Shown: positions 1 to 60,030 of the stretch, in pieces
Position numbering within the stretch: position 1 is the first letter of the stretch
How the letters are laid out: every line of letters starts with the position of its first letter
IMG/VR virus record: IMGVR_UViG_3300040815_002799
Location: 1-60,030 of that record
Reading direction: 5' to 3' (one strand)
Length of the DNA stretch: 60,030 bases
Origin: a virus
The notes under the pieces: model-generated
Told to the model about the DNA's origin: nothing
Seen by the model: the letters and a program-made list of their open reading frames with translations, nothing else
The model's database searches: none
Position numbers and translations under genes: made by a program

Positions 1-690
1 ATTTTGGTAGAATCATTGACTGATGGATTCAGATTAAAATCTGGTAGAAACGTTATATATAGTATACAGGGTGAAAATACATTGAATACATTAACTAATG
101 ATTTAGAAATTGTTGGTGAAGACTTAAAAAAATATTATGATACAATTGAAACAAAAGTTTTTCAAAAGAACATTAACATGTATGATGACAATTTCGATTT
201 TACATTACCTGGAAACACTACAATAAACACCCCGGAAAACATTAGGTTCTTTATGATATTCGGTTATGAGGTATTAAATGATACCCAAAAAATTATTGAT
301 GAAATTTTAGGTGATTTAGGTGAAAAAGAAGAATGGAGAAAATATGTTACTGAAATAATAGAAGGATCAACCATAACTATAGGAACTGACCCATTGGATG
401 AATTCAATGATCCATTTATTAATACAACACCGACAACAGTAATAACAGGACTAAAATATCAATATGATACAATTTTTAAATTTTCAAAGAATATCATATC
501 TACGTTTAAAAATGAAAATGAAGTGAAAAAGGTTGTATCATACAATCCATTTAATCCTAACAAAGAAAGAAAATTCGATTACATTAGAGAAGTAGAAAAT
601 CCTGTAGAAAAAGACGGATTTTTTAATATATTATATAAAAATGTAAATACTGAAGGAACATCATTTAACGGAAAAAGAGAATTTAAATAA
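1..690 (+). CDS. Partial phage protein of unknown function, 5' end outside the window
   Basis: The reading frame is open from the first base, so the gene very probably starts upstream; a TTG at position 4 is the first possible start inside the window but nothing supports it. About 229 residues are visible. The fragment is acidic and rich in Asn, Asp and Glu, with a helical-looking stretch around residues 85-120, no cysteine and no membrane segment. I recognise no family. Its stop codon overlaps the start of the next gene by one base (TAATG), and the following genes look like baseplate hub components, so a tail or baseplate role is plausible from context only. Confidence 0.7.
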   Translation: MLVESLTDGFRLKSGRNVIYSIQGENTLNTLTNDLEIVGEDLKKYYDTIETKVFQKNINMYDDNFDFTLPGNTTINTPENIRFFMIFGYEVLNDTQKIIDEILGDLGEKEEWRKYVTEIIEGSTITIGTDPLDEFNDPFINTTPTTVITGLKYQYDTIFKFSKNIISTFKNENEVKKVVSYNPFNPNKERKFDYIREVENPVEKDGFFNILYKNVNTEGTSFNGKREFK

Positions 691-1007
691 TGGAATATTA
701 TAACCGATATAAGAACTTTTTGGTGAACGGAAATCAAACCGTCGTTCCTTTTGTTACTATACCAAGTAAAGGATCCGATAAAAGATTTATTTATAGGACG
801 GGTCTTAGTAGATTAGATAGGATAAGTATGGAATTTTATAATACACCATATTTTGGGTGGTTGATTTTAGCTGCTAACCCAAAATTTGGTGGATTGGAAG
901 ACAACATAAAAGATCAATCTGTACTTTTCATTCCTTATCCTTTGAATGCTTCTTTACAAGATTATAACTCAGCATTAGAAAATCACTTCTTCTATTATGG
1001 TAGATAA
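690..1007 (+). CDS. Small baseplate protein, LysM / gp53-like
   Basis: This 105-residue protein has the layout of the small LysM-like baseplate or tail proteins (T4 gp53 C-terminal part, gpX-type). After a short N-terminal arm comes a segment with LDRISMEFY, then PYFGWLILAANPKFGG, then a hydrophobic strand ending in FIPYP. That is the usual LysM order: a helix starting 'D-x-ISxxFY', a second helix with W and a conserved 'N', and a final strand giving 'VLFIP'. In tailed phages such proteins help connect the hub to the wedges or bind peptidoglycan. The start overlaps the preceding stop, and the end overlaps the giant hub-like gene by 11 bases, suggesting translational coupling. The family call rests on pattern recognition only. 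Confidence 0.6.
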   Translation: MEYYNRYKNFLVNGNQTVVPFVTIPSKGSDKRFIYRTGLSRLDRISMEFYNTPYFGWLILAANPKFGGLEDNIKDQSVLFIPYPLNASLQDYNSALENHFFYYGR

Positions 1008-4000
1008 TGGTCAACAAATTTATGTAGAGGCGGATTATGATAATATTTTTGTCATAGATCCCAATAAAGTTGTGGATAAATCTGGTAAAGTCAAAGAAAG
1101 ATATGTTGATCAGGAAAACTTGGTCATGTATGCTAACCTAGAGGCAAAAGTTTTACCTAGAACTAAATTGGCCAATGGAACTACAATAGATCAGACAGTA
1201 TCTAACATAAGGGTTGGATCATTAAATGGTGAAGATCGAGAAACGTTAAATTTTTTGAAACCGAGAGGTAAAAATTATTTCGATACATCTTGGTCTGATC
1301 AGATAACTGGAAAAGGTTCCACAGAATCACAAGGTGCTAACCAGTCTGTAACAGAAACAGTTGGACAGGGAATAACCCAAAGGAAGATAAAAAAAATAAT
1401 TAATAATGAAGATACACAACTTCTGGGGATTACTAAAATAGATTTTTCAATAACTAGGGCTGCAGTACCAACAGTTAAAATAGAAATGGTTGATGTACAA
1501 GGTAGAGCATTATTTGAACAAGGTGAAAATTCACCATATAGTGCTTTTATGCAATTTCCATATCCACCATTTCTTCTTACACTGAAAGGTTATTACGGAA
1601 AGGCAGTTCAATATGAATTGATGGTCACTTCATTTAACACAAGTTTTGACTCATCTTCAGGGAATTATAATGTGTCAGTCACATTACAATCATATCGTTT
1701 TCCACTACAAAGTGATATTCTTTTAGATTATTTGTACTCAGTTCCTAAAATTAGTCCTACACAAATCGAACGTAGAGTTGGAGTTGATGATCCTTCAAGT
1801 CAAACGGGATTAGGTATAACAGAAAGCACTACTTCCAAATCAACATTAGGGTATGAAAAACTCAATGAAGTATATAGTGTATATAAATCTAAAGGGTTGA
1901 TCGATGAAAATTTTCCCCACTTGACTGTGACTGAGATGAAATTCAAAATGGATAATTTTGAAAAGTATGTAATGGCCGCTTACGGACAAGAAGATCTATC
2001 GGTGTTATCAGACATAGAGAGATATACTAATGATTTAAAAGACTACAAAAATAATTTATTCCCTCAAAGATCTATGAATTGGTTCGATAAATATATTGAT
2101 AAAAGTGAGAGTTATGTATTAAATAATTTATCGTCACAAATTTATTATAAATTAAAAAAAGAGTTGGAAACTGAAGGTGCAATAAAGGCATTAGGAGAAT
2201 TAAGACAGATTATAGAGGAATATAATGCGAAATTAAATACTAATACAGTTTTAGGTAGTAATGGATCATACAAAATCGGTAATAAAAAATTAAAATCGGA
2301 CATAGATGTCAACATAAAATACTCAGATTTTGTTGATCAATTTCAAGACTTGACCTTGGTTGACTTTGAAAAAACCTATCAGTTAAGAACTGGGACTGCT
2401 GGTAACTCTAATGAAATTTTAGAACTGAGAGCGGTAATAGAGGCTGATTTTGCAATAGATAATATTAGTTTAGATAGTCAAACACAAAGAATTGAAAATG
2501 ACATTTTAATAACTACGTTCATAACATTTGGAGAAACCACAAATGGTAGTCAGGTAAGGAATTCATACCTAGATAAAATAAATACCATTGAAAAAAAATA
2601 CAACGAGACCAAAGTAAGAATAGAAGAAGACATAACTTTAGCACTATCTGAAAAAATTCAAAAAAGTGATGTAGGTTTAGGATTTATACCTACAGTTAAT
2701 AACATTGCAGCCGTTTTATGTGCGAGTGCTGATGCATTTCTGAGAATACTGGATGATGTACATGAATTCGCGTGGAACAAAAGAAAAGATCCAATAAGAC
2801 TACGTAGTATTATAAGTTCGGAAAAGTCTTTTGGTGTCGATAATAAAACTGATGTGCAACTTGGAGATGGATCTTCTCAAGTGGTTTATCCATGGCCCCA
2901 GTATTTCGATAAAGAATATCAAGACGGACAAGAACAGTATATTTTAAAATATCCTGGGTTACCGTCTGAAATAAGTAAAACTCAAGGTTTCAGATATGAT
3001 TTATGGCCAGAAATAAAATTTGTTGAAGACTATATTCGTGCATCGATTGCAAGAGAAGAACAGACCATTGATTATGAATTTAATAATACACAAAAAGTAA
3101 CTAAGTCAGTATCATTCAATACTTTATCTTTTCCTTTCGAAAATGAACCTTATACAGACCTTAGTGAAGTATCATTTTTTTATGAAATATATGATAGATC
3201 GTTTTTACCCTCATTTTATTCCAAATTAGCGGAACAAAACGATACATCTAATGAACTCTATAGTATTATAGGTGATTTCGAAGTCGTCAACATTCAAGAA
3301 AAAGTCAATGGTAGCTCCAGTCTGACACAAAAATTAAAAAGATTTTCATTTAACAGTCAAAATTTTTTGGATTATTTGAGAAGTATATCTAACAATGGTA
3401 CTGGTTTGAAATGGAATCAGACTAGAAGAGATTTGTTTTCGACTAATTATTTGGATGCTCAATTAGAAAACCCGAACGGAATTTTCAACATTAATACAAT
3501 ATCTAGTGACTCCTTATCAGTACAAGGTAATTCAGAAAATATTGAAAAACTAAACAAATTCTTAAAAAATAACACATCTAATAAGTTATCTTATTTATCG
3601 ACATATCCATTTACTAATTTAGAAAGGTGTAGAATTTATTTAGAAAATGGTCAAGAATTGTCATCTATAGAGGATAGTAATGACACTACGAATATATATG
3701 AATTTTTTCCTCAGAAAAAGACTTTATCTACATTTAGTTTAGAATTGGGAAATACACAAAAAAGACCAGTCACTAATTTTGAATGGATGATCAATACAAT
3801 GACTAGTCCAAATCAATCCTCAGATTTAAATGCTTCCCCAGATCTTGAAATTTCAAATTATCAACAATTAAAAAATTTCTTTAATCAGAGAGATTTAAGT
3901 AAGTTTCTTTTATTCGAGGGTAATATTAATTACGGTAATAATTATGACAATAATGCGGTAGAGAAACAAACCACATCGATATTTAATACTCCCTATCTAA

Positions 4001-7000
4001 TCAATTCAATTTTAGAAGGTAATGAAAATGAGAAAAATGGTAAAATCAATCCTTATACTTCATTAGGTTATCTTGTATTAAATGGTTTACCCTTTTCCAC
4101 ATTACACGAAAAAATAAAATCACAAGACCAAAATGGAAATTCTCAAGAAGGTTATCTATTCAGTTCCATAAATAAATTTTCCGCAATACATAAATTACCA
4201 TATCTATGGATTCTTAAATATGGTTCGATTTGGTATAGATATAAAAAAAATATTGTGGACGGGATTGACATTCTAGAAGATATCTGGAATGATGTTGATT
4301 ATATAAATCTATATGACCCAACCACACAAAATATTAATAAAAATTACAATATTAAGACAATTTCAGGGGAGGAGTTTATATACTATCTTCAAAAAAACAA
4401 TCAAGATACACAAAATAATTTAACGAACATAACAAAAAACATTGGATTTTATCCAAAGATGATAAACGAAATGTATTATTTATTCACTAAAAAAAATGTC
4501 ATAACATCATACCCAAATAATATAAAAGATATTTTAGATGACATAGGTGTAAAAATCGATAATTTAGATAATTCTTCAAAATTTATTGATAACACTCAAA
4601 ATTTATTGAATGATAATCAGTCTATTAGTTTAGAAAACTGGTTCCAATATATCAATATAAACGGTAATTTAGATTTTGATAATAATGAAAACAAAGTGCT
4701 GTTGATACCATCATGTGGTTTTATGAACTTTAATCAATCAATATTAGAATTAAGTGACGATCTTGGTAATTTGAATCGACCATTGGTAGGTAACCAAAGT
4801 TTATATAATGGATCATTTAGAGGATTATGGGGGTCACCAAATTATGGTTATTTTGATACATCCTTATTAAAAAAACCAAGAACGGATCAATACATAAAAA
4901 ATGAAAATTCATCATTTGGATTTTCGAGTAATCAAGATGATTATAATTCGATAGAAGATATATTTGCAACTTTTAATTCTAAACAATTAGATGAGTTTGA
5001 AAGACATTTCCTGAATTTTTGTGAAAGAAATAATTCAATAAAGGACCTTGTAGAAAAACCGAATACTAATTCTATTAATTTTTTCGGACAGGAACAGACT
5101 AGTTATAAAAATGGTTTATTTAAAATCCTTCAAAAAATATTTGTCATTGAGAATGTAGGGTCTAATTTGACTGGAGAAGAGTTGGCTAATGAGTTAGCTA
5201 AAAACCAGATAAAATCGAATTTAACATTCACTAAAGATATTCTTGAATACGATATAATATATAAAAACGGTAATCCTGGTAATTTTGATAGAAGAATATT
5301 CAATTCTTTTTCTGATGATCCATCTATTAGACCAGTTGACCCAGTGACTTATGAAAAATATATAACTGGTTCATTACCGACTAGTCAGAACAATACCTCT
5401 TTGAATCAAAGTGTATCTAATTACCCTGAGGCTTGGAGGTCATTATATTTGAATGTGGGTGTATATACAAACGATAAGTTAGGTTATTCGAGTGATGGGT
5501 CGTATATAACAGATTTCTTCAGAGATTTTAACATAGAGTTCAATAAATTAAATGTTGAAAGATTATCACAGATAATCAAAATATACGCATCAAGAAAAGT
5601 AGAAAATGAAAATCTAACAACTTCTGAATTTAAAGAAGAGTTAGATAACTTTTTGAAGGAACAAAAAAAATTCCAAAATGAAACTTTAAATTATGTATTT
5701 TTAAACCTAAATAGAAAATTACCAGAAATACAAATCGAAAATCAAGAACAAAAGTTAAGCAAAGTCGATGGAAATATAGGTAAAAATGAACAGTACTATA
5801 CTTTTAAAGCTTTTAATGATAAATGGATTGCTGGTCGAGATTTCAAAAACAGAACACTATTTGAGGATATATTAATTTTGGATACTGCTAACCGTCCAGC
5901 GGGCGATATTCTAGCAAATATAGATAAGTTCAGAGGATTTTTGGGCAAGGCTAATAGTACGACAAGTCTATTTACGTTATTAGATTTATTGTTTACACAG
6001 AATGGATTTATATCCTTTCCGATACCAACATACTACAATTTCTACGGAAGAAATTACAGGTTAAAAGAATCTAATCCAATACCTTTGGATACTGCTAATG
6101 ATACTTTTGGTACACACTTGAATGTTGATTATAGAGATACACGTCCTAAGATGTTATTTATTCATAGAACTGATGTCTCTCAGACTGTTGATCAAAGAAA
6201 TAATGCAAACTACGTATTTGGTGACGACTCGTTTGATCTAAGAAAATCTTCTCTAAATCCATTAATTGATAGTCAAGAAGGTGTGACAGACTATTCGAAT
6301 AAAAACAAAGTGGTCGGATTTACAGTTAACTTTGGAAACCAAAATCAAAGTATATTCAAAAATATATCAATAGATATGTCAAATCAAAAAACAACTTCAT
6401 TGTCTATACAAGTTCAAACAGATTTAGCTGATCAACGTGGTGGGCAAGAAGTTGCACAACAATCACAGAGTTTGATAAATTATTATAAAACACTAGCTTT
6501 CGAATGTAATGTAGAATGTTTAGGTAATGTAATGATTCAACCAACAATGTACTTCTATCTGTCTAATGTACCTATGTTCCATGGAACTTATATGATTGAA
6601 GAAGTTTCACATAGTATCACACCCAATAATTTTATAACAAACTTTACTGGAGTACGTGCACCAATTTATAGGTCACAGCCACCTGACAAATTAGTTGCGT
6701 CAGTCAACAGGGATATGATTAGAAAATATAGAGATCAGATAAGAAGTATTGATAATAGTAACCAAACAGAAGAATCTTCACCTGTCACTTCAGGGATTAC
6801 AGAAGTGACTTCAGGAATGACCGCGGCTAATTCGAGTGCTTGTATAGATCTCACAAAATACCCTGATAAACCACTTATAGATTCATTACAATCTAATAAT
6901 CAAGATTTGACGATAGATAGTATCTTTAATGATATTACAAATATGGTAAATGAAACTACTGGTTCTAATGATATAAACTTAGTTAATTATTTGATAGTGC

Positions 7001-7446
7001 AAGTTTATCTATCAACAAATAATCTTGAAAACTATTATAATAATAATTTATTTGGTATTAGAACTGACTTACAATGGGGAGGTAACTTATCAAATTATTT
7101 TGATGAACAACACTGTGGGAGGATAAATGAAAAAAATATACCTTATGCTTCTTTCTCCACACATGAACAAAGTATAAGATTTATGGTTGATAGATATAAA
7201 ATTTATTTTTCAATATTTGATGAATGGTTAAGGCCAACAATAATAAATGAAAACATAAGAATAGCTACTGCGTTAACGGATATATTTTATTCTACGTGGT
7301 ATGACATTAGTATTTCAGAAAATAATCCTAATCCACAACAAATTTTAAATTCTATTGATCTTAAATTAGAAAATGATGAATTAGGTAAGTCTATTTATGA
7401 AATGACGTTGAATGAATATAAAAAATTATATAATACCATCGTTTAA
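997..7446 (+). CDS. Giant baseplate hub-like protein with a C-terminal degenerate glucosaminidase-like domain
   Basis: This is a 2149-residue protein. Residues about 140-250 include a segment (FLLTLKGYYG followed by an alternating beta pattern and a SYRFPLQ strand) like the beta-barrel domains of hub proteins in the gp27/gpD group. A second beta-rich hub-like segment lies near residues 1810-1910. Between them is a long, Asn-rich, partly coiled region with no recognisable domain. Residues about 1990-2100 resemble the glucosaminidase (FlgJ/LytG-like) fold: NNLFGI is followed by a W and then SFSTHEQSIRFMVDRY, the usual 'FxSxxESxxdY' segment. The glutamate expected in the preceding helix seems to be serine (QVYLST), so the domain may bind rather than cut peptidoglycan. 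T4 splits hub and lysozyme into gp27 and gp5, so this may be a fused equivalent. ATG at 997 overlaps the upstream gene. Confidence 0.6.
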   Translation: MVDNGQQIYVEADYDNIFVIDPNKVVDKSGKVKERYVDQENLVMYANLEAKVLPRTKLANGTTIDQTVSNIRVGSLNGEDRETLNFLKPRGKNYFDTSWSDQITGKGSTESQGANQSVTETVGQGITQRKIKKIINNEDTQLLGITKIDFSITRAAVPTVKIEMVDVQGRALFEQGENSPYSAFMQFPYPPFLLTLKGYYGKAVQYELMVTSFNTSFDSSSGNYNVSVTLQSYRFPLQSDILLDYLYSVPKISPTQIERRVGVDDPSSQTGLGITESTTSKSTLGYEKLNEVYSVYKSKGLIDENFPHLTVTEMKFKMDNFEKYVMAAYGQEDLSVLSDIERYTNDLKDYKNNLFPQRSMNWFDKYIDKSESYVLNNLSSQIYYKLKKELETEGAIKALGELRQIIEEYNAKLNTNTVLGSNGSYKIGNKKLKSDIDVNIKYSDFVDQFQDLTLVDFEKTYQLRTGTAGNSNEILELRAVIEADFAIDNISLDSQTQRIENDILITTFITFGETTNGSQVRNSYLDKINTIEKKYNETKVRIEEDITLALSEKIQKSDVGLGFIPTVNNIAAVLCASADAFLRILDDVHEFAWNKRKDPIRLRSIISSEKSFGVDNKTDVQLGDGSSQVVYPWPQYFDKEYQDGQEQYILKYPGLPSEISKTQGFRYDLWPEIKFVEDYIRASIAREEQTIDYEFNNTQKVTKSVSFNTLSFPFENEPYTDLSEVSFFYEIYDRSFLPSFYSKLAEQNDTSNELYSIIGDFEVVNIQEKVNGSSSLTQKLKRFSFNSQNFLDYLRSISNNGTGLKWNQTRRDLFSTNYLDAQLENPNGIFNINTISSDSLSVQGNSENIEKLNKFLKNNTSNKLSYLSTYPFTNLERCRIYLENGQELSSIEDSNDTTNIYEFFPQKKTLSTFSLELGNTQKRPVTNFEWMINTMTSPNQSSDLNASPDLEISNYQQLKNFFNQRDLSKFLLFEGNINYGNNYDNNAVEKQTTSIFNTPYLINSILEGNENEKNGKINPYTSLGYLVLNGLPFSTLHEKIKSQDQNGNSQEGYLFSSINKFSAIHKLPYLWILKYGSIWYRYKKNIVDGIDILEDIWNDVDYINLYDPTTQNINKNYNIKTISGEEFIYYLQKNNQDTQNNLTNITKNIGFYPKMINEMYYLFTKKNVITSYPNNIKDILDDIGVKIDNLDNSSKFIDNTQNLLNDNQSISLENWFQYININGNLDFDNNENKVLLIPSCGFMNFNQSILELSDDLGNLNRPLVGNQSLYNGSFRGLWGSPNYGYFDTSLLKKPRTDQYIKNENSSFGFSSNQDDYNSIEDIFATFNSKQLDEFERHFLNFCERNNSIKDLVEKPNTNSINFFGQEQTSYKNGLFKILQKIFVIENVGSNLTGEELANELAKNQIKSNLTFTKDILEYDIIYKNGNPGNFDRRIFNSFSDDPSIRPVDPVTYEKYITGSLPTSQNNTSLNQSVSNYPEAWRSLYLNVGVYTNDKLGYSSDGSYITDFFRDFNIEFNKLNVERLSQIIKIYASRKVENENLTTSEFKEELDNFLKEQKKFQNETLNYVFLNLNRKLPEIQIENQEQKLSKVDGNIGKNEQYYTFKAFNDKWIAGRDFKNRTLFEDILILDTANRPAGDILANIDKFRGFLGKANSTTSLFTLLDLLFTQNGFISFPIPTYYNFYGRNYRLKESNPIPLDTANDTFGTHLNVDYRDTRPKMLFIHRTDVSQTVDQRNNANYVFGDDSFDLRKSSLNPLIDSQEGVTDYSNKNKVVGFTVNFGNQNQSIFKNISIDMSNQKTTSLSIQVQTDLADQRGGQEVAQQSQSLINYYKTLAFECNVECLGNVMIQPTMYFYLSNVPMFHGTYMIEEVSHSITPNNFITNFTGVRAPIYRSQPPDKLVASVNRDMIRKYRDQIRSIDNSNQTEESSPVTSGITEVTSGMTAANSSACIDLTKYPDKPLIDSLQSNNQDLTIDSIFNDITNMVNETTGSNDINLVNYLIVQVYLSTNNLENYYNNNLFGIRTDLQWGGNLSNYFDEQHCGRINEKNIPYASFSTHEQSIRFMVDRYKIYFSIFDEWLRPTIINENIRIATALTDIFYSTWYDISISENNPNPQQILNSIDLKLENDELGKSIYEMTLNEYKKLYNTIV

Positions 7447-7465
7447 CTATTTCAAAACTAAATGA

Positions 7466-7477
7466 TATTTATAAATA
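7466..7477 (+). promoter_or_regulatory. TATTTATAAATA palindrome before the small gene at 7485
   Basis: This 12-base palindrome contains both TATTTATA (7466-7473) and TATAAATA (7470-7477). The latter is the T4 late promoter -10 box. It ends 7 bases before the ATG at 7485, in the 38-base gap after the hub gene. It is either a late promoter or part of an A/T-rich translation start region. Confidence 0.4.
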
Positions 7478-7484
7478 AAAGATT

Positions 7485-7709
7485 ATGGATACAAAACAAT
7501 TATTAGATAATTTTCTTCAAAAAAATACTCGAATAACTGAAAGAAATGCTGGTCCTGGAATTAAAGAGGTATGTGATTTAGATACCGGTGATTGTTATAC
7601 TGTTAGATTGAAAGATGGACTAATTGAGAGAATTGATAATACATCCTACATCAATAAAACCTTGAAAGTTGAAACTAATCAGGGTATTAAGACATTATTA
7701 AACGGTTGA
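7485..7709 (+). CDS. Small unknown protein
   Basis: This 74-residue protein matches no family I recognise. It starts MDTKQLLDNFLQKNTR, with a short amphipathic helix, followed by a beta-like part with GIKEVCDLDTGDCYTV, where two cysteines seven residues apart sit in a hairpin-like stretch. It has no signal peptide or membrane segment. The ATG lies just after a palindromic TATTTATAAATA, and the stop codon lies three bases before the next ATG. It sits between the baseplate hub gene and the replication cassette. Confidence 0.65.
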   Translation: MDTKQLLDNFLQKNTRITERNAGPGIKEVCDLDTGDCYTVRLKDGLIERIDNTSYINKTLKVETNQGIKTLLNG

Positions 7710-7711
7710 TC

Positions 7712-8329
7712 ATGAATATTGAAAAGAAACTTCTTAAAGAAATAGAGAAATTTAATACTATAAAAGAGTATATAAATGAACAGGAAGGTGGTGAATCTGA
7801 CCCACTAGGTGATATAGGTATAGATGATACTGAATTGGAGACTGACACTGAAGTCGAAAATGAACCAGTAGATATTGATTCAGATCCAGAAGTAGAAGTG
7901 GTAGACGATTCGTTAGATCAGAGTACAGATATCAGTGATGATTCTGGTACTGAAGAGTTGGATATAACAGATTTAGTAACAAAACAGGAAGATATCCTAA
8001 CAAAACTAGGTAATATAGATGATATTTTCACTAAATTAAATGATTTGACTGATAAATTAGGTGAAATGGATCAGATAATATCTAAAATAGATAATGTAGA
8101 GGCTAAGATTGAAAAGTATAAACCTAAATCACCTGAACAAAAGTTAGAACTTAGAAGTTTAGATAGTTATCCCTATAATCAAAAACTTACTGATTTTTTT
8201 GATGACAAAGGTGAAGAAATTGAAAAAACAGGAAAAAGTGAATATGTCCTCACACAGGACGATGTTGAAAACTTTTCAGACAAAGATATCAAAGACAGTT
8301 TCGATATTGTATTTGATGAAGATCAATAA
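7712..8329 (+). CDS. Acidic coiled-coil protein of unknown function
   Basis: About 205 residues. I chose ATG at 7712; a TTG two codons upstream (7706), overlapping the previous stop, is possible. Residues about 20-90 are extremely acidic, with runs of Asp and Glu and almost no basic residues. Residues about 90-150 form a heptad-like series (ILTKLGNIDDIF, LNDLTDKLGEMDQIISKID) predicting a coiled coil, followed by a mixed acidic C-terminus. There is no cysteine and no membrane segment. No family is recognised. Its position directly before the ssDNA-binding protein could mean a DNA-replication partner or a DNA-mimic type protein, but its position after a baseplate gene equally allows a structural or chaperone role. 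Confidence 0.65.
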   Translation: MNIEKKLLKEIEKFNTIKEYINEQEGGESDPLGDIGIDDTELETDTEVENEPVDIDSDPEVEVVDDSLDQSTDISDDSGTEELDITDLVTKQEDILTKLGNIDDIFTKLNDLTDKLGEMDQIISKIDNVEAKIEKYKPKSPEQKLELRSLDSYPYNQKLTDFFDDKGEEIEKTGKSEYVLTQDDVENFSDKDIKDSFDIVFDEDQ

Positions 8330-8335
8330 AATTGT

Positions 8336-8363
8336 TTGACAATAAAAGAATTTATCTTATACT
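8336..8363 (+). promoter_or_regulatory. Sigma70-like promoter for the ssDNA-binding protein gene
   Basis: TTGACA at 8336-8341 and TATACT at 8358-8363 are separated by 16 bases, close to the general bacterial consensus, in the only sizeable gap before the ssDNA-binding protein gene (ATG 8397). A start point would fall near 8370. It does not match the Bacteroidota TAnnTTTG -7 element well, so a host-range caveat applies. Confidence 0.5.
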
Positions 8364-8396
8364 TTTATTGAGTATTAAGAGAAAAATTTTATAACA

Positions 8397-9236
8397 ATGT
8401 CAAATGTATTAGATTCAGTGTTATCTCAATACGAGAAAAACACACAAAAAACAACAAAAAATTCTGTATCTCAGGAGGAAAGAATGAAAAAATATTTCAC
8501 AACTTACCTTCCTAAGAATACTAAATCAGGTCAAAAAACAGTAAGAATCCTTCCCACTAGTGATGGTTCCTCACCATTCGTTGAAGTATGGTACCATGAA
8601 GTTCAAGTTGATGGTAAGTGGACAAAACTTTATGATCCCGATAAAAATGATGGAGAAAGATCACCTCTAAATGAAGTTTATGAGGAATTGATGTCTACTG
8701 GTAAAGATTCTGATAGAGAACTTGCAAGACAATACAGAGCAAGAAAGTTTTATATTGTTAAGGTAATCGATAGAGATAATGAGCAAGACGGACCAAAGTT
8801 TTGGAGGTTCAAAGACAACTACAAGCAAGAGGGTATTCTCGATAAGATTATCCCAATTTGGAGAAATAAAGGGGATATTACCGATATTGAAAAAGGTAGA
8901 GATCTCATAGTTGAACTAACGAAGGCTAAAACTCCATCAGGAATTGAGTATACTGTCGTTCAGACAATTATGTACGATGATCCAACTCCATTGAGTGAGG
9001 ATTCAAATCAAATGAATGAATGGGTAAATGATGAAACTTCATGGACTGATGTATATTCTAAAAAACCAACTGAATATCTCGAAGCTATTGCAAGAGGAGA
9101 GACCCCAGTTTGGAGTAGTGATCTTGGTAAGTATGTGTACGATGATAGTGATTCACAAGTGGAACAAACTAAAAGTGTATTCACAGAAACAACAACAAGT
9201 AAAACTGAAAAAGTAGACGAAGATCTACCATTTTAA
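8397..9236 (+). CDS. 32: Single-stranded DNA-binding protein, T4 gp32 type
   Basis: This 279-residue protein would coat ssDNA during replication, recombination and repair. The N-terminal arm (about residues 1-30) is followed by a basic and aromatic segment, TYLPKNTKSGQKTVRILP, then an OB-fold-like core with VEVWYHEV and RKFYIVKVIDRDN, both typical of gp32 relatives. The C-terminus is a disordered acidic tail ending EDLPF, like the protein-docking tails of SSB and gp32. T4 gp32 (301 residues) holds a zinc ion through one His and three Cys, but this protein has no cysteine at all. The gene has its own promoter-like sequence upstream and a strong hairpin terminator immediately downstream, suggesting it is expressed as an abundant separate transcript. 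Confidence 0.85.
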   Translation: MSNVLDSVLSQYEKNTQKTTKNSVSQEERMKKYFTTYLPKNTKSGQKTVRILPTSDGSSPFVEVWYHEVQVDGKWTKLYDPDKNDGERSPLNEVYEELMSTGKDSDRELARQYRARKFYIVKVIDRDNEQDGPKFWRFKDNYKQEGILDKIIPIWRNKGDITDIEKGRDLIVELTKAKTPSGIEYTVVQTIMYDDPTPLSEDSNQMNEWVNDETSWTDVYSKKPTEYLEAIARGETPVWSSDLGKYVYDDSDSQVEQTKSVFTETTTSKTEKVDEDLPF

Positions 9237-9241
9237 AAAAT

Positions 9242-9276
9242 AAATAAGGGGAGGAGATCCTCCCCTTATTTTAATT
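9242..9276 (+). terminator. Rho-independent terminator after the ssDNA-binding protein gene
   Basis: A perfect 30-base palindrome spans 9242-9271. The core stem is AAGGGGAGGA (9246-9255) pairing with TCCTCCCCTT (9258-9267), extended by A/T pairs on both sides, and is followed by a T-rich stretch. It starts 6 bases after the stop codon and lies before the uvsX start. Confidence 0.85.
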
Positions 9277-9286
9277 TCTAAAAAAC

Positions 9287-10285
9287 ATGGCAATAAAAAA
9301 GAAAGATTTTGCATCACTTAAGAAGAAATTCTCATCATCAGCTAAATACAAACCCCAAAGATTCTTAGATTTAGGAAAAGAATTTTTAGATGCCGTAGGA
9401 GTACCTGGACCGGCTATCGGTCATCTAAATATGTTTTTGGGTCATAGTGATACTGGAAAAACAACCGCGTTAGTGAAAGCCGCTGTCGATGCTCAAAAAA
9501 AACAAATCCTACCTGTGTTCATTATTACAGAACAAAAATGGTCATTTGATCATGCTAAACTCATGGGTTTTGAATGTGAGGAAGTAGTTGACGAGGAAAC
9601 TGGTGAATTGGAGTGGGATGGATTTTTCCTATTTAATAATAATTTTGAATATATTGAACAAATTACCGATTATATAAATCAACTAATTGATGCTCAAGAT
9701 AAGGGTGAGTTAGAATATGATTTATTAATTTTGTGGGATTCTGTTGGATCAGTACCATGTAAGATGACTTATGATGGTAAAGGTGGAAAACAACACAATG
9801 CAGCTACTCTAGCGGATAAAATTGGAATGGGTATTAACCAGAGAATATCGGGATCAAGAAGATCCGACTCAAAGTATGAGAATACACTCGTTATTGTTAA
9901 TCAACCATGGGTAGAATTACCAGATAATCCTTTCGGACAACCAAAAATTAAAGCCAAAGGTGGTGAATCAATATGGTTAAACTCCTCATTAGTATTTTTA
10001 TTTGGAAACCAAAAAAACGCTGGTACGACTAAAATAACCGCGGTAAAAGATAAAAGAAAAGTAAAATTTGCTTCTAGAACTAAGATTTCAGTTATGAAAA
10101 ACCACATTAACGGGTTAGGTTATGAAGATGGACGAATACTAGTCACACCTCATGGGTTTTTAGCGGGTAAAGATACTACAGAAGAAAAAAAATCTATAGA
10201 GGGTTACAAAGCATCGCAATCGGAATATTGGAAAAATATTATAGGGATTGGTAGTGATTTCAGTTTAGTTGAGGAAAACGATTAA
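9287..10285 (+). CDS. uvsX: UvsX-type RecA-family recombinase
   Basis: This 332-residue RecA/UvsX-family ATPase would form filaments on ssDNA and drive strand exchange and recombination-dependent replication, together with the gp32-like protein encoded just upstream. The Walker A motif GHSDTGKT is at about residues 52-59. The Walker B strand LLILWDSVGS lies near residue 145, followed by a glycine-rich, disordered loop segment (DGKGGKQHNAAT, ISGSRRSDSK) in the region of the DNA-binding loops. VIVNQPWVELPDNPF resembles the strand before loop L2. Length is close to T4 UvsX (391) but shorter at the C-terminus. The ATG follows the terminator hairpin closely and has no Shine-Dalgarno, so read-through or an unrecognised promoter must supply the mRNA. 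Confidence 0.92.
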   Translation: MAIKKKDFASLKKKFSSSAKYKPQRFLDLGKEFLDAVGVPGPAIGHLNMFLGHSDTGKTTALVKAAVDAQKKQILPVFIITEQKWSFDHAKLMGFECEEVVDEETGELEWDGFFLFNNNFEYIEQITDYINQLIDAQDKGELEYDLLILWDSVGSVPCKMTYDGKGGKQHNAATLADKIGMGINQRISGSRRSDSKYENTLVIVNQPWVELPDNPFGQPKIKAKGGESIWLNSSLVFLFGNQKNAGTTKITAVKDKRKVKFASRTKISVMKNHINGLGYEDGRILVTPHGFLAGKDTTEEKKSIEGYKASQSEYWKNIIGIGSDFSLVEEND

Positions 10286-10296
10286 ACTGGAAACAA

Positions 10297-11304
10297 GTGA
10301 AAACATTAGTCGTAGACGGCAATAATCTATTCAAGATAGGGTTCCATGGAGTGAAAGACTTTTACTTCAAAGGGAATCATATTGGTGGTATTTTTCATTT
10401 TTTAAATACCTTGAGAAAATTTTTGGACGAATTTAATTATGATAAAGTAATTGTATTTTGGGATGGACAAAACAATTCTATTCGAAGAAAAAAAATAAAC
10501 AATAACTATAAAAATAATAAAAGATCCGACACAAGGTATAACGATCCAAAACTTGATTCATACAACTATCAAATTAATAGGGTCAAAGAATATCTCGAGG
10601 AGATTTTTGTACGACAAGTAGAAATTGATGAGTTAGAAAGTGACGATATGATATCGTATTATTGTTCGATTTCCAAAAACGAATCCAAGACTATTTTTTC
10701 ATCTGACAAAGACCTTACACAATTAATAAATGAAGACGTCAAAGTATATTCTCCAATTGAGAAAAAGTTTTTGACAAAATTTCAAAAAGTCAACATTGAT
10801 AAATTAGAAATTCCATATTATAATGTTGTAACATACAAAATAATTCGTGGTGATAGATCTGATAATGTAAGTGGAATTTATAATCTAGGTGAAAAAAAAA
10901 TTCAAAAGTATTTTCCAGAAATTTTTGAAGAAAAGTTTAGTATTGAACAACTATTAAATAAATCACGAAAATTAATCGAGACCGATAAGAAAAATAAAAC
11001 AATTCAGAATATATTAGAAGGTAAGTCAAAAGAAGGAACTTTTGGTGAAGAATTTTATAAAATGAATAAAAAATTGGTAGATCTTAAAACAGACTACCTA
11101 AAAGATGAAGAAAAAATTAAAATTAAAGAAATATATAATGATGTTATAGATCCAGAAGACAGAGGTTATAAAAATTTATTGAGGATGATGAAAGACGATG
11201 GAATATTCAAATATCTCCCAAAAGATAACACCTGGACCGATTTTATTACACCATTTATGAAACTAACTAGAAAAGAAAAAAAGAAATTTAATCAATCAAA
11301 ATAA
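10297..11304 (+). CDS. rnh: 5'-3' exonuclease, T4 RNase H / flap endonuclease family
   Basis: This 335-residue FEN-family nuclease would remove RNA primers and 5' flaps during lagging-strand synthesis. The start must be the GTG at 10297, because the family's N-terminal strand (LVVDGNNLF, metal-binding Asp 7) begins at once. Other acidic metal-site clusters are visible: VFWDGQNNSIRRK in the arch entry, DELESDD, SSDKDLTQL and RGDRSDNVSGI; the last marks the helix-hairpin-helix DNA-binding part. Length matches T4 RNase H (305) with a slightly longer Lys-rich C-terminus. It follows uvsX by 11 bases and precedes a small unknown gene by 3, so it is probably in one operon with the recombinase and helicase. 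Confidence 0.87.
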   Translation: MKTLVVDGNNLFKIGFHGVKDFYFKGNHIGGIFHFLNTLRKFLDEFNYDKVIVFWDGQNNSIRRKKINNNYKNNKRSDTRYNDPKLDSYNYQINRVKEYLEEIFVRQVEIDELESDDMISYYCSISKNESKTIFSSDKDLTQLINEDVKVYSPIEKKFLTKFQKVNIDKLEIPYYNVVTYKIIRGDRSDNVSGIYNLGEKKIQKYFPEIFEEKFSIEQLLNKSRKLIETDKKNKTIQNILEGKSKEGTFGEEFYKMNKKLVDLKTDYLKDEEKIKIKEIYNDVIDPEDRGYKNLLRMMKDDGIFKYLPKDNTWTDFITPFMKLTRKEKKKFNQSK

Positions 11305-11307
11305 AAA

Positions 11308-11760
11308 ATGATGAAAGAAAAAAATGACATAACAAAACTTGAATTCGTTCTGAAATTGAACGACAACATAGTTGTCCAAAGGTTTTTTAACGTTAAGGAA
11401 TTTAATTCTGAAAGCGTAAAAAGTATTGAGTTTTATGATTACTTTAAAGAATTGGCTGAGATGCTACAAGAAAGAATGAAGTATAAAACTCATGATTATC
11501 TGAATGATAATCTTTTTCAGTTGATGGTAGATCCAAACATAATTGAGACGTCAAATACTGATGATGATGAGTATTTTTATCTTATGATAAACTATGGAGA
11601 CCAGACAATTTGTCAGAGATCTTGGAACGCTAAATTGTACCCACCAAAGATCAGATATACCGTTGACATTCGTCCAGAAATAAAAAATATACTTAAAAAT
11701 CTTACTGACATTTTTTCACGAAAAAATATTAGTAGAGAATACATGAATTATACTCTTTGA
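11308..11760 (+). CDS. Unknown protein in the replication operon
   Basis: About 150 residues, starting at either of two successive ATG codons (11308 or 11311). The protein is mixed alpha and beta. An N-terminal strand LEFVLKLNDNIVVQRFF is followed by helices, then a second hairpin YFYLMINYGDQTICQRSWNA that resembles the first: both read hydrophobic strand, turn, 'I-x-x-QR-x-[FW]-N'. This suggests an internal repeat. There is no signal peptide or membrane segment. No family is recognised. It lies between the flap nuclease and the replicative helicase, which suggests a replication-associated role, but nothing in the protein proves that. Confidence 0.65.
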   Translation: MMKEKNDITKLEFVLKLNDNIVVQRFFNVKEFNSESVKSIEFYDYFKELAEMLQERMKYKTHDYLNDNLFQLMVDPNIIETSNTDDDEYFYLMINYGDQTICQRSWNAKLYPPKIRYTVDIRPEIKNILKNLTDIFSRKNISREYMNYTL

Positions 11761-11766
11761 TCGTTA

Positions 11767-11774
11767 TATTTATA
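11767..11774 (+). promoter_or_regulatory. TATTTATA motif before the helicase gene
   Basis: TATTTATA occurs in the 37-base gap upstream of the helicase ATG (11798), with 23 bases between. The longer distance than at the late genes leaves room for a normal leader. Confidence 0.3.
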
Positions 11775-11797
11775 ATTTACACTACACTAGTTTTATC

Positions 11798-13180
11798 ATG
11801 TCAAAAAATTTAAATTTCGGTTATTTAGGAACTAATTTTCAACTTCAGTTGCTTAATAATATCATTATGACTAGTGATTTTGCGAATACAATTATTGATG
11901 TAATCGATCCAAAATATTTTGATAATAATTATTTCAAATTAATCATGCAAATGATTAAAGAATATTATGTCAAATATGAACATACTCCTTCGTATAATAC
12001 TTTAGAACAAATTGCTAAATCTGAAATTACTTCTGACATAGCTAGAAAAATAGTTATAGATACCATAGGTAATATCAAAGAATGTGATACTGACGGTGAT
12101 ATTTTTGTACAAGAAAAATCTTTGAAGTTTTGTAAACAACAAGAGTTGAAAAAGGTTATGAATAAAGCACAGAACATAATCGATAAGGGTGATTTCGAAA
12201 GTTATGATACACTAGAAGAGATGGTTCGTGGGGCTTTACAAGTGGGTGAGACAGATAAAGGTACGTCAGATGTATTTTTCAACCTAGACACAGTATTAGA
12301 AGACGATTTTAGACACCCGGTACCAATGGGTATACAAGGAATTGATAATTTGTTGAAAGGTGGTTTAGCTAAAGGTGAGATCGGTGTCATTTTAGCGCCG
12401 ACCGGTGTTGGTAAAACAACAGTTTTGACAAAAATTGCTAATAATGCGTTTAACCATGGGTATAATGTACTTCAAATCTTTTTCGAAGATAATCCTAAGA
12501 TAATTCAAAGAAAACACTTCACTATGTGGACAGGTATTGCTCCGGATAATTTAAGTGATCATAAAGAAATAGTATTGAATAAAGTCAGTGAAATAAAAGA
12601 ATCAACAACTAACAAATTAGTTTTAAAAAAATTACCTTCTGATAGTTTGACGATGAATCAAATAAAAAATCAAATTAGAAAAATGATTGCAGAAGGAACA
12701 AAAATTGATCTTGTAGTATTAGATTATATTGACTGTATTAACCCTGATAAAGTTTTAAGTGATGAATGGAAGAGTGAAGGGTCTGTCATGAGAGGGTTTG
12801 AATCTATGTGTCATGAACTAGACATCGTTGGTTGGACTGCAACACAAGGTAATCGATCCTCAATCTCATCTGACGTAGTTACAACTGATCAAATGGGAGG
12901 ATCTATTAAGAAGGCTCAAGTAGGTCATGTTATTATATCAGTGGCTAAAACACTTCAACAAAAAGAAATGAATTTAGCAACTATCGCAATAACTAAATCC
13001 AGAATCGGAAAAGACGGTATTATTTTCGAAAATTGTAAATTCGATAATGAAATGTTAGAGATTGATACTGATCAGAGTGTAACATTCCTGGGTATGGAAG
13101 AGCAAAAAGAAGAAAGAAAGAGAGATCGAATCAAAGATCTCATGGAAAAAAGAAAACAAAGAGAAAATAAATCAATTTAA
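11798..13180 (+). CDS. 41: Replicative DNA helicase, DnaB / T4 gp41 family
   Basis: This 460-residue protein has the length of T4 gp41 (475) and would unwind DNA at the fork as a hexamer. The N-terminal helical domain (about 1-150) is followed by a linker and a RecA-like motor domain. Walker A is APTGVGKTT at residues 200-208, FFEDNP lies where the family has 'YfSlEm', Walker B is LVVLDYIDCI near residue 305, and the motif-3-like segment WTATQGNRSS is followed by QMGGSIKKAQVGH. The C-terminus is a highly charged Lys/Arg/Glu tail. No primase (gp61) or DNA polymerase is in the window. The gene sits between the flap nuclease group and the ribonucleotide reductase genes. Confidence 0.93.
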   Translation: MSKNLNFGYLGTNFQLQLLNNIIMTSDFANTIIDVIDPKYFDNNYFKLIMQMIKEYYVKYEHTPSYNTLEQIAKSEITSDIARKIVIDTIGNIKECDTDGDIFVQEKSLKFCKQQELKKVMNKAQNIIDKGDFESYDTLEEMVRGALQVGETDKGTSDVFFNLDTVLEDDFRHPVPMGIQGIDNLLKGGLAKGEIGVILAPTGVGKTTVLTKIANNAFNHGYNVLQIFFEDNPKIIQRKHFTMWTGIAPDNLSDHKEIVLNKVSEIKESTTNKLVLKKLPSDSLTMNQIKNQIRKMIAEGTKIDLVVLDYIDCINPDKVLSDEWKSEGSVMRGFESMCHELDIVGWTATQGNRSSISSDVVTTDQMGGSIKKAQVGHVIISVAKTLQQKEMNLATIAITKSRIGKDGIIFENCKFDNEMLEIDTDQSVTFLGMEEQKEERKRDRIKDLMEKRKQRENKSI

Positions 13181-13182
13181 TA

Positions 13183-13190
13183 TATAAATA
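13183..13190 (+). promoter_or_regulatory. TATAAATA box 4 bases before the nrdB start
   Basis: TATAAATA is identical to the T4 late promoter -10 box and ends 4 bases before the ATG of nrdB (13195), in the 14-base gap after the helicase gene. Early function is expected for nrdB, so an A-rich translation-start role is as likely as a promoter. Confidence 0.35.
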
Positions 13191-13194
13191 AAAA

Positions 13195-14475
13195 ATGGGA
13201 GTAACTTACAACAACTATGAAAAAGATTCACGTTACGTAATCAAACGTAATGGGTCAAAAGCACCGTTTCAAACAGATAAGATTGAGAGAGCAATTTTAA
13301 AAGCTATGAATGGTATTAATGAGTCTGATTCCGAAATGGCCGAAAAGATCGCCAGACTGTCAACAAAAGCCCTATTCCGTAATAATAAAGATAGAGTACC
13401 ACATGTTGACGATGTCCATGATATGGTTGAAAATAAATTAATGGATAACGGATTGAATGAAATTGCTAAAGAGTATATTTTATATCGAGCAAAAAGAAGA
13501 AGAAATATATTTTCCAAAAGGACAAATCTTAAACCTTATGAGTACCCAAATCTAAATGATTACGTTGATGCTATCAGACATTCTTATTGGGTACATACTG
13601 AGTTTAATTTTACATCTGATATTCAGGACTTCAAGGTTCATTTGAATGAAAAAGAAAAGACCTCACTTGAAAGGGCTATGTTGGCCATTTCACAAATAGA
13701 AGTTTCTGTAAAGACATTTTGGGGTGACATTTACAAAAGAATGCCCAAACCAGAAATAGGTAATGTAGGTGCGACATTTGCGGAATCTGAAGTTAGACAC
13801 GCAGATGCGTATTCTCACTTGATTCAACTTTTAGGTTTGAACAAAGAGTTCGAAAGTCTTTTACAAGTACCTTCGATAAGAAGAAGGATCAAGTACTTAG
13901 AAAAGTCAATTTCAAATTCTAAATCGGTAGAAAACAAAGAATATTTCGAGTCGGTCGTTTTATTCTCAATGTTTGTCGAAAACGTATCTTTATTCTCTCA
14001 GTTTCTAGTAATTATGTCTTTTAACAAACACAAAAATATGTTAAAAGGTATAAGTAATGCTGTTGAAGCAACTTCCAAAGAAGAAAATATTCACGCTGAA
14101 TTCGGATTTGATCTTGTTAATATGATCAAAGAAGAGAACCCAGAATGGTGGACAGACGAATTAATTGATGATTTAAAAGAGGCTACAAAAGAAGCTTTTG
14201 AAGCTGAACAAGAAATTATAAATTGGATTTTCGAAAAGGGAGATTTAGACTTTTTAACAAAGAGTCAGACATTGGAGTTTATAAAACACAGATTTAATCT
14301 ATCTTTGAATGCTATCGGTATTGATAATTTGTTCCTAATTGACGATACTTTGTTAGAGACCACAGAATGGTTCGATGACGAAATACTTACTACAAAACAT
14401 ACTGACTTTTTTAATAAGAGAAGTATAAATTATAGTAAGAAGTCAAAATCGATCACGTCAAACGATTTATTTTAA
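13195..14475 (+). CDS. nrdB: Class I ribonucleotide reductase radical subunit NrdB with an N-terminal ATP-cone
   Basis: A 426-residue NrdB that generates the radical for NrdA. Residues about 13-105 are an ATP-cone (YVIKRNGSKAPFQTDKIERAI opening; later DVHDMVENKLM). NrdB proper follows. By comparison with E. coli NrdB, metal ligands are Glu169, Glu199, His202, Glu262, Glu297 and His300 (EVRH, ENIH patterns), and the radical tyrosine position is Tyr206 (HADAYSH). The typical NrdB is about 340-375 residues, so the excess is the cone. ATP-cones normally sit on NrdA; fusion to NrdB is known from Bacteroidota such as Leeuwenhoekiella, where the cone controls activity through the radical subunit. 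The partner nrdA follows after 17 bases and has no cone, consistent with regulation having moved to this subunit. Confidence 0.95.
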   Translation: MGVTYNNYEKDSRYVIKRNGSKAPFQTDKIERAILKAMNGINESDSEMAEKIARLSTKALFRNNKDRVPHVDDVHDMVENKLMDNGLNEIAKEYILYRAKRRRNIFSKRTNLKPYEYPNLNDYVDAIRHSYWVHTEFNFTSDIQDFKVHLNEKEKTSLERAMLAISQIEVSVKTFWGDIYKRMPKPEIGNVGATFAESEVRHADAYSHLIQLLGLNKEFESLLQVPSIRRRIKYLEKSISNSKSVENKEYFESVVLFSMFVENVSLFSQFLVIMSFNKHKNMLKGISNAVEATSKEENIHAEFGFDLVNMIKEENPEWWTDELIDDLKEATKEAFEAEQEIINWIFEKGDLDFLTKSQTLEFIKHRFNLSLNAIGIDNLFLIDDTLLETTEWFDDEILTTKHTDFFNKRSINYSKKSKSITSNDLF

Positions 14476-14492
14476 TAAAAGAAAAATATATA

Positions 14493-16199
14493 ATGAATAA
14501 TAGAAAAGCATTCGAATGGATAAATGAAGAATCCATTACCTTTTTAAAAAGAGGTTATTTAAGTGAGGGTGAACAACCTTTAGAGAGAATTAAAACAATA
14601 GCTGATCATGCTGAAAAACTTTTAGGTATTGAAGGTTTTTCAGAAAAATTTTATGAATACATGGGTAAAGGATGGTATTCACTTTCCTCACCTGTCTGGG
14701 CAAACTTCGGAAAAGTTCGAGGATTACCTGTAAGTTGTTTTGGTTCTAATATAGGTGATAATATAGAATCTATATTATACACTCAAGCAGAAGTTGGTGA
14801 AATGAGTAAAATGGGAGGAGGAACCTCTGGTTATTTTGGTAACATAAGAGAAAGAGGTGCTGAGGTAACAGATAATGGTCACGCACCAGGTGCAGTTCAC
14901 TTTATGAATTTATTCGAAAGTGTTGTTGACAACATATCACAAGGATCAACTAGAAGAGGAAGATTTTCACCTTACTTACCATTAGAACACCCTGATATAA
15001 TGGAATTCCTTGAAATTGGTACAGAAGGTTTCCCTATTCAAGATCTGACACATGCTGTCACAGTTACTGATCAGTTCATGCAAGAGATGATAGATGGTGA
15101 CGATGAAAAAAGAGCTATTTGGGCAAAAGTGATTCAGAGGAGAGGGGAAATAGGTTATCCATATATTATGTTTACTGATACGATGAATAATAATTCACCA
15201 GAAGTATATCAGGATAAAAATGCAAAGATTTATAATTCAAATCTTTGTTCTGAAATTGCTTTACATAATTCAGAAGAGGAATCATTTGTGTGTGTTTTGT
15301 CATCTATGAATCTATTACATTATGATGAATGGAAAGATACCGATGCTGTAGAAGTACTTACATATTTTCTAGATGCGGTAGTCACTGACTTTGTTAAGAA
15401 AATTGAAGACATAAGAGATAACGGTACTATTGAAGGTTCAAGAGCTTTCTTTTATTTAGAAAAGGCTTATAACTTTGCAAAAAGACAGAGGGCTTTGGGA
15501 TTGGGTGTATTAGGTTGGCACTCATTACTCCAATCAAAAAATTTACCGTTTGACAGTAGAGATACTGCTAGGTTGAATGTTGAGGTTTTCAAAAAAATAA
15601 AAGAAAAGTCTTATCAAGCATCTGAGGAGTTGGCTCAAAAATATGGTGAACCAGAGTATCTTGAGGGTTATGGAAGAAGAAATGTCACATTAAATGCAAT
15701 TGCACCGACAACGTCTTCCGCTTTTATTCTCGGACAAGTATCGCAATCAATTGAACCTATTTGGTCTAATTGTTATGTAAAGGATGTTGCTAAAATGAAG
15801 GTAACAATTAAAAATCCTGTTTTAGATAAGTTGTTGACTGACTTGGGTAAAAATGAAAAAAGTGTGTGGAGTAGTATCAAAAAAAATGATGGATCTGTAC
15901 AACACCTTGATTTTTTGACTGATGAACAAAAAGAAATATTCAGAACTTTTGCAGAAATAAATCAAGCTTCTATTATCAACCAAGCTGCGATTAGACAAAC
16001 ATATATAGATCAATCACAATCACTTAATTTAATGGTATCTCCAGATATGCCAACCCGTGATGTGAATAAATTATTAATAGATTCGTGGAAATTGGGAGTA
16101 AAAACACTGTATTACCAACACTCTATGAATTCAGCACAAGCATTTGCAAGAAAGAAACTTAACTTAAATGATCTACAATGTGTAGCGTGTGAAGGATAA
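14493..16199 (+). CDS. nrdA: Class I ribonucleotide reductase catalytic subunit NrdA, lacking an ATP-cone
   Basis: A 568-residue NrdA that reduces ribonucleotides to deoxyribonucleotides for phage DNA synthesis. Visible catalytic parts: redox cysteines Cys82 (PVSCFGSN) and Cys267 (FVCVLSSMNL), the radical-site motif N250-L-C252-S-E254, the radical-transfer tyrosine pair Tyr540-Tyr541 in TLYYQHS, and the C-terminal redox pair Cys563 and Cys566 (CVACEG). All key residues are present, so it should be active. The usual NrdA of about 750 residues has an N-terminal ATP-cone; here the protein begins directly at the helical part before SSPVWAN, and the cone is on NrdB instead. A strong terminator lies just downstream, closing the replication and nucleotide operon. 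No thioredoxin or glutaredoxin gene is in the window. Confidence 0.97.
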   Translation: MNNRKAFEWINEESITFLKRGYLSEGEQPLERIKTIADHAEKLLGIEGFSEKFYEYMGKGWYSLSSPVWANFGKVRGLPVSCFGSNIGDNIESILYTQAEVGEMSKMGGGTSGYFGNIRERGAEVTDNGHAPGAVHFMNLFESVVDNISQGSTRRGRFSPYLPLEHPDIMEFLEIGTEGFPIQDLTHAVTVTDQFMQEMIDGDDEKRAIWAKVIQRRGEIGYPYIMFTDTMNNNSPEVYQDKNAKIYNSNLCSEIALHNSEEESFVCVLSSMNLLHYDEWKDTDAVEVLTYFLDAVVTDFVKKIEDIRDNGTIEGSRAFFYLEKAYNFAKRQRALGLGVLGWHSLLQSKNLPFDSRDTARLNVEVFKKIKEKSYQASEELAQKYGEPEYLEGYGRRNVTLNAIAPTTSSAFILGQVSQSIEPIWSNCYVKDVAKMKVTIKNPVLDKLLTDLGKNEKSVWSSIKKNDGSVQHLDFLTDEQKEIFRTFAEINQASIINQAAIRQTYIDQSQSLNLMVSPDMPTRDVNKLLIDSWKLGVKTLYYQHSMNSAQAFARKKLNLNDLQCVACEG

Positions 16200-16202
16200 A
16201 TT

Positions 16203-16228
16203 AAACCCATCGAGAGATGGGTTTTTTA
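16203..16228 (+). terminator. Rho-independent terminator after nrdA
   Basis: AAACCCATC (16203-16211), a GAGA loop (16212-16215) and GATGGGTTT (16216-16224) form a perfect 9-base-pair hairpin that runs into a T tract (to 16227). It lies 4 bases after the nrdA stop and separates the replication cassette from the baseplate wedge operon. Confidence 0.9.
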
Positions 16229-16245
16229 TTAAACAAAAACTGAAA

Positions 16246-16253
16246 TATTTATA
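16246..16253 (+). promoter_or_regulatory. TATTTATA motif 4 bases before the gp25 gene
   Basis: TATTTATA is followed by AGTT and then ATG (16258), just after the nrdA terminator. This makes it the best candidate for the start of the baseplate operon transcript. The same spacing recurs before several giant fibre genes. Confidence 0.45.
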
Positions 16254-16257
16254 AGTT

Positions 16258-16743
16258 ATGAGTGAATCACTAACTTACGGTATAAATTTTCCGTTCAGAC
16301 AAAGTACTAGAGGGAAGTACCTTTCATTATCTCAAAATCCAGATGAGGAAATAAGAACTGATTTAATTCATCTTATACTAACTAGAAAAGGAAGTAGATA
16401 CTACTTGCCTGATTTTGGAACCAGACTTTACGAATTCATTTTTGAACCAATGGATGGTGCTACTTTCGAATCAATTAGAGAAGATTTAAGAAGTGCAGTA
16501 GAAACATATCTACCAAATGTAATTTTAAATAACATTGAAATTGTACCTTATGTTGATGATAATAATCAAACTCCAGGAGACATAACTTTTCCAGAAGGTA
16601 TTAGTGATAATGAGTCTAAGACATTCGATATTTATAGATCTGCCAGTGAAGAATCGGTGGAATATACGGCAAAAGTAAAAATAGACTACACCATTCAAAG
16701 TGATACTTTTGAAACAAGAGATTTTATAATACTTAATATTTAA
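16258..16743 (+). CDS. 25: Baseplate wedge protein, gp25/GPW family
   Basis: This 161-residue protein belongs to the conserved gp25/gpW family of contractile-tail baseplates and would sit at the wedge core in contact with the sheath. The diagnostic segment is ILTRKGSRYYLPDFGTRLYEFIFEP (residues about 40-64), matching the family pattern 'TxxGeRvmxPdFGs-x-L-x-x-xFEP'. It is followed by a helix and NNIEIVP, the usual beta strand. Compared with T4 gp25 (132 residues) it has about 30 extra residues, an Asn/Asp-rich insertion near residues 95-125. The next gene (gp6-like) starts 4 bases after the stop. The upstream terminator and TATTTATA motif suggest that it begins a late transcription unit. Confidence 0.92.
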   Translation: MSESLTYGINFPFRQSTRGKYLSLSQNPDEEIRTDLIHLILTRKGSRYYLPDFGTRLYEFIFEPMDGATFESIREDLRSAVETYLPNVILNNIEIVPYVDDNNQTPGDITFPEGISDNESKTFDIYRSASEESVEYTAKVKIDYTIQSDTFETRDFIILNI

Positions 16744-16747
16744 AAAA

Positions 16748-18586
16748 ATGGCAAACAGAAAAATTTCATATACCGAAAGAGATTTCGAAGGACTGAGACA
16801 AGACCTCATAAATTTTACACAACAATATTATCCTGAGTTAATAAGTAATTTCAATGACGCTTCCGTTTTTTCAGTACTTATGGATTTAAATGCCGCAATC
16901 GGTGACAATTTACATTATCATATTGACAGAAGTATTCAAGAAACTGTCTTACAGTATGCACAACAAAAGTCATCGATCTTTAATATTGCAAGAACATATG
17001 GTCTTAAAATCCCTGGTAACAGACCCTCAGTAGCAATTTTAGATGTCTCAATAACGGTTCCGGCATTTGGTGATTCTGAAGATGAAAGGTATTTGGGAAT
17101 TGTTAGATCCGGATCTCAATTCATTGGTGGTGGTCAAATATTCGAGAATCCTGATGATATTAACTTTGCTTCCCAATATAATTCAAAAGGATTTCCAAAT
17201 AGAACAAAAATTCCAAACTTTGATAGTAATAATAAACTAATAAACTACACAATAACTAAACGTGAAGTTGTAGTTAATGGTGTATCGAAAACTTTCAAAA
17301 GAGTTATAACACCAGCAGACGTTAAACCATTTTTTGAATTTTTTCTACCAGAAAAAAATGTTATATCAATAACGGATGTAATACAAAAAGACGGAACAAC
17401 GTTTACAACACCCCCAACATATGAGGATTTCATAAATTCAACTGATAAGTGGTATGAAGTCGATGCCCTTGTTGAAGATAAAGTTTTTATAGAAGACACG
17501 ACAAAATCTAGTGATAATCCTGGTATAAAGGTTGGTAGATATATCGATACAGAGAATAGATTTATAAGTGAGTTTACCCCGTTGGGTTACTGTAAATTGA
17601 CCTTTGGTGGTGGAACTACAACCCCCGATGACCAATTGGCTCAATTTGCCAGAACAGGTATACCACTTAGATTACAGGACTATCAAAACAATATAGGTTT
17701 AGGTTTAACTGTTAAAGCAAATACAACATTATTCGTCAAATACAGAATTGGTGGTGGACAGACATCTAATGTTGGGGTAAACACAATAAACCAAATAGGT
17801 ACAGTCAATTTCAATGTTACAGGACCATCTCAAAACATTAATCAGACAGTCATTGGAAGTTTAAGATGTAATAATGTATCTGCGGCAATTGGAGGTGGTG
17901 ATCTTCCTACAACGGAAGAAGTTAGAAACATGGTCACATATAATTTTGCAGCACAAAAAAGGGCGGTGACCATAAACGACTATAATTCTTTAATAAAGAC
18001 TATGCCTAGTAAATATGGTGCACCTGCAAAGGCGTCTATAACTGAAATTGACAATAAAATAAATATCCAACTCTTGTCTTATGATACTACGGGATCATTG
18101 ACAGAATCGGTATCGAATACATTGAAAGAGAATGTTGCAAAATATCTATCAAATTACAGAATGATAAATGATTATATTTCAGTTAGTAGTGCTAAAGTAA
18201 TTGATCTTGAAATTGACTACTCTGTAATTTTAGATGGTGCACAAAATCAAGGTGATATAATTACAAATATTGTAAATACGACACAAACTTACTTCAGACC
18301 AACTTCGAACGAATTAGGTAGAAATATAAATATTTCCGATCTAAGAAGGACTATTCAAGATATTCCTGGAGTAACAAACATCGCAGATTTAAAAATATTC
18401 AATCTTGTGGGGGGAAGATATTCTTCATCTCAAACATCTCAACAGTATTTAGATAAGGAAACTCGGGAAATAAGATTAATTGATGATACAATATTTGCTG
18501 AACCTAATCAGATCTATCAGATAAGATTCCCACAAAATGATGTAAAGGTTAGAGTCAAGAATTTGACTGACGTACAATTTTCATAA
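16748..18586 (+). CDS. 6: Baseplate wedge protein, T4 gp6 / baseplate J family
   Basis: This 612-residue protein would be the gp6/gpJ-like wedge subunit that ties wedges into the baseplate ring. The N-terminus DFEGLRQDLINFTQQYYPE, followed by FNDASVFSVLMDLNAAIGDNLHYHIDRSIQETVL, is the characteristic gp6 opening helical region. The middle is beta-rich with Gly/Thr-rich strands. About residues 400-520 contain the gpJ-like segment TINDYNSLIKTMPSKYGAPAKA and a paired alpha-beta part (LKENVAKYLSNYRMINDYISVSSAKVIDLEIDYSV) seen in baseplate J proteins. Length is close to T4 gp6 (660). It follows the gp25 gene by 4 bases; the gp25-gp6 pair is a standard order in T4-like and many contractile systems. 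Confidence 0.88.
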   Translation: MANRKISYTERDFEGLRQDLINFTQQYYPELISNFNDASVFSVLMDLNAAIGDNLHYHIDRSIQETVLQYAQQKSSIFNIARTYGLKIPGNRPSVAILDVSITVPAFGDSEDERYLGIVRSGSQFIGGGQIFENPDDINFASQYNSKGFPNRTKIPNFDSNNKLINYTITKREVVVNGVSKTFKRVITPADVKPFFEFFLPEKNVISITDVIQKDGTTFTTPPTYEDFINSTDKWYEVDALVEDKVFIEDTTKSSDNPGIKVGRYIDTENRFISEFTPLGYCKLTFGGGTTTPDDQLAQFARTGIPLRLQDYQNNIGLGLTVKANTTLFVKYRIGGGQTSNVGVNTINQIGTVNFNVTGPSQNINQTVIGSLRCNNVSAAIGGGDLPTTEEVRNMVTYNFAAQKRAVTINDYNSLIKTMPSKYGAPAKASITEIDNKINIQLLSYDTTGSLTESVSNTLKENVAKYLSNYRMINDYISVSSAKVIDLEIDYSVILDGAQNQGDIITNIVNTTQTYFRPTSNELGRNINISDLRRTIQDIPGVTNIADLKIFNLVGGRYSSSQTSQQYLDKETREIRLIDDTIFAEPNQIYQIRFPQNDVKVRVKNLTDVQFS

Positions 18587-18629
18587 TTATATACTTTACT
18601 TATATCTTAATTAAATTATTGAGATAAAC

Positions 18630-18637
18630 TATTTATT
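18630..18637 (+). promoter_or_regulatory. TATTTATT motif before the 1877-residue tail gene
   Basis: One base off the TATTTATA motif, 13 bases before the ATG at 18651, in a 64-base A/T-rich gap. A second, weaker AATATTTTATG directly abuts the start codon. Confidence 0.3.
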
Positions 18638-18650
18638 GTAAAAATATTTT

Positions 18651-21600
18651 ATGCCCAAAAATATCCGTCTTAAAACTGAAATAGGTACTAACAAAAATCT
18701 ACAGGTAAAGATCGACCAAGATTTTGATTATTTAGAAATTTTATCTCTAAAAATTAAACAAGAAGATGTTTACACTAGATTTTGTGCTGATTATGGGGTT
18801 GTGACAGGAAGAGTTGTTGCTAATGGTGGTTTCGGGGTCCCTAATGCAAATGTTTCAGTCTTTGTTCCACTTGATCAAATTGATGAAAGTGACCCGGTAA
18901 TTTCAACACTTTATCCATATAAAAGACCTTCAGATAAAAACGAAGATGGGTATCGATATAATCTTCTTCCTTATGTTCAAGAAAACTTTGCACATAATCC
19001 AACTGGAACATTTCCATCAAGGAATGATATTTTAACTAGGAAAGAAGTTCTAAAGGTTTATGAAAAATACTATAAGTATACTGTAAAAACAAATAGTAGT
19101 GGTGATTTTATGATTGTAGGAGTCCCGTTGGGGCAACAAAAAGTTGTACTCGATTTAGATTTATCGAATATCGGTCAGTTTTCTTTGAGACCTGCGGATT
19201 TTATTAGAACAGGACAGGCAGTTGCAACACAGTTTTCGGGGCAATTTTTTAAAGCATCGGAAAATTTAGATTCTCTCCCACAAATTGTTCATGATGTTGT
19301 TGATGTGGATGTTGCATCTTTTTGGGGTGATAATGAAAGTTGTGATGTTGGTATCACAAGAATTGATTTTGATTTACGTGAATTAGGTATTGAGATTCAG
19401 CCGACCGCAGTTTTCATGGGATCATTTTTTTCATCCAGTGAAAGAGATTTTTTAAAGTCTAATTGCAAACCGAAACCAAATACAGGTAATCTTTGTACAT
19501 TGGAAACTGCTCCTGGTCAAATTTTGTGTTTGAGACAAACTATAGATATTGACGAAAATGGTGACCCAATATTAGAACAACATAGTTTAGAAAATAATGG
19601 TAATTTAATAGATGAAGATGGTACATGGATGGTTGATATTCCAATGAATTTAGATTATTTGACGACAAACGAATTTGGTGAAACTATAATTTCAAATGAT
19701 CCTACGGTTGGTATACCCAGTAAAGGTAAGTACAGATTTAAAATTAAATGGCAAAGTGAGGCAGGTCTTAAAAAATCAATATTGAGGGCTAACTATCTTG
19801 TTCCTAACATCAAAGAACATTGGCAGTTATCTGCAACTAGGCCTAATGATTTCACAATGAATAAGTCTTATTCGTTTTCTCTTGATTGGGATGATTATTA
19901 TGACAAGGAAGCTGCAATTGAATGTAAAGACACGTTTTATGAATTCAAATACAATAAAGTTTATACAGTGTCATCACATATAGATAGATTCAAATTTGGA
20001 AGAAATAGGGCTAGACATTTGGGTATTAAAGAAATTGATGATAGGTCATGTGAAAGTGAATTGAATAAATTACCAGTTAATGATGGTGTAAGGAATTTCG
20101 ATTTTTTATTTTTCGTATTTAGTCTTCTATTAATTATCACAACACCTATGGTGTTTGTTGTACTACCAATTGTACATTTCCTTGCATTTATCTGGCCACC
20201 TTTACGTTTAATAATTAATGCGATTAGAAAATTCATCAATAAAATTAGAGAAATACTTTGTGCTATATCTGATGCACAATTTCTTGGAATTCAACCCTTC
20301 GCTTTTATTAAAAATAATAACCCTGGTATTTGTGAACAAAAACCGTTATTAGGTGATGAAAATCCTTTCGAAAATCTTGCGTTACCGATGTTACCTTATC
20401 CTGATTGCGAAACGTGTAATTGTCAAACTGATGGGATTTCTCCTGATACTGATCAATTAGAATATCAGGAAGCTCAAATTGAACTTGCAGAAATTAATAA
20501 TGTTAGTTCCCTAGCTGATGTTAATACGATAAGTACATATAAACCAATTGATTGTACTCAAGGAAATGATAACTCAAATTATACTATAGGTAATGATGAG
20601 TACATACAAGAACGTATGATGGTTTTTGCGGGTGCGACTATGACAAATGATATTGCTCCTAACGATAACCTAGGTTTAGACGCTTCTTTTGCTAGGTGGT
20701 ATAATTCTCCAGTATACCCTAGAAGAAGATGGGAATATTGGGGAGGACAGGCTGGGTGTGTTATAGAAAAAAAGTTTTGGATCACAGGACCAAATCCAAC
20801 ATATCCTCAAGTTTTAAACTTAATGAATCAAAGGGCTAGGTATTTTATGCCCGACCAAACTGATCCATTTAGAAGAAATAAGTTTTTAGGAATCAGAGGT
20901 AAATTACAAAATGTATCCACTGGTGGAGGTGGTGGTACTGGATTCAGTGGAGGTGGTGGACCCGGTGGTAGTGCTAATGAAGAATGGTGGGATATGCCGC
21001 TTGTTGTATTAGTAGACGATTCAAATAATTGGGTTGCGGGTGATTTATTCTCATTCGTTGATCCTGAGTCATCGGCGCAAGAAGATCCTAATTTATCTTA
21101 CTACTCTGGAGGTACGGTTGGTAGTGACAATGGATTCGGAAGAAAGGGTATAACGGCCAATACTGAAACAAATGCTACAGGTATAGTAAACAAACAAATA
21201 AAATATTTGAATCCGTATTATACGCCAGATAACAACGAACCGATAGAAAGAACCGCAAACATTCAACTCTTTAATAGTGCCACTACAACAGATTATAAGT
21301 TTTCTTGTGGGGTAGAATATTTTCAGTGTATTCAGTCAATACCAATCTCAGAATTCGCTGAGTTTTTCGGGGGATCTTTTGATGAACAAGGTAATTATAC
21401 AGAAATTGATGGAAATACAAGTGGAGGTGCGGGTCAAACATATTTGTCATTAAGACAAAATAGTCTCATCTATCAATATTTATTCAAAACGGATAATAGA
21501 GTCATATGTAATCTATACAATACCCCAGATCCTGGATTAGATCCGTGTCTAGATGATGCGGCAATTTTTGCAGGTCAAGGAGGTCAAGAAACTTGGAACA

Positions 21601-24284
21601 CCGCAGCTAATTTTGAAGTTGTGAATGGGTTTAAAGATATGAAACTTGTCATTATGACTAGAGGTGTTGATCCACATACGCCTAGACAAAATATGAGATA
21701 TGGTTTAGGTAAACTCTATGGTAGAAATCAATCATTTTACACTCCACATAGGATCGAGGGTAATTTTTATATGAATATACCTATCCAACATAACGGAGGA
21801 CAAAATACATATGCTATTTATGACCATAAATCGCCACAAGCGATATATAAATGGAATCAAGCTGAAAATCCAGTTAATGGTTATTGGGAATCCAATAATG
21901 CTGGTGCGGATTTTCTTGCAACTTCTAACGACCCATCATCTGCAGGGTATAGTTGTTTTCACAAACCATATACTGTAGATTTTAATTTCGAAGATCCAAA
22001 TGACCCAAATTCATATGGAAAAAGATTTCAAACTACTGGTTTTACACATTATGTATCGATGGGTAAAGAGATCGCCAATAATCTGTCTTACAGATTTTCA
22101 ACATACAGTAATGCTACTACCGGAAATAGTATAATTGAAGAAATAGGAAACTTATCACCAGGTAATTTAGCGGTTAGATTTAATGGATATAATACTAGGT
22201 TGTTACAAGGTGCTGATGATTGTGGCAACTTATTGACAGGGGTCCAAGTCAGGCAAACTGAAAATGGTGATGGAAATTTTGAAAAATATGAAGGAAGAGT
22301 TGAGGGGTGTACCATGCAATTTTCTAAAAGAAATTCAAACGCTGGTCCGTTGACTTCAGATCAATCGACTTGGGCAATTTGTTCGAATTGGGGTAGATGT
22401 ATTGATAGATCAGATGTTGGAACATTATCTCCTACATACTACAGACAGGATAGTAGTATACCACATACCACTCTATATGGTATTACGGTATTCCGTAGTG
22501 ACAGATTACCGACATCGGATTCTATAACATTAGGGTACGATGGTACTTTACAAGTAGATCAAAGATTTGCATTACATATGAATCCATCATTTAGGGTTTA
22601 TAAATACAATGACGAAGGAAATGTCACACAAATAGAAGGTGGTGGTCTCGGAACTTCTCAGGCTGATAGTACAGGTAATTTGGATGATCAACTTGACGAA
22701 ATGCCAAGTCAATTAGTGAATGTTGCTAATAGTTTTACTTGTGAAGGTATGACTTCATTAGAGTGTTATACTGGTCAGGGTGAAGAATTTGACATTGTTG
22801 ATCCATGTCAAGTAAATGTAGGTGAAAACAAGTTCTTTGATTATGGAGATAGAACAAAAGGTGGGTGTTATAGATTTGTAAGACCTAAATTCATAAGAAC
22901 ACTAGGTCTTGATTTTAGATATTTTTTCGAATGGAGAACAAGATTCAGAATAATGTTTGCAATGTGTAGAGGAGTATTGAGTCATGTATTTCAGAATAAT
23001 TGGATTAATGGTACACTATATTATCCATCATTTCAGAAAAAAACGATTTTCGGAATTGAGACTAGTACTACTCAACAATTGATTCAAAACGCAGGTCAAA
23101 ATAGTACCCAAACTTATACATTTCAATATAATGGTTACGTAACAATTCAAGATACCAATAATGTTCAGTCGTATACCTTGTTTTTGAATGGAGAAGAAAT
23201 AGGTGATGATATACAGTCATTTCAATTTAATAGTAACTATGATGTTTATTTTAGTATCGTACCAATAAATGCATCCTCTATATCAAGTATCACTATGGAA
23301 GTCACCGATACAAACATATCATATAGATATTGCGGATCTAGTAGTGATGATGGTCCACTGTACTTCAATACTCAAAGTAATTCATTTTTCTATCGTTCAA
23401 CCCCAACTTATAATAATAACTTTGTAGGACAAACACCTAGTGAAAGTTTTGCCGGTGCGAATGATAAAAATATATGGTTTCCCACGACAATCATGGATCT
23501 TGGTCCGAGAGAACAATTCTTAAAAGAAACTATTAATTCACCTGAGTATGAATCTTTTATAATGGATAAACTTCAGAGTTCTTCATATGAGGATACAGGG
23601 GACATAATAAACTTATTTTTATTAAGTAGATTGACTAACACGACCTTTTTACAGAATTTATTCAATGCTGGTGACGCTTCAGTTAGACAACTATTTTCTA
23701 GAGATGAAAATGGACTCTTCAACGAAGATAGATTAGACGCTGATTGTGCTCAAATGTTTAGTATAAATTCTGAGTTTGGGGTTGTTCCTTATCTTGCGGG
23801 AAATTATGCTGACAGTATAACAGTACTAGATGATAGATTTGGAATATGGTTTGATTCGGATTTGATTGATAGACGTGAATTAAATCCGGGTATCACTACT
23901 TTCGGGGAAGATGAGATCAATTCACCAACAAATACCTTCGGATATTTATCTTCACAAATAGTCCCATATTATAGATGGGGAATTACACCAAATAATGGTT
24001 TATTTGGAACCGAACTAAATGAATGGAACACTTCAGAAATATACTCTATGAATTATCAAAATTCTCAATTGGAAAGTTCAGGATATGTTGTACCACAAAG
24101 TGGACCCGCTTATGGATATATTTACAACGCTACAGTTAATGATCCTGAATATGATAGTTTCCCAAGTAGTACATCTCAATATAGTGTAAAAGTAGGTTCG
24201 CCTTATCATTTTTATTTTGGTCTTAAAAAGGGTAAATCATCTTTAAATAAATTTCTTTCAAAATATTTATTTTTAGAGACATGA
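18651..24284 (+). CDS. Giant baseplate/tail protein with a carboxypeptidase-regulatory-like domain and a hydrophobic segment
   Basis: 1877 residues, at the place where T4 has gp7, but no gp7 similarity can be claimed. Residues about 45-180 hold a beta-sandwich like the carboxypeptidase regulatory-like fold: VTGRVVANGG, PNANVSVFVPL, then YTVKTNSSGDFMIVGVPLGQQKV. Residues about 483-528 are strongly hydrophobic (FLFFVFSLLLIITTPMVFVV, then VHFLAFIWPPLRLII), enough for two membrane-spanning helices, followed by a basic amphipathic helix. A Gly-rich stretch (GGGGGTGFSGGGGPGGS) is near residue 760. The protein has many cysteines, some clustered (CETCNC near residue 585). No signal peptide. It overlaps the next gene by 4 bases (ATGA). 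It is probably a virion component; the hydrophobic part suggests contact with a membrane during infection or assembly. Confidence 0.6.
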   Translation: MPKNIRLKTEIGTNKNLQVKIDQDFDYLEILSLKIKQEDVYTRFCADYGVVTGRVVANGGFGVPNANVSVFVPLDQIDESDPVISTLYPYKRPSDKNEDGYRYNLLPYVQENFAHNPTGTFPSRNDILTRKEVLKVYEKYYKYTVKTNSSGDFMIVGVPLGQQKVVLDLDLSNIGQFSLRPADFIRTGQAVATQFSGQFFKASENLDSLPQIVHDVVDVDVASFWGDNESCDVGITRIDFDLRELGIEIQPTAVFMGSFFSSSERDFLKSNCKPKPNTGNLCTLETAPGQILCLRQTIDIDENGDPILEQHSLENNGNLIDEDGTWMVDIPMNLDYLTTNEFGETIISNDPTVGIPSKGKYRFKIKWQSEAGLKKSILRANYLVPNIKEHWQLSATRPNDFTMNKSYSFSLDWDDYYDKEAAIECKDTFYEFKYNKVYTVSSHIDRFKFGRNRARHLGIKEIDDRSCESELNKLPVNDGVRNFDFLFFVFSLLLIITTPMVFVVLPIVHFLAFIWPPLRLIINAIRKFINKIREILCAISDAQFLGIQPFAFIKNNNPGICEQKPLLGDENPFENLALPMLPYPDCETCNCQTDGISPDTDQLEYQEAQIELAEINNVSSLADVNTISTYKPIDCTQGNDNSNYTIGNDEYIQERMMVFAGATMTNDIAPNDNLGLDASFARWYNSPVYPRRRWEYWGGQAGCVIEKKFWITGPNPTYPQVLNLMNQRARYFMPDQTDPFRRNKFLGIRGKLQNVSTGGGGGTGFSGGGGPGGSANEEWWDMPLVVLVDDSNNWVAGDLFSFVDPESSAQEDPNLSYYSGGTVGSDNGFGRKGITANTETNATGIVNKQIKYLNPYYTPDNNEPIERTANIQLFNSATTTDYKFSCGVEYFQCIQSIPISEFAEFFGGSFDEQGNYTEIDGNTSGGAGQTYLSLRQNSLIYQYLFKTDNRVICNLYNTPDPGLDPCLDDAAIFAGQGGQETWNTAANFEVVNGFKDMKLVIMTRGVDPHTPRQNMRYGLGKLYGRNQSFYTPHRIEGNFYMNIPIQHNGGQNTYAIYDHKSPQAIYKWNQAENPVNGYWESNNAGADFLATSNDPSSAGYSCFHKPYTVDFNFEDPNDPNSYGKRFQTTGFTHYVSMGKEIANNLSYRFSTYSNATTGNSIIEEIGNLSPGNLAVRFNGYNTRLLQGADDCGNLLTGVQVRQTENGDGNFEKYEGRVEGCTMQFSKRNSNAGPLTSDQSTWAICSNWGRCIDRSDVGTLSPTYYRQDSSIPHTTLYGITVFRSDRLPTSDSITLGYDGTLQVDQRFALHMNPSFRVYKYNDEGNVTQIEGGGLGTSQADSTGNLDDQLDEMPSQLVNVANSFTCEGMTSLECYTGQGEEFDIVDPCQVNVGENKFFDYGDRTKGGCYRFVRPKFIRTLGLDFRYFFEWRTRFRIMFAMCRGVLSHVFQNNWINGTLYYPSFQKKTIFGIETSTTQQLIQNAGQNSTQTYTFQYNGYVTIQDTNNVQSYTLFLNGEEIGDDIQSFQFNSNYDVYFSIVPINASSISSITMEVTDTNISYRYCGSSSDDGPLYFNTQSNSFFYRSTPTYNNNFVGQTPSESFAGANDKNIWFPTTIMDLGPREQFLKETINSPEYESFIMDKLQSSSYEDTGDIINLFLLSRLTNTTFLQNLFNAGDASVRQLFSRDENGLFNEDRLDADCAQMFSINSEFGVVPYLAGNYADSITVLDDRFGIWFDSDLIDRRELNPGITTFGEDEINSPTNTFGYLSSQIVPYYRWGITPNNGLFGTELNEWNTSEIYSMNYQNSQLESSGYVVPQSGPAYGYIYNATVNDPEYDSFPSSTSQYSVKVGSPYHFYFGLKKGKSSLNKFLSKYLFLET

Positions 24285-25990
24285 GTAATCTAAAAACAGA
24301 TAGTATAAGAATTGTAAAAGGATCTGAAAGGTATGCGGGCGCAACAGATACGGAACTATCAATAGATATTCAGTTAGAATCACAACAAAAAAACTATGTC
24401 GAAAAAAATAGAACGTCAATCATAAATTTAGCTCAAAGATTTGATGACGAAAGACAACGGAGTGATAAAATCCGTGTATCGGGCAAGATTACAAATATTT
24501 TCGAAAATGATATTGTTGGTACATCAGATTATAATCCTTTTTTATATAATTTATTTTATGTTAATCCTGAACAAACTGTTCAAAATGGATCTTCTTTCAA
24601 AGGATATCCTCCTGCTGATGAATTTTTATTCATTAGAACAAAAATTTCAAATGGACACATAAATTTCATATCGGAAAGTGCTACAACCTATAACTGGAAA
24701 CTTTATTTAAGTTACCCATTTGAAAATGATTATGATCAAAATTTACAATTCGAGGATGAAACTACTGGTATCGTAAATTCATTTAAAGTATCTGATGGTG
24801 TACCATTTATAATAAGAAATGGGAAAAATAATGGTAAGAATTTGATTTATTTCTATTGTGGATTCAATCATAATTTAGAAGTTGGTCAGTTTGTGGAGTT
24901 AAAAGAACCTATTTCGGGACAAGATACTTTTGAAGTTTATAGTTTGGGAGATAATACTTTTGGAAGTGAATCTAGGGTATTTGCAATATATAATTTTGGG
25001 TATAACGGGTTCTTTAATGACACGGTAGGTAATTTTAAAAAAGTTATTGATATAAATAATAGGGAAGAAACGAGATCACTTTACTATTGTAGAAAACATA
25101 AAATACTATCAGAGACCAAGGATGTCGAAATTTCGAAAATGGGTTACGAAAATAATCCCTTTTTTGCTAAAACAGAATTACAATACGCAGCACTCACACC
25201 AAATAATGAAGAAAGGCTAGCATACAAAGAAATTAACCAAACATACAGTTTTACTTTTAATAAAGACTTTGATATAAAGGATTTGAGAGACAATAATTCA
25301 TTACCAATAACAAAGTTATTTGTTACAATAGTAAAAAATGGGTATGTAGGATGGTTTAATAATCTAACTCCGGCAGGAAATACTACAAATATCGAAGTGG
25401 GTTGGGACTTGAATATATTAGACTCCAGAACAACGGGTTGGTGGTCTAAATTGAACCCAGATAATAGAGACAATATACCTAGTGGATCATATATAAGAAA
25501 TTTCAGACAGTTCTTTTTCAATAAAGATCTGGAAATTGGTACTGAATTGAAAGGAGATATTTGTGAATGGAACGAAATCACTCAATTAGAAAATGTATTA
25601 TCAAAAACAAATCACAAAATTAGTTTCAATCCAAACCACTTTAACGATGCATCAGAGGGTGATTTATATAATCCTAACGGATTTTTTTATTATCCACACT
25701 TTGATGTTCCTATAAGGTCTATGTCTGATTATTTAGAAACCGGGGAAAGGGATAAAGTAGATTTGATTCCAGATTACGCTTTTTATTCAGATTACGATGA
25801 GAAATGGATTTGGAGAGACGTTTATGATTACGGTTTTGTCGACTCAGATGGTAATGGTATAGACAACCCATTTATAAATGGGTCTCATTATCCATTTAAA
25901 GAAATAGTTTTTTTACAGACACCATTATTCAAAAATATTAATCTGTTCACGGATATAATCTTAGCACCAAATTCTGATAATTGTGAATAA
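24281..25990 (+). CDS. Unknown tail or baseplate structural protein
   Basis: 569 residues. The first 120 residues are Asn/Gln/Asp-rich and start with SNLKTDSIRIVKGSERYAGATDT; the remainder alternates short beta strands with aromatic-rich loops. The C-terminal third has repeated DYGF/DYDE-type acidic aromatic turns (FYSDYDEKW, YDYGFVDSDGNG), as in calcium-binding or fibre-adhesin loops, but no established motif. No signal peptide or membrane segment. ATG overlaps the stop of the preceding giant gene, and the stop overlaps the start of the next, so it is one of a chain of translationally coupled structural genes. Function is not recognised. Confidence 0.65.
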   Translation: MSNLKTDSIRIVKGSERYAGATDTELSIDIQLESQQKNYVEKNRTSIINLAQRFDDERQRSDKIRVSGKITNIFENDIVGTSDYNPFLYNLFYVNPEQTVQNGSSFKGYPPADEFLFIRTKISNGHINFISESATTYNWKLYLSYPFENDYDQNLQFEDETTGIVNSFKVSDGVPFIIRNGKNNGKNLIYFYCGFNHNLEVGQFVELKEPISGQDTFEVYSLGDNTFGSESRVFAIYNFGYNGFFNDTVGNFKKVIDINNREETRSLYYCRKHKILSETKDVEISKMGYENNPFFAKTELQYAALTPNNEERLAYKEINQTYSFTFNKDFDIKDLRDNNSLPITKLFVTIVKNGYVGWFNNLTPAGNTTNIEVGWDLNILDSRTTGWWSKLNPDNRDNIPSGSYIRNFRQFFFNKDLEIGTELKGDICEWNEITQLENVLSKTNHKISFNPNHFNDASEGDLYNPNGFFYYPHFDVPIRSMSDYLETGERDKVDLIPDYAFYSDYDEKWIWRDVYDYGFVDSDGNGIDNPFINGSHYPFKEIVFLQTPLFKNINLFTDIILAPNSDNCE

Positions 25991-26810
25991 GTTTAGATTT
26001 TCATTAAGTGAAGTTGACAAACAAATAAATGTGCCAGTAAAGTTAGATTTTGATTTTACGGGACAGGGTGATTTAATATCAATTTTCGAGAATGATATTA
26101 TAGAACAAGTAATTAACCCCATAAGGAATTTCGAAACAATAAAATTTGCACATAAAAGTGTAGAAAACGATAGTAGTATAAATTATAAATTTTATTTTTT
26201 TGATTACAGTACAAATATTCAAAATACAACTTTTTCTAATGAAAACCTTTGGACTAATTCTTACAACTCTACTTCAAACCCTGATTTTACAGGTCAAACA
26301 TTCACAGATAAAGAAATTTATTACACTGCTAATTCGTTTAGAAGAAGTTTTTTCAAACTAGATTTTTATGATTCTAAAAATACCTCAGATCAAAAAAATT
26401 ATTTCACGGTAATTTTACCGACACAACAAGGAAAAACAATAGAAAGAAATATTGGTACTGATTTGTTACCCCAAAATGTTCAAGTAAAAATTCCAAATAT
26501 GTCATTAGATTATATTGGGGATAAAGAAGGGTTTTTCATATACTTCACAGAAGATATAAACACCATTGATATAGACACCTTTTATATGTCCGTGAAGTTT
26601 TTTAATGCCAAAATTGGTGAGTTCGTAAGATTTATAAATAAACCTCAATCCTCAATATCTACAAAGTTCAATTTTAAAAAAGAAAATAACTTTTATTATA
26701 AATTAATTTTTGACTATCAAGATAAAAAATATTCAATATTTAATGAAGACGATCAAATCATAGGTACGGTTGAAAACCCCATAAATTGGTATGAATATAT
26801 TAATCCATGA
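25983..26810 (+). CDS. Unknown structural protein
   Basis: 275 residues starting at GTG 25983, which overlaps the stop of the preceding gene by 8 bases; the GTG is the best start because the reading frame then runs without gap. The protein is beta-rich with many Phe, Tyr and Asn and an opening NKFRFSLSEVDKQINVPVKLDFDF, which looks like a beta-sandwich. No cysteine clusters, signal peptide or membrane segment. It is followed by another unknown structural gene with a 4-base ATGA overlap. A tail or baseplate decoration role is inferred only from the operon. Confidence 0.6.
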   Translation: MNKFRFSLSEVDKQINVPVKLDFDFTGQGDLISIFENDIIEQVINPIRNFETIKFAHKSVENDSSINYKFYFFDYSTNIQNTTFSNENLWTNSYNSTSNPDFTGQTFTDKEIYYTANSFRRSFFKLDFYDSKNTSDQKNYFTVILPTQQGKTIERNIGTDLLPQNVQVKIPNMSLDYIGDKEGFFIYFTEDINTIDIDTFYMSVKFFNAKIGEFVRFINKPQSSISTKFNFKKENNFYYKLIFDYQDKKYSIFNEDDQIIGTVENPINWYEYINP

Positions 26811-27757
26811 AAAATGATTACTATTATTTTAAGATTTCCCCTGAAGTTTTAAAAAAAGACATTGTACAGGAAAATTATGAATCAGTTGAATTTGGTTTAT
26901 ATAAATCGATGGATTATATATTAGAAAATAATCTACTGGGTGATTTAAATCTTACTATACCTTTAGTTCAGACGATTGATGATATTGGTTTTTATACGCC
27001 TTATGATGGATACGTAGAACAGTTGAACAAAATAACAAATTTTATAATATCAGGTAATCCGTCAAACAATTATGAAGTATATTTTTTCGATACATCAATT
27101 AAAGAAGGTAAGATTAATAAGGATAGTGAATTTACCATAAATTGGGGTGATGGTATTATCGAAACATATAATCCTTTTGTGAACGAATACATTTCTCATT
27201 TTTATCCGGTTGAAAATCAAAGTTATAAAATTACTTACACGAGGAAAAATAAATGGGGTGAAACAGATGTAATTCAAACAATAGAAATACCATTTAACCA
27301 AAATGAAATTCAAGGTGAGATACAAAATGATTCGGAACCATTCCAAATTACTGGATTTACATCTTCCAAACTTAATGAATTGAAAAGATATGGTTCTGTT
27401 AAATTTAATTTTGATCCAGTATTAAAAAAAGGAGAATTTTATGGTCAGATAAATGTAATGAATTCAGAATATACCGGATATACGATTAACGATATCGAAT
27501 ATTTCGATTACCCGAATGGACAGACAATTTTTTTACTAGAATCGAATGGGTTAAATGAAGATAATTTAGTTTTTTCTGGAACTACAAAAGAAGAGGTATT
27601 ACTAGGGGTTGTTGATTCACCAGAAATACAATCAGAAGTATTTATTGATAGAGGAAAATTATCGGGTTTAGAAAATTTACAAAGACTTGGTGAAGTAGAT
27701 AACGTCGGTGATCTTCAAAATTATGGGTATAAGTATTATAAAATAAATAATCAATAA
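26807..27757 (+). CDS. Unknown structural protein with a PKD-like beta-sandwich
   Basis: 316 residues. Residues about 105-165 show the pattern of a PKD-type domain: FTINWGDGIIETYNP, then ISHFYP, then YKITYTRKNKWGE, i.e. the 'WGDG ... H-x-Y ... Y-x-I-T' series. Such domains are protein-binding beta-sandwiches common on surface proteins. The N-terminal 90 residues and the C-terminal half are not recognised; the C-terminus contains LSGLENLQRLGEVDNVGDLQNYG, an amphipathic leucine-spaced segment. It is coupled to its upstream neighbour by a 4-base overlap, and the next gene starts 2 bases after its stop. Probably a tail or baseplate accessory. Confidence 0.6.
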   Translation: MKNDYYYFKISPEVLKKDIVQENYESVEFGLYKSMDYILENNLLGDLNLTIPLVQTIDDIGFYTPYDGYVEQLNKITNFIISGNPSNNYEVYFFDTSIKEGKINKDSEFTINWGDGIIETYNPFVNEYISHFYPVENQSYKITYTRKNKWGETDVIQTIEIPFNQNEIQGEIQNDSEPFQITGFTSSKLNELKRYGSVKFNFDPVLKKGEFYGQINVMNSEYTGYTINDIEYFDYPNGQTIFLLESNGLNEDNLVFSGTTKEEVLLGVVDSPEIQSEVFIDRGKLSGLENLQRLGEVDNVGDLQNYGYKYYKINNQ

Positions 27758-27758
27758 A

Positions 27759-28667
27759 ATGGCACTAGGAAGTTACGGAACACAAAGACCAGCAGATGTA
27801 TTACCATCGGATGTCGAGATCATTATGAATTATTCTCCAAGTAGAGATGTTAGTAATGATACACTATTAAAGAAACTCAATGCTTCAGATGTTTTATCAC
27901 CTATATATCATAATGACAATACTGGTGGTAATGCAAACGTTGAGATTTTGGGTGGGTTATATAATTTAAAATTACCCGCAACTGAATTCAACAAAATTGG
28001 CATCTATACACTTTATTTAAAGCCAATAGAAATTAGAACTTTGATAAGAGATTGTGGAGTTTTATCTGCATTACCAAATGTTAAAGGTCTAATATTTGAC
28101 ATAAGTCAAATACCGTCACAATTTAGAAGTAGATTTACTAATAACGGACTTGTTGGTTATAGAGTTGAGTATTTGAATGATGACGGATCTAAAACTCCAA
28201 ACTTTTTCAGAATAATAACATCTTCTTTTTTCTGTGAACCTGTAGTATCGAATCAGTCTAATACAAGTCAGAAAAGTATCAGATATCGATATGTAGATAA
28301 CGGAAGTGATCTCATATTTTGTACTCTATCACCATCTAGTGCGCCTTCGAATAAACCGAACGCGACACCGTTCATCGGAAATCCAGACCAAAATGTTGTT
28401 ATAACAAACACTTTCTTCAATCCAATATCAATTGATATAGAGTTGGCAGAACACGACATTGATACTCTTGCTATTGCGTTATATGGGAATCAGACGAAGA
28501 GTATTGAGGATGGTATCTATACGATCTACGACAATAATTTGAATATCTATAAACAATATAACTTATTCGAGATTAGGGATGAGTTCAATAATCTCCTATA
28601 TGAAGTCAGACAAGATAGAAATGATAATATAGACTTCAGTAAAAACTTTACAAGTATTATTGATTAA
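27759..28667 (+). CDS. Phage virion structural protein, T4-like conserved type
   Basis: 302 residues opening with MALGSYGTQRPADVLPSDVEIIM. This opening resembles structural proteins annotated in T4-like marine phages, and I base the call on that recollection only. The middle (residues about 55-200) is beta-rich, with a strand-turn pattern KIGIYTLYLKPIEIRT and a later Pro-rich turn, ATPFIGNPDQNV. The C-terminal part has alternating strands (DGIYTIYDNNLNIYKQYNLFEIRDEFNNLLYEV) like the end of a beta-barrel. No signal or membrane segments. The stop overlaps the next gene's ATG by 1 base. The role is probably baseplate or tail, between the wedge genes and the gpI-like protein. Confidence 0.6.
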   Translation: MALGSYGTQRPADVLPSDVEIIMNYSPSRDVSNDTLLKKLNASDVLSPIYHNDNTGGNANVEILGGLYNLKLPATEFNKIGIYTLYLKPIEIRTLIRDCGVLSALPNVKGLIFDISQIPSQFRSRFTNNGLVGYRVEYLNDDGSKTPNFFRIITSSFFCEPVVSNQSNTSQKSIRYRYVDNGSDLIFCTLSPSSAPSNKPNATPFIGNPDQNVVITNTFFNPISIDIELAEHDIDTLAIALYGNQTKSIEDGIYTIYDNNLNIYKQYNLFEIRDEFNNLLYEVRQDRNDNIDFSKNFTSIID

Positions 28668-31606
28668 TGGCTGACAATAAATTCAGATATCCTCCAGCAC
28701 CACCAAATGGTGACGACACATTTTCCAAAAATTTGGTAGGATTCCAAATTACAGATGGAGGTGGTTTGACGCAAGGGAATTTTGAATTTAATGATTCAAT
28801 ATCTGAAAAGTCTAACAGAGAATTCGACGTTGGTGTTTTTTCTGAACCTATTACTCTTTCTGATTTACAAATTAAAAATGTTGAACAAGCAAAGATCATA
28901 GCACAAAAAAAATTCAGTGTTTATCCTAATTATGACTTAACAAGAGTTACAAACTTCGCAATGTATGGATCTTTGAGAAAAAGATTCTCATCATCTATAA
29001 CAAAAATAATTAATAATTTTCCAGCAGCAATACAAGTTGATAGAGTCTTTACGGATTACACTACTGGTTATACTGCTTATGATATTGTTTATGATAACAT
29101 TGAAAATGTTACAGAACTTAAAATTGACACTAACAGAATAAAAAATCCATTTGGAATAGACTACTCCAAAAATTCTAAAAGGAATCTTAGTTTGAATCCC
29201 CAAGATACTCACGAAATAAGAAACCTGACAGACAATTACAAAAAATATTCACTGTATTTAAATTCAGATTTCAATACAGAATACATATTAGTTGATTTTG
29301 AACCATCATTATTTTTAAGTGGTGGAGTTATGACAATCTTTGTTAGTGGTAACCCTTTCAATCAACAGGTTAATACGACTACTACCATACTTTTAAAACC
29401 TAATAATTTAGAAACTGAACAAATTTTTACAGAAAAATTTGATGAAGTTGAAAACTTTCTACTGAATAGGAAAATATTACCAAAATACACCGCGGAATTT
29501 CAAGTAATTGAAGAAGATATAAGTGGAAGGTATTTCAAAACAAATAAAAGAGCGACATGGCCAGTACAAGGTTTTTGGAACCTCGACATTATTTCGGAAG
29601 AATATGAAAGATATCTTACTAAATTAAATGATATTGGAGATTCTCTAGATGAATTCAAAACTGATTTGATATCAAGATTTTTGACAACAAGTTCATTCAA
29701 AGATTTCGATACGGATGATCAAAAAATGGAAAAAGTTTTGCAATTGTATGGTAGAAGTTTTGATGAGATCAAAAAATTCATTGATGCTTTGGCACATATA
29801 AATTCAGTTAACTATACAGTAAAAGATGATATACCATCACAATTACTTAAGAATTTATCTATGACTTTGGGTTGGAATACAGACATCTCACCGATTTCTA
29901 ATTCAGACTTTTTGGGTTCTATTTTTAACACAAAAGAAGGTTCGATTTATGAGGGTCAAGCAAAAGATGATACACCTGCAGAATTGAATTATCAATATTA
30001 TAGAAATTTGATCCTAAATTCTGCTTATCTTTTTAAATCTAAAGGAACACACAGATCTTTGGAATATATTTTACGTTTTATTGGTGCGCCAAAAGCCTTG
30101 ATTGAATTTAATGAAACAATATATTTGGCGGACGGTCCAGTAAATATTGACAGATTTAATCAAGAATTTTCTTTGATGTCTGGAGGGACCAAAATTCAAA
30201 CAGATACCGTGTTAAATCCGAATGATGTTTTTTCATTTGAGGGTATTCAATATACCGGTTTTACAACTCAATCGAATATTATAAATGTGGACACAACAAT
30301 TGAAGACTATCCAATTGACGAGTTAGGTTATCCGAAGTCTCCTAAACAAACGGATAATTTCTTTTATGAACAAGGTGCTGGATGGTTTCAAAGAACACCT
30401 CAACACAAATCATTGGAAATTTTAGATATAACTAATTCTACATTTGCAGGACAAAATGCTAATGTGCAAACAACTCTAGAGGCATTTACTTATGGTCAGA
30501 AATATTTGAAGAGATATGAAAGTTTTCCGTATATGAATTTAGGGTTTGGGTTAACTCGAATGATTGATAACCAAAAATCTTGGTCAATTAATGAAACAGG
30601 TCTAAGGGTGAGTAATACGGGCGGATATAATTCTTATTATCAGGTCAGTGATGAAAGATTAGTTTTGAATGCTAAAAATATAGAGGTATTTTTAAATATG
30701 GGTCAAGGACTCGTATATGATGTTTGGGATATGTCCAGAAAAACAAATTATCCAATACCATCATCTGGACTTACAACCGAAGTTCAAAATACTACGGGAG
30801 TTGATAATACTATAATTAATCCCAGACCTCAAGAAAAAACATTCTTTGAATTTGCTCAAACATTTTATAGGAATATAATAAATGTAAGAAATCGACAAAA
30901 TACAAACTACAAATATCCTTCTCTACAACAGATCTATTGGGACTACCTCAATTCCGAAGAACAAGTTAATATACCGTCAAATAAGTACACCTATCAGAAA
31001 ATGATCGATTTTACAAATGGGATTGGTGGATACTGGACTAGATTATTAGAACAAATGGTACCCGCAACTACATTATGGACTGGAGGTCAAAAAATGGAAA
31101 ATAGTGTTTTTCACAGACAAAAAGTAGTATGGAGAAAACAAAGAGGATGTGAAATAGTACCAGTTGTATGTGTACCATGCGTTCTCACGGGTCAAATTTT
31201 TGGATATGATTGTATAACTAAAGAATTAGACTGTGATATTTCAGCTAACCCATCTGAAATACTTAATAATACATTACAAAATACCCTCAATGAGAATAAT
31301 TTGGAGACTGGGCAATGTGATTTAAATTCACTAGTTAGTCAGTGGTATGTGGAAGTACAATTAGGTGAACAAACAATATTGAATGAATTATTTTTTCAAG
31401 GAAATGGATCAAATAATTTCCCGACCGTCGATGAATGGACTAGCGCTGTGGAAGAAAACTTAAACATTTTAAATTCATATGGTCTGATTTATGAATTAGT
31501 TGGTACTATAGTCAATATAAGAAATGCTGGTTGTGATGTACTGTTTGAAGAAGAAAGTGTTTCCATAAACGCTAAAGTAGATATTTCGATTAATTGTACG
31601 GTTTAA
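28667..31606 (+). CDS. Tail protein with a gpI-like domain
   Basis: 979 residues. Residues about 350-480 carry the pattern of phage tail protein I (P2 gpI-like; wedge or tail-end linker): a helix LQLYGRSFDEIKKFIDAL, then LLKNLSMTLGW, then YYRNLILNSAYLFKSKGTHRSLEYILRFIGAP, matching the family's 'LLxSKGTxxSLexxLr-hhG' core. The rest is beta-rich. Toward the C-terminus (about 825-870) a cluster of cysteines (GCEIVPVVCVPCVLTG, GYDCITKELDC) precedes an unrecognised domain. In P2-like and other contractile phages gpI connects the baseplate to the tail fibres. That suits its place immediately before the giant fibre genes. A 38-base A/T-rich gap with a TATTTATA motif follows. Confidence 0.72.
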   Translation: MADNKFRYPPAPPNGDDTFSKNLVGFQITDGGGLTQGNFEFNDSISEKSNREFDVGVFSEPITLSDLQIKNVEQAKIIAQKKFSVYPNYDLTRVTNFAMYGSLRKRFSSSITKIINNFPAAIQVDRVFTDYTTGYTAYDIVYDNIENVTELKIDTNRIKNPFGIDYSKNSKRNLSLNPQDTHEIRNLTDNYKKYSLYLNSDFNTEYILVDFEPSLFLSGGVMTIFVSGNPFNQQVNTTTTILLKPNNLETEQIFTEKFDEVENFLLNRKILPKYTAEFQVIEEDISGRYFKTNKRATWPVQGFWNLDIISEEYERYLTKLNDIGDSLDEFKTDLISRFLTTSSFKDFDTDDQKMEKVLQLYGRSFDEIKKFIDALAHINSVNYTVKDDIPSQLLKNLSMTLGWNTDISPISNSDFLGSIFNTKEGSIYEGQAKDDTPAELNYQYYRNLILNSAYLFKSKGTHRSLEYILRFIGAPKALIEFNETIYLADGPVNIDRFNQEFSLMSGGTKIQTDTVLNPNDVFSFEGIQYTGFTTQSNIINVDTTIEDYPIDELGYPKSPKQTDNFFYEQGAGWFQRTPQHKSLEILDITNSTFAGQNANVQTTLEAFTYGQKYLKRYESFPYMNLGFGLTRMIDNQKSWSINETGLRVSNTGGYNSYYQVSDERLVLNAKNIEVFLNMGQGLVYDVWDMSRKTNYPIPSSGLTTEVQNTTGVDNTIINPRPQEKTFFEFAQTFYRNIINVRNRQNTNYKYPSLQQIYWDYLNSEEQVNIPSNKYTYQKMIDFTNGIGGYWTRLLEQMVPATTLWTGGQKMENSVFHRQKVVWRKQRGCEIVPVVCVPCVLTGQIFGYDCITKELDCDISANPSEILNNTLQNTLNENNLETGQCDLNSLVSQWYVEVQLGEQTILNELFFQGNGSNNFPTVDEWTSAVEENLNILNSYGLIYELVGTIVNIRNAGCDVLFEEESVSINAKVDISINCTV

Positions 31607-31635
31607 AATCTACACTTAATAAATATTTTTATCAG

Positions 31636-31643
31636 TATTTATA
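31636..31643 (+). promoter_or_regulatory. TATTTATA motif 4 bases before the 3842-residue gene
   Basis: TATTTATA followed by AAAA and ATG at 31648, in the 41-base gap after the gpI-like gene. Same motif and same spacing as before the genes at 16258, 48274 and 54483. Confidence 0.45.
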
Positions 31644-31647
31644 AAAA

Positions 31648-34600
31648 ATGGCAGATACAGGTAAAATTCGGTTTAGTTTTCTTTACAGTGATGTTGGTTT
31701 TAATAATCCTTCAGCACTCATTGGTACGAATACTGGTACTGCTAATTCAGATAGTCTCGGTGGTGCCCAAGTTGATGATACTATAGTTATCGGAAATGTT
31801 ACACACTCAATACCTATTGGATCAACAATTGATGGTATTGAGATTTTTACCACTTTGGGTCTTGGTGGTATTCAAAATGGTATAATATATACAAGATTAG
31901 CTTTAGGTATTAATAACCCACCTACTAATTTAATACATTTAGAAGCTGTCAGAGATCCTGTAACAGAAATTACTATAGGTGGACCTACCGATACATTAGG
32001 TTTAACTGGTCTTACCACACAAAATGTATCTAGTTTGAAATTAAGGTATTTAGTAACTTCAAATACCGGTACCAGTAACCTAAATATAACTGGATCAACT
32101 ACTTCCGGTAGTGAATTACCCTCAATTAAAATTTATTATACCCTTCCATCTACACCAACCCCGACAATTACTGAAACACCTGATAAAACCCCTGCCGTTA
32201 CTGCAACACCTGCGACCACACAAACACCAGCAAAGACATCCACACCATCAGTTACACCAAATGAAACTGCAACGCCGACACCTACTGCAGATTATTGGAC
32301 TGTAATTAGTTGTTGTGATGATAGTGAAGGTAACCGTCCTCTTTATAGAATTGCAAAATCTAGTTGGTTTCAACCGGCGAGTGGGACTTATCAAATAACT
32401 AATGATTCAGTCATTCCTGATGGGTGTTACACATTTACCATTGCTTTACCTGTAAATCCTATCTATTTAGGAAATAGTGAATTTGATGGTAGTGCGATCG
32501 GGCCAATAAGTTTGGGGTGTCTTGACCCTGGGCTATGTGCTTGTCCTACTCCTACACCAACCCCAACATTCACTCAAACACCTGCAATTACTTCAACGAA
32601 TACCGTAACACCTTCAGTATCAAAATCTTCAGAACCTCCCTTTGCAACACCAACTCCGACTGAAAGTCGTAATTACGACCCTTCCACTATAGAAAGATCT
32701 CTTTTCTATTTTAGAACAAATGCGTGTGACGCAACAATTTCAGATCCAATTCTAAAAATTTCTGGTACTAGTGATGATGCTAGGTTTATTTTAGGAAAAG
32801 TAGTGACATTTATTGATAACTTAGGTCACAACTTTAGTGCTACAATTTTAGGAATAACTCGACCACATGATGATGCATATTTTGTTCAGACGGTTCATAA
32901 AACTTGTCTAGAGGCTAGAGAATTTATTGATTACTATGATGATGATATTTCGAATATGTCATTTAGGGTTAATCCTTGTGGTATTGTTGAAGTTAAAGAA
33001 ACTTTATTAAATATTACACTTAGTAATACAAATCCACTTTATCCTTTTACACACTTTGATATTGGAGATTCTGGAAGTTGCTACTCGTTCAATTCATTTT
33101 ATAATCCAACTGGAGACACAACCGGTTCAACGGTAGTTAATAAATTTAATTCTTGTTCCGAATGTAAAAGGGTACAACCAACCCCGACACCAACACATAC
33201 TTCAACACCAACTTTGACACCAACATTTACCGTAACTCAGACTCTTACAAAGACACCGGCAGTTACACCTACTATGACTCCAACAGAACAGAGAACAACT
33301 TACGTTGCGGTTAATTGTTGTAATGAAAGTATTGATATAAATGTATCTGCTCCGGTAAATACAAAAAAAATATTTGTATTTTATGACGGTACTATTCAGG
33401 ATAAGAATAAGCTCAAACAAGCTTCAAACCAAGTTCGAGAGTGGTATCAATCATATATCGACAAGTACCAATGGCAAACTGGTAATTTATATGAAACTGT
33501 TATAGGTAATGAATCTAGTGACGCTAATGGTGAAAATTGGTTATGGTGGTCTGTATACCCATATTTAGGGTCTTTAAGTGGTGGTACATTACAAGACGGA
33601 ACAAAAATAAACGAATTTAGAGAAGTCATAAGCGGATCTACATTTATTGAGGGATCATGTGATTCTACCAAATCAACATTCAGATGTGCACCGTTTAAAA
33701 CTCAGGTTAATGACTTTGATATCATTCACCAAAGAATTAACAGAGGTCAAGATCTTGAAGGAGGTACCGGAAATACAGTTTCTAATGGTGTTCCGTTTAG
33801 TCACTTAGACCTCAATCAAAGTCTCAACTCAGGAATTGGTATTTTTGACGGTGGTGAGACAAACTATTTAGTAATTACATTTATTGAAGAGTCTGACGGT
33901 GAGATTGGTATGTATCATGGTCAATCTTCCAGAGAAGAACTTACTACTGAACCATTTGTATTACAAGGTAATGGGTGGGATATTAACAATAATTTAGAAC
34001 CATCAACTAGATTTAAATACGACTATGATTCGTATTTAGAAGTTTGGAATGATATCGTTAATAAATTAAGTGGTGATGTTTCGAATGTAATATATTCGGT
34101 GGCTGATGACCAAGAATCTAATTTCTCATTCCAATTACATAATGTTGCAGCAATCGAAGGTCGAACGATTACTAGTGAAGAGTTCAAATTAAAATATGGT
34201 GATGATATTAATGATGTAGGTCCACAAAATTTAAATTTCGAATCTCTTACAGATACAAACGTATATAATGAACTAGGTAATACAGGACCTTTTGTAAATA
34301 TAATCAAACCAGAACAACAAGTTGGTGGACCAGGACTCAGAAATTTTGGTTTTTACACGGATCCTACTTTAACAGGATGGGGCCAAAGTACATTCATAAC
34401 GACAGTAGGAAACAAAGTTGATTATTTAGATCGAGATGGATTTATTTACTTAGGAACCTGTTACAAATTCCAAAGACAAAGTGCTGTCACACCTATTGTC
34501 ACAATAAATGAAGATGATATCATTTTCAATGTATGTGAAAATGGAGAATGTATACCAAAGTTATGCCCTTCTCCAACGCCTTCGCCCAGTAAAACGATTG

Positions 34601-37600
34601 GTTTTACCCCGACGAACACACCAACCTTTACCGTAACCCCAACAAATTCTTCTACGCCACAATCAACACCTAGAGTAACAGGGACACCGTTATTAACACC
34701 ACCATCTAAGCTACTACCACCTACACACGTAAGGTTTAGGGGTTGTGATTTTACTCTTCCATCATACTACTATCCTTATGCTGAATGGTTAGCAAATGGT
34801 TCACCTCAGTACATATTCTTACCTGGTGGAAATGGATACACCTTTTCAAATGGTTCTGCAGTCAATATTACCTTCCCACCAAAATGTATGCAACTTATCA
34901 ATACTAATGTGATAAGTGGGTCTGGTATGTATCCAGTACCGGACGAAAGTTTTATCAGATGTATTGATTGTGAAAATTGGGTTGCAGATAATGCACCAAC
35001 ACCTACAACCACACCAACTCAAACCCCAACACCATCATATAAATGGATCACATTTGGTAGATGTTGTGACGATGTACTGTTTAGATTCCCGGTAATTCAA
35101 TCTGAACTTATATCCTTATTCCCCAATTCAGGATTTTATTATGATGGTGATTGTTACTATTGGAAAAATTCAATTGATGGTCTTCCAGGTACAGTTATTA
35201 ATTATCCTGTTAATGACCTTTCAGGTAGTGGATCTAATCCATTTTGTGATTCATCTACCTGTTCTACATATGCACCGTGTCCGACTTCAACACCAACACC
35301 AACACCTACACTTACAGTAACAGTAACTAATACATCCACACCACCGGTTAGTTACTACAAAATTAATCCAAGATCTTGTTGTGAACAAAAATACGAATTC
35401 CCGAACGGTCTCTTTATTAGTGACACAGTACCCGAGGGGTATGTGTTTGTTTATGAAGGATCAGAGTATCCAAGTTTAAGTGGAAAATGTTTCGAGGCGA
35501 TATATGATCCTAATGTAAATCCTACTGAATATGTTTTAATTTCAGAAACAGAAACTAGAGAAAGATGTGAACAATGTGACGAAATTCGTGGAGAATCTTG
35601 TCCTACCCCTACCCCTACCCCTACACAAACTATCACGGCGACTCCGGATATATGTGCTGACCAAGATATTGTAATATTAATCGATCAGTCAGGGAGTATT
35701 GGAAGTCAAAGTAATTTTGACTTCTTGACTGATGGTGTAATTGAAATCGCTAATTCACTGGAAACTAGAATGGATGCTGGTGAAGTCCAACTAGCGGCTT
35801 ATAAGTGGTCTAGTTGCTCGATTGATAAGATTGAACTTTTATCTGATCTGACTTCGAATCATACCGATTTCGTAAATGCAGTAGACGGTACATCTTGGGA
35901 TCTTGGATTCACATACGCATCTAAACCGTTAGAACTCGCATATAATTTACTTTCTGGTAGTACTAACACAAATGCTAGAAAGAATATCATATTAATAACT
36001 GATGGTGTACTCTCAGATTTTGATACGATACCTAGTTGTACTGAATTAGATGATCCGATTTACACGACATCACAATTAGCTTCTTTATTAAAAATTGGTC
36101 AATACGGAAACGGAGAAGAAGTAAAAATTTATACGGTTAATGTTATAAATGGTAGTAATAGTCAGTTAAATTCATTATCATCAGGTGATGATTATCAGTT
36201 TTATGCTAGTTCATTTGTTGATTTCGAAAATGTTACATCAAATTTATTAGTTGATAGAGTATGTAATATTAAGCCTGATTTTGGTGATACTTCATATTGG
36301 AGAGCAGACTCGTGTTGTAGTTCTAAAACGATAGTAGTAGCCTACAGTGGTTCACCCAACTCAAATGACGGGTTTATTTTTAATGGTGAATGTTATGTAA
36401 TATCTGGTCTATTATCATCTGATTCTGTCCCAGATCATACAATTTTAAGTACGGACATAATAAGTAATGCATGTTCTAATACTGAGCTTTGTTCGTGTGG
36501 TAGAGTTTTATATTTCCAACTAGAAAATTGTTGTGATCCGAGTGATGTCATTACTATTGGTTATACAAATGGTTCACCAGTATTAAACTCCGGAATAGAA
36601 TACGACAAAAAATGTTACAAGTATGATGGAAGACCAGGTTTTATTGATGATTCAGTTGTAATATTAGATTCTACAGTACTAGATGTTTGTAACACTAATG
36701 GTTGTATTTGTCCATCACCTACTCCTACTCATACTGAAACTCCGACACAGACAGTTACTCCAACACATACGATTACGCCAACATTTACAATAACAAATAC
36801 TCAAACAATTACTGAAACCCCGACTTATACTCCTACAAATACCGATACACCATCGATTACTCCAACCTTCACACCTACACATACAATTACAAATACACTA
36901 ACGCCAACTCCAACTTTAACAAGACCGACAAATTTTGTTATTTACGAGTTATCTGGTGTATGTGAAAGTACTACACTAATTTTATTTGTCAGTGATAATG
37001 TTCAAGTAGGTAATTTTATCGAGTATAGTGGTAAGTGTTATTCAGTCTTAGGTTATTCCACAGATATTCCTACGGATACTCTAAATGTAGATAATAACGA
37101 AATTTATTTTACTGAGAATCAATGTACGAGTAAATATTCATGTGTTACACCGACACCGACACCTACAAATACCGTAACACAAACACCAACAATTGATAAT
37201 ACGCCTGATGTGACACCCACACAAACACAAACTTTGACGGCTACGAAACCTACTGTAGTTGCCACAATCCAGTCGTGTTGTAGTGGAGGTACTACATACC
37301 AAATCTCTGTCGTACAAGGAAGTACTATAGGTCAATCATTATTGTATAGTGGATCTTGTTTTAATATTATATCTCTACCGGAAGGTCCTACAACTGGTTT
37401 AGTATATTATGATTTACCTTATTCTGATTGTACTTCATGTGCAAATGCAAATGGTGTTTGTCCCACAAACACCCCAACGAAAACTCCAGAGGTTACTTTA
37501 ACACCTACGTTTACGCCAAACCTAAGCCCCGCGGTTACCTCTACACCAACACAAACAAAACCAATTGATGCTTGGTTAGCTAAAAATTGTTGTGATGGTA

Positions 37601-40600
37601 ATGATACCTTATATGTGAATCTTCCTGAAAACCCACAAAAAGTTTATGTATTTTATGACGGAACATTCTTAAATGATTCGCAATTGAAATCCGCTTCTGA
37701 AAATATCAGATCATGGTATCAAGGTAAAGTAATTGATGATGAATTAGCACCAGATTTTCTTTATGAAGGTGTAATAGGTAACGAAGACAATAACGGTGAA
37801 AATTGGTTGTGGTTTGCATCTTACCCATATCTTGGATCATTATCTGCAGGTACAGTAAATGGTAATCAAATCAAAGCGTTTGGTGTAGATGGTGAATCCG
37901 AAATACATAGTAAATACGATGCCAGGTGGTGTTCTTCTGACGACAATGGAAAATGTGTACCAAAAACTCCATCATTCAACCTGAGTGAAACAGGGGTCAC
38001 TGTAAGTGATATATATAAAAGGGTCACGTTTGGATACCAATTAGAAGGAACTTATGGTGTAAATGATCCTAGATCAAATGGTATTCCATTTACTCCAGAA
38101 TCTGGACAGGAAGATACTTTTGAAACTGTTTATGGTAACTTCGCTGGTGAAGAGACAAATTATATTGTCATAATTGTTACTAATCAGAGTAGTGGAGAAG
38201 TGGGTCTTTACCACGGTTCTACTTCTGATGAGGGAGGAGGTTCTGCTAGAAAAAGTGATTTATATAATCATGGTTTTAGATTAGATGGTCAGGGTTGGCA
38301 AAATGAATTGACGGAACTTTCAGGTATTGGTCAATATTTTGAACCAACAGATAGATTTACACATGATTATGAAACATATTTAAAGGTTTTCGAACAAATA
38401 AAAACAAGTGGTGGTACACCTAATGTATTTGTATATCCAGTCTCTGAAGATAAAAGAGAAGTAGTTCCATTTACACAACATATTGTTGCGGCAGTAGAAG
38501 GTGGTGTAATAACTGACGGTGATTTCGAAACAAAATATGGATCTTCGATTTATAATGTTGGTATAAATAATCTAAGTTTACAGGAATTAACAGAAAATAA
38601 TCCGTATTCGGCACTTTCATTAAATCAGACTTACCTTGATCTAAATATTAGTTATCAGAAAGGTCCAGGACTCAGAAACTTTAACGTATTTGTTGATCCA
38701 AATGTTACAAATTATTCATTAACTAGTATAACTAGTAGTTTGGATAAATTGATTGATCAAGTAGGATATCAAAGTGGATACGGATTTATTTATGGGGGAA
38801 AATGTTATTATATCGATTCCCCAACAAATGCGGTCCCTACTCATGAGCCTACATCTTCAGATATAATTAGTAATATTTGTAGTTATTCAGGTTGTCCGAC
38901 TTGTATCCCACAAGGTTGTTATTCTGGAATTACGACTGGTGTTGAACATTCTTATTATGATTGTTGTAATGGAGTATTAATCACTGGAACGACCGCTGGG
39001 AACAATGTGTGTATCAACACAGCACTTCCTTATAGTGGTGTTGATGTGACAGGTCTGAATCCATGTGTCCCAGATTGTCTTTCAGGTTTTACAGTTACAA
39101 CAGCAATCACAGGAACTTGTGAAAATCCAGGTCAAGGAATTATATCAATTCAGGCAAATGGTGGTCTTCAACCATTTACAATAATACCTCAAGGACCATC
39201 ATATCCTACATTAACAGGATCACAATTATTTGATCAAATAATTATATATGAAAATTTATCACCCGGTGTATATGGATTTACGGTAAATGATTCTAGGGGA
39301 GGATCTACATTTGTGTCATTATCCGTTGATGGATGTGTGACTGTAGAAATTTCACAAGTAACAAATACGACTTGTGGATTAAATAACGGATCCTTTACAG
39401 GCCAAACAAATGGGGCTAACTTACCACTAGTAGCTCAAATCTACAAAGATGGTAATTTATTCAATACTATAGATGTAAGTAATGTTCAATTTGTAGTAAC
39501 AAATTTATCGCCAGCATCTTATGAAATAAGATTATTTGATACTTTTGAAAATTTATTAGCGGAATCTGGAACAATTACGGTAAATGATTCTAATAATATA
39601 ACCTATGACTTGATTCCATCAGGAATTCCACAATGTAACATAACGGGAGGAACTTTAACTGTTAGTAATATTATTGGGGTTCCTCCATTTACCTATTCTT
39701 CATCCAATGGAGATACGGGAACGACAAGTGATACTAGTTTTATATTAAGTGGGTTCAGTCAGGGATCACAAAGTATATCTATAACAGGATCAAATGATTG
39801 TTCTTTATTTAAAAATGTTATCTTTACAGGAATTGGATTGGTAAATCTGGTCAATCCAATTATTTCGAATAATGTTTGTCTAGAATGTGACGGTTCAATA
39901 ACATTCAGAATTACCGGTGGAACTGCTCAATATCAGACAAAATTAGATCAGGGTGACTTTATACAACAAACTGGTCATACAGATGAAAAATTATATTCGT
40001 ATACTGGTATTTGCCCTGGAAATCATACAATTACAATAAAGGATAGTTTAGGGTGTACCTCTAATGGTTACAACTTTACTGTTCAAGATACTGGTGGATT
40101 GAATGGGGTTTCAATTAGTACTACTCAACCTTCTTGTGGTAACCTAGCGAGTTTCGATATTCAAATTAGTGCTGAATTTACACAGAATCAGACATTATTT
40201 AGATTTTTTGGTATATGTAATCAAATCGGTGATAATGTCGGAACAACAGTATTCGATCAAGTATCATTCAATCCACAATATCAAATAAATAATCTTTCAC
40301 CTGGTGAATGGTCAATAACTGCTGGAACTATAAATAACACAACCGATAAGGAGTTTATTTGTCCATATAATGAGTTAATAAATGTTGAAGATATAGGTGC
40401 ACCTTTCCCATTAATACTCGAAGGGACAAATACTAGTTGTGGTCAAAATAACGGTTCGATTGTAGTTAGATTATTTAATAATTTATTCGAATTATTAAAT
40501 GGATTGATAGCGGTCCCAGTAGATTATTTTATTTACGATGAAGCGGGTAATATTATATATCAAAAAATTAATACAGGTGATGCTCAAATAACCGTAAATA

Positions 40601-43176
40601 ATTTATCATCAGGAAATTACCAAGTAAAAGTAGTTGATAATCATTCATGTGAAAAAATTGATTATATAGACATTACTAGTTCAGGTGGTGTTGCATTTAC
40701 ACTAGAGACGACAAATACAGTAAATGGTAATGATGGTACTGTAGTTGCTGTTATTACTAGTGGTCAACCCCCATTTAGTTATCTTTGGAGTGATGAATCT
40801 ACGGGTAGTGCATTGTATAATAGAAACAGAGGTGATTATTCACTTACGATTACAGATTCTAACGGATGTTCTTTAACTAGACAGACATTCTTGGAAGGGA
40901 CTACACTAATTACTTCATCGAATTCTATTTCAATATGTTCAAACATATTCAGTGTCACTTCATCTACGAAGAGATCAATAAAAGATATGTACGATGAAGG
41001 ATTCATTGATGTCACTTATGGTGATACTGGATGTACATTGACTCAGGCACAATTTACTTGTATTATAGAAATTAGTGGTCCGGTATCGATAACTGAACAA
41101 GTAACATTTTATAATAGTACAGATTTAAATGATTATCCTTCAGATAATACATGGGTATCAAATATTTCACTTCTATTAGATAATATAGATGAAATCAAAG
41201 ATTATAACATTGATCTAGTATCTAATTTAATAACAATAAACTCAAGTTGTGATGGTGATGAAGATCCTCTAAGAGGTGCTAGTTTATCGTTAGATTTGAA
41301 AATTGATTATGATACAGAATGTGAATCTGTGGCGGATATGGTACCAATCGAAATTACTCCAAATGTTACAAATACTATGACACCAACCCATACTGTAACA
41401 CCGACAGCTACAAAATTACCATTAGTGAAAGCAGTATTGGCTCAAAATTGTTGTTCAGATGAAATAATAGGTCTAAGAGTTGAATCAAACTTATTACTTG
41501 GTGATGTCGTACTTTATCAATCCAATTGTTATGAATTAATTAATAATACACAAAATGATTCATTACCATTTGTTTCGAGTGTTATTTATACATCATGTAC
41601 TCAATGTTCAGTTGTAACAACTCAGTGTGTTACACCAACAAATACTTCAACACCTTCTAATACACCTACCTTTACTGTTACACAATCGAATACACCGACG
41701 AATACTGGTTCACCTACATTGACACCAACAAATACATTGACTTATACACCTACCTTTACTGAAACACCAACATATACACCAACTAATACTCCAACAATTA
41801 CTAATACCATAACTTCAACAATTAATAGTACACCAACATTTACACCTACAAATACTGAAACACCAACATTGACGCCGACTAATTCAGTTACACCAACTAA
41901 CACGCCAACCTATACTAGTACACCTAATGATACACCATCAGTAACAACTACACCGACTAATACTCCTACAGAAACCACTACCCAAACTCCAACAATTACC
42001 GAAACAAATCAGACGACACCAACAGTCACACCTACTAATACAAATACACCAACGTTGACATTGACTAATACATTGACGCCGACTAATACTATTACTAATA
42101 CTGAGACGTTGACTGTCACGCCAACTAACACAAATACTAATACACCAACGAATACAATAACACAAAGTTTAAGTCAAACATTGACATCAACGCCGACTCT
42201 AACACCGACATTTACTATGACACCAACTGAAACCTGGCCGTTAGAGACACCAGAACCAACGGCAACATATACTCCATCTAATACTATTTCACCCACTATG
42301 ACACCTTCATTCACAAGTACGCCGACATTCACTCCAACTATCACACAAACATTAGAATATGTTGGTATCATTCTAGAGGATGGATGTTGTGACCATGGAA
42401 ATGAAAACATCTTAGTCAATATTCCGGCTGGATTGATTGTAGGAAACGATGCAATATTTATTAGTGGTTCTTGTAGAACAATTGTGAATATATCAGATGC
42501 TCCGTACACTGGTTACGAATACATAAACCCATTAGTTTCTGACTTGTATGATACTTGTACTGATTGTAATAGTGATCATACTTGTCCGACTCCGACTCCA
42601 ACTAATACTCCGACATTCACAGTCACACCTACAATTACTATGACAAATACTATTACAAATACAAATACAATAACAGAAACACCGACACACACACCAACAG
42701 AAACATATGAGTTTAATAGTCCGACACCAACACCAACAACAACGATCACACCTACCTTAACTAGAACCAACCCAATTGTCCAACCTACTCCCTTCCCTAC
42801 TCAATCACCAAACGTTGATTTAGATATTTCTGAACTTGTAGGGGGTCTTGTAAACGTATTAGATGAGAATTTGATTGGTGGTGGTGGTACATATGATGGA
42901 ACATCAGATTTCTGGCCATATTCTAATTCTAATCCGTTCTTGGTGTATATACCCTCAAATTTAACACAGACTAACAATATTTTCGAAAAAGATGGTTGGT
43001 ATTTTGAATTACAAATTGCACCATTTAACCTTAGAAATGTACCACCAGAAGTAGAAAATATTATAAATAACTTAGAATATAATACTGGACAGTCTATATC
43101 GACAAACAATCGGATACTGGATGGTGAAACTTATATTGTGTTGACTCACTTCATTGGTAGGAGAAGTTCAGATTAA
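31648..43176 (+). CDS. 3842-residue modular fibre or adhesin: Thr/Pro stalks, six-Cys modules, VWA domain, SprB-like repeats
   Basis: Largest gene in the window. Order: N-terminal beta-rich head of about 165 residues without signal peptide; Thr/Pro stalks alternating with modules of the CC ... C-aromatic ... CxxC ... C type; a VWA-like domain around residues 550-910; a classical VWA domain at about 1334-1538 with MIDAS D1346-x-S-x-S and TDG at 1451-1453; more six-Cys modules; a second copy of the first VWA-like domain at about 1975-2360; SprB-like repeats at about 2480-3083; the longest Thr/Pro stalk at about 3328-3567; a last Cys module; and a non-repetitive C-terminus (about 3718-3842). It lies right after the gpI-like tail gene and opens the surface-protein block. 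Probably a long tail fibre or adhesin. Folding in the cytoplasm is inferred from the missing signal peptide. Confidence 0.75.
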   Translation: MADTGKIRFSFLYSDVGFNNPSALIGTNTGTANSDSLGGAQVDDTIVIGNVTHSIPIGSTIDGIEIFTTLGLGGIQNGIIYTRLALGINNPPTNLIHLEAVRDPVTEITIGGPTDTLGLTGLTTQNVSSLKLRYLVTSNTGTSNLNITGSTTSGSELPSIKIYYTLPSTPTPTITETPDKTPAVTATPATTQTPAKTSTPSVTPNETATPTPTADYWTVISCCDDSEGNRPLYRIAKSSWFQPASGTYQITNDSVIPDGCYTFTIALPVNPIYLGNSEFDGSAIGPISLGCLDPGLCACPTPTPTPTFTQTPAITSTNTVTPSVSKSSEPPFATPTPTESRNYDPSTIERSLFYFRTNACDATISDPILKISGTSDDARFILGKVVTFIDNLGHNFSATILGITRPHDDAYFVQTVHKTCLEAREFIDYYDDDISNMSFRVNPCGIVEVKETLLNITLSNTNPLYPFTHFDIGDSGSCYSFNSFYNPTGDTTGSTVVNKFNSCSECKRVQPTPTPTHTSTPTLTPTFTVTQTLTKTPAVTPTMTPTEQRTTYVAVNCCNESIDINVSAPVNTKKIFVFYDGTIQDKNKLKQASNQVREWYQSYIDKYQWQTGNLYETVIGNESSDANGENWLWWSVYPYLGSLSGGTLQDGTKINEFREVISGSTFIEGSCDSTKSTFRCAPFKTQVNDFDIIHQRINRGQDLEGGTGNTVSNGVPFSHLDLNQSLNSGIGIFDGGETNYLVITFIEESDGEIGMYHGQSSREELTTEPFVLQGNGWDINNNLEPSTRFKYDYDSYLEVWNDIVNKLSGDVSNVIYSVADDQESNFSFQLHNVAAIEGRTITSEEFKLKYGDDINDVGPQNLNFESLTDTNVYNELGNTGPFVNIIKPEQQVGGPGLRNFGFYTDPTLTGWGQSTFITTVGNKVDYLDRDGFIYLGTCYKFQRQSAVTPIVTINEDDIIFNVCENGECIPKLCPSPTPSPSKTIGFTPTNTPTFTVTPTNSSTPQSTPRVTGTPLLTPPSKLLPPTHVRFRGCDFTLPSYYYPYAEWLANGSPQYIFLPGGNGYTFSNGSAVNITFPPKCMQLINTNVISGSGMYPVPDESFIRCIDCENWVADNAPTPTTTPTQTPTPSYKWITFGRCCDDVLFRFPVIQSELISLFPNSGFYYDGDCYYWKNSIDGLPGTVINYPVNDLSGSGSNPFCDSSTCSTYAPCPTSTPTPTPTLTVTVTNTSTPPVSYYKINPRSCCEQKYEFPNGLFISDTVPEGYVFVYEGSEYPSLSGKCFEAIYDPNVNPTEYVLISETETRERCEQCDEIRGESCPTPTPTPTQTITATPDICADQDIVILIDQSGSIGSQSNFDFLTDGVIEIANSLETRMDAGEVQLAAYKWSSCSIDKIELLSDLTSNHTDFVNAVDGTSWDLGFTYASKPLELAYNLLSGSTNTNARKNIILITDGVLSDFDTIPSCTELDDPIYTTSQLASLLKIGQYGNGEEVKIYTVNVINGSNSQLNSLSSGDDYQFYASSFVDFENVTSNLLVDRVCNIKPDFGDTSYWRADSCCSSKTIVVAYSGSPNSNDGFIFNGECYVISGLLSSDSVPDHTILSTDIISNACSNTELCSCGRVLYFQLENCCDPSDVITIGYTNGSPVLNSGIEYDKKCYKYDGRPGFIDDSVVILDSTVLDVCNTNGCICPSPTPTHTETPTQTVTPTHTITPTFTITNTQTITETPTYTPTNTDTPSITPTFTPTHTITNTLTPTPTLTRPTNFVIYELSGVCESTTLILFVSDNVQVGNFIEYSGKCYSVLGYSTDIPTDTLNVDNNEIYFTENQCTSKYSCVTPTPTPTNTVTQTPTIDNTPDVTPTQTQTLTATKPTVVATIQSCCSGGTTYQISVVQGSTIGQSLLYSGSCFNIISLPEGPTTGLVYYDLPYSDCTSCANANGVCPTNTPTKTPEVTLTPTFTPNLSPAVTSTPTQTKPIDAWLAKNCCDGNDTLYVNLPENPQKVYVFYDGTFLNDSQLKSASENIRSWYQGKVIDDELAPDFLYEGVIGNEDNNGENWLWFASYPYLGSLSAGTVNGNQIKAFGVDGESEIHSKYDARWCSSDDNGKCVPKTPSFNLSETGVTVSDIYKRVTFGYQLEGTYGVNDPRSNGIPFTPESGQEDTFETVYGNFAGEETNYIVIIVTNQSSGEVGLYHGSTSDEGGGSARKSDLYNHGFRLDGQGWQNELTELSGIGQYFEPTDRFTHDYETYLKVFEQIKTSGGTPNVFVYPVSEDKREVVPFTQHIVAAVEGGVITDGDFETKYGSSIYNVGINNLSLQELTENNPYSALSLNQTYLDLNISYQKGPGLRNFNVFVDPNVTNYSLTSITSSLDKLIDQVGYQSGYGFIYGGKCYYIDSPTNAVPTHEPTSSDIISNICSYSGCPTCIPQGCYSGITTGVEHSYYDCCNGVLITGTTAGNNVCINTALPYSGVDVTGLNPCVPDCLSGFTVTTAITGTCENPGQGIISIQANGGLQPFTIIPQGPSYPTLTGSQLFDQIIIYENLSPGVYGFTVNDSRGGSTFVSLSVDGCVTVEISQVTNTTCGLNNGSFTGQTNGANLPLVAQIYKDGNLFNTIDVSNVQFVVTNLSPASYEIRLFDTFENLLAESGTITVNDSNNITYDLIPSGIPQCNITGGTLTVSNIIGVPPFTYSSSNGDTGTTSDTSFILSGFSQGSQSISITGSNDCSLFKNVIFTGIGLVNLVNPIISNNVCLECDGSITFRITGGTAQYQTKLDQGDFIQQTGHTDEKLYSYTGICPGNHTITIKDSLGCTSNGYNFTVQDTGGLNGVSISTTQPSCGNLASFDIQISAEFTQNQTLFRFFGICNQIGDNVGTTVFDQVSFNPQYQINNLSPGEWSITAGTINNTTDKEFICPYNELINVEDIGAPFPLILEGTNTSCGQNNGSIVVRLFNNLFELLNGLIAVPVDYFIYDEAGNIIYQKINTGDAQITVNNLSSGNYQVKVVDNHSCEKIDYIDITSSGGVAFTLETTNTVNGNDGTVVAVITSGQPPFSYLWSDESTGSALYNRNRGDYSLTITDSNGCSLTRQTFLEGTTLITSSNSISICSNIFSVTSSTKRSIKDMYDEGFIDVTYGDTGCTLTQAQFTCIIEISGPVSITEQVTFYNSTDLNDYPSDNTWVSNISLLLDNIDEIKDYNIDLVSNLITINSSCDGDEDPLRGASLSLDLKIDYDTECESVADMVPIEITPNVTNTMTPTHTVTPTATKLPLVKAVLAQNCCSDEIIGLRVESNLLLGDVVLYQSNCYELINNTQNDSLPFVSSVIYTSCTQCSVVTTQCVTPTNTSTPSNTPTFTVTQSNTPTNTGSPTLTPTNTLTYTPTFTETPTYTPTNTPTITNTITSTINSTPTFTPTNTETPTLTPTNSVTPTNTPTYTSTPNDTPSVTTTPTNTPTETTTQTPTITETNQTTPTVTPTNTNTPTLTLTNTLTPTNTITNTETLTVTPTNTNTNTPTNTITQSLSQTLTSTPTLTPTFTMTPTETWPLETPEPTATYTPSNTISPTMTPSFTSTPTFTPTITQTLEYVGIILEDGCCDHGNENILVNIPAGLIVGNDAIFISGSCRTIVNISDAPYTGYEYINPLVSDLYDTCTDCNSDHTCPTPTPTNTPTFTVTPTITMTNTITNTNTITETPTHTPTETYEFNSPTPTPTTTITPTLTRTNPIVQPTPFPTQSPNVDLDISELVGGLVNVLDENLIGGGGTYDGTSDFWPYSNSNPFLVYIPSNLTQTNNIFEKDGWYFELQIAPFNLRNVPPEVENIINNLEYNTGQSISTNNRILDGETYIVLTHFIGRRSSD
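33299..34380 (+). other. VWA-like domain, first copy in the 3842-residue protein
   Basis: About 360 residues starting at a CC module and opening with a hydrophobic strand and acidic turn (KIFVFYDGT), followed by a helix ending in VREWY and the conserved block NGENWLW...YPYLGSLS. Later come NYLVITF with DGEIGMYHG and a final GPGLRNF. The same order recurs at 37567-38720. The strand-DGT-helix opening and a second strand followed by D-G suggest a VWA/Rossmann-like fold in which the MIDAS serines are not conserved. Fold assignment is inference; the duplication is directly visible. Confidence 0.6.
35602..35625 (+). repeat. Hexanucleotide repeat in a Thr/Pro linker
   Basis: CCTACC is repeated three times and followed by CCTACA, encoding alternating Pro-Thr. 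It is the most regular microsatellite I noticed in the linkers, lying just before the VWA domain. A unit change would keep the frame and alter stalk length by two residues. Confidence 0.85.
35647..36260 (+). other. VWA domain with an intact MIDAS-type motif
   Basis: The segment opens with DIVILIDQSGSIG, the classical VWA strand and DxSxS metal-site motif (D1346, S1348, S1350). It then has LAAYKWSS, a helix, NIILITDGVLSDF with Asp1452, and a final strand and helix. VWA domains bind protein ligands through a divalent metal. Order, spacing and length (about 200 residues) fit the family. Confidence 0.88.
37567..38720 (+). other. VWA-like domain, second copy in the 3842-residue protein
   Basis: Homologous to 33299-34380: opens KVYVFYDGT after a CC module, followed by a helix ending in IRSWYQ, NGENWLWFASYPYLGSLS, NYIVIIVTNQSSGEVGLYHG, and GPGLRNF. 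The two copies are clearly diverged at residue level, so the duplication is not recent. Confidence 0.6.
39080..40900 (+). other. Block of SprB-like repeats
   Basis: About 600 residues (about 2480-3083) in roughly seven units. The typical unit pattern is CGxNNGS-I, an 'xGxxPFxY-x-W' segment, a 'NLSxGxYxxxVxDxxGC' segment. Clear examples are TTCGLNNGS, TSCGQNNGSIVV, GQPPFSYLWSDEST, LSPGVYGFTVNDS and DYSLTITDSNGCS. This matches the SprB repeat family known from Bacteroidota surface adhesins, including the gliding adhesin of Flavobacterium. Units are beta-sandwiches of about 80-90 residues. Confidence 0.75.
41630..42350 (+). repeat. Longest Thr/Pro-rich stalk in the 3842-residue protein
   Basis: About 240 residues composed almost only of Thr, Pro, Asn, Ser and Glu, in units such as TPTNTPT, TETPTYTPTNTP and TLTPTNT. 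Third-base choice varies between units (ACA, ACT, ACG, ACC; CCA, CCT, CCG), so the repetition is kept at protein level and is not a fresh DNA expansion. Confidence 0.9.
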
Positions 43177-43180
43177 AAGG

Positions 43181-43188
43181 TATTTATC
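43181..43188 (+). promoter_or_regulatory. TATTTATC motif 3 bases before the two-metzincin gene
   Basis: TATTTATC followed by AAT and ATG at 43192, in a 15-base gap after the giant fibre gene. One base off the TATTTATA motif, same spacing class. Confidence 0.4.
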
Positions 43189-43191
43189 AAT

Positions 43192-46100
43192 ATGAGTGTA
43201 TTTGGAAATAACCGTAACACAGTTTTTTTATCTGGTGTATCTACAGGATTTGTTTATAAATTTTTTGGATTAAATTACATATATCCTGGGTCAGACATTA
43301 TCACCCGTGATAGTGATATAATTGGAAAAGTTGGTCAATATTTAAGAGGGGACTTTTACATTAGTGGTTTTCCAGGTTCAATGTGGATTCGAGGATCAGA
43401 CGCATATTCTGAACCAATATTAGATGGGACAGAAAAAGTAGTTCTAGGTGAAACCTTGTTTAAAATTATATCAAAGGATGAATATGAGGAGAATGAATGG
43501 AATCAGTGGTCTTATTATTTTTCGATTGCTAGAGTTGGTAGGAGTGAAGATCCGTATAATAATATAATAAACCATAAAATTGATTATGTCACAGAATCTT
43601 TTGTATTAGATAGTATAAAAAAATTCGATCAGCCTAGAGTTATAAATCACTTGATAGATATTGACAAAGTAGTTGTTGAAAGGTTCACGGATCCTGATGA
43701 GTGTATCGCAAAATTTGTAGAAATCGGTGAGATAGTAAAAGAAAAATTTAATAATTCTTATACTGGATATTCCTATAATTATCAAATTAGATTACACACC
43801 GATGACGCCATATTAAATAATGGAGATGATCAGAATCAATATATATTAGATGGTACTGGAAACTTCCCATTGAATTTACATCCAATGGTTAGATCTAGGG
43901 AATACTATAAACCGACGGGAGGACTATTCAATTCAACGGGTGCTCATTATCAAACTCTAGTAACCCACTTTTTCGATTTTTATTTTGGTTTTGGAAATGA
44001 ATTTGCCCCATGGAGTGTTTTAGATATTGTTGGTAGTAAAGATAATGATCCTGAAATTGATATACTTGAAGAATTTTATGCTAATGTTATTATTCATGAA
44101 TTAGGACACAGTTTAGGTCTAGATCATAGCTTTACAAATATACAAGGAGGGTGGGATGATATAAATCCAACTTTGGTGCAAGATGGTATAGATAATTTAA
44201 GAAGAACGATAGGTAATAATAATTTTAAAAAACCTACATTCAAAAATGGTAATTTATTCCTAGCATATTCCGGGGAAAGTATAGGGAAATCCGCAATAAT
44301 GTCTTATAGTATTGACCCTGCACCTGGGTTTTCATGTCCTTATAATGTGAATAACTTATTGGATACTAACTATGATATTTTCTCTGGATCTAGTCTACAC
44401 CGAGATTGGCCATATAATCTACAAAAAATGGGTACAATTTTCTTGAATGCTGGACGGTCCCAAAATCACGAATATATAAGAGAAATAGACGGGGCAGGTC
44501 TTTTAGTATATTCAGGAATGAATTTAAATATCTTTAACTATATAGATGATTCTGAATTTTCTGAGGGTGAAATCACAGGATTAACATTAAATTTTACAGG
44601 GTTGACTGGTCTTGATTCTAAACTTAGACCTTCTATTGATAGGGACTATAATTTTGATCCAAATGATAATATATGGACTGATAGAATGACTTATAAAATT
44701 CAAATCTATAATGATGATATAAGTTCAGGGATTACGGTTTATGAAAAAACAACACCAGTATCACCATCACCTCCAGAACTTACAGGTATAACTCAAACAA
44801 TAAGTGTTGATATTACAGGTACAACATTGAGTGAAATTCTAAATAATATTATTGATTATACACAACTGTCAACAAATGGTATAAGAATAGAATATTTGTC
44901 TGGAATTTATGAAATTCAGCAAAATGAATTTATAGGTACAGGGGCTAATGTATTATTAGAGATTCAAGATTTAAATCTAGAAATATTAACTACTGGAGGT
45001 ACAGTAACTAGAAAGGGAAGAAAATATAATAATATTTGGACAGGTGATACAAAAGTACAAAGAGTGGGTATTGAGATTCCGACAAATACAGGGTTCACTT
45101 CATATGAAGTTAAAGGTACGGAATTCGCTTTAAAAACATGGGATAACTTCTTCCAAATAAATAAAGTTGATAGATCTTTTAATGATATCCTATATTCTAT
45201 TTATGAATTTGATGATGAAGTCAGACTAGTAATCACAAATCTAAAAACAGATGAAATCACAGACAGAGATGTGTCATTTTTCAAATTAGACGGTTATTAC
45301 ATACAAGATTTTACAACATATTATAATTCAGACTCCGATATTAATATAGTTTTACTTTATAATCTGACAACTTCTGCTCAAGACTCACATTTTGTAATTA
45401 AGTATAAAGTTTTTGATTATAAAGAAGGGCAAATTTCGAGATTTCCCGAAAAAACAGTAACAGTAATTAATGACAGTAATATTGATATAAATGCAGATCT
45501 AAGAACAATTGATTATAATAAAAATAATGAAGTAGTTTGTGGAGTCGGATTTTTTGGGGCATTTTTTATTAGTATTAATATATCTGGACTTGATAGTGAA
45601 GTTATAAGGTATAGTGAAAATGACACTAATGTAGAACTTGTACCAATTGCGATTTCTAAAGGAGGTAATAGGTATAGAAGATTCACTTTAGGTGATAGAG
45701 AATTTTATTATCATTTCGATCAAAAAAATAAATATAGAGCACCGGCTTTAGGTCTAAATTATTTTAGGGCGGCAACCACATTCACTCAAAGTGATGGTAA
45801 TGCTTTTTCTCTTTATTTATCAGATATTTTACAAAACCTCTATGATCCAGAAGATTATGATATAGTTTATGGTCCAACTTTTTCGATAATGGATCTATTC
45901 CTTTACATTTGGCCTGAAGATAATTTTGTTACTATAAATCTTATATTTTCTAATGGTGATATACTTAAAATTGATGGAAATCGACCCGATAAATTTAGTT
46001 TAGACCCGGTCAATTATTCTATTGTTAGGAATTACAATGATAAATTAAGGGGTTTAGATCCAAGATACGGAGGGATTCCGGTCAACACAAAAAAGTGGAC

Positions 46101-47916
46101 AGGATACGAAGAGTATTATACTGAAATGGGACTCGGTTATTTATATTTAAGTGGTCTAACCTCTGAATATACATATGTACTACCAAAAGAAAACGTAATA
46201 GGTCATTATACCGATAATGAAGGTGTCATACAATTACCATTCAATGTTGGTGATACTATATCAGGGGTAACATATATTAATTCAGACGATGGATTATCAT
46301 CAGGTTCAAATTATCCGGGAGATAGAAACAATTTTTATAATGATAGAAATCCAGTTGAAAATGTAGAAAAAGTATTTAGAGTAATAAGTAACTCGGATTT
46401 CAACTCTAGTCCTATAGGTCAATATTATGGGCAATATGGTATATATATACCTGTCGTAAGTGGTAGTAGTACAAATAGCAGTTTTCCTCAAGGTTCTATT
46501 GAATATGAATTCGAACAAGTACCCTATGGTACAGAATTCCCAATTGCTGAATTTACCGGTACTATAAAAATCTCTCTCATGTTCGATGTAGTTAACTACG
46601 GGTCAGATTTTGAGTTTGAGTCTTTGACTCAAGCTCAATATCATGCGGACTATTTTAGTTCAGAGCTAGAATCAATTCTTAACACTCAAGAATTTGATTT
46701 TAACTTTGAAGTTAATTATGAGATTGTGGATACAAATCATAGTTTATATTCAGTATTTCAAAATAGTTCTTCTTTGACTGAATTAATAAATTATTTTTCT
46801 AATATTGGTGGTGTACAGGCATATAATGGTAATCACTACTTATTAAGAATGTGTGGTAGTGGTACCGCACAAGTCAATGGTCAAAGCGGAGGACAAATGC
46901 AAATTCAAAACCCAATTGGAAGAGTTGGTATTATAAGCATTGTAAGTTACCCTCCAAAAATTTTAGAAACTACATTACACGAATTGGGACATGGTTTTGG
47001 TTTAAGACATTCTTTTGATCCTGTATGGGGTTCGGTTTTTGATGATCTTGATACGGATTATTTGGATCCAGGAGGAAATTTTCCGGCTGAGATGCAAGGA
47101 CAACAATGTTGTGGATTTGGAAATCAAATTACACCATATTCTGATGAATATACAGGTGATGACAGTAAAAGTTTAAGTATAATGTCCTATGGAAAATTTC
47201 TTGTAGACGAATTTTCCAGTCCTGTAAATTCAGGATTAATTCTTCAAAATTCCAAATTTATTTGGGATAATTATAGCAATACCGAAGAATATCAACAATA
47301 CTATAAATATACCTTTTTGATAGGTGACTGTAATGTTTTTTATCATAAATTTTTAAATGATAACGAAATCACGGAATCTAATAATTTATCTAGTATAAAA
47401 TTGACGTTTAGAACACCTCAATTTATATCTGGTATTGAAAACGAAATTTTATTATCTAATTCAGGAGGTACAAAAACCATCCAAGTTGTTGGTCCAAATG
47501 AACCTACGACTGATACCGTTCAAACTATTATAATTTCGGGTAGTTCGTTGCAATCAGTCTTTGAAATAACAAACCAGGAATCATTTGGTGTAAAGTTAAC
47601 AAGGAGTGCAACGACTGGACAACTATGGATCATTGAAAAAGAAGAGCTTAAAATAGAATTTATATTAGAAGATGGGACTTCATTTACACGTTTACCTGAT
47701 GATTGTTTTACTATTAGTAGAAATGAAGAAATAATTAGGAATTATGTGACAACAGATGAATCCACACGTAATTTACTCACATATTACGCCGAACAAGAAA
47801 ATCCTTCAGTTTTCTACTTAACGTCTAAAATTAGAAAAATTATGGGGTATAATTCATATGAAAGATCTCTAATTAATAAACATATTAATTATAAAATACA
47901 AAACTATTTGATATGA
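43192..47916 (+). CDS. 1574-residue virion protein with two metzincin-type metalloprotease domains
   Basis: The protein is two diverged copies of one unit. Each has a short domain with the pattern L-SG-x-[TS]-x-x-[YF]-x-Y (SGVSTGFVYKF near residue 14; LSGLTSEYTYVL near 985), a metzincin domain, and a C-terminal beta-sandwich. Unit 1 has HELGHSLGLDH (His302, Glu303, His306, His312) and Met-turn IMSYS (Met370). Unit 2 has HELGHGFGLRH (His1263, Glu1264, His1267, His1273) and IMSYG (Met1331). Both therefore keep the three zinc histidines, the catalytic Glu, the Gly and the Met-turn, and should be active zinc proteases. No signal peptide or Thr/Pro stalk. Upstream is the giant fibre gene; downstream, with a 4-base overlap, a small gene. 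It probably cuts host surface proteins as part of the fibre apparatus (inference). Confidence 0.85.
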   Translation: MSVFGNNRNTVFLSGVSTGFVYKFFGLNYIYPGSDIITRDSDIIGKVGQYLRGDFYISGFPGSMWIRGSDAYSEPILDGTEKVVLGETLFKIISKDEYEENEWNQWSYYFSIARVGRSEDPYNNIINHKIDYVTESFVLDSIKKFDQPRVINHLIDIDKVVVERFTDPDECIAKFVEIGEIVKEKFNNSYTGYSYNYQIRLHTDDAILNNGDDQNQYILDGTGNFPLNLHPMVRSREYYKPTGGLFNSTGAHYQTLVTHFFDFYFGFGNEFAPWSVLDIVGSKDNDPEIDILEEFYANVIIHELGHSLGLDHSFTNIQGGWDDINPTLVQDGIDNLRRTIGNNNFKKPTFKNGNLFLAYSGESIGKSAIMSYSIDPAPGFSCPYNVNNLLDTNYDIFSGSSLHRDWPYNLQKMGTIFLNAGRSQNHEYIREIDGAGLLVYSGMNLNIFNYIDDSEFSEGEITGLTLNFTGLTGLDSKLRPSIDRDYNFDPNDNIWTDRMTYKIQIYNDDISSGITVYEKTTPVSPSPPELTGITQTISVDITGTTLSEILNNIIDYTQLSTNGIRIEYLSGIYEIQQNEFIGTGANVLLEIQDLNLEILTTGGTVTRKGRKYNNIWTGDTKVQRVGIEIPTNTGFTSYEVKGTEFALKTWDNFFQINKVDRSFNDILYSIYEFDDEVRLVITNLKTDEITDRDVSFFKLDGYYIQDFTTYYNSDSDINIVLLYNLTTSAQDSHFVIKYKVFDYKEGQISRFPEKTVTVINDSNIDINADLRTIDYNKNNEVVCGVGFFGAFFISINISGLDSEVIRYSENDTNVELVPIAISKGGNRYRRFTLGDREFYYHFDQKNKYRAPALGLNYFRAATTFTQSDGNAFSLYLSDILQNLYDPEDYDIVYGPTFSIMDLFLYIWPEDNFVTINLIFSNGDILKIDGNRPDKFSLDPVNYSIVRNYNDKLRGLDPRYGGIPVNTKKWTGYEEYYTEMGLGYLYLSGLTSEYTYVLPKENVIGHYTDNEGVIQLPFNVGDTISGVTYINSDDGLSSGSNYPGDRNNFYNDRNPVENVEKVFRVISNSDFNSSPIGQYYGQYGIYIPVVSGSSTNSSFPQGSIEYEFEQVPYGTEFPIAEFTGTIKISLMFDVVNYGSDFEFESLTQAQYHADYFSSELESILNTQEFDFNFEVNYEIVDTNHSLYSVFQNSSSLTELINYFSNIGGVQAYNGNHYLLRMCGSGTAQVNGQSGGQMQIQNPIGRVGIISIVSYPPKILETTLHELGHGFGLRHSFDPVWGSVFDDLDTDYLDPGGNFPAEMQGQQCCGFGNQITPYSDEYTGDDSKSLSIMSYGKFLVDEFSSPVNSGLILQNSKFIWDNYSNTEEYQQYYKYTFLIGDCNVFYHKFLNDNEITESNNLSSIKLTFRTPQFISGIENEILLSNSGGTKTIQVVGPNEPTTDTVQTIIISGSSLQSVFEITNQESFGVKLTRSATTGQLWIIEKEELKIEFILEDGTSFTRLPDDCFTISRNEEIIRNYVTTDESTRNLLTYYAEQENPSVFYLTSKIRKIMGYNSYERSLINKHINYKIQNYLI
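44095..44127 (+). other. Metzincin zinc site, unit 1
   Basis: Encodes HELGHSLGLDH, a full HExxHxxGxxH motif, preceded by a hydrophobic helix (YANVII). The Met-turn codon is at 44299-44301 (AIMSYS), 67 codons after the last His, within the usual range. Confidence 0.92.
46978..47010 (+). other. Metzincin zinc site, unit 2
   Basis: Encodes HELGHGFGLRH, again a full HExxHxxGxxH motif. The Met-turn codon is at 47182-47184 (IMSYG), 57 codons after the last His. Confidence 0.92.
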
Positions 47917-48248
47917 TAGAAATTATAACAAATAATTTATCCGAAGGTAAAACTACAGGGAGAAGTAAATACGATTCTCAATCAGATGGTGCAGGTACAT
48001 TTCTATTTAATGGAAAAAGTACTAAAGCACAATTTAAAAATAAAACAAAAAATGGGAGAAATTTTATTTTGGTTAATCAGTTTGACAAAAAAAATTCATC
48101 TTTTATTGTTTACGAAGACGATACATTTATAGGTGTTATAGATGGTGCAACCTATTTGTCTAGGTATGGACTCACACAGGAATCACAACCACCTCCACCT
48201 GACAATGATTATTTAAATTTTAAATGTGACACAATTTATATACCATAA
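47913..48248 (+). CDS. Small unknown protein between fibre genes
   Basis: 111 residues. The ATG overlaps the stop of the two-metzincin gene by 4 bases. The first 90 residues are basic and beta-like (GAGTFLFNGKSTKAQFKNKTKNGRNFILVNQF), followed by a SQPPPPDND linker and a short end. The Pro tract resembles RQPPPP in the 1948-residue protein. No family recognised. It may be an adaptor or assembly partner of the neighbouring fibre proteins. Confidence 0.6.
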   Translation: MIEIITNNLSEGKTTGRSKYDSQSDGAGTFLFNGKSTKAQFKNKTKNGRNFILVNQFDKKNSSFIVYEDDTFIGVIDGATYLSRYGLTQESQPPPPDNDYLNFKCDTIYIP

Positions 48249-48261
48249 AAAAAAACAAATA

Positions 48262-48269
48262 TATTTATA
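48262..48269 (+). promoter_or_regulatory. TATTTATA motif 4 bases before the small gene at 48274
   Basis: TATTTATA followed by AAAA and ATG (48274). Same sequence and spacing as at 31648. Confidence 0.4.
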
Positions 48270-48273
48270 AAAA

Positions 48274-48591
48274 ATGATCATTATAGAAAGAAACTTATCA
48301 ACAATTAAATTTGAAATTTCGGATTCTAATTCAGGAACGGTTAGATTAAATAACCAATTATATACTGGATCAGACCTTAAATATAAGGTTTTAAATGTTT
48401 CAGGTAACGTAATTAAAAAGTATGAAGTCGCAAATCTAAAATTTAGTATTATGAATAATAAAGTTTTTGGTAAAAGTATTTATAATCATGTATTCAAAGG
48501 TGCTATAGGAGAAACTTTGAAATACAGTATACCGGAGATAAATAATGACTTTCTTAATGGAATGATTAACATTTGTGGACACGAACACTAA
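48274..48591 (+). CDS. Small unknown protein before the 1948-residue fibre gene
   Basis: 105 residues, beta-rich, with an opening MIIIERNLSTIKFEISDSNSGTVRLNNQL that suggests a small beta-sandwich, and an end INICGHEH with a Cys and two His. No signal or membrane segment. Not recognised. Its stop lies 3 bases before the next gene's ATG. By position it may be a small attachment or assembly protein for the fibres. Confidence 0.6.
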   Translation: MIIIERNLSTIKFEISDSNSGTVRLNNQLYTGSDLKYKVLNVSGNVIKKYEVANLKFSIMNNKVFGKSIYNHVFKGAIGETLKYSIPEINNDFLNGMINICGHEH

Positions 48592-48594
48592 AGT

Positions 48595-51500
48595 ATGGCT
48601 CAAGTAATCATCAGATTAACAATAGGTTCAAACGCGACGGGACCATTTAGTATTTATAGTGGTTCTACACTAGATGAACCAATTTTAACTGGTGCTACAA
48701 GATTTGATCTTCAAAAAGGAGAAGTGTTTGAATTACCTGGAAGTGTTAATGGTACTGAATATAATATTACAGTAGTTGATACTTTTGATAAAAATAAATC
48801 TGAACAAGTAACAAAAAAAGTTGTAGTTTATGACGATGAAGAAGAAAATCAAAGAATAAGTAGAACCAATCCTGATCTTACACCGACCCCAACAATTCTA
48901 TATGATTATGATTTATATCTTTTTAAGAAATGTAATTCAGAATTAAACAGTACTGAATCTAAATTTTTCAATATAAAAAGAATATTCGGTAATACTGATT
49001 TTATTCAATATGAAAATGAATGTTATTATAAAGAGGTAGGGCCACTCAAGGCAAATCTAAATCATCCGCTGATTGATGATAAGTTTTTTGATAGTTGCGA
49101 GTTATGTTATGTTGATCTAGCTAAGGAATTCGAAAAGAACAGACAACCACCTCCACCTATTATATATGGTGTCACTGCACTAAATTGTTGTAACGATCAA
49201 CTAGGACATGGGCAAAGTCAAATAGCTAATTTTAATGTGAATTTTTCAGCACTTTTCCCAAACGGTATACCGATTCTTAGTCAACCGGGTCCAGCACCTC
49301 AAATAAATCTAAATTATATATTTAGTTATACCAATCAATTAGGTACATCTTGCTGGAGAATTATACAAACATATAATTTTAATTGGGCTAATGTTCCTTT
49401 GGTAAATTCACCATTTTATAAAAAATGTTCGTGGTGTTTGGGACTGAATGGATGTCAAGGAGTATTTAGGGCAATTCCATGTGAGGAAGGGTGTGGTAGA
49501 GAGTTGATAGTCACAATAAATCCAAATTTACTCCAATATATCCCTAATACTACAAATTTAGCTTCAGGAAATAATATTTTTGTTTACGAAGATATTTGCT
49601 ATGATATAGTAGAGGCTTTAAATGTATCACCTACTAGTGATGTATTAGATGTTAATAATCTATATATAACAGGATCCAAATGTTCGGCATGTGTAAGTCA
49701 ATATCCTTGTGATCTTTGGACTTATAAATTATTGAATGTATGCTGTCAAAGTACCTATATAGAAAATCCACAAGTAATTTATGTTACTGGATTCTACGGA
49801 TTAAGTCTTGGAAATTCATTTTATTATGCTGGCTATTGTTGGAGAATCATAGGTATAATCGAAGAAGAATTAGATTACCCATTCATAGGTAATGAGCCAT
49901 ATGTTGATTGTGATGACTGTTTGGAAAATGCTCCATATTATATTGAGAGTCATGGTCAAAGTGTAATATGTCCAACACCAACGGCTACAAGTACCCCTTC
50001 ACCGACCTCGGTAACGCCGACACCAACAAAAACACCGCAAGTGACACCTACATTAACTAAGACTTCACAACTAACACCAACACCCACTAAAACCAAAATC
50101 AGATGTTTACTCAGAAATTGTTGTTCAATTGCACAAACTATATTAGATATTGAGTATTCAAATAACGGTTATCCAAGTGTAAATGATGTAATTCCATATG
50201 ATAACAATTGTTGGAAAATAATTCAAGTTGACTACTCATTTACTACTGGAGGTGTTGCATCAGTTTTCGTTCCACTATCACTAGTATTCCAAGGTGATAC
50301 TGCATGTAATAATTGTGTCACTGCTGGTGGTAGTACTTTTGAATGTAATTCTAGTTTCTTTTTGGGATGTAATACAGGAATATATTACGATTTATTTACT
50401 TTAAGTTCTCCTGAATTTGAAGTTGGTCAAACATATGCCTTCAATCTGGACAATGGATTGGATGATGAGGTTTGTTATACCAATGTTCTTGTTGATCCCG
50501 CACAGATATCATATGAAAATATAACTATAGCATTTTTAGAAGAAGATAATATTACATTAATAGAATGTGATGATGAACAATGTGAAATAATTCAACCAAC
50601 TCCAGGACCTACTACTACTCCGACACCCACAGTTCTTTACAAAAGAATAAGAGCTAAAAAATGTTGTGGAGAGCAACCCAATAATCTTTTTGTGATGAAT
50701 ATCCCGGTTGAAACTGTAATCGATGTTGGTGACGTGTTGACAGTTTCACTTTTTGGACCTACAGTCTGTTTTGAATTAATTTCTTTTATCAGTCAAGGTT
50801 CGGGATGGCAAGTAGATATCATAGAAGTTTATTATGATAATGGTACTGGAATGGCATGTCCAGAATGTAGTTGTAATGCTGATCCAGATTGTACAGATCC
50901 TACATTTGCATGTACTCCAGGACCTACTTCAACACCGGCGTTCACACCTACAAATACACCAACTTCAGTAACCCCAACACCCACTAAAACTCAAACCCCA
51001 ACTCCAGAGTTTAAAAAGGTAATCATTGAGCCATGTTGTGATTTTCCAATAGTTTTAAAAGCTTGGATTTGGGTTCCTATTTCTGCTCAATTGAATCAAG
51101 CCTTCCAATACTATCACCCCTTCTTGGATGGATTATTAGCTTGTTTTAAAATAACTGAAATTGTAACAGAAAATACAAATTTGGTAGGTATACCAAACTT
51201 TATAGGGACTAATCAAATTAACTTTACTGATTGTGACGATTGTTTGGAATTTAGTCCTTGTCCTTCAACACCAACTCCGACCTCTACAACTACACCTACA
51301 CCAACACCGACCTTGACTATAGATTATATAACTTTCTCTGAACCACCGGTGGGTGCCGCGGGATGTCCGCCTTGTCCTGGATCAAATTGTAATTTATTCC
51401 CACAAAATTTACCATACATAGATGTTGTTGGTAGAGGAAGTAATTGTTGTACACATTACAATGTGAGAACCAGAATTTTTTATCTATTTGATGTACCCAA

Positions 51501-54441
51501 TAGAATTAACGATATCGATCCTATAACCGCAACTGTTCCTTACGGTGAAAAGACATACTTTGATAATGAAATGAGTATTGAGGAATGGAGTACCTTGATA
51601 AGTTTTATAGGTTCAAATTACATTTACCATACCGAAAATAATTTTATCACCGATGATAGCGTAATACAACCATTAGTTAAAATTGCACCCTTACCATTTA
51701 TACCAATTTATGCTCCTGATGATCTAACATACGAACAATCGGTTGATAAAGTTAATAGTCATCCTCAATATAATTCTTGGATTTATTATATAAATCAACC
51801 TACAAATAACACGCTTGAATTATTTAGTGAACTTTCACAAGTTGCGGCTGACATTACTTGGGGATTAGGACCATATAACCCCCAGACACATACTAGATCG
51901 ATTGATCCAATTACTAAGAAAAGATATGGAAATAATTTACCTGCGGGTCTCTTGAGAGTAAGTGGTCAATTATCATCATATAACAACTTAGAAAATTGGA
52001 AGTTGGGTGGGGAACAATGGTTAAACACCCAGGATATGCCATGGGGTAACATTACAGAGAATATCGATTTATATGATGAATATGAATTAGATTTGATTTG
52101 TTTAGATGAGGATGTTGATGATAGATATAACCCTAGAAAAGTCAAAAAATTAGTCATAATTATTCAAGATCCTGATTCCTATCAGGGTAATGCATTAACT
52201 TGGGGTCCAAATACTCACCTAACAAATGATCAGGGTAATTATTTTGGTGATAATAGGGTAAATGATCCACTGTTTACATGGTTCCAGACAAGATTTATAG
52301 TCGAAGGAATGAAATCGCCACATGCCGGAACTTTAGGAAATGCACTTTCACCTGAATTAGGTATAGAAAATATTGATGACATCCCAGTCGAAAATAACTA
52401 TTCTCCTGTTCATCATACTGAAATTATCGCCATTGGTATAGGTGATGGTGCCGATTGGGAACATTTAGAGGATCTGGCTTCATATAAAGATTTTGTACAT
52501 AAAGTCCCAGATATTAATTTACTCAATGACCAACAATACGTTGAGGAACTCAATTGTAAAATTAGTGAGAATCTATGTCAAAAACAAAGATATGGTTGGT
52601 TATGGTTAAGTGGATTGACAACAGGATTTATTTATGAATTCCACCCTCAGACACTATTTTATAATAACTACACAAATTCGCAACAAGAAGGTCCACTTGG
52701 GTATTTCACAATTGGAGATATAGTTTCAGGTACTACATATTTGAGAAGAAGAGGTGAGGTACCAAATTATACTAGATGTACAAATTTCCCCTGTGGAGAC
52801 GTATTAGATGACTATTTAAATGGATTGACTCTTAATAATACTTTGATACCAAATTGGGAGACAAAATTCAAAGTAATTAGTTATGATGAAGCGACTGAGA
52901 ATGGTAAATACAATTATCACGATTACTGGAGAATTCAACCATTGAGACCTCAAAATTCAAATGAAAAAATACTCTATAATTTTGTAAAGTTATATGAGTA
53001 TGGATACGATTGTGACACTCCAGGATGTAAATATGATGTTAATCCACCTACACTTCCAATCCCAGGTGGTGCTGATGATCCTGAAGTCTACCAAACATTT
53101 GAAGGTGTGATAAAAGTTAGAATTGATTTTTCAAATGAAATGTTGAATTACACTTCATATGAAAATTTGTTAATAGTTGGTGCTGAATGTGGTGAACTTT
53201 TAATTGAATCGTTCGAGAACACAAACGAACTGGATGGAATTACAATAGAATACGACATTTTTGTACATGATACTGATCAACTTGATGGTTTGGATAGATT
53301 CCAGTACCATGCTTGGTTAGACAACACTTATGGAAGTATTATTAATAGTGGTTATCATAAAGGTTGTATATTTACAACTGCTGGAGCACCAGGAGCACTT
53401 GGAATAGCTAATTTACCAGGTTATACTGCACAAATGTGTGTTGCTAATTCAGGATTTTTTAATCTTTCATACATAGACTTTATTTTCGTACATGAAATGG
53501 GTCATACGTTCTCTTCACATCATACTTTTATTTGTAATAGATGGCAAAAATTATTCCCTGAATTAGAAAAAGACACATTAGATAATGTTCTTCCATTTAA
53601 TTCTAATTCAACTTGTTTAGAGTGTGGAGATTATCAACCATATTACGATGAAAACGATGGTGCGGCACCATTTATGTCTTATTTAAATTTCAGAAGGACT
53701 ATGTGTGGATCAGTTAAAAATACATACGGTCCGATAGACGAAGACTTCATACCCACAACAAGAGAAAAATATCTTGTATCGACAAGTTTGAGTAATTCAA
53801 TGATAAATGACTTTGTTTTTGATCCTGTTTGGAATCAAAATTATTCAGAGATAGTAGGATATGATAAAAAAATTAATATAAGTTATTTCAAATTTTTAGA
53901 TAATGATGAACTCACATTTAATGATCCAGTATTAGAAAGTATTTCTATTTCTTTCTCATTAATAGGTAACTCGAATGGTAATAGTAATGATTTTACAAAT
54001 TTATCAGTAAAAGTGATAAATGGTATTGGAGGTATTTATGAATTCTATACTAAAGGACCAAATGACTTACAAAGTGGTGTCATAAATGATGTTACAATTA
54101 CAATTAATAATACTAACTCACCTTTCTTGAGTTTATTTGATTACGGTGACCAAGAAAATTTTGGAGTTAGATTTGAATTACAACAACTAGATCAGACTAA
54201 TAATAATTGGACATTTATTATTAGAAATTTGAATTTAAAGTTTGATTTTGCTGATGGTTCATCTATAGTTAGTAGAAAACCAAAAGATTATTATCACATT
54301 TTAAGTGATTCTACTGGGGACTATCCAATGAAAGTGACTGATGCTATAATAAGTACATCTAATAAATTCACAAGTTATGAAGGAAGTGTAATGAGATTCT
54401 GGATAGATATGTGTAAAAATTATTTTACTAATTTAAATTAA
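48595..54441 (+). CDS. 1948-residue modular fibre protein: Cys modules, Thr/Pro linkers, VWA-like domain, C-terminal metzincin
   Basis: Starts with an 80-residue beta-rich domain (MAQVIIRLTIGSNATGPF ... VVVYDDEE) shared with the next gene. Then come about seven cysteine modules (CC, C-aromatic, CxxC pattern), separated in the second half by Thr/Pro linkers; a VWA-like domain at about residues 945-1330, ending TEIIAIGIGDGADWEHLEDLA, with IFYLFDVPN in place of the DxSxS motif; an LSGLTTGFIYEF module; and a metzincin domain with HEMGHTFSSHH (His1633, Glu1634, His1637, His1643) and Met-turn FMSYL (Met1694). The last part is a beta-sandwich homologous to those in the 1574-residue protein. The usual metzincin Gly is Ser, but ligands and Glu are kept. 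No signal peptide. It joins the two architectures seen separately in the neighbouring genes. Confidence 0.8.
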   Translation: MAQVIIRLTIGSNATGPFSIYSGSTLDEPILTGATRFDLQKGEVFELPGSVNGTEYNITVVDTFDKNKSEQVTKKVVVYDDEEENQRISRTNPDLTPTPTILYDYDLYLFKKCNSELNSTESKFFNIKRIFGNTDFIQYENECYYKEVGPLKANLNHPLIDDKFFDSCELCYVDLAKEFEKNRQPPPPIIYGVTALNCCNDQLGHGQSQIANFNVNFSALFPNGIPILSQPGPAPQINLNYIFSYTNQLGTSCWRIIQTYNFNWANVPLVNSPFYKKCSWCLGLNGCQGVFRAIPCEEGCGRELIVTINPNLLQYIPNTTNLASGNNIFVYEDICYDIVEALNVSPTSDVLDVNNLYITGSKCSACVSQYPCDLWTYKLLNVCCQSTYIENPQVIYVTGFYGLSLGNSFYYAGYCWRIIGIIEEELDYPFIGNEPYVDCDDCLENAPYYIESHGQSVICPTPTATSTPSPTSVTPTPTKTPQVTPTLTKTSQLTPTPTKTKIRCLLRNCCSIAQTILDIEYSNNGYPSVNDVIPYDNNCWKIIQVDYSFTTGGVASVFVPLSLVFQGDTACNNCVTAGGSTFECNSSFFLGCNTGIYYDLFTLSSPEFEVGQTYAFNLDNGLDDEVCYTNVLVDPAQISYENITIAFLEEDNITLIECDDEQCEIIQPTPGPTTTPTPTVLYKRIRAKKCCGEQPNNLFVMNIPVETVIDVGDVLTVSLFGPTVCFELISFISQGSGWQVDIIEVYYDNGTGMACPECSCNADPDCTDPTFACTPGPTSTPAFTPTNTPTSVTPTPTKTQTPTPEFKKVIIEPCCDFPIVLKAWIWVPISAQLNQAFQYYHPFLDGLLACFKITEIVTENTNLVGIPNFIGTNQINFTDCDDCLEFSPCPSTPTPTSTTTPTPTPTLTIDYITFSEPPVGAAGCPPCPGSNCNLFPQNLPYIDVVGRGSNCCTHYNVRTRIFYLFDVPNRINDIDPITATVPYGEKTYFDNEMSIEEWSTLISFIGSNYIYHTENNFITDDSVIQPLVKIAPLPFIPIYAPDDLTYEQSVDKVNSHPQYNSWIYYINQPTNNTLELFSELSQVAADITWGLGPYNPQTHTRSIDPITKKRYGNNLPAGLLRVSGQLSSYNNLENWKLGGEQWLNTQDMPWGNITENIDLYDEYELDLICLDEDVDDRYNPRKVKKLVIIIQDPDSYQGNALTWGPNTHLTNDQGNYFGDNRVNDPLFTWFQTRFIVEGMKSPHAGTLGNALSPELGIENIDDIPVENNYSPVHHTEIIAIGIGDGADWEHLEDLASYKDFVHKVPDINLLNDQQYVEELNCKISENLCQKQRYGWLWLSGLTTGFIYEFHPQTLFYNNYTNSQQEGPLGYFTIGDIVSGTTYLRRRGEVPNYTRCTNFPCGDVLDDYLNGLTLNNTLIPNWETKFKVISYDEATENGKYNYHDYWRIQPLRPQNSNEKILYNFVKLYEYGYDCDTPGCKYDVNPPTLPIPGGADDPEVYQTFEGVIKVRIDFSNEMLNYTSYENLLIVGAECGELLIESFENTNELDGITIEYDIFVHDTDQLDGLDRFQYHAWLDNTYGSIINSGYHKGCIFTTAGAPGALGIANLPGYTAQMCVANSGFFNLSYIDFIFVHEMGHTFSSHHTFICNRWQKLFPELEKDTLDNVLPFNSNSTCLECGDYQPYYDENDGAAPFMSYLNFRRTMCGSVKNTYGPIDEDFIPTTREKYLVSTSLSNSMINDFVFDPVWNQNYSEIVGYDKKINISYFKFLDNDELTFNDPVLESISISFSLIGNSNGNSNDFTNLSVKVINGIGGIYEFYTKGPNDLQSGVINDVTITINNTNSPFLSLFDYGDQENFGVRFELQQLDQTNNNWTFIIRNLNLKFDFADGSSIVSRKPKDYYHILSDSTGDYPMKVTDAIISTSNKFTSYEGSVMRFWIDMCKNYFTNLN
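51430..52580 (+). other. VWA-like domain in the 1948-residue protein, MIDAS not conserved
   Basis: Begins after a CC module with the strand RIFYLFDVPN and ends with KKLVIIIQDPD and HHTEIIAIGIGDGADWEHLEDLA..FVHKVPD, the usual 'xAIGxG ... L..LA' closing strand and helix of VWA domains. Ser/Thr of the MIDAS motif are absent, so metal binding is unlikely. Confidence 0.6.
53491..53523 (+). other. Metzincin zinc site, third copy
   Basis: Encodes HEMGHTFSSHH: HExxH and the third His at the right distance, with Ser instead of Gly at the eighth position. The Met-turn codon is at 53674-53676 (PFMSYL). Confidence 0.85.
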
Positions 54442-54470
54442 AAAAAATTTTTCACAATCAAAATTAGTAA

Positions 54471-54478
54471 TATTTATG
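54471..54478 (+). promoter_or_regulatory. TATTTATG motif 4 bases before the last gene
   Basis: TATTTATG followed by TTTA and ATG (54483), in a 41-base gap. It closes the series of TATTTAT motifs before late genes. Confidence 0.4.
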
Positions 54479-54482
54479 TTTA

Positions 54483-57400
54483 ATGGCACAAGTAATTATT
54501 AGACTAACCCTTTCATCAAATGCTATAGGTCCCTTTGATATACATACGGGTTCAACTGAGACAGTGCCAATAGCCTCGAACTTAAGTAGGGATCAATTAA
54601 TTTACGGTAATTCAGTAAATCTAGATGGTTCTGAAGAAGGTACAAGTTACACATTATATATCGTAAGTAAGGAATCTGAATGTGGAAATGTAATCTCTAA
54701 ACAAATAATTGTTTATGATGATGAGGAATCAGTTAGATCTGGAGATCGATCACCAGTAGTAACTCCTAGTCCAACAACGTTAAATATTGAATACGCTCTA
54801 TATCTATTCAATAGTGTTTGTGTCTATGACGGAAATGTAAAAACTAAATTTTTCAATATACCAACAGAAGAGGATTTTGGTGATATTATATCTTTCGATG
54901 ATGAATGTTGGATAAAATCTGCAGGTCCATTGGATTTGGATTACAGACACCCATTTATAAATTCTTCTTACAGTAATGAAAAGGTATGTCTAACTGATTT
55001 TCCTTGTAGTGACACATACAAAACTGTGAACGCGAGAAAATGTTGTGACAACCTAGCAATAAGTGTATTCAATGTTCCAGAGGATATTGTAACAGGTCAA
55101 ACATTTATTTATCAGAATCAGTGTTACGAAATATTTGAATTAATTTCTCAAGTTAGTACCCCTGGAAATCCTAGAATTGAGCAAAATTTATTTTATGGAA
55201 GTTGTGGTGAATGTTTGGCGATTAAACCATGTCTATTTGTGTATGAATGTACACCATGTTGTGGAGATCAAGACACTTTCTATTTTAACATACCTATCAT
55301 ATACTTGGATAATCCGCCTAAGTCATTTGTTTATGACAATAAATGTTATAAAGTAGGTAAATTATTTGCACCATATGAAGTTTCAGTTTATCCTATAATA
55401 GACTATAATCAAGTTTTTGATGACTGTAGTAAATGTAGAAGAAACTACCCTTGTACTGATTATTATATTTATTCGGCAAAAAAATGTTGTAATAACCAAG
55501 AAGCTTCAAGTTATTTTAGACTTTATATAAATGAAAGTGAGATAAATAATACATTTTATTTTTCTTATGAAAATGAATGTTATTATACTGATCAATTTGT
55601 GTCAGAAAGTTTTTCAGTATTCCCTGAAGATATTTATCCCGAGATCGATACCTTTTATACCTCATGTAATACTTGTTTAGGTAATTTTGCATGTACCCCA
55701 GCACCAACATTTACGAATACGCCAACTGAAACTATCCCTGTGGATTTTCATACGATAGTTTGTAGTAAAAGTTGTTGTACATTCAGTGAAGATTGGATTA
55801 TTTTAAAGATAGATAAAAATTTAAATCCAGAAGAAGATAAATCAGTTTTATTTGAAAACGAATGTTATATAATAGAAACTGTAATTAATTTCGAAGTCGA
55901 TGGAAGTTTTCCAATAGTATCACAAATATTTGATAATTGTGATATGTGTTCAACTGATAACCCATGTCCAACCCCAACCCCCACATTTACCCCTACAAGT
56001 ACTACAACTAGGAAATATGTTTACGCTAGTCAGTGTTGTCCATCAGAATTTACGATAAACATTGTAATTCTTACTGATGGTGAGGTACAGTTAGGGGACA
56101 TAGTCGATGTTGAGGGAGTTTGTTATAGTGTGAGTGGATTAAATGCACCACCATCAGGTGATTATTATCCGTTATCGTCTTATAGTAACTGTGAAGAGTG
56201 TCAACTACAAAATCCTTGTCCTACACCAACACCGACCCCAGCAGTGACTCAAACAGTTACTCGAACCGTTACTGCGACTCGAACATTAACACCTACTCAG
56301 ACTCAAACGGTGACCGCCTCTGGAATTGTTGAAATAGATCTAGATTTTGGTGTTGACTATGAGACAGGATCGACAATCGCCAATTTTAGTATCACCGCTA
56401 ATACTGCTGTTACAACATTAACTACTATCCAATTCGAAAATATATTATATTTAAATGATGATAGTGGTAGAGAGGAAATTATTAGTGGTAGGGTTGATAT
56501 TTTACCAGGTGAAACCATTGGTACAGGAAGAACTACAAGTACTAGGGATCTAAGTCTATTTATTCCGTATCAAGTATCATATGAAAATATAAGGTCAACG
56601 AGAGGAAATTCACTTGGAACTGTTAACAAGTATACTAAAGTTGTATTCCCAGAAAATTCACCTATTTTAGGTTTTTATCAATTCGATAGTTGTTGTTTTA
56701 ATAGTGATCCAACAGGTCCGCCAAAAACAATTTATGCGTCAGTAGACGCCGCTTCAATTAATGGGTGGATCCAACAAGGTTATGGTATTACTTACAGTGG
56801 TGTTTGTTATTTTCCTCGGAGCTTGGCAAGTCCATCACCATCTGACATATATATAGGAACTGTATGGGGTCCTGACAATAAAGGATGTGGAACACCACAA
56901 TGTTTATGTCCAACACCAACCCCTACTGGTACCCCTTCAGTTACCACGACACCCACGCACACTCCTACTAGAACTGTAACCAAAACTCCATTCGTAACCC
57001 CCACAAGAACAATTACACCTACTAAGACTCCACCAGTCACCCAAACAAAGACTCCTGCGGTTACCCTGACCCTACAAGCGAATTATGAATGTTGGACTGT
57101 TTTCTCTTGTTGTGATCCAACATTTGGAAATATTGTATCAGTCCCTGCAGATCAAGCTGAATATGGAAAAATTGTTACTTTAAGTGGACAATGTTATAGC
57201 TTACAAACATTTGCATCACCAGGTCAATGTCCAAATGCTCCACAAATTATTGAAATTACAAATTTTGATAGTTGTGATGAATGTATATCAAGTGGTAATA
57301 CTTGTAATACACCAACCCCTACTAAGACCAGTACTGTCACACCTACAGTAACGAATACGCAAACCAATACACCAACAGTCACAGTAACTAATACTATGAC

Positions 57401-60030
57401 TAATACGTTTACACTAACGCCCAACGCATCACCTAATTTAACACCAACATCGACACCAACTCAAACAAATACTGTCACTCCTAGTCCGACCAGTAATCTA
57501 ACATCAGTTCAGGTTGCTAGTTGTTGCTTTGACAATACCTTAGATGTTTTGATTCCAAACGATCTACAACCACCAAGTGGTTATACTTCAATAATTGGTA
57601 CAACTATTAGGGTTGCAGGTGAATGTATGACTATTATTAATATAGGTGGTAACGGTGAATCATTTGCTGATATTGATGTTTCAGGTAATACACTAATATA
57701 TGATAATTGCGCTTCTTGTACTAGTGTAAATTTATGCCCAACTCCAACCCCGACTCAGTCACCGTCCGTAACACCAAGTCTGACAGCCTCTATTTCAAGT
57801 ACTCCTGTTACGACACCGACTTATACACCAACTCATACTTCAACACCAACTTACACACCAACATTATCATATTCTAATTTTAATATTTATAAGTGTAACA
57901 CAGGTGAAATTATCATCGTTTCATTACCGCAGAATACACAAGTTGCTGAAATTGTATTAGTAAATAATCAGTGTTATATTGTACTTGGATTATCAATAAG
58001 TGGTGGAACAGTAGATATTGGGTCACGTACATCTTTCACAACTTGTCAACAGTGTAATAATTCATACCCTGATGTCACACCTACTCCATTCGTTACATCT
58101 ACGCCTACTAAAACTACTACACCAACACTTACATATACTAGAACCAGTACACCTACAATCCCAGGACCCACTAAACTTGTATATGCTGTTAGTTCAGGAT
58201 GTACTAATTCCGGTACAGGGTTCCAATTCCTAGCTACAAATATTAATCCAGAAGTTGGTCAGGTGGGATCTTTCGATGGACTTTGTTGGGTGTTAGAATT
58301 TATATATCCTGAAGATTATCCATATGAACTTCAGGATCCAATAGGTGATATTTTCTTCCAGTATACTGGTATATCAGAATGTCAGGTAGAAAATCCGTGT
58401 CCTTCTCCTACACCAACAAAAACAGTGACATCCACCGTTACAAATACACCTACTAATACACCTACCAATACTTTAACACAAACATTTACATCAACTAATA
58501 CAAATACACCTACAAATACGCCTACAGAGTCGTATGTGGAAATGACCTTTATTTCATGTTCTGGTTGTTCGACAACCGAAGCGAGAATATTAAATGGATT
58601 AAAATCTTACAATGTTGGTGATGTAGTATCGTTTAGTGGTGGTTGTTATACGATAGAGGAAAAAAAATCATCAAGAAATAATCTTTATCCTGACGTCACA
58701 TTATCTGGACATTCAACATGCGCGTCATGTATATCGGTGAACCCATGTTTGACACCTACTCCGACATTTACGCCTACAAATACACCAACACCAACAGTCA
58801 CCAGTAATTTCAAGGTACTCGCAAGAGTGGTGGATTGTTGTAATGAATCGGTAGTGAAATTCTATAATGTAGACACTGGAAATACAGGTAGAACATTCAA
58901 TGATGATTATATTTGTTGGAAAATTATAGAACTCTATGACTTTGATGCTAGTGAAGTCGAAATATTCAATGGAAGTTATTTCGATAATTGTGCACAATGC
59001 ACAACCGTTCACAGTATTTGTCCATCTCAGACCCCTACATATACCCCAACTCAGACCTCTACCCCAACAAACACACCAACAAATACTGTAACATATACTA
59101 ATACAGTAACTAAAACAACGACATCGACAAACACTCCAACAAATACATCTACAGTCACACCGAGTGTAACACCATCAGTATCATTGACCGGTGGAACAAC
59201 ACCAACACCAACTGAAACGCCCACTAACACTGTTACTTACACTTCATCATTGACAAATACCCCGACACCAACTAAAACTATATATGCCACACAATCACCT
59301 ACATTAACTAAAACACCGACTACGACAATTGATATTACCCCTACAAATACAACTACTTCAACTAATACACCTACAAATACTTCAACAACAACAAACACCC
59401 CTACAAATACAACTACTTCAACTAATACACCTACAAATACATTAACAAACACTAGTACCACTACAAACACACCAACACCAACGGTAACTACAAATTATAA
59501 AATATGGATTTTAAGAAGTGTGTGTGATGACTCTATTGTTCCTGCTAACTTACCACCTTCATTTGGTCAGACCCCAGTATTTAATGGAATGCAGGTCAAA
59601 CTATCTGGATATTGTTATACAGTACTTTCCCCACAAGGACCATATAATTCTTTGTTTGGTTTAGCTACATATCCATGTAATACCACTGATAATCCATGTT
59701 TTACACCAACTCCCACACCAGGTCTTTCACCCACACCAACTCAGACAATTACACGTACAAATACAGTCACTCCAAGTGTTACTAGAACAGATACAGTCAC
59801 TCCAACTTACACACCGACATCAACTCTAACACCAACTATCACACCAACTGTTAGTATTACAGCAACGTATACACCTACTAAATCTGTCACCCCAACTACT
59901 GGGACTACTGCTACACCGACCTTGACAAACACACCAACATTAACTCAAACACCAACTTCAACATCAGGGCCGATCGCGAGTACACCAACACCGACTAAAA
60001 CGCAACAAGTTACACCGACAAATACGACAA
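54483..60030 (+). CDS. Modular fibre protein with 14 six-Cys modules and Thr/Pro stalks, 3' end outside the window
   Basis: Open for 1849 codons to the window end; I followed the frame in several places, including the last kilobase, and met no stop. N-terminal domain MAQVIIRLTLSSNAIGPF ... IIVYDDEE is a paralogue of the start of the previous gene. About 14 cysteine modules follow: typically CC, then 25-45 residues to G-x-C-[YW], 20-40 residues to CxxC, and a last Cys. Modules 1-5 are packed closely; later ones are separated by Thr/Pro linkers that become very long after 59022. Before the seventh module (56320-56660) is a cysteine-free beta-rich insert. No protease or VWA domain is visible yet, though the unseen C-terminus could hold one. 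No signal peptide. Probably a fibre or adhesin subunit related to its two neighbours. Confidence 0.85.
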   Translation, partial: MAQVIIRLTLSSNAIGPFDIHTGSTETVPIASNLSRDQLIYGNSVNLDGSEEGTSYTLYIVSKESECGNVISKQIIVYDDEESVRSGDRSPVVTPSPTTLNIEYALYLFNSVCVYDGNVKTKFFNIPTEEDFGDIISFDDECWIKSAGPLDLDYRHPFINSSYSNEKVCLTDFPCSDTYKTVNARKCCDNLAISVFNVPEDIVTGQTFIYQNQCYEIFELISQVSTPGNPRIEQNLFYGSCGECLAIKPCLFVYECTPCCGDQDTFYFNIPIIYLDNPPKSFVYDNKCYKVGKLFAPYEVSVYPIIDYNQVFDDCSKCRRNYPCTDYYIYSAKKCCNNQEASSYFRLYINESEINNTFYFSYENECYYTDQFVSESFSVFPEDIYPEIDTFYTSCNTCLGNFACTPAPTFTNTPTETIPVDFHTIVCSKSCCTFSEDWIILKIDKNLNPEEDKSVLFENECYIIETVINFEVDGSFPIVSQIFDNCDMCSTDNPCPTPTPTFTPTSTTTRKYVYASQCCPSEFTINIVILTDGEVQLGDIVDVEGVCYSVSGLNAPPSGDYYPLSSYSNCEECQLQNPCPTPTPTPAVTQTVTRTVTATRTLTPTQTQTVTASGIVEIDLDFGVDYETGSTIANFSITANTAVTTLTTIQFENILYLNDDSGREEIISGRVDILPGETIGTGRTTSTRDLSLFIPYQVSYENIRSTRGNSLGTVNKYTKVVFPENSPILGFYQFDSCCFNSDPTGPPKTIYASVDAASINGWIQQGYGITYSGVCYFPRSLASPSPSDIYIGTVWGPDNKGCGTPQCLCPTPTPTGTPSVTTTPTHTPTRTVTKTPFVTPTRTITPTKTPPVTQTKTPAVTLTLQANYECWTVFSCCDPTFGNIVSVPADQAEYGKIVTLSGQCYSLQTFASPGQCPNAPQIIEITNFDSCDECISSGNTCNTPTPTKTSTVTPTVTNTQTNTPTVTVTNTMTNTFTLTPNASPNLTPTSTPTQTNTVTPSPTSNLTSVQVASCCFDNTLDVLIPNDLQPPSGYTSIIGTTIRVAGECMTIINIGGNGESFADIDVSGNTLIYDNCASCTSVNLCPTPTPTQSPSVTPSLTASISSTPVTTPTYTPTHTSTPTYTPTLSYSNFNIYKCNTGEIIIVSLPQNTQVAEIVLVNNQCYIVLGLSISGGTVDIGSRTSFTTCQQCNNSYPDVTPTPFVTSTPTKTTTPTLTYTRTSTPTIPGPTKLVYAVSSGCTNSGTGFQFLATNINPEVGQVGSFDGLCWVLEFIYPEDYPYELQDPIGDIFFQYTGISECQVENPCPSPTPTKTVTSTVTNTPTNTPTNTLTQTFTSTNTNTPTNTPTESYVEMTFISCSGCSTTEARILNGLKSYNVGDVVSFSGGCYTIEEKKSSRNNLYPDVTLSGHSTCASCISVNPCLTPTPTFTPTNTPTPTVTSNFKVLARVVDCCNESVVKFYNVDTGNTGRTFNDDYICWKIIELYDFDASEVEIFNGSYFDNCAQCTTVHSICPSQTPTYTPTQTSTPTNTPTNTVTYTNTVTKTTTSTNTPTNTSTVTPSVTPSVSLTGGTTPTPTETPTNTVTYTSSLTNTPTPTKTIYATQSPTLTKTPTTTIDITPTNTTTSTNTPTNTSTTTNTPTNTTTSTNTPTNTLTNTSTTTNTPTPTVTTNYKIWILRSVCDDSIVPANLPPSFGQTPVFNGMQVKLSGYCYTVLSPQGPYNSLFGLATYPCNTTDNPCFTPTPTPGLSPTPTQTITRTNTVTPSVTRTDTVTPTYTPTSTLTPTITPTVSITATYTPTKSVTPTTGTTATPTLTNTPTLTQTPTSTSGPIASTPTPTKTQQVTPTNTT
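59022..59490 (+). repeat. Long Thr/Pro stalk with an internal near-tandem DNA repeat
   Basis: About 155 residues of Thr, Pro, Ser and Asn. Within it, 44 identical bases at 59337-59380 recur at 59397-59440, a period of 60 bases (20 residues, PTNTTTSTNTPTNT units). This is the clearest sign of recent DNA-level expansion I noticed in any stalk. Confidence 0.88.
59703..60030 (+). repeat. Thr/Pro stalk running off the window end
   Basis: At least 108 residues of Thr/Pro/Ser-rich sequence (TPTQTITRTNTVTPSVTRTDTVTPTYTPT type) with no module inside. It continues past the last base. Confidence 0.88.

Follow-up and report, generated by a model that had tools for sequence, protein, structure and literature searches.

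Why would a tailed phage carry three metzincin-type zinc motifs in two neighbouring giant genes, and what would the encoded domains cut? Phage tail enzymes known so far mostly cut polysaccharide or peptidoglycan. The window analysed here is a viral genome fragment of 60,030 nt, the full IMG/VR record IMGVR_UViG_3300040815_002799. A sequence-only reading had noted the motifs, each followed by a Met-turn, in fibre-type genes, and had proposed that the phage cleaves a host surface protein. Our answer is tentative: an uncultured contractile-tailed phage lineage may arm its tail proteins with metzincins as protein depolymerases, which would cut host surface protein at entry.

Among the replication and nucleotide genes, the window encodes an SSB-like protein, a UvsX-like recombinase, an exonuclease, a DnaB-like helicase, and a ribonucleotide reductase. 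T4-type baseplate genes lie upstream of both protease genes, with conserved genes in between, up to position 31606. Four giant genes follow, encoding proteins of 3842, 1574, and 1948 aa and a last product whose gene is open at the window end. The relevant features are as follows.

16258..18586, + strand: gp25-like and gp6-like baseplate wedge genes (PHROG matches)
26807..27757, + strand: conserved baseplate-region gene; its homologue in contig L128 carries an inserted M43 metzincin
31648..43176, + strand: TPT-rich protein with a VWA domain, 3842 aa, adjoining the 1574-aa gene upstream
43192..47916, + strand: 1574-aa gene encoding modules A and B, without TPT linkers and without anchor; in sister phage G051 the orthologue has 1510 aa
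43642..44340, + strand: metzincin domain A, aa 151-383 (leave-one-out profile 4.5e-10)
44095-44127: HELGHSLGLDH of A, aa 302-312; MSY at 44299-44307
46129..46542, + strand: N-terminal flank of module B (blastp to module C, entire module, 2e-9)
46543..47223, + strand: metzincin domain B, aa 1118-1344 (Reprolysin_5 above cut-off)
46978-47010: HELGHGFGLRH of B, aa 1263-1273; MSY at 47182-47190
47224..47913, + strand: C-terminal flank of module B (blastp to module C)
47913..48248, + strand: small gene, 111 aa, start overlapping the stop of the 1574-aa gene (44% identity in G051)
48274..48591, + strand: small gene, 105 aa (42% identity in G051)
48595..54441, + strand: 1948-aa gene with anchor, Cys-rich/TPT stalk, and C-terminal module C; G051 orthologue of 1960 aa, 48% identity
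48595..48834, + strand: N-terminal anchor (~80 aa) of the 1948-aa protein, common to gene 54483 and to proteins of G027, G040, and G039
52588..53088, + strand: N-terminal flank of module C (left-out profile 8.6e-6)
53089..53715, + strand: metzincin domain C, aa 1499-1707 of 1948 (left-out profile 2.5e-12; Reprolysin_3 below cut-off)
53491-53523: HEMGHTFSSHH of C, aa 1633-1643 of 1948; MSY at 53674-53682
53716..54438, + strand: C-terminal flank of module C (left-out profile 3.8e-6)

The closest isolates by full-length gp6, at 26-27% identity, are a 484-kb phage, Immutovirus Flavobacterium phages, and Microcystis phage Mel-JY01, one gene of which is annotated as prolyl 4-hydroxylase. Relatives of gp6 are encoded on at least 599 viral-contig stretches, so the lineage is common though uncultured. 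The sister phage G051 (contig IMGVR_UViG_3300014775_001776, 104,710 nt), found by a zinc-motif scan, has a gp6 that is 91% identical and the same gene order. G051 carries tail sheath and baseplate hub genes, which indicates a contractile tail for the phage. The G051 sheath protein (L232:13956-17114) is 1052 aa long, and its sheath homology is confined to the last quarter.

Three of the four giant genes (31648-60029; 84, 20, and 71 TPT) encode alternating TPT linkers and Cys-rich units. The VWA domain of the 3842-aa protein (PF00092, 3e-13, DQSGS motif) occupies aa 1340-1529, nt 35665-36234. For aa 946-1330 of the 1948-aa protein, a von Willebrand-like identity found no support. The 111-aa and 105-aa genes between the protease genes gave no match in a Pfam search.

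All three zinc motifs lie in open reading frames, where the sequence-only reading had placed them, and an MSY Met-turn follows 57 (A), 57 (B), and 50 (C) residues past the third His. MSY is present in all six metzincin domains of the window phage and G051. Residue shuffles rule out a chance origin: the window proteins (19,426 aa) contain HExxHxxxxxH three times versus 0.002 expected, and the same pattern plus Met-turn three times versus 0.000 expected. The clan motif of metzincins has Gly or Asn at the turn position, HExxHxx(G/N)xx(H/D) (PMC11674741). As a correction, the full HExxHxxGxxH holds for A and B but not for C, which has Ser at this position; the orthologue of C in G051 keeps Gly (HEMGHTFGLHH).

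In Pfam, the 1574-aa protein matches Reprolysin_5 above cut-off (9e-10), and the 1948-aa protein matches Reprolysin_3 slightly below cut-off (4.5e-4); at E up to 0.1, Reprolysin_5 is matched by all six domains of both phages. When a six-domain profile is compared with the PDB, metzincins rank top, weakly (E 0.003-0.012); trimerelysin II is matched over 64 profile positions, and most others over the motif only. Supported by these comparisons and by conservation in G051, the original identification stands, and A, B, and C are almost certainly metzincin domains.

The family within the clan is less sharply indicated. The full-length M12B profile scores above cut-off for the 1574-aa protein, chiefly through domain B, and below it for C. 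The M43 profile (PF05572, cut-off 23 bits) stays below cut-off for the 1574-aa protein, with 22.1 bits, and 18.2 in a genome search. Against profiles of eight metzincin groups, similarity is limited to the motif, except for 87 columns shared with an M12B-like bacterial set. The sequences lean to M12B, without assignment to one family. The distance from the third His to the Met (51-58 positions) is nearer that of pappalysins and astacins than that of adamalysins and matrixins.

Profile comparison shows that A, B, and C are mutually homologous well beyond the motif. When each domain is left out of the profile in turn, C is recovered over ~195 residues, A over ~180, and B (1.5e-6) over 75, with E-values that refer to a small sequence set. 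The flanks are common to B and C, as seen both with blastp and with the profiles from which C was left out, and the similarity of the A flanks to those of B and C is marginal (0.076 and 0.94). Domain and flank homology together therefore argue for a composite module present three times, with the flanks of A as the weak point. Each copy would consist of a metzincin zinc protease of ~210-235 aa set between an N-terminal and a C-terminal flanking domain, and the copies are spread over two neighbouring proteins of the tail-fibre region. The copy in the 1948-aa protein would sit at the distal tip of a long stalk of Cys-rich units and TPT linkers.

The modules are conserved in G051. The 1510-aa and 1960-aa orthologues share 33% and 48% identity with the window proteins, and the metzincin domains A, B, and C share 38, 41, and 55%. 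The checked His, Glu, His, His, Met, and Tyr residues are identical at 18 of 18 positions, for which the chance at domain-average identity is ~4e-7 (0.384^6 x 0.405^6 x 0.553^6). This points to selection for catalysis, and the domains are in our estimate quite likely active. Each domain is nearer its G051 counterpart than its own neighbour domains, so the triplication predates the split of the window phage and G051.

Directly after its TPT fibre genes, G051 encodes a GlcNAc glycosyltransferase (PF11397, 7e-69) and an HtrL_YibB and GT2 protein (88572-91568; L236:8572-11568). The Thr/Pro-rich linkers may be glycosylated and mucin-like.

AlphaFold models of modules B and C, built from six-row alignments, have a mean pLDDT of 45-47, too weak to place the three His. 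They show helices over HExxH and a long helix before it. A fold search with both models returns ADAM10, TACE, ADAM8, and adamalysin-type structures at low TM-scores, with unrelated matches alongside, a result only consistent with a metzincin fold. A fold search against viral structures gave no usable match.

Are the proteases part of the virion? A fibre protein would be expected to be encoded downstream of the baseplate genes and to have an attachment domain in common with fibre-type proteins of relatives. The 1948-aa protein has both features, its start domain of ~80 aa recurring in the next gene and in same-locus proteins of the sister phages G027, G040, and G039; the 1574-aa protein has the position only. 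In our estimate, the 1948-aa protein is very probably in the virion and the 1574-aa protein probably so. No metzincin is detected in G027, G040, or G039, and in G027 an anchor protein comes after the 3842-aa homologue without a 1574-aa gene in between. The proteases are therefore lineage-specific cargo, and the locus is variable. Few of the sister contigs extend this far, most being short, and absence of a metzincin is informative for those few only. A Pfam search of the fibre-type proteins of G027 and G040 gave no match, so no exchanged enzyme can be named.

A separate insertion in the baseplate region, together with position and shared anchor, supports the earlier placement of the metzincins in fibre-type genes. 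In L128, a 26.9-kb contig of the same phage group, the homologue of the window gene at 26807-27757 is 853 aa long; residues 8-41, 156-299, and ~705-849 of this protein match residues 10-43, 46-188, and ~214-359 of 360-aa sister proteins, and the gap is filled by an M43 pappalysin domain (PF05572, 4e-13) and a TPT linker. Here a metzincin has been inserted in frame into a conserved protein of the baseplate region, by independent acquisition. On the 323-kb viral contig L200, positions 1098-4891 hold two tandem M43 pappalysin and TPT genes, with FN3 shown in one. Together, the L128 and L200 genes show that metzincins have entered phage proteins of the TPT type on more than one occasion.

We propose that the tail displays the modules as active zinc endopeptidases. 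On contact, they would cut a proteinaceous host surface layer (an adhesin, S-layer, or matrix protein), and the cut would let the tail reach its receptor, much as polysaccharide depolymerases do for capsules. If the domains are active in the virion, host surface protein is the favoured substrate, by a modest preference. The entire chain, in which incorporation, activity, and substrate are all inferred, is a plausible proposal that we put at slightly less than an even chance. Against it stand the missing Gly of C, the missing anchor of the 1574-aa protein, and the weak AlphaFold models.

Could the proteases instead have the giant proteins of the phage itself as substrate, processing the fibres at assembly or release as self-cleaving chaperone domains in some tailspikes do? 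The protease domains do lie inside fibre genes, that of the 1948-aa protein at the C-terminal end, and these genes are very long. However, the sisters with the same type of stalk and anchor have no detectable metzincin, which indicates that a metzincin is unnecessary for fibre assembly, and three copies seem more than processing needs. We consider such self-processing unlikely.

It is likewise improbable that the 1574-aa protein has no part in the tail and works as a free enzyme, either inside the host cell or after release by lysis. Its lack of anchor and TPT linkers would fit such a role, as would the gene order of G027, where the 3842-aa homologue and the anchor protein have no counterpart of it between them. 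However, the gene sits between two fibre-type genes, in an order that is the same in G051, its modules are paralogous to that of the 1948-aa protein, and hydropathy of the first 50 residues reveals no obvious signal peptide. That the metzincin folds serve binding without catalysis, as the loss of the turn Gly from domain C could suggest, is quite improbable, since none of the six domains has lost a zinc ligand, the catalytic Glu, or the Met-turn, at domain identities of 38-55%.

If tail display and cleavage of host surface protein are borne out, tail-fibre metzincins would reveal a phage route through a protein coat, be it S-layer, adhesins, or matrix. Protein coats as enzymatically opened phage barriers would become testable, and these metzincins would supply proteases that selection has fitted to bacterial surface proteins.

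The sequence-only reading had also called metzincins unusual in phage fibres. This is borne out for isolates and the literature: the modules have no relative in 50,697 phage records, where a search relaxed to E up to 10 added only one match, without meaning, and the open-licence papers searched contain no report of metzincins in phage fibres. It does not extend to uncultured viral contigs, where genes with a metzincin motif are common. Scans of such contigs for the modules found G051 as the only sister phage. A GTDB genome scan with domain B found nothing, a result of little weight because the scan patterns missed the zinc motif. In a GTDB zinc-motif scan, similarity to bacterial metzincins is, among the matches listed, mostly confined to the motif. 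Metzincins are known, and so are enzyme-bearing tail fibres; their combination was not found before within isolate phages and searchable papers.

With the metzincin clan (M12B reprolysin/adamalysin, M10 matrixin, M43 pappalysin, M12A astacin), the window domains share HExxHxxGxxH in A and B and the Met-turn in all three, and their profile similarity to M12B and M10 members is weak; unlike known metzincins, they sit in phage fibre-type proteins. L128 belongs to the same phage group and also has a metzincin and TPT linker in a tail-region gene, but its domain is a true M43 by Pfam, single, and in another carrier gene. The phage-derived Mtz/Tim pair of Listeria monocytogenes includes a metzincin with an extended zinc motif and Met-turn; this enzyme is secreted, has a signal peptide, and affects cell wall and lysis (PMC8235301). 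Both systems are phage-linked metzincins, but the Listeria enzyme is not a tail protein. For the archaeal tailed virus HFTV1, the possibility that a tail part degrades the protein S-layer has been raised, from weak fold similarity to a serine protease and without a metzincin (PMC12494034). Degradation of a protein layer by a tail part (tail fibre or baseplate in HFTV1) is thus considered for both viruses, from weak similarity to a serine protease in one and with a metzincin in the other. As in depolymerase tail fibres and tailspikes, an enzyme on the tail would open a surface barrier, but those enzymes cut polysaccharide, whereas that of the window phage would be a protease.
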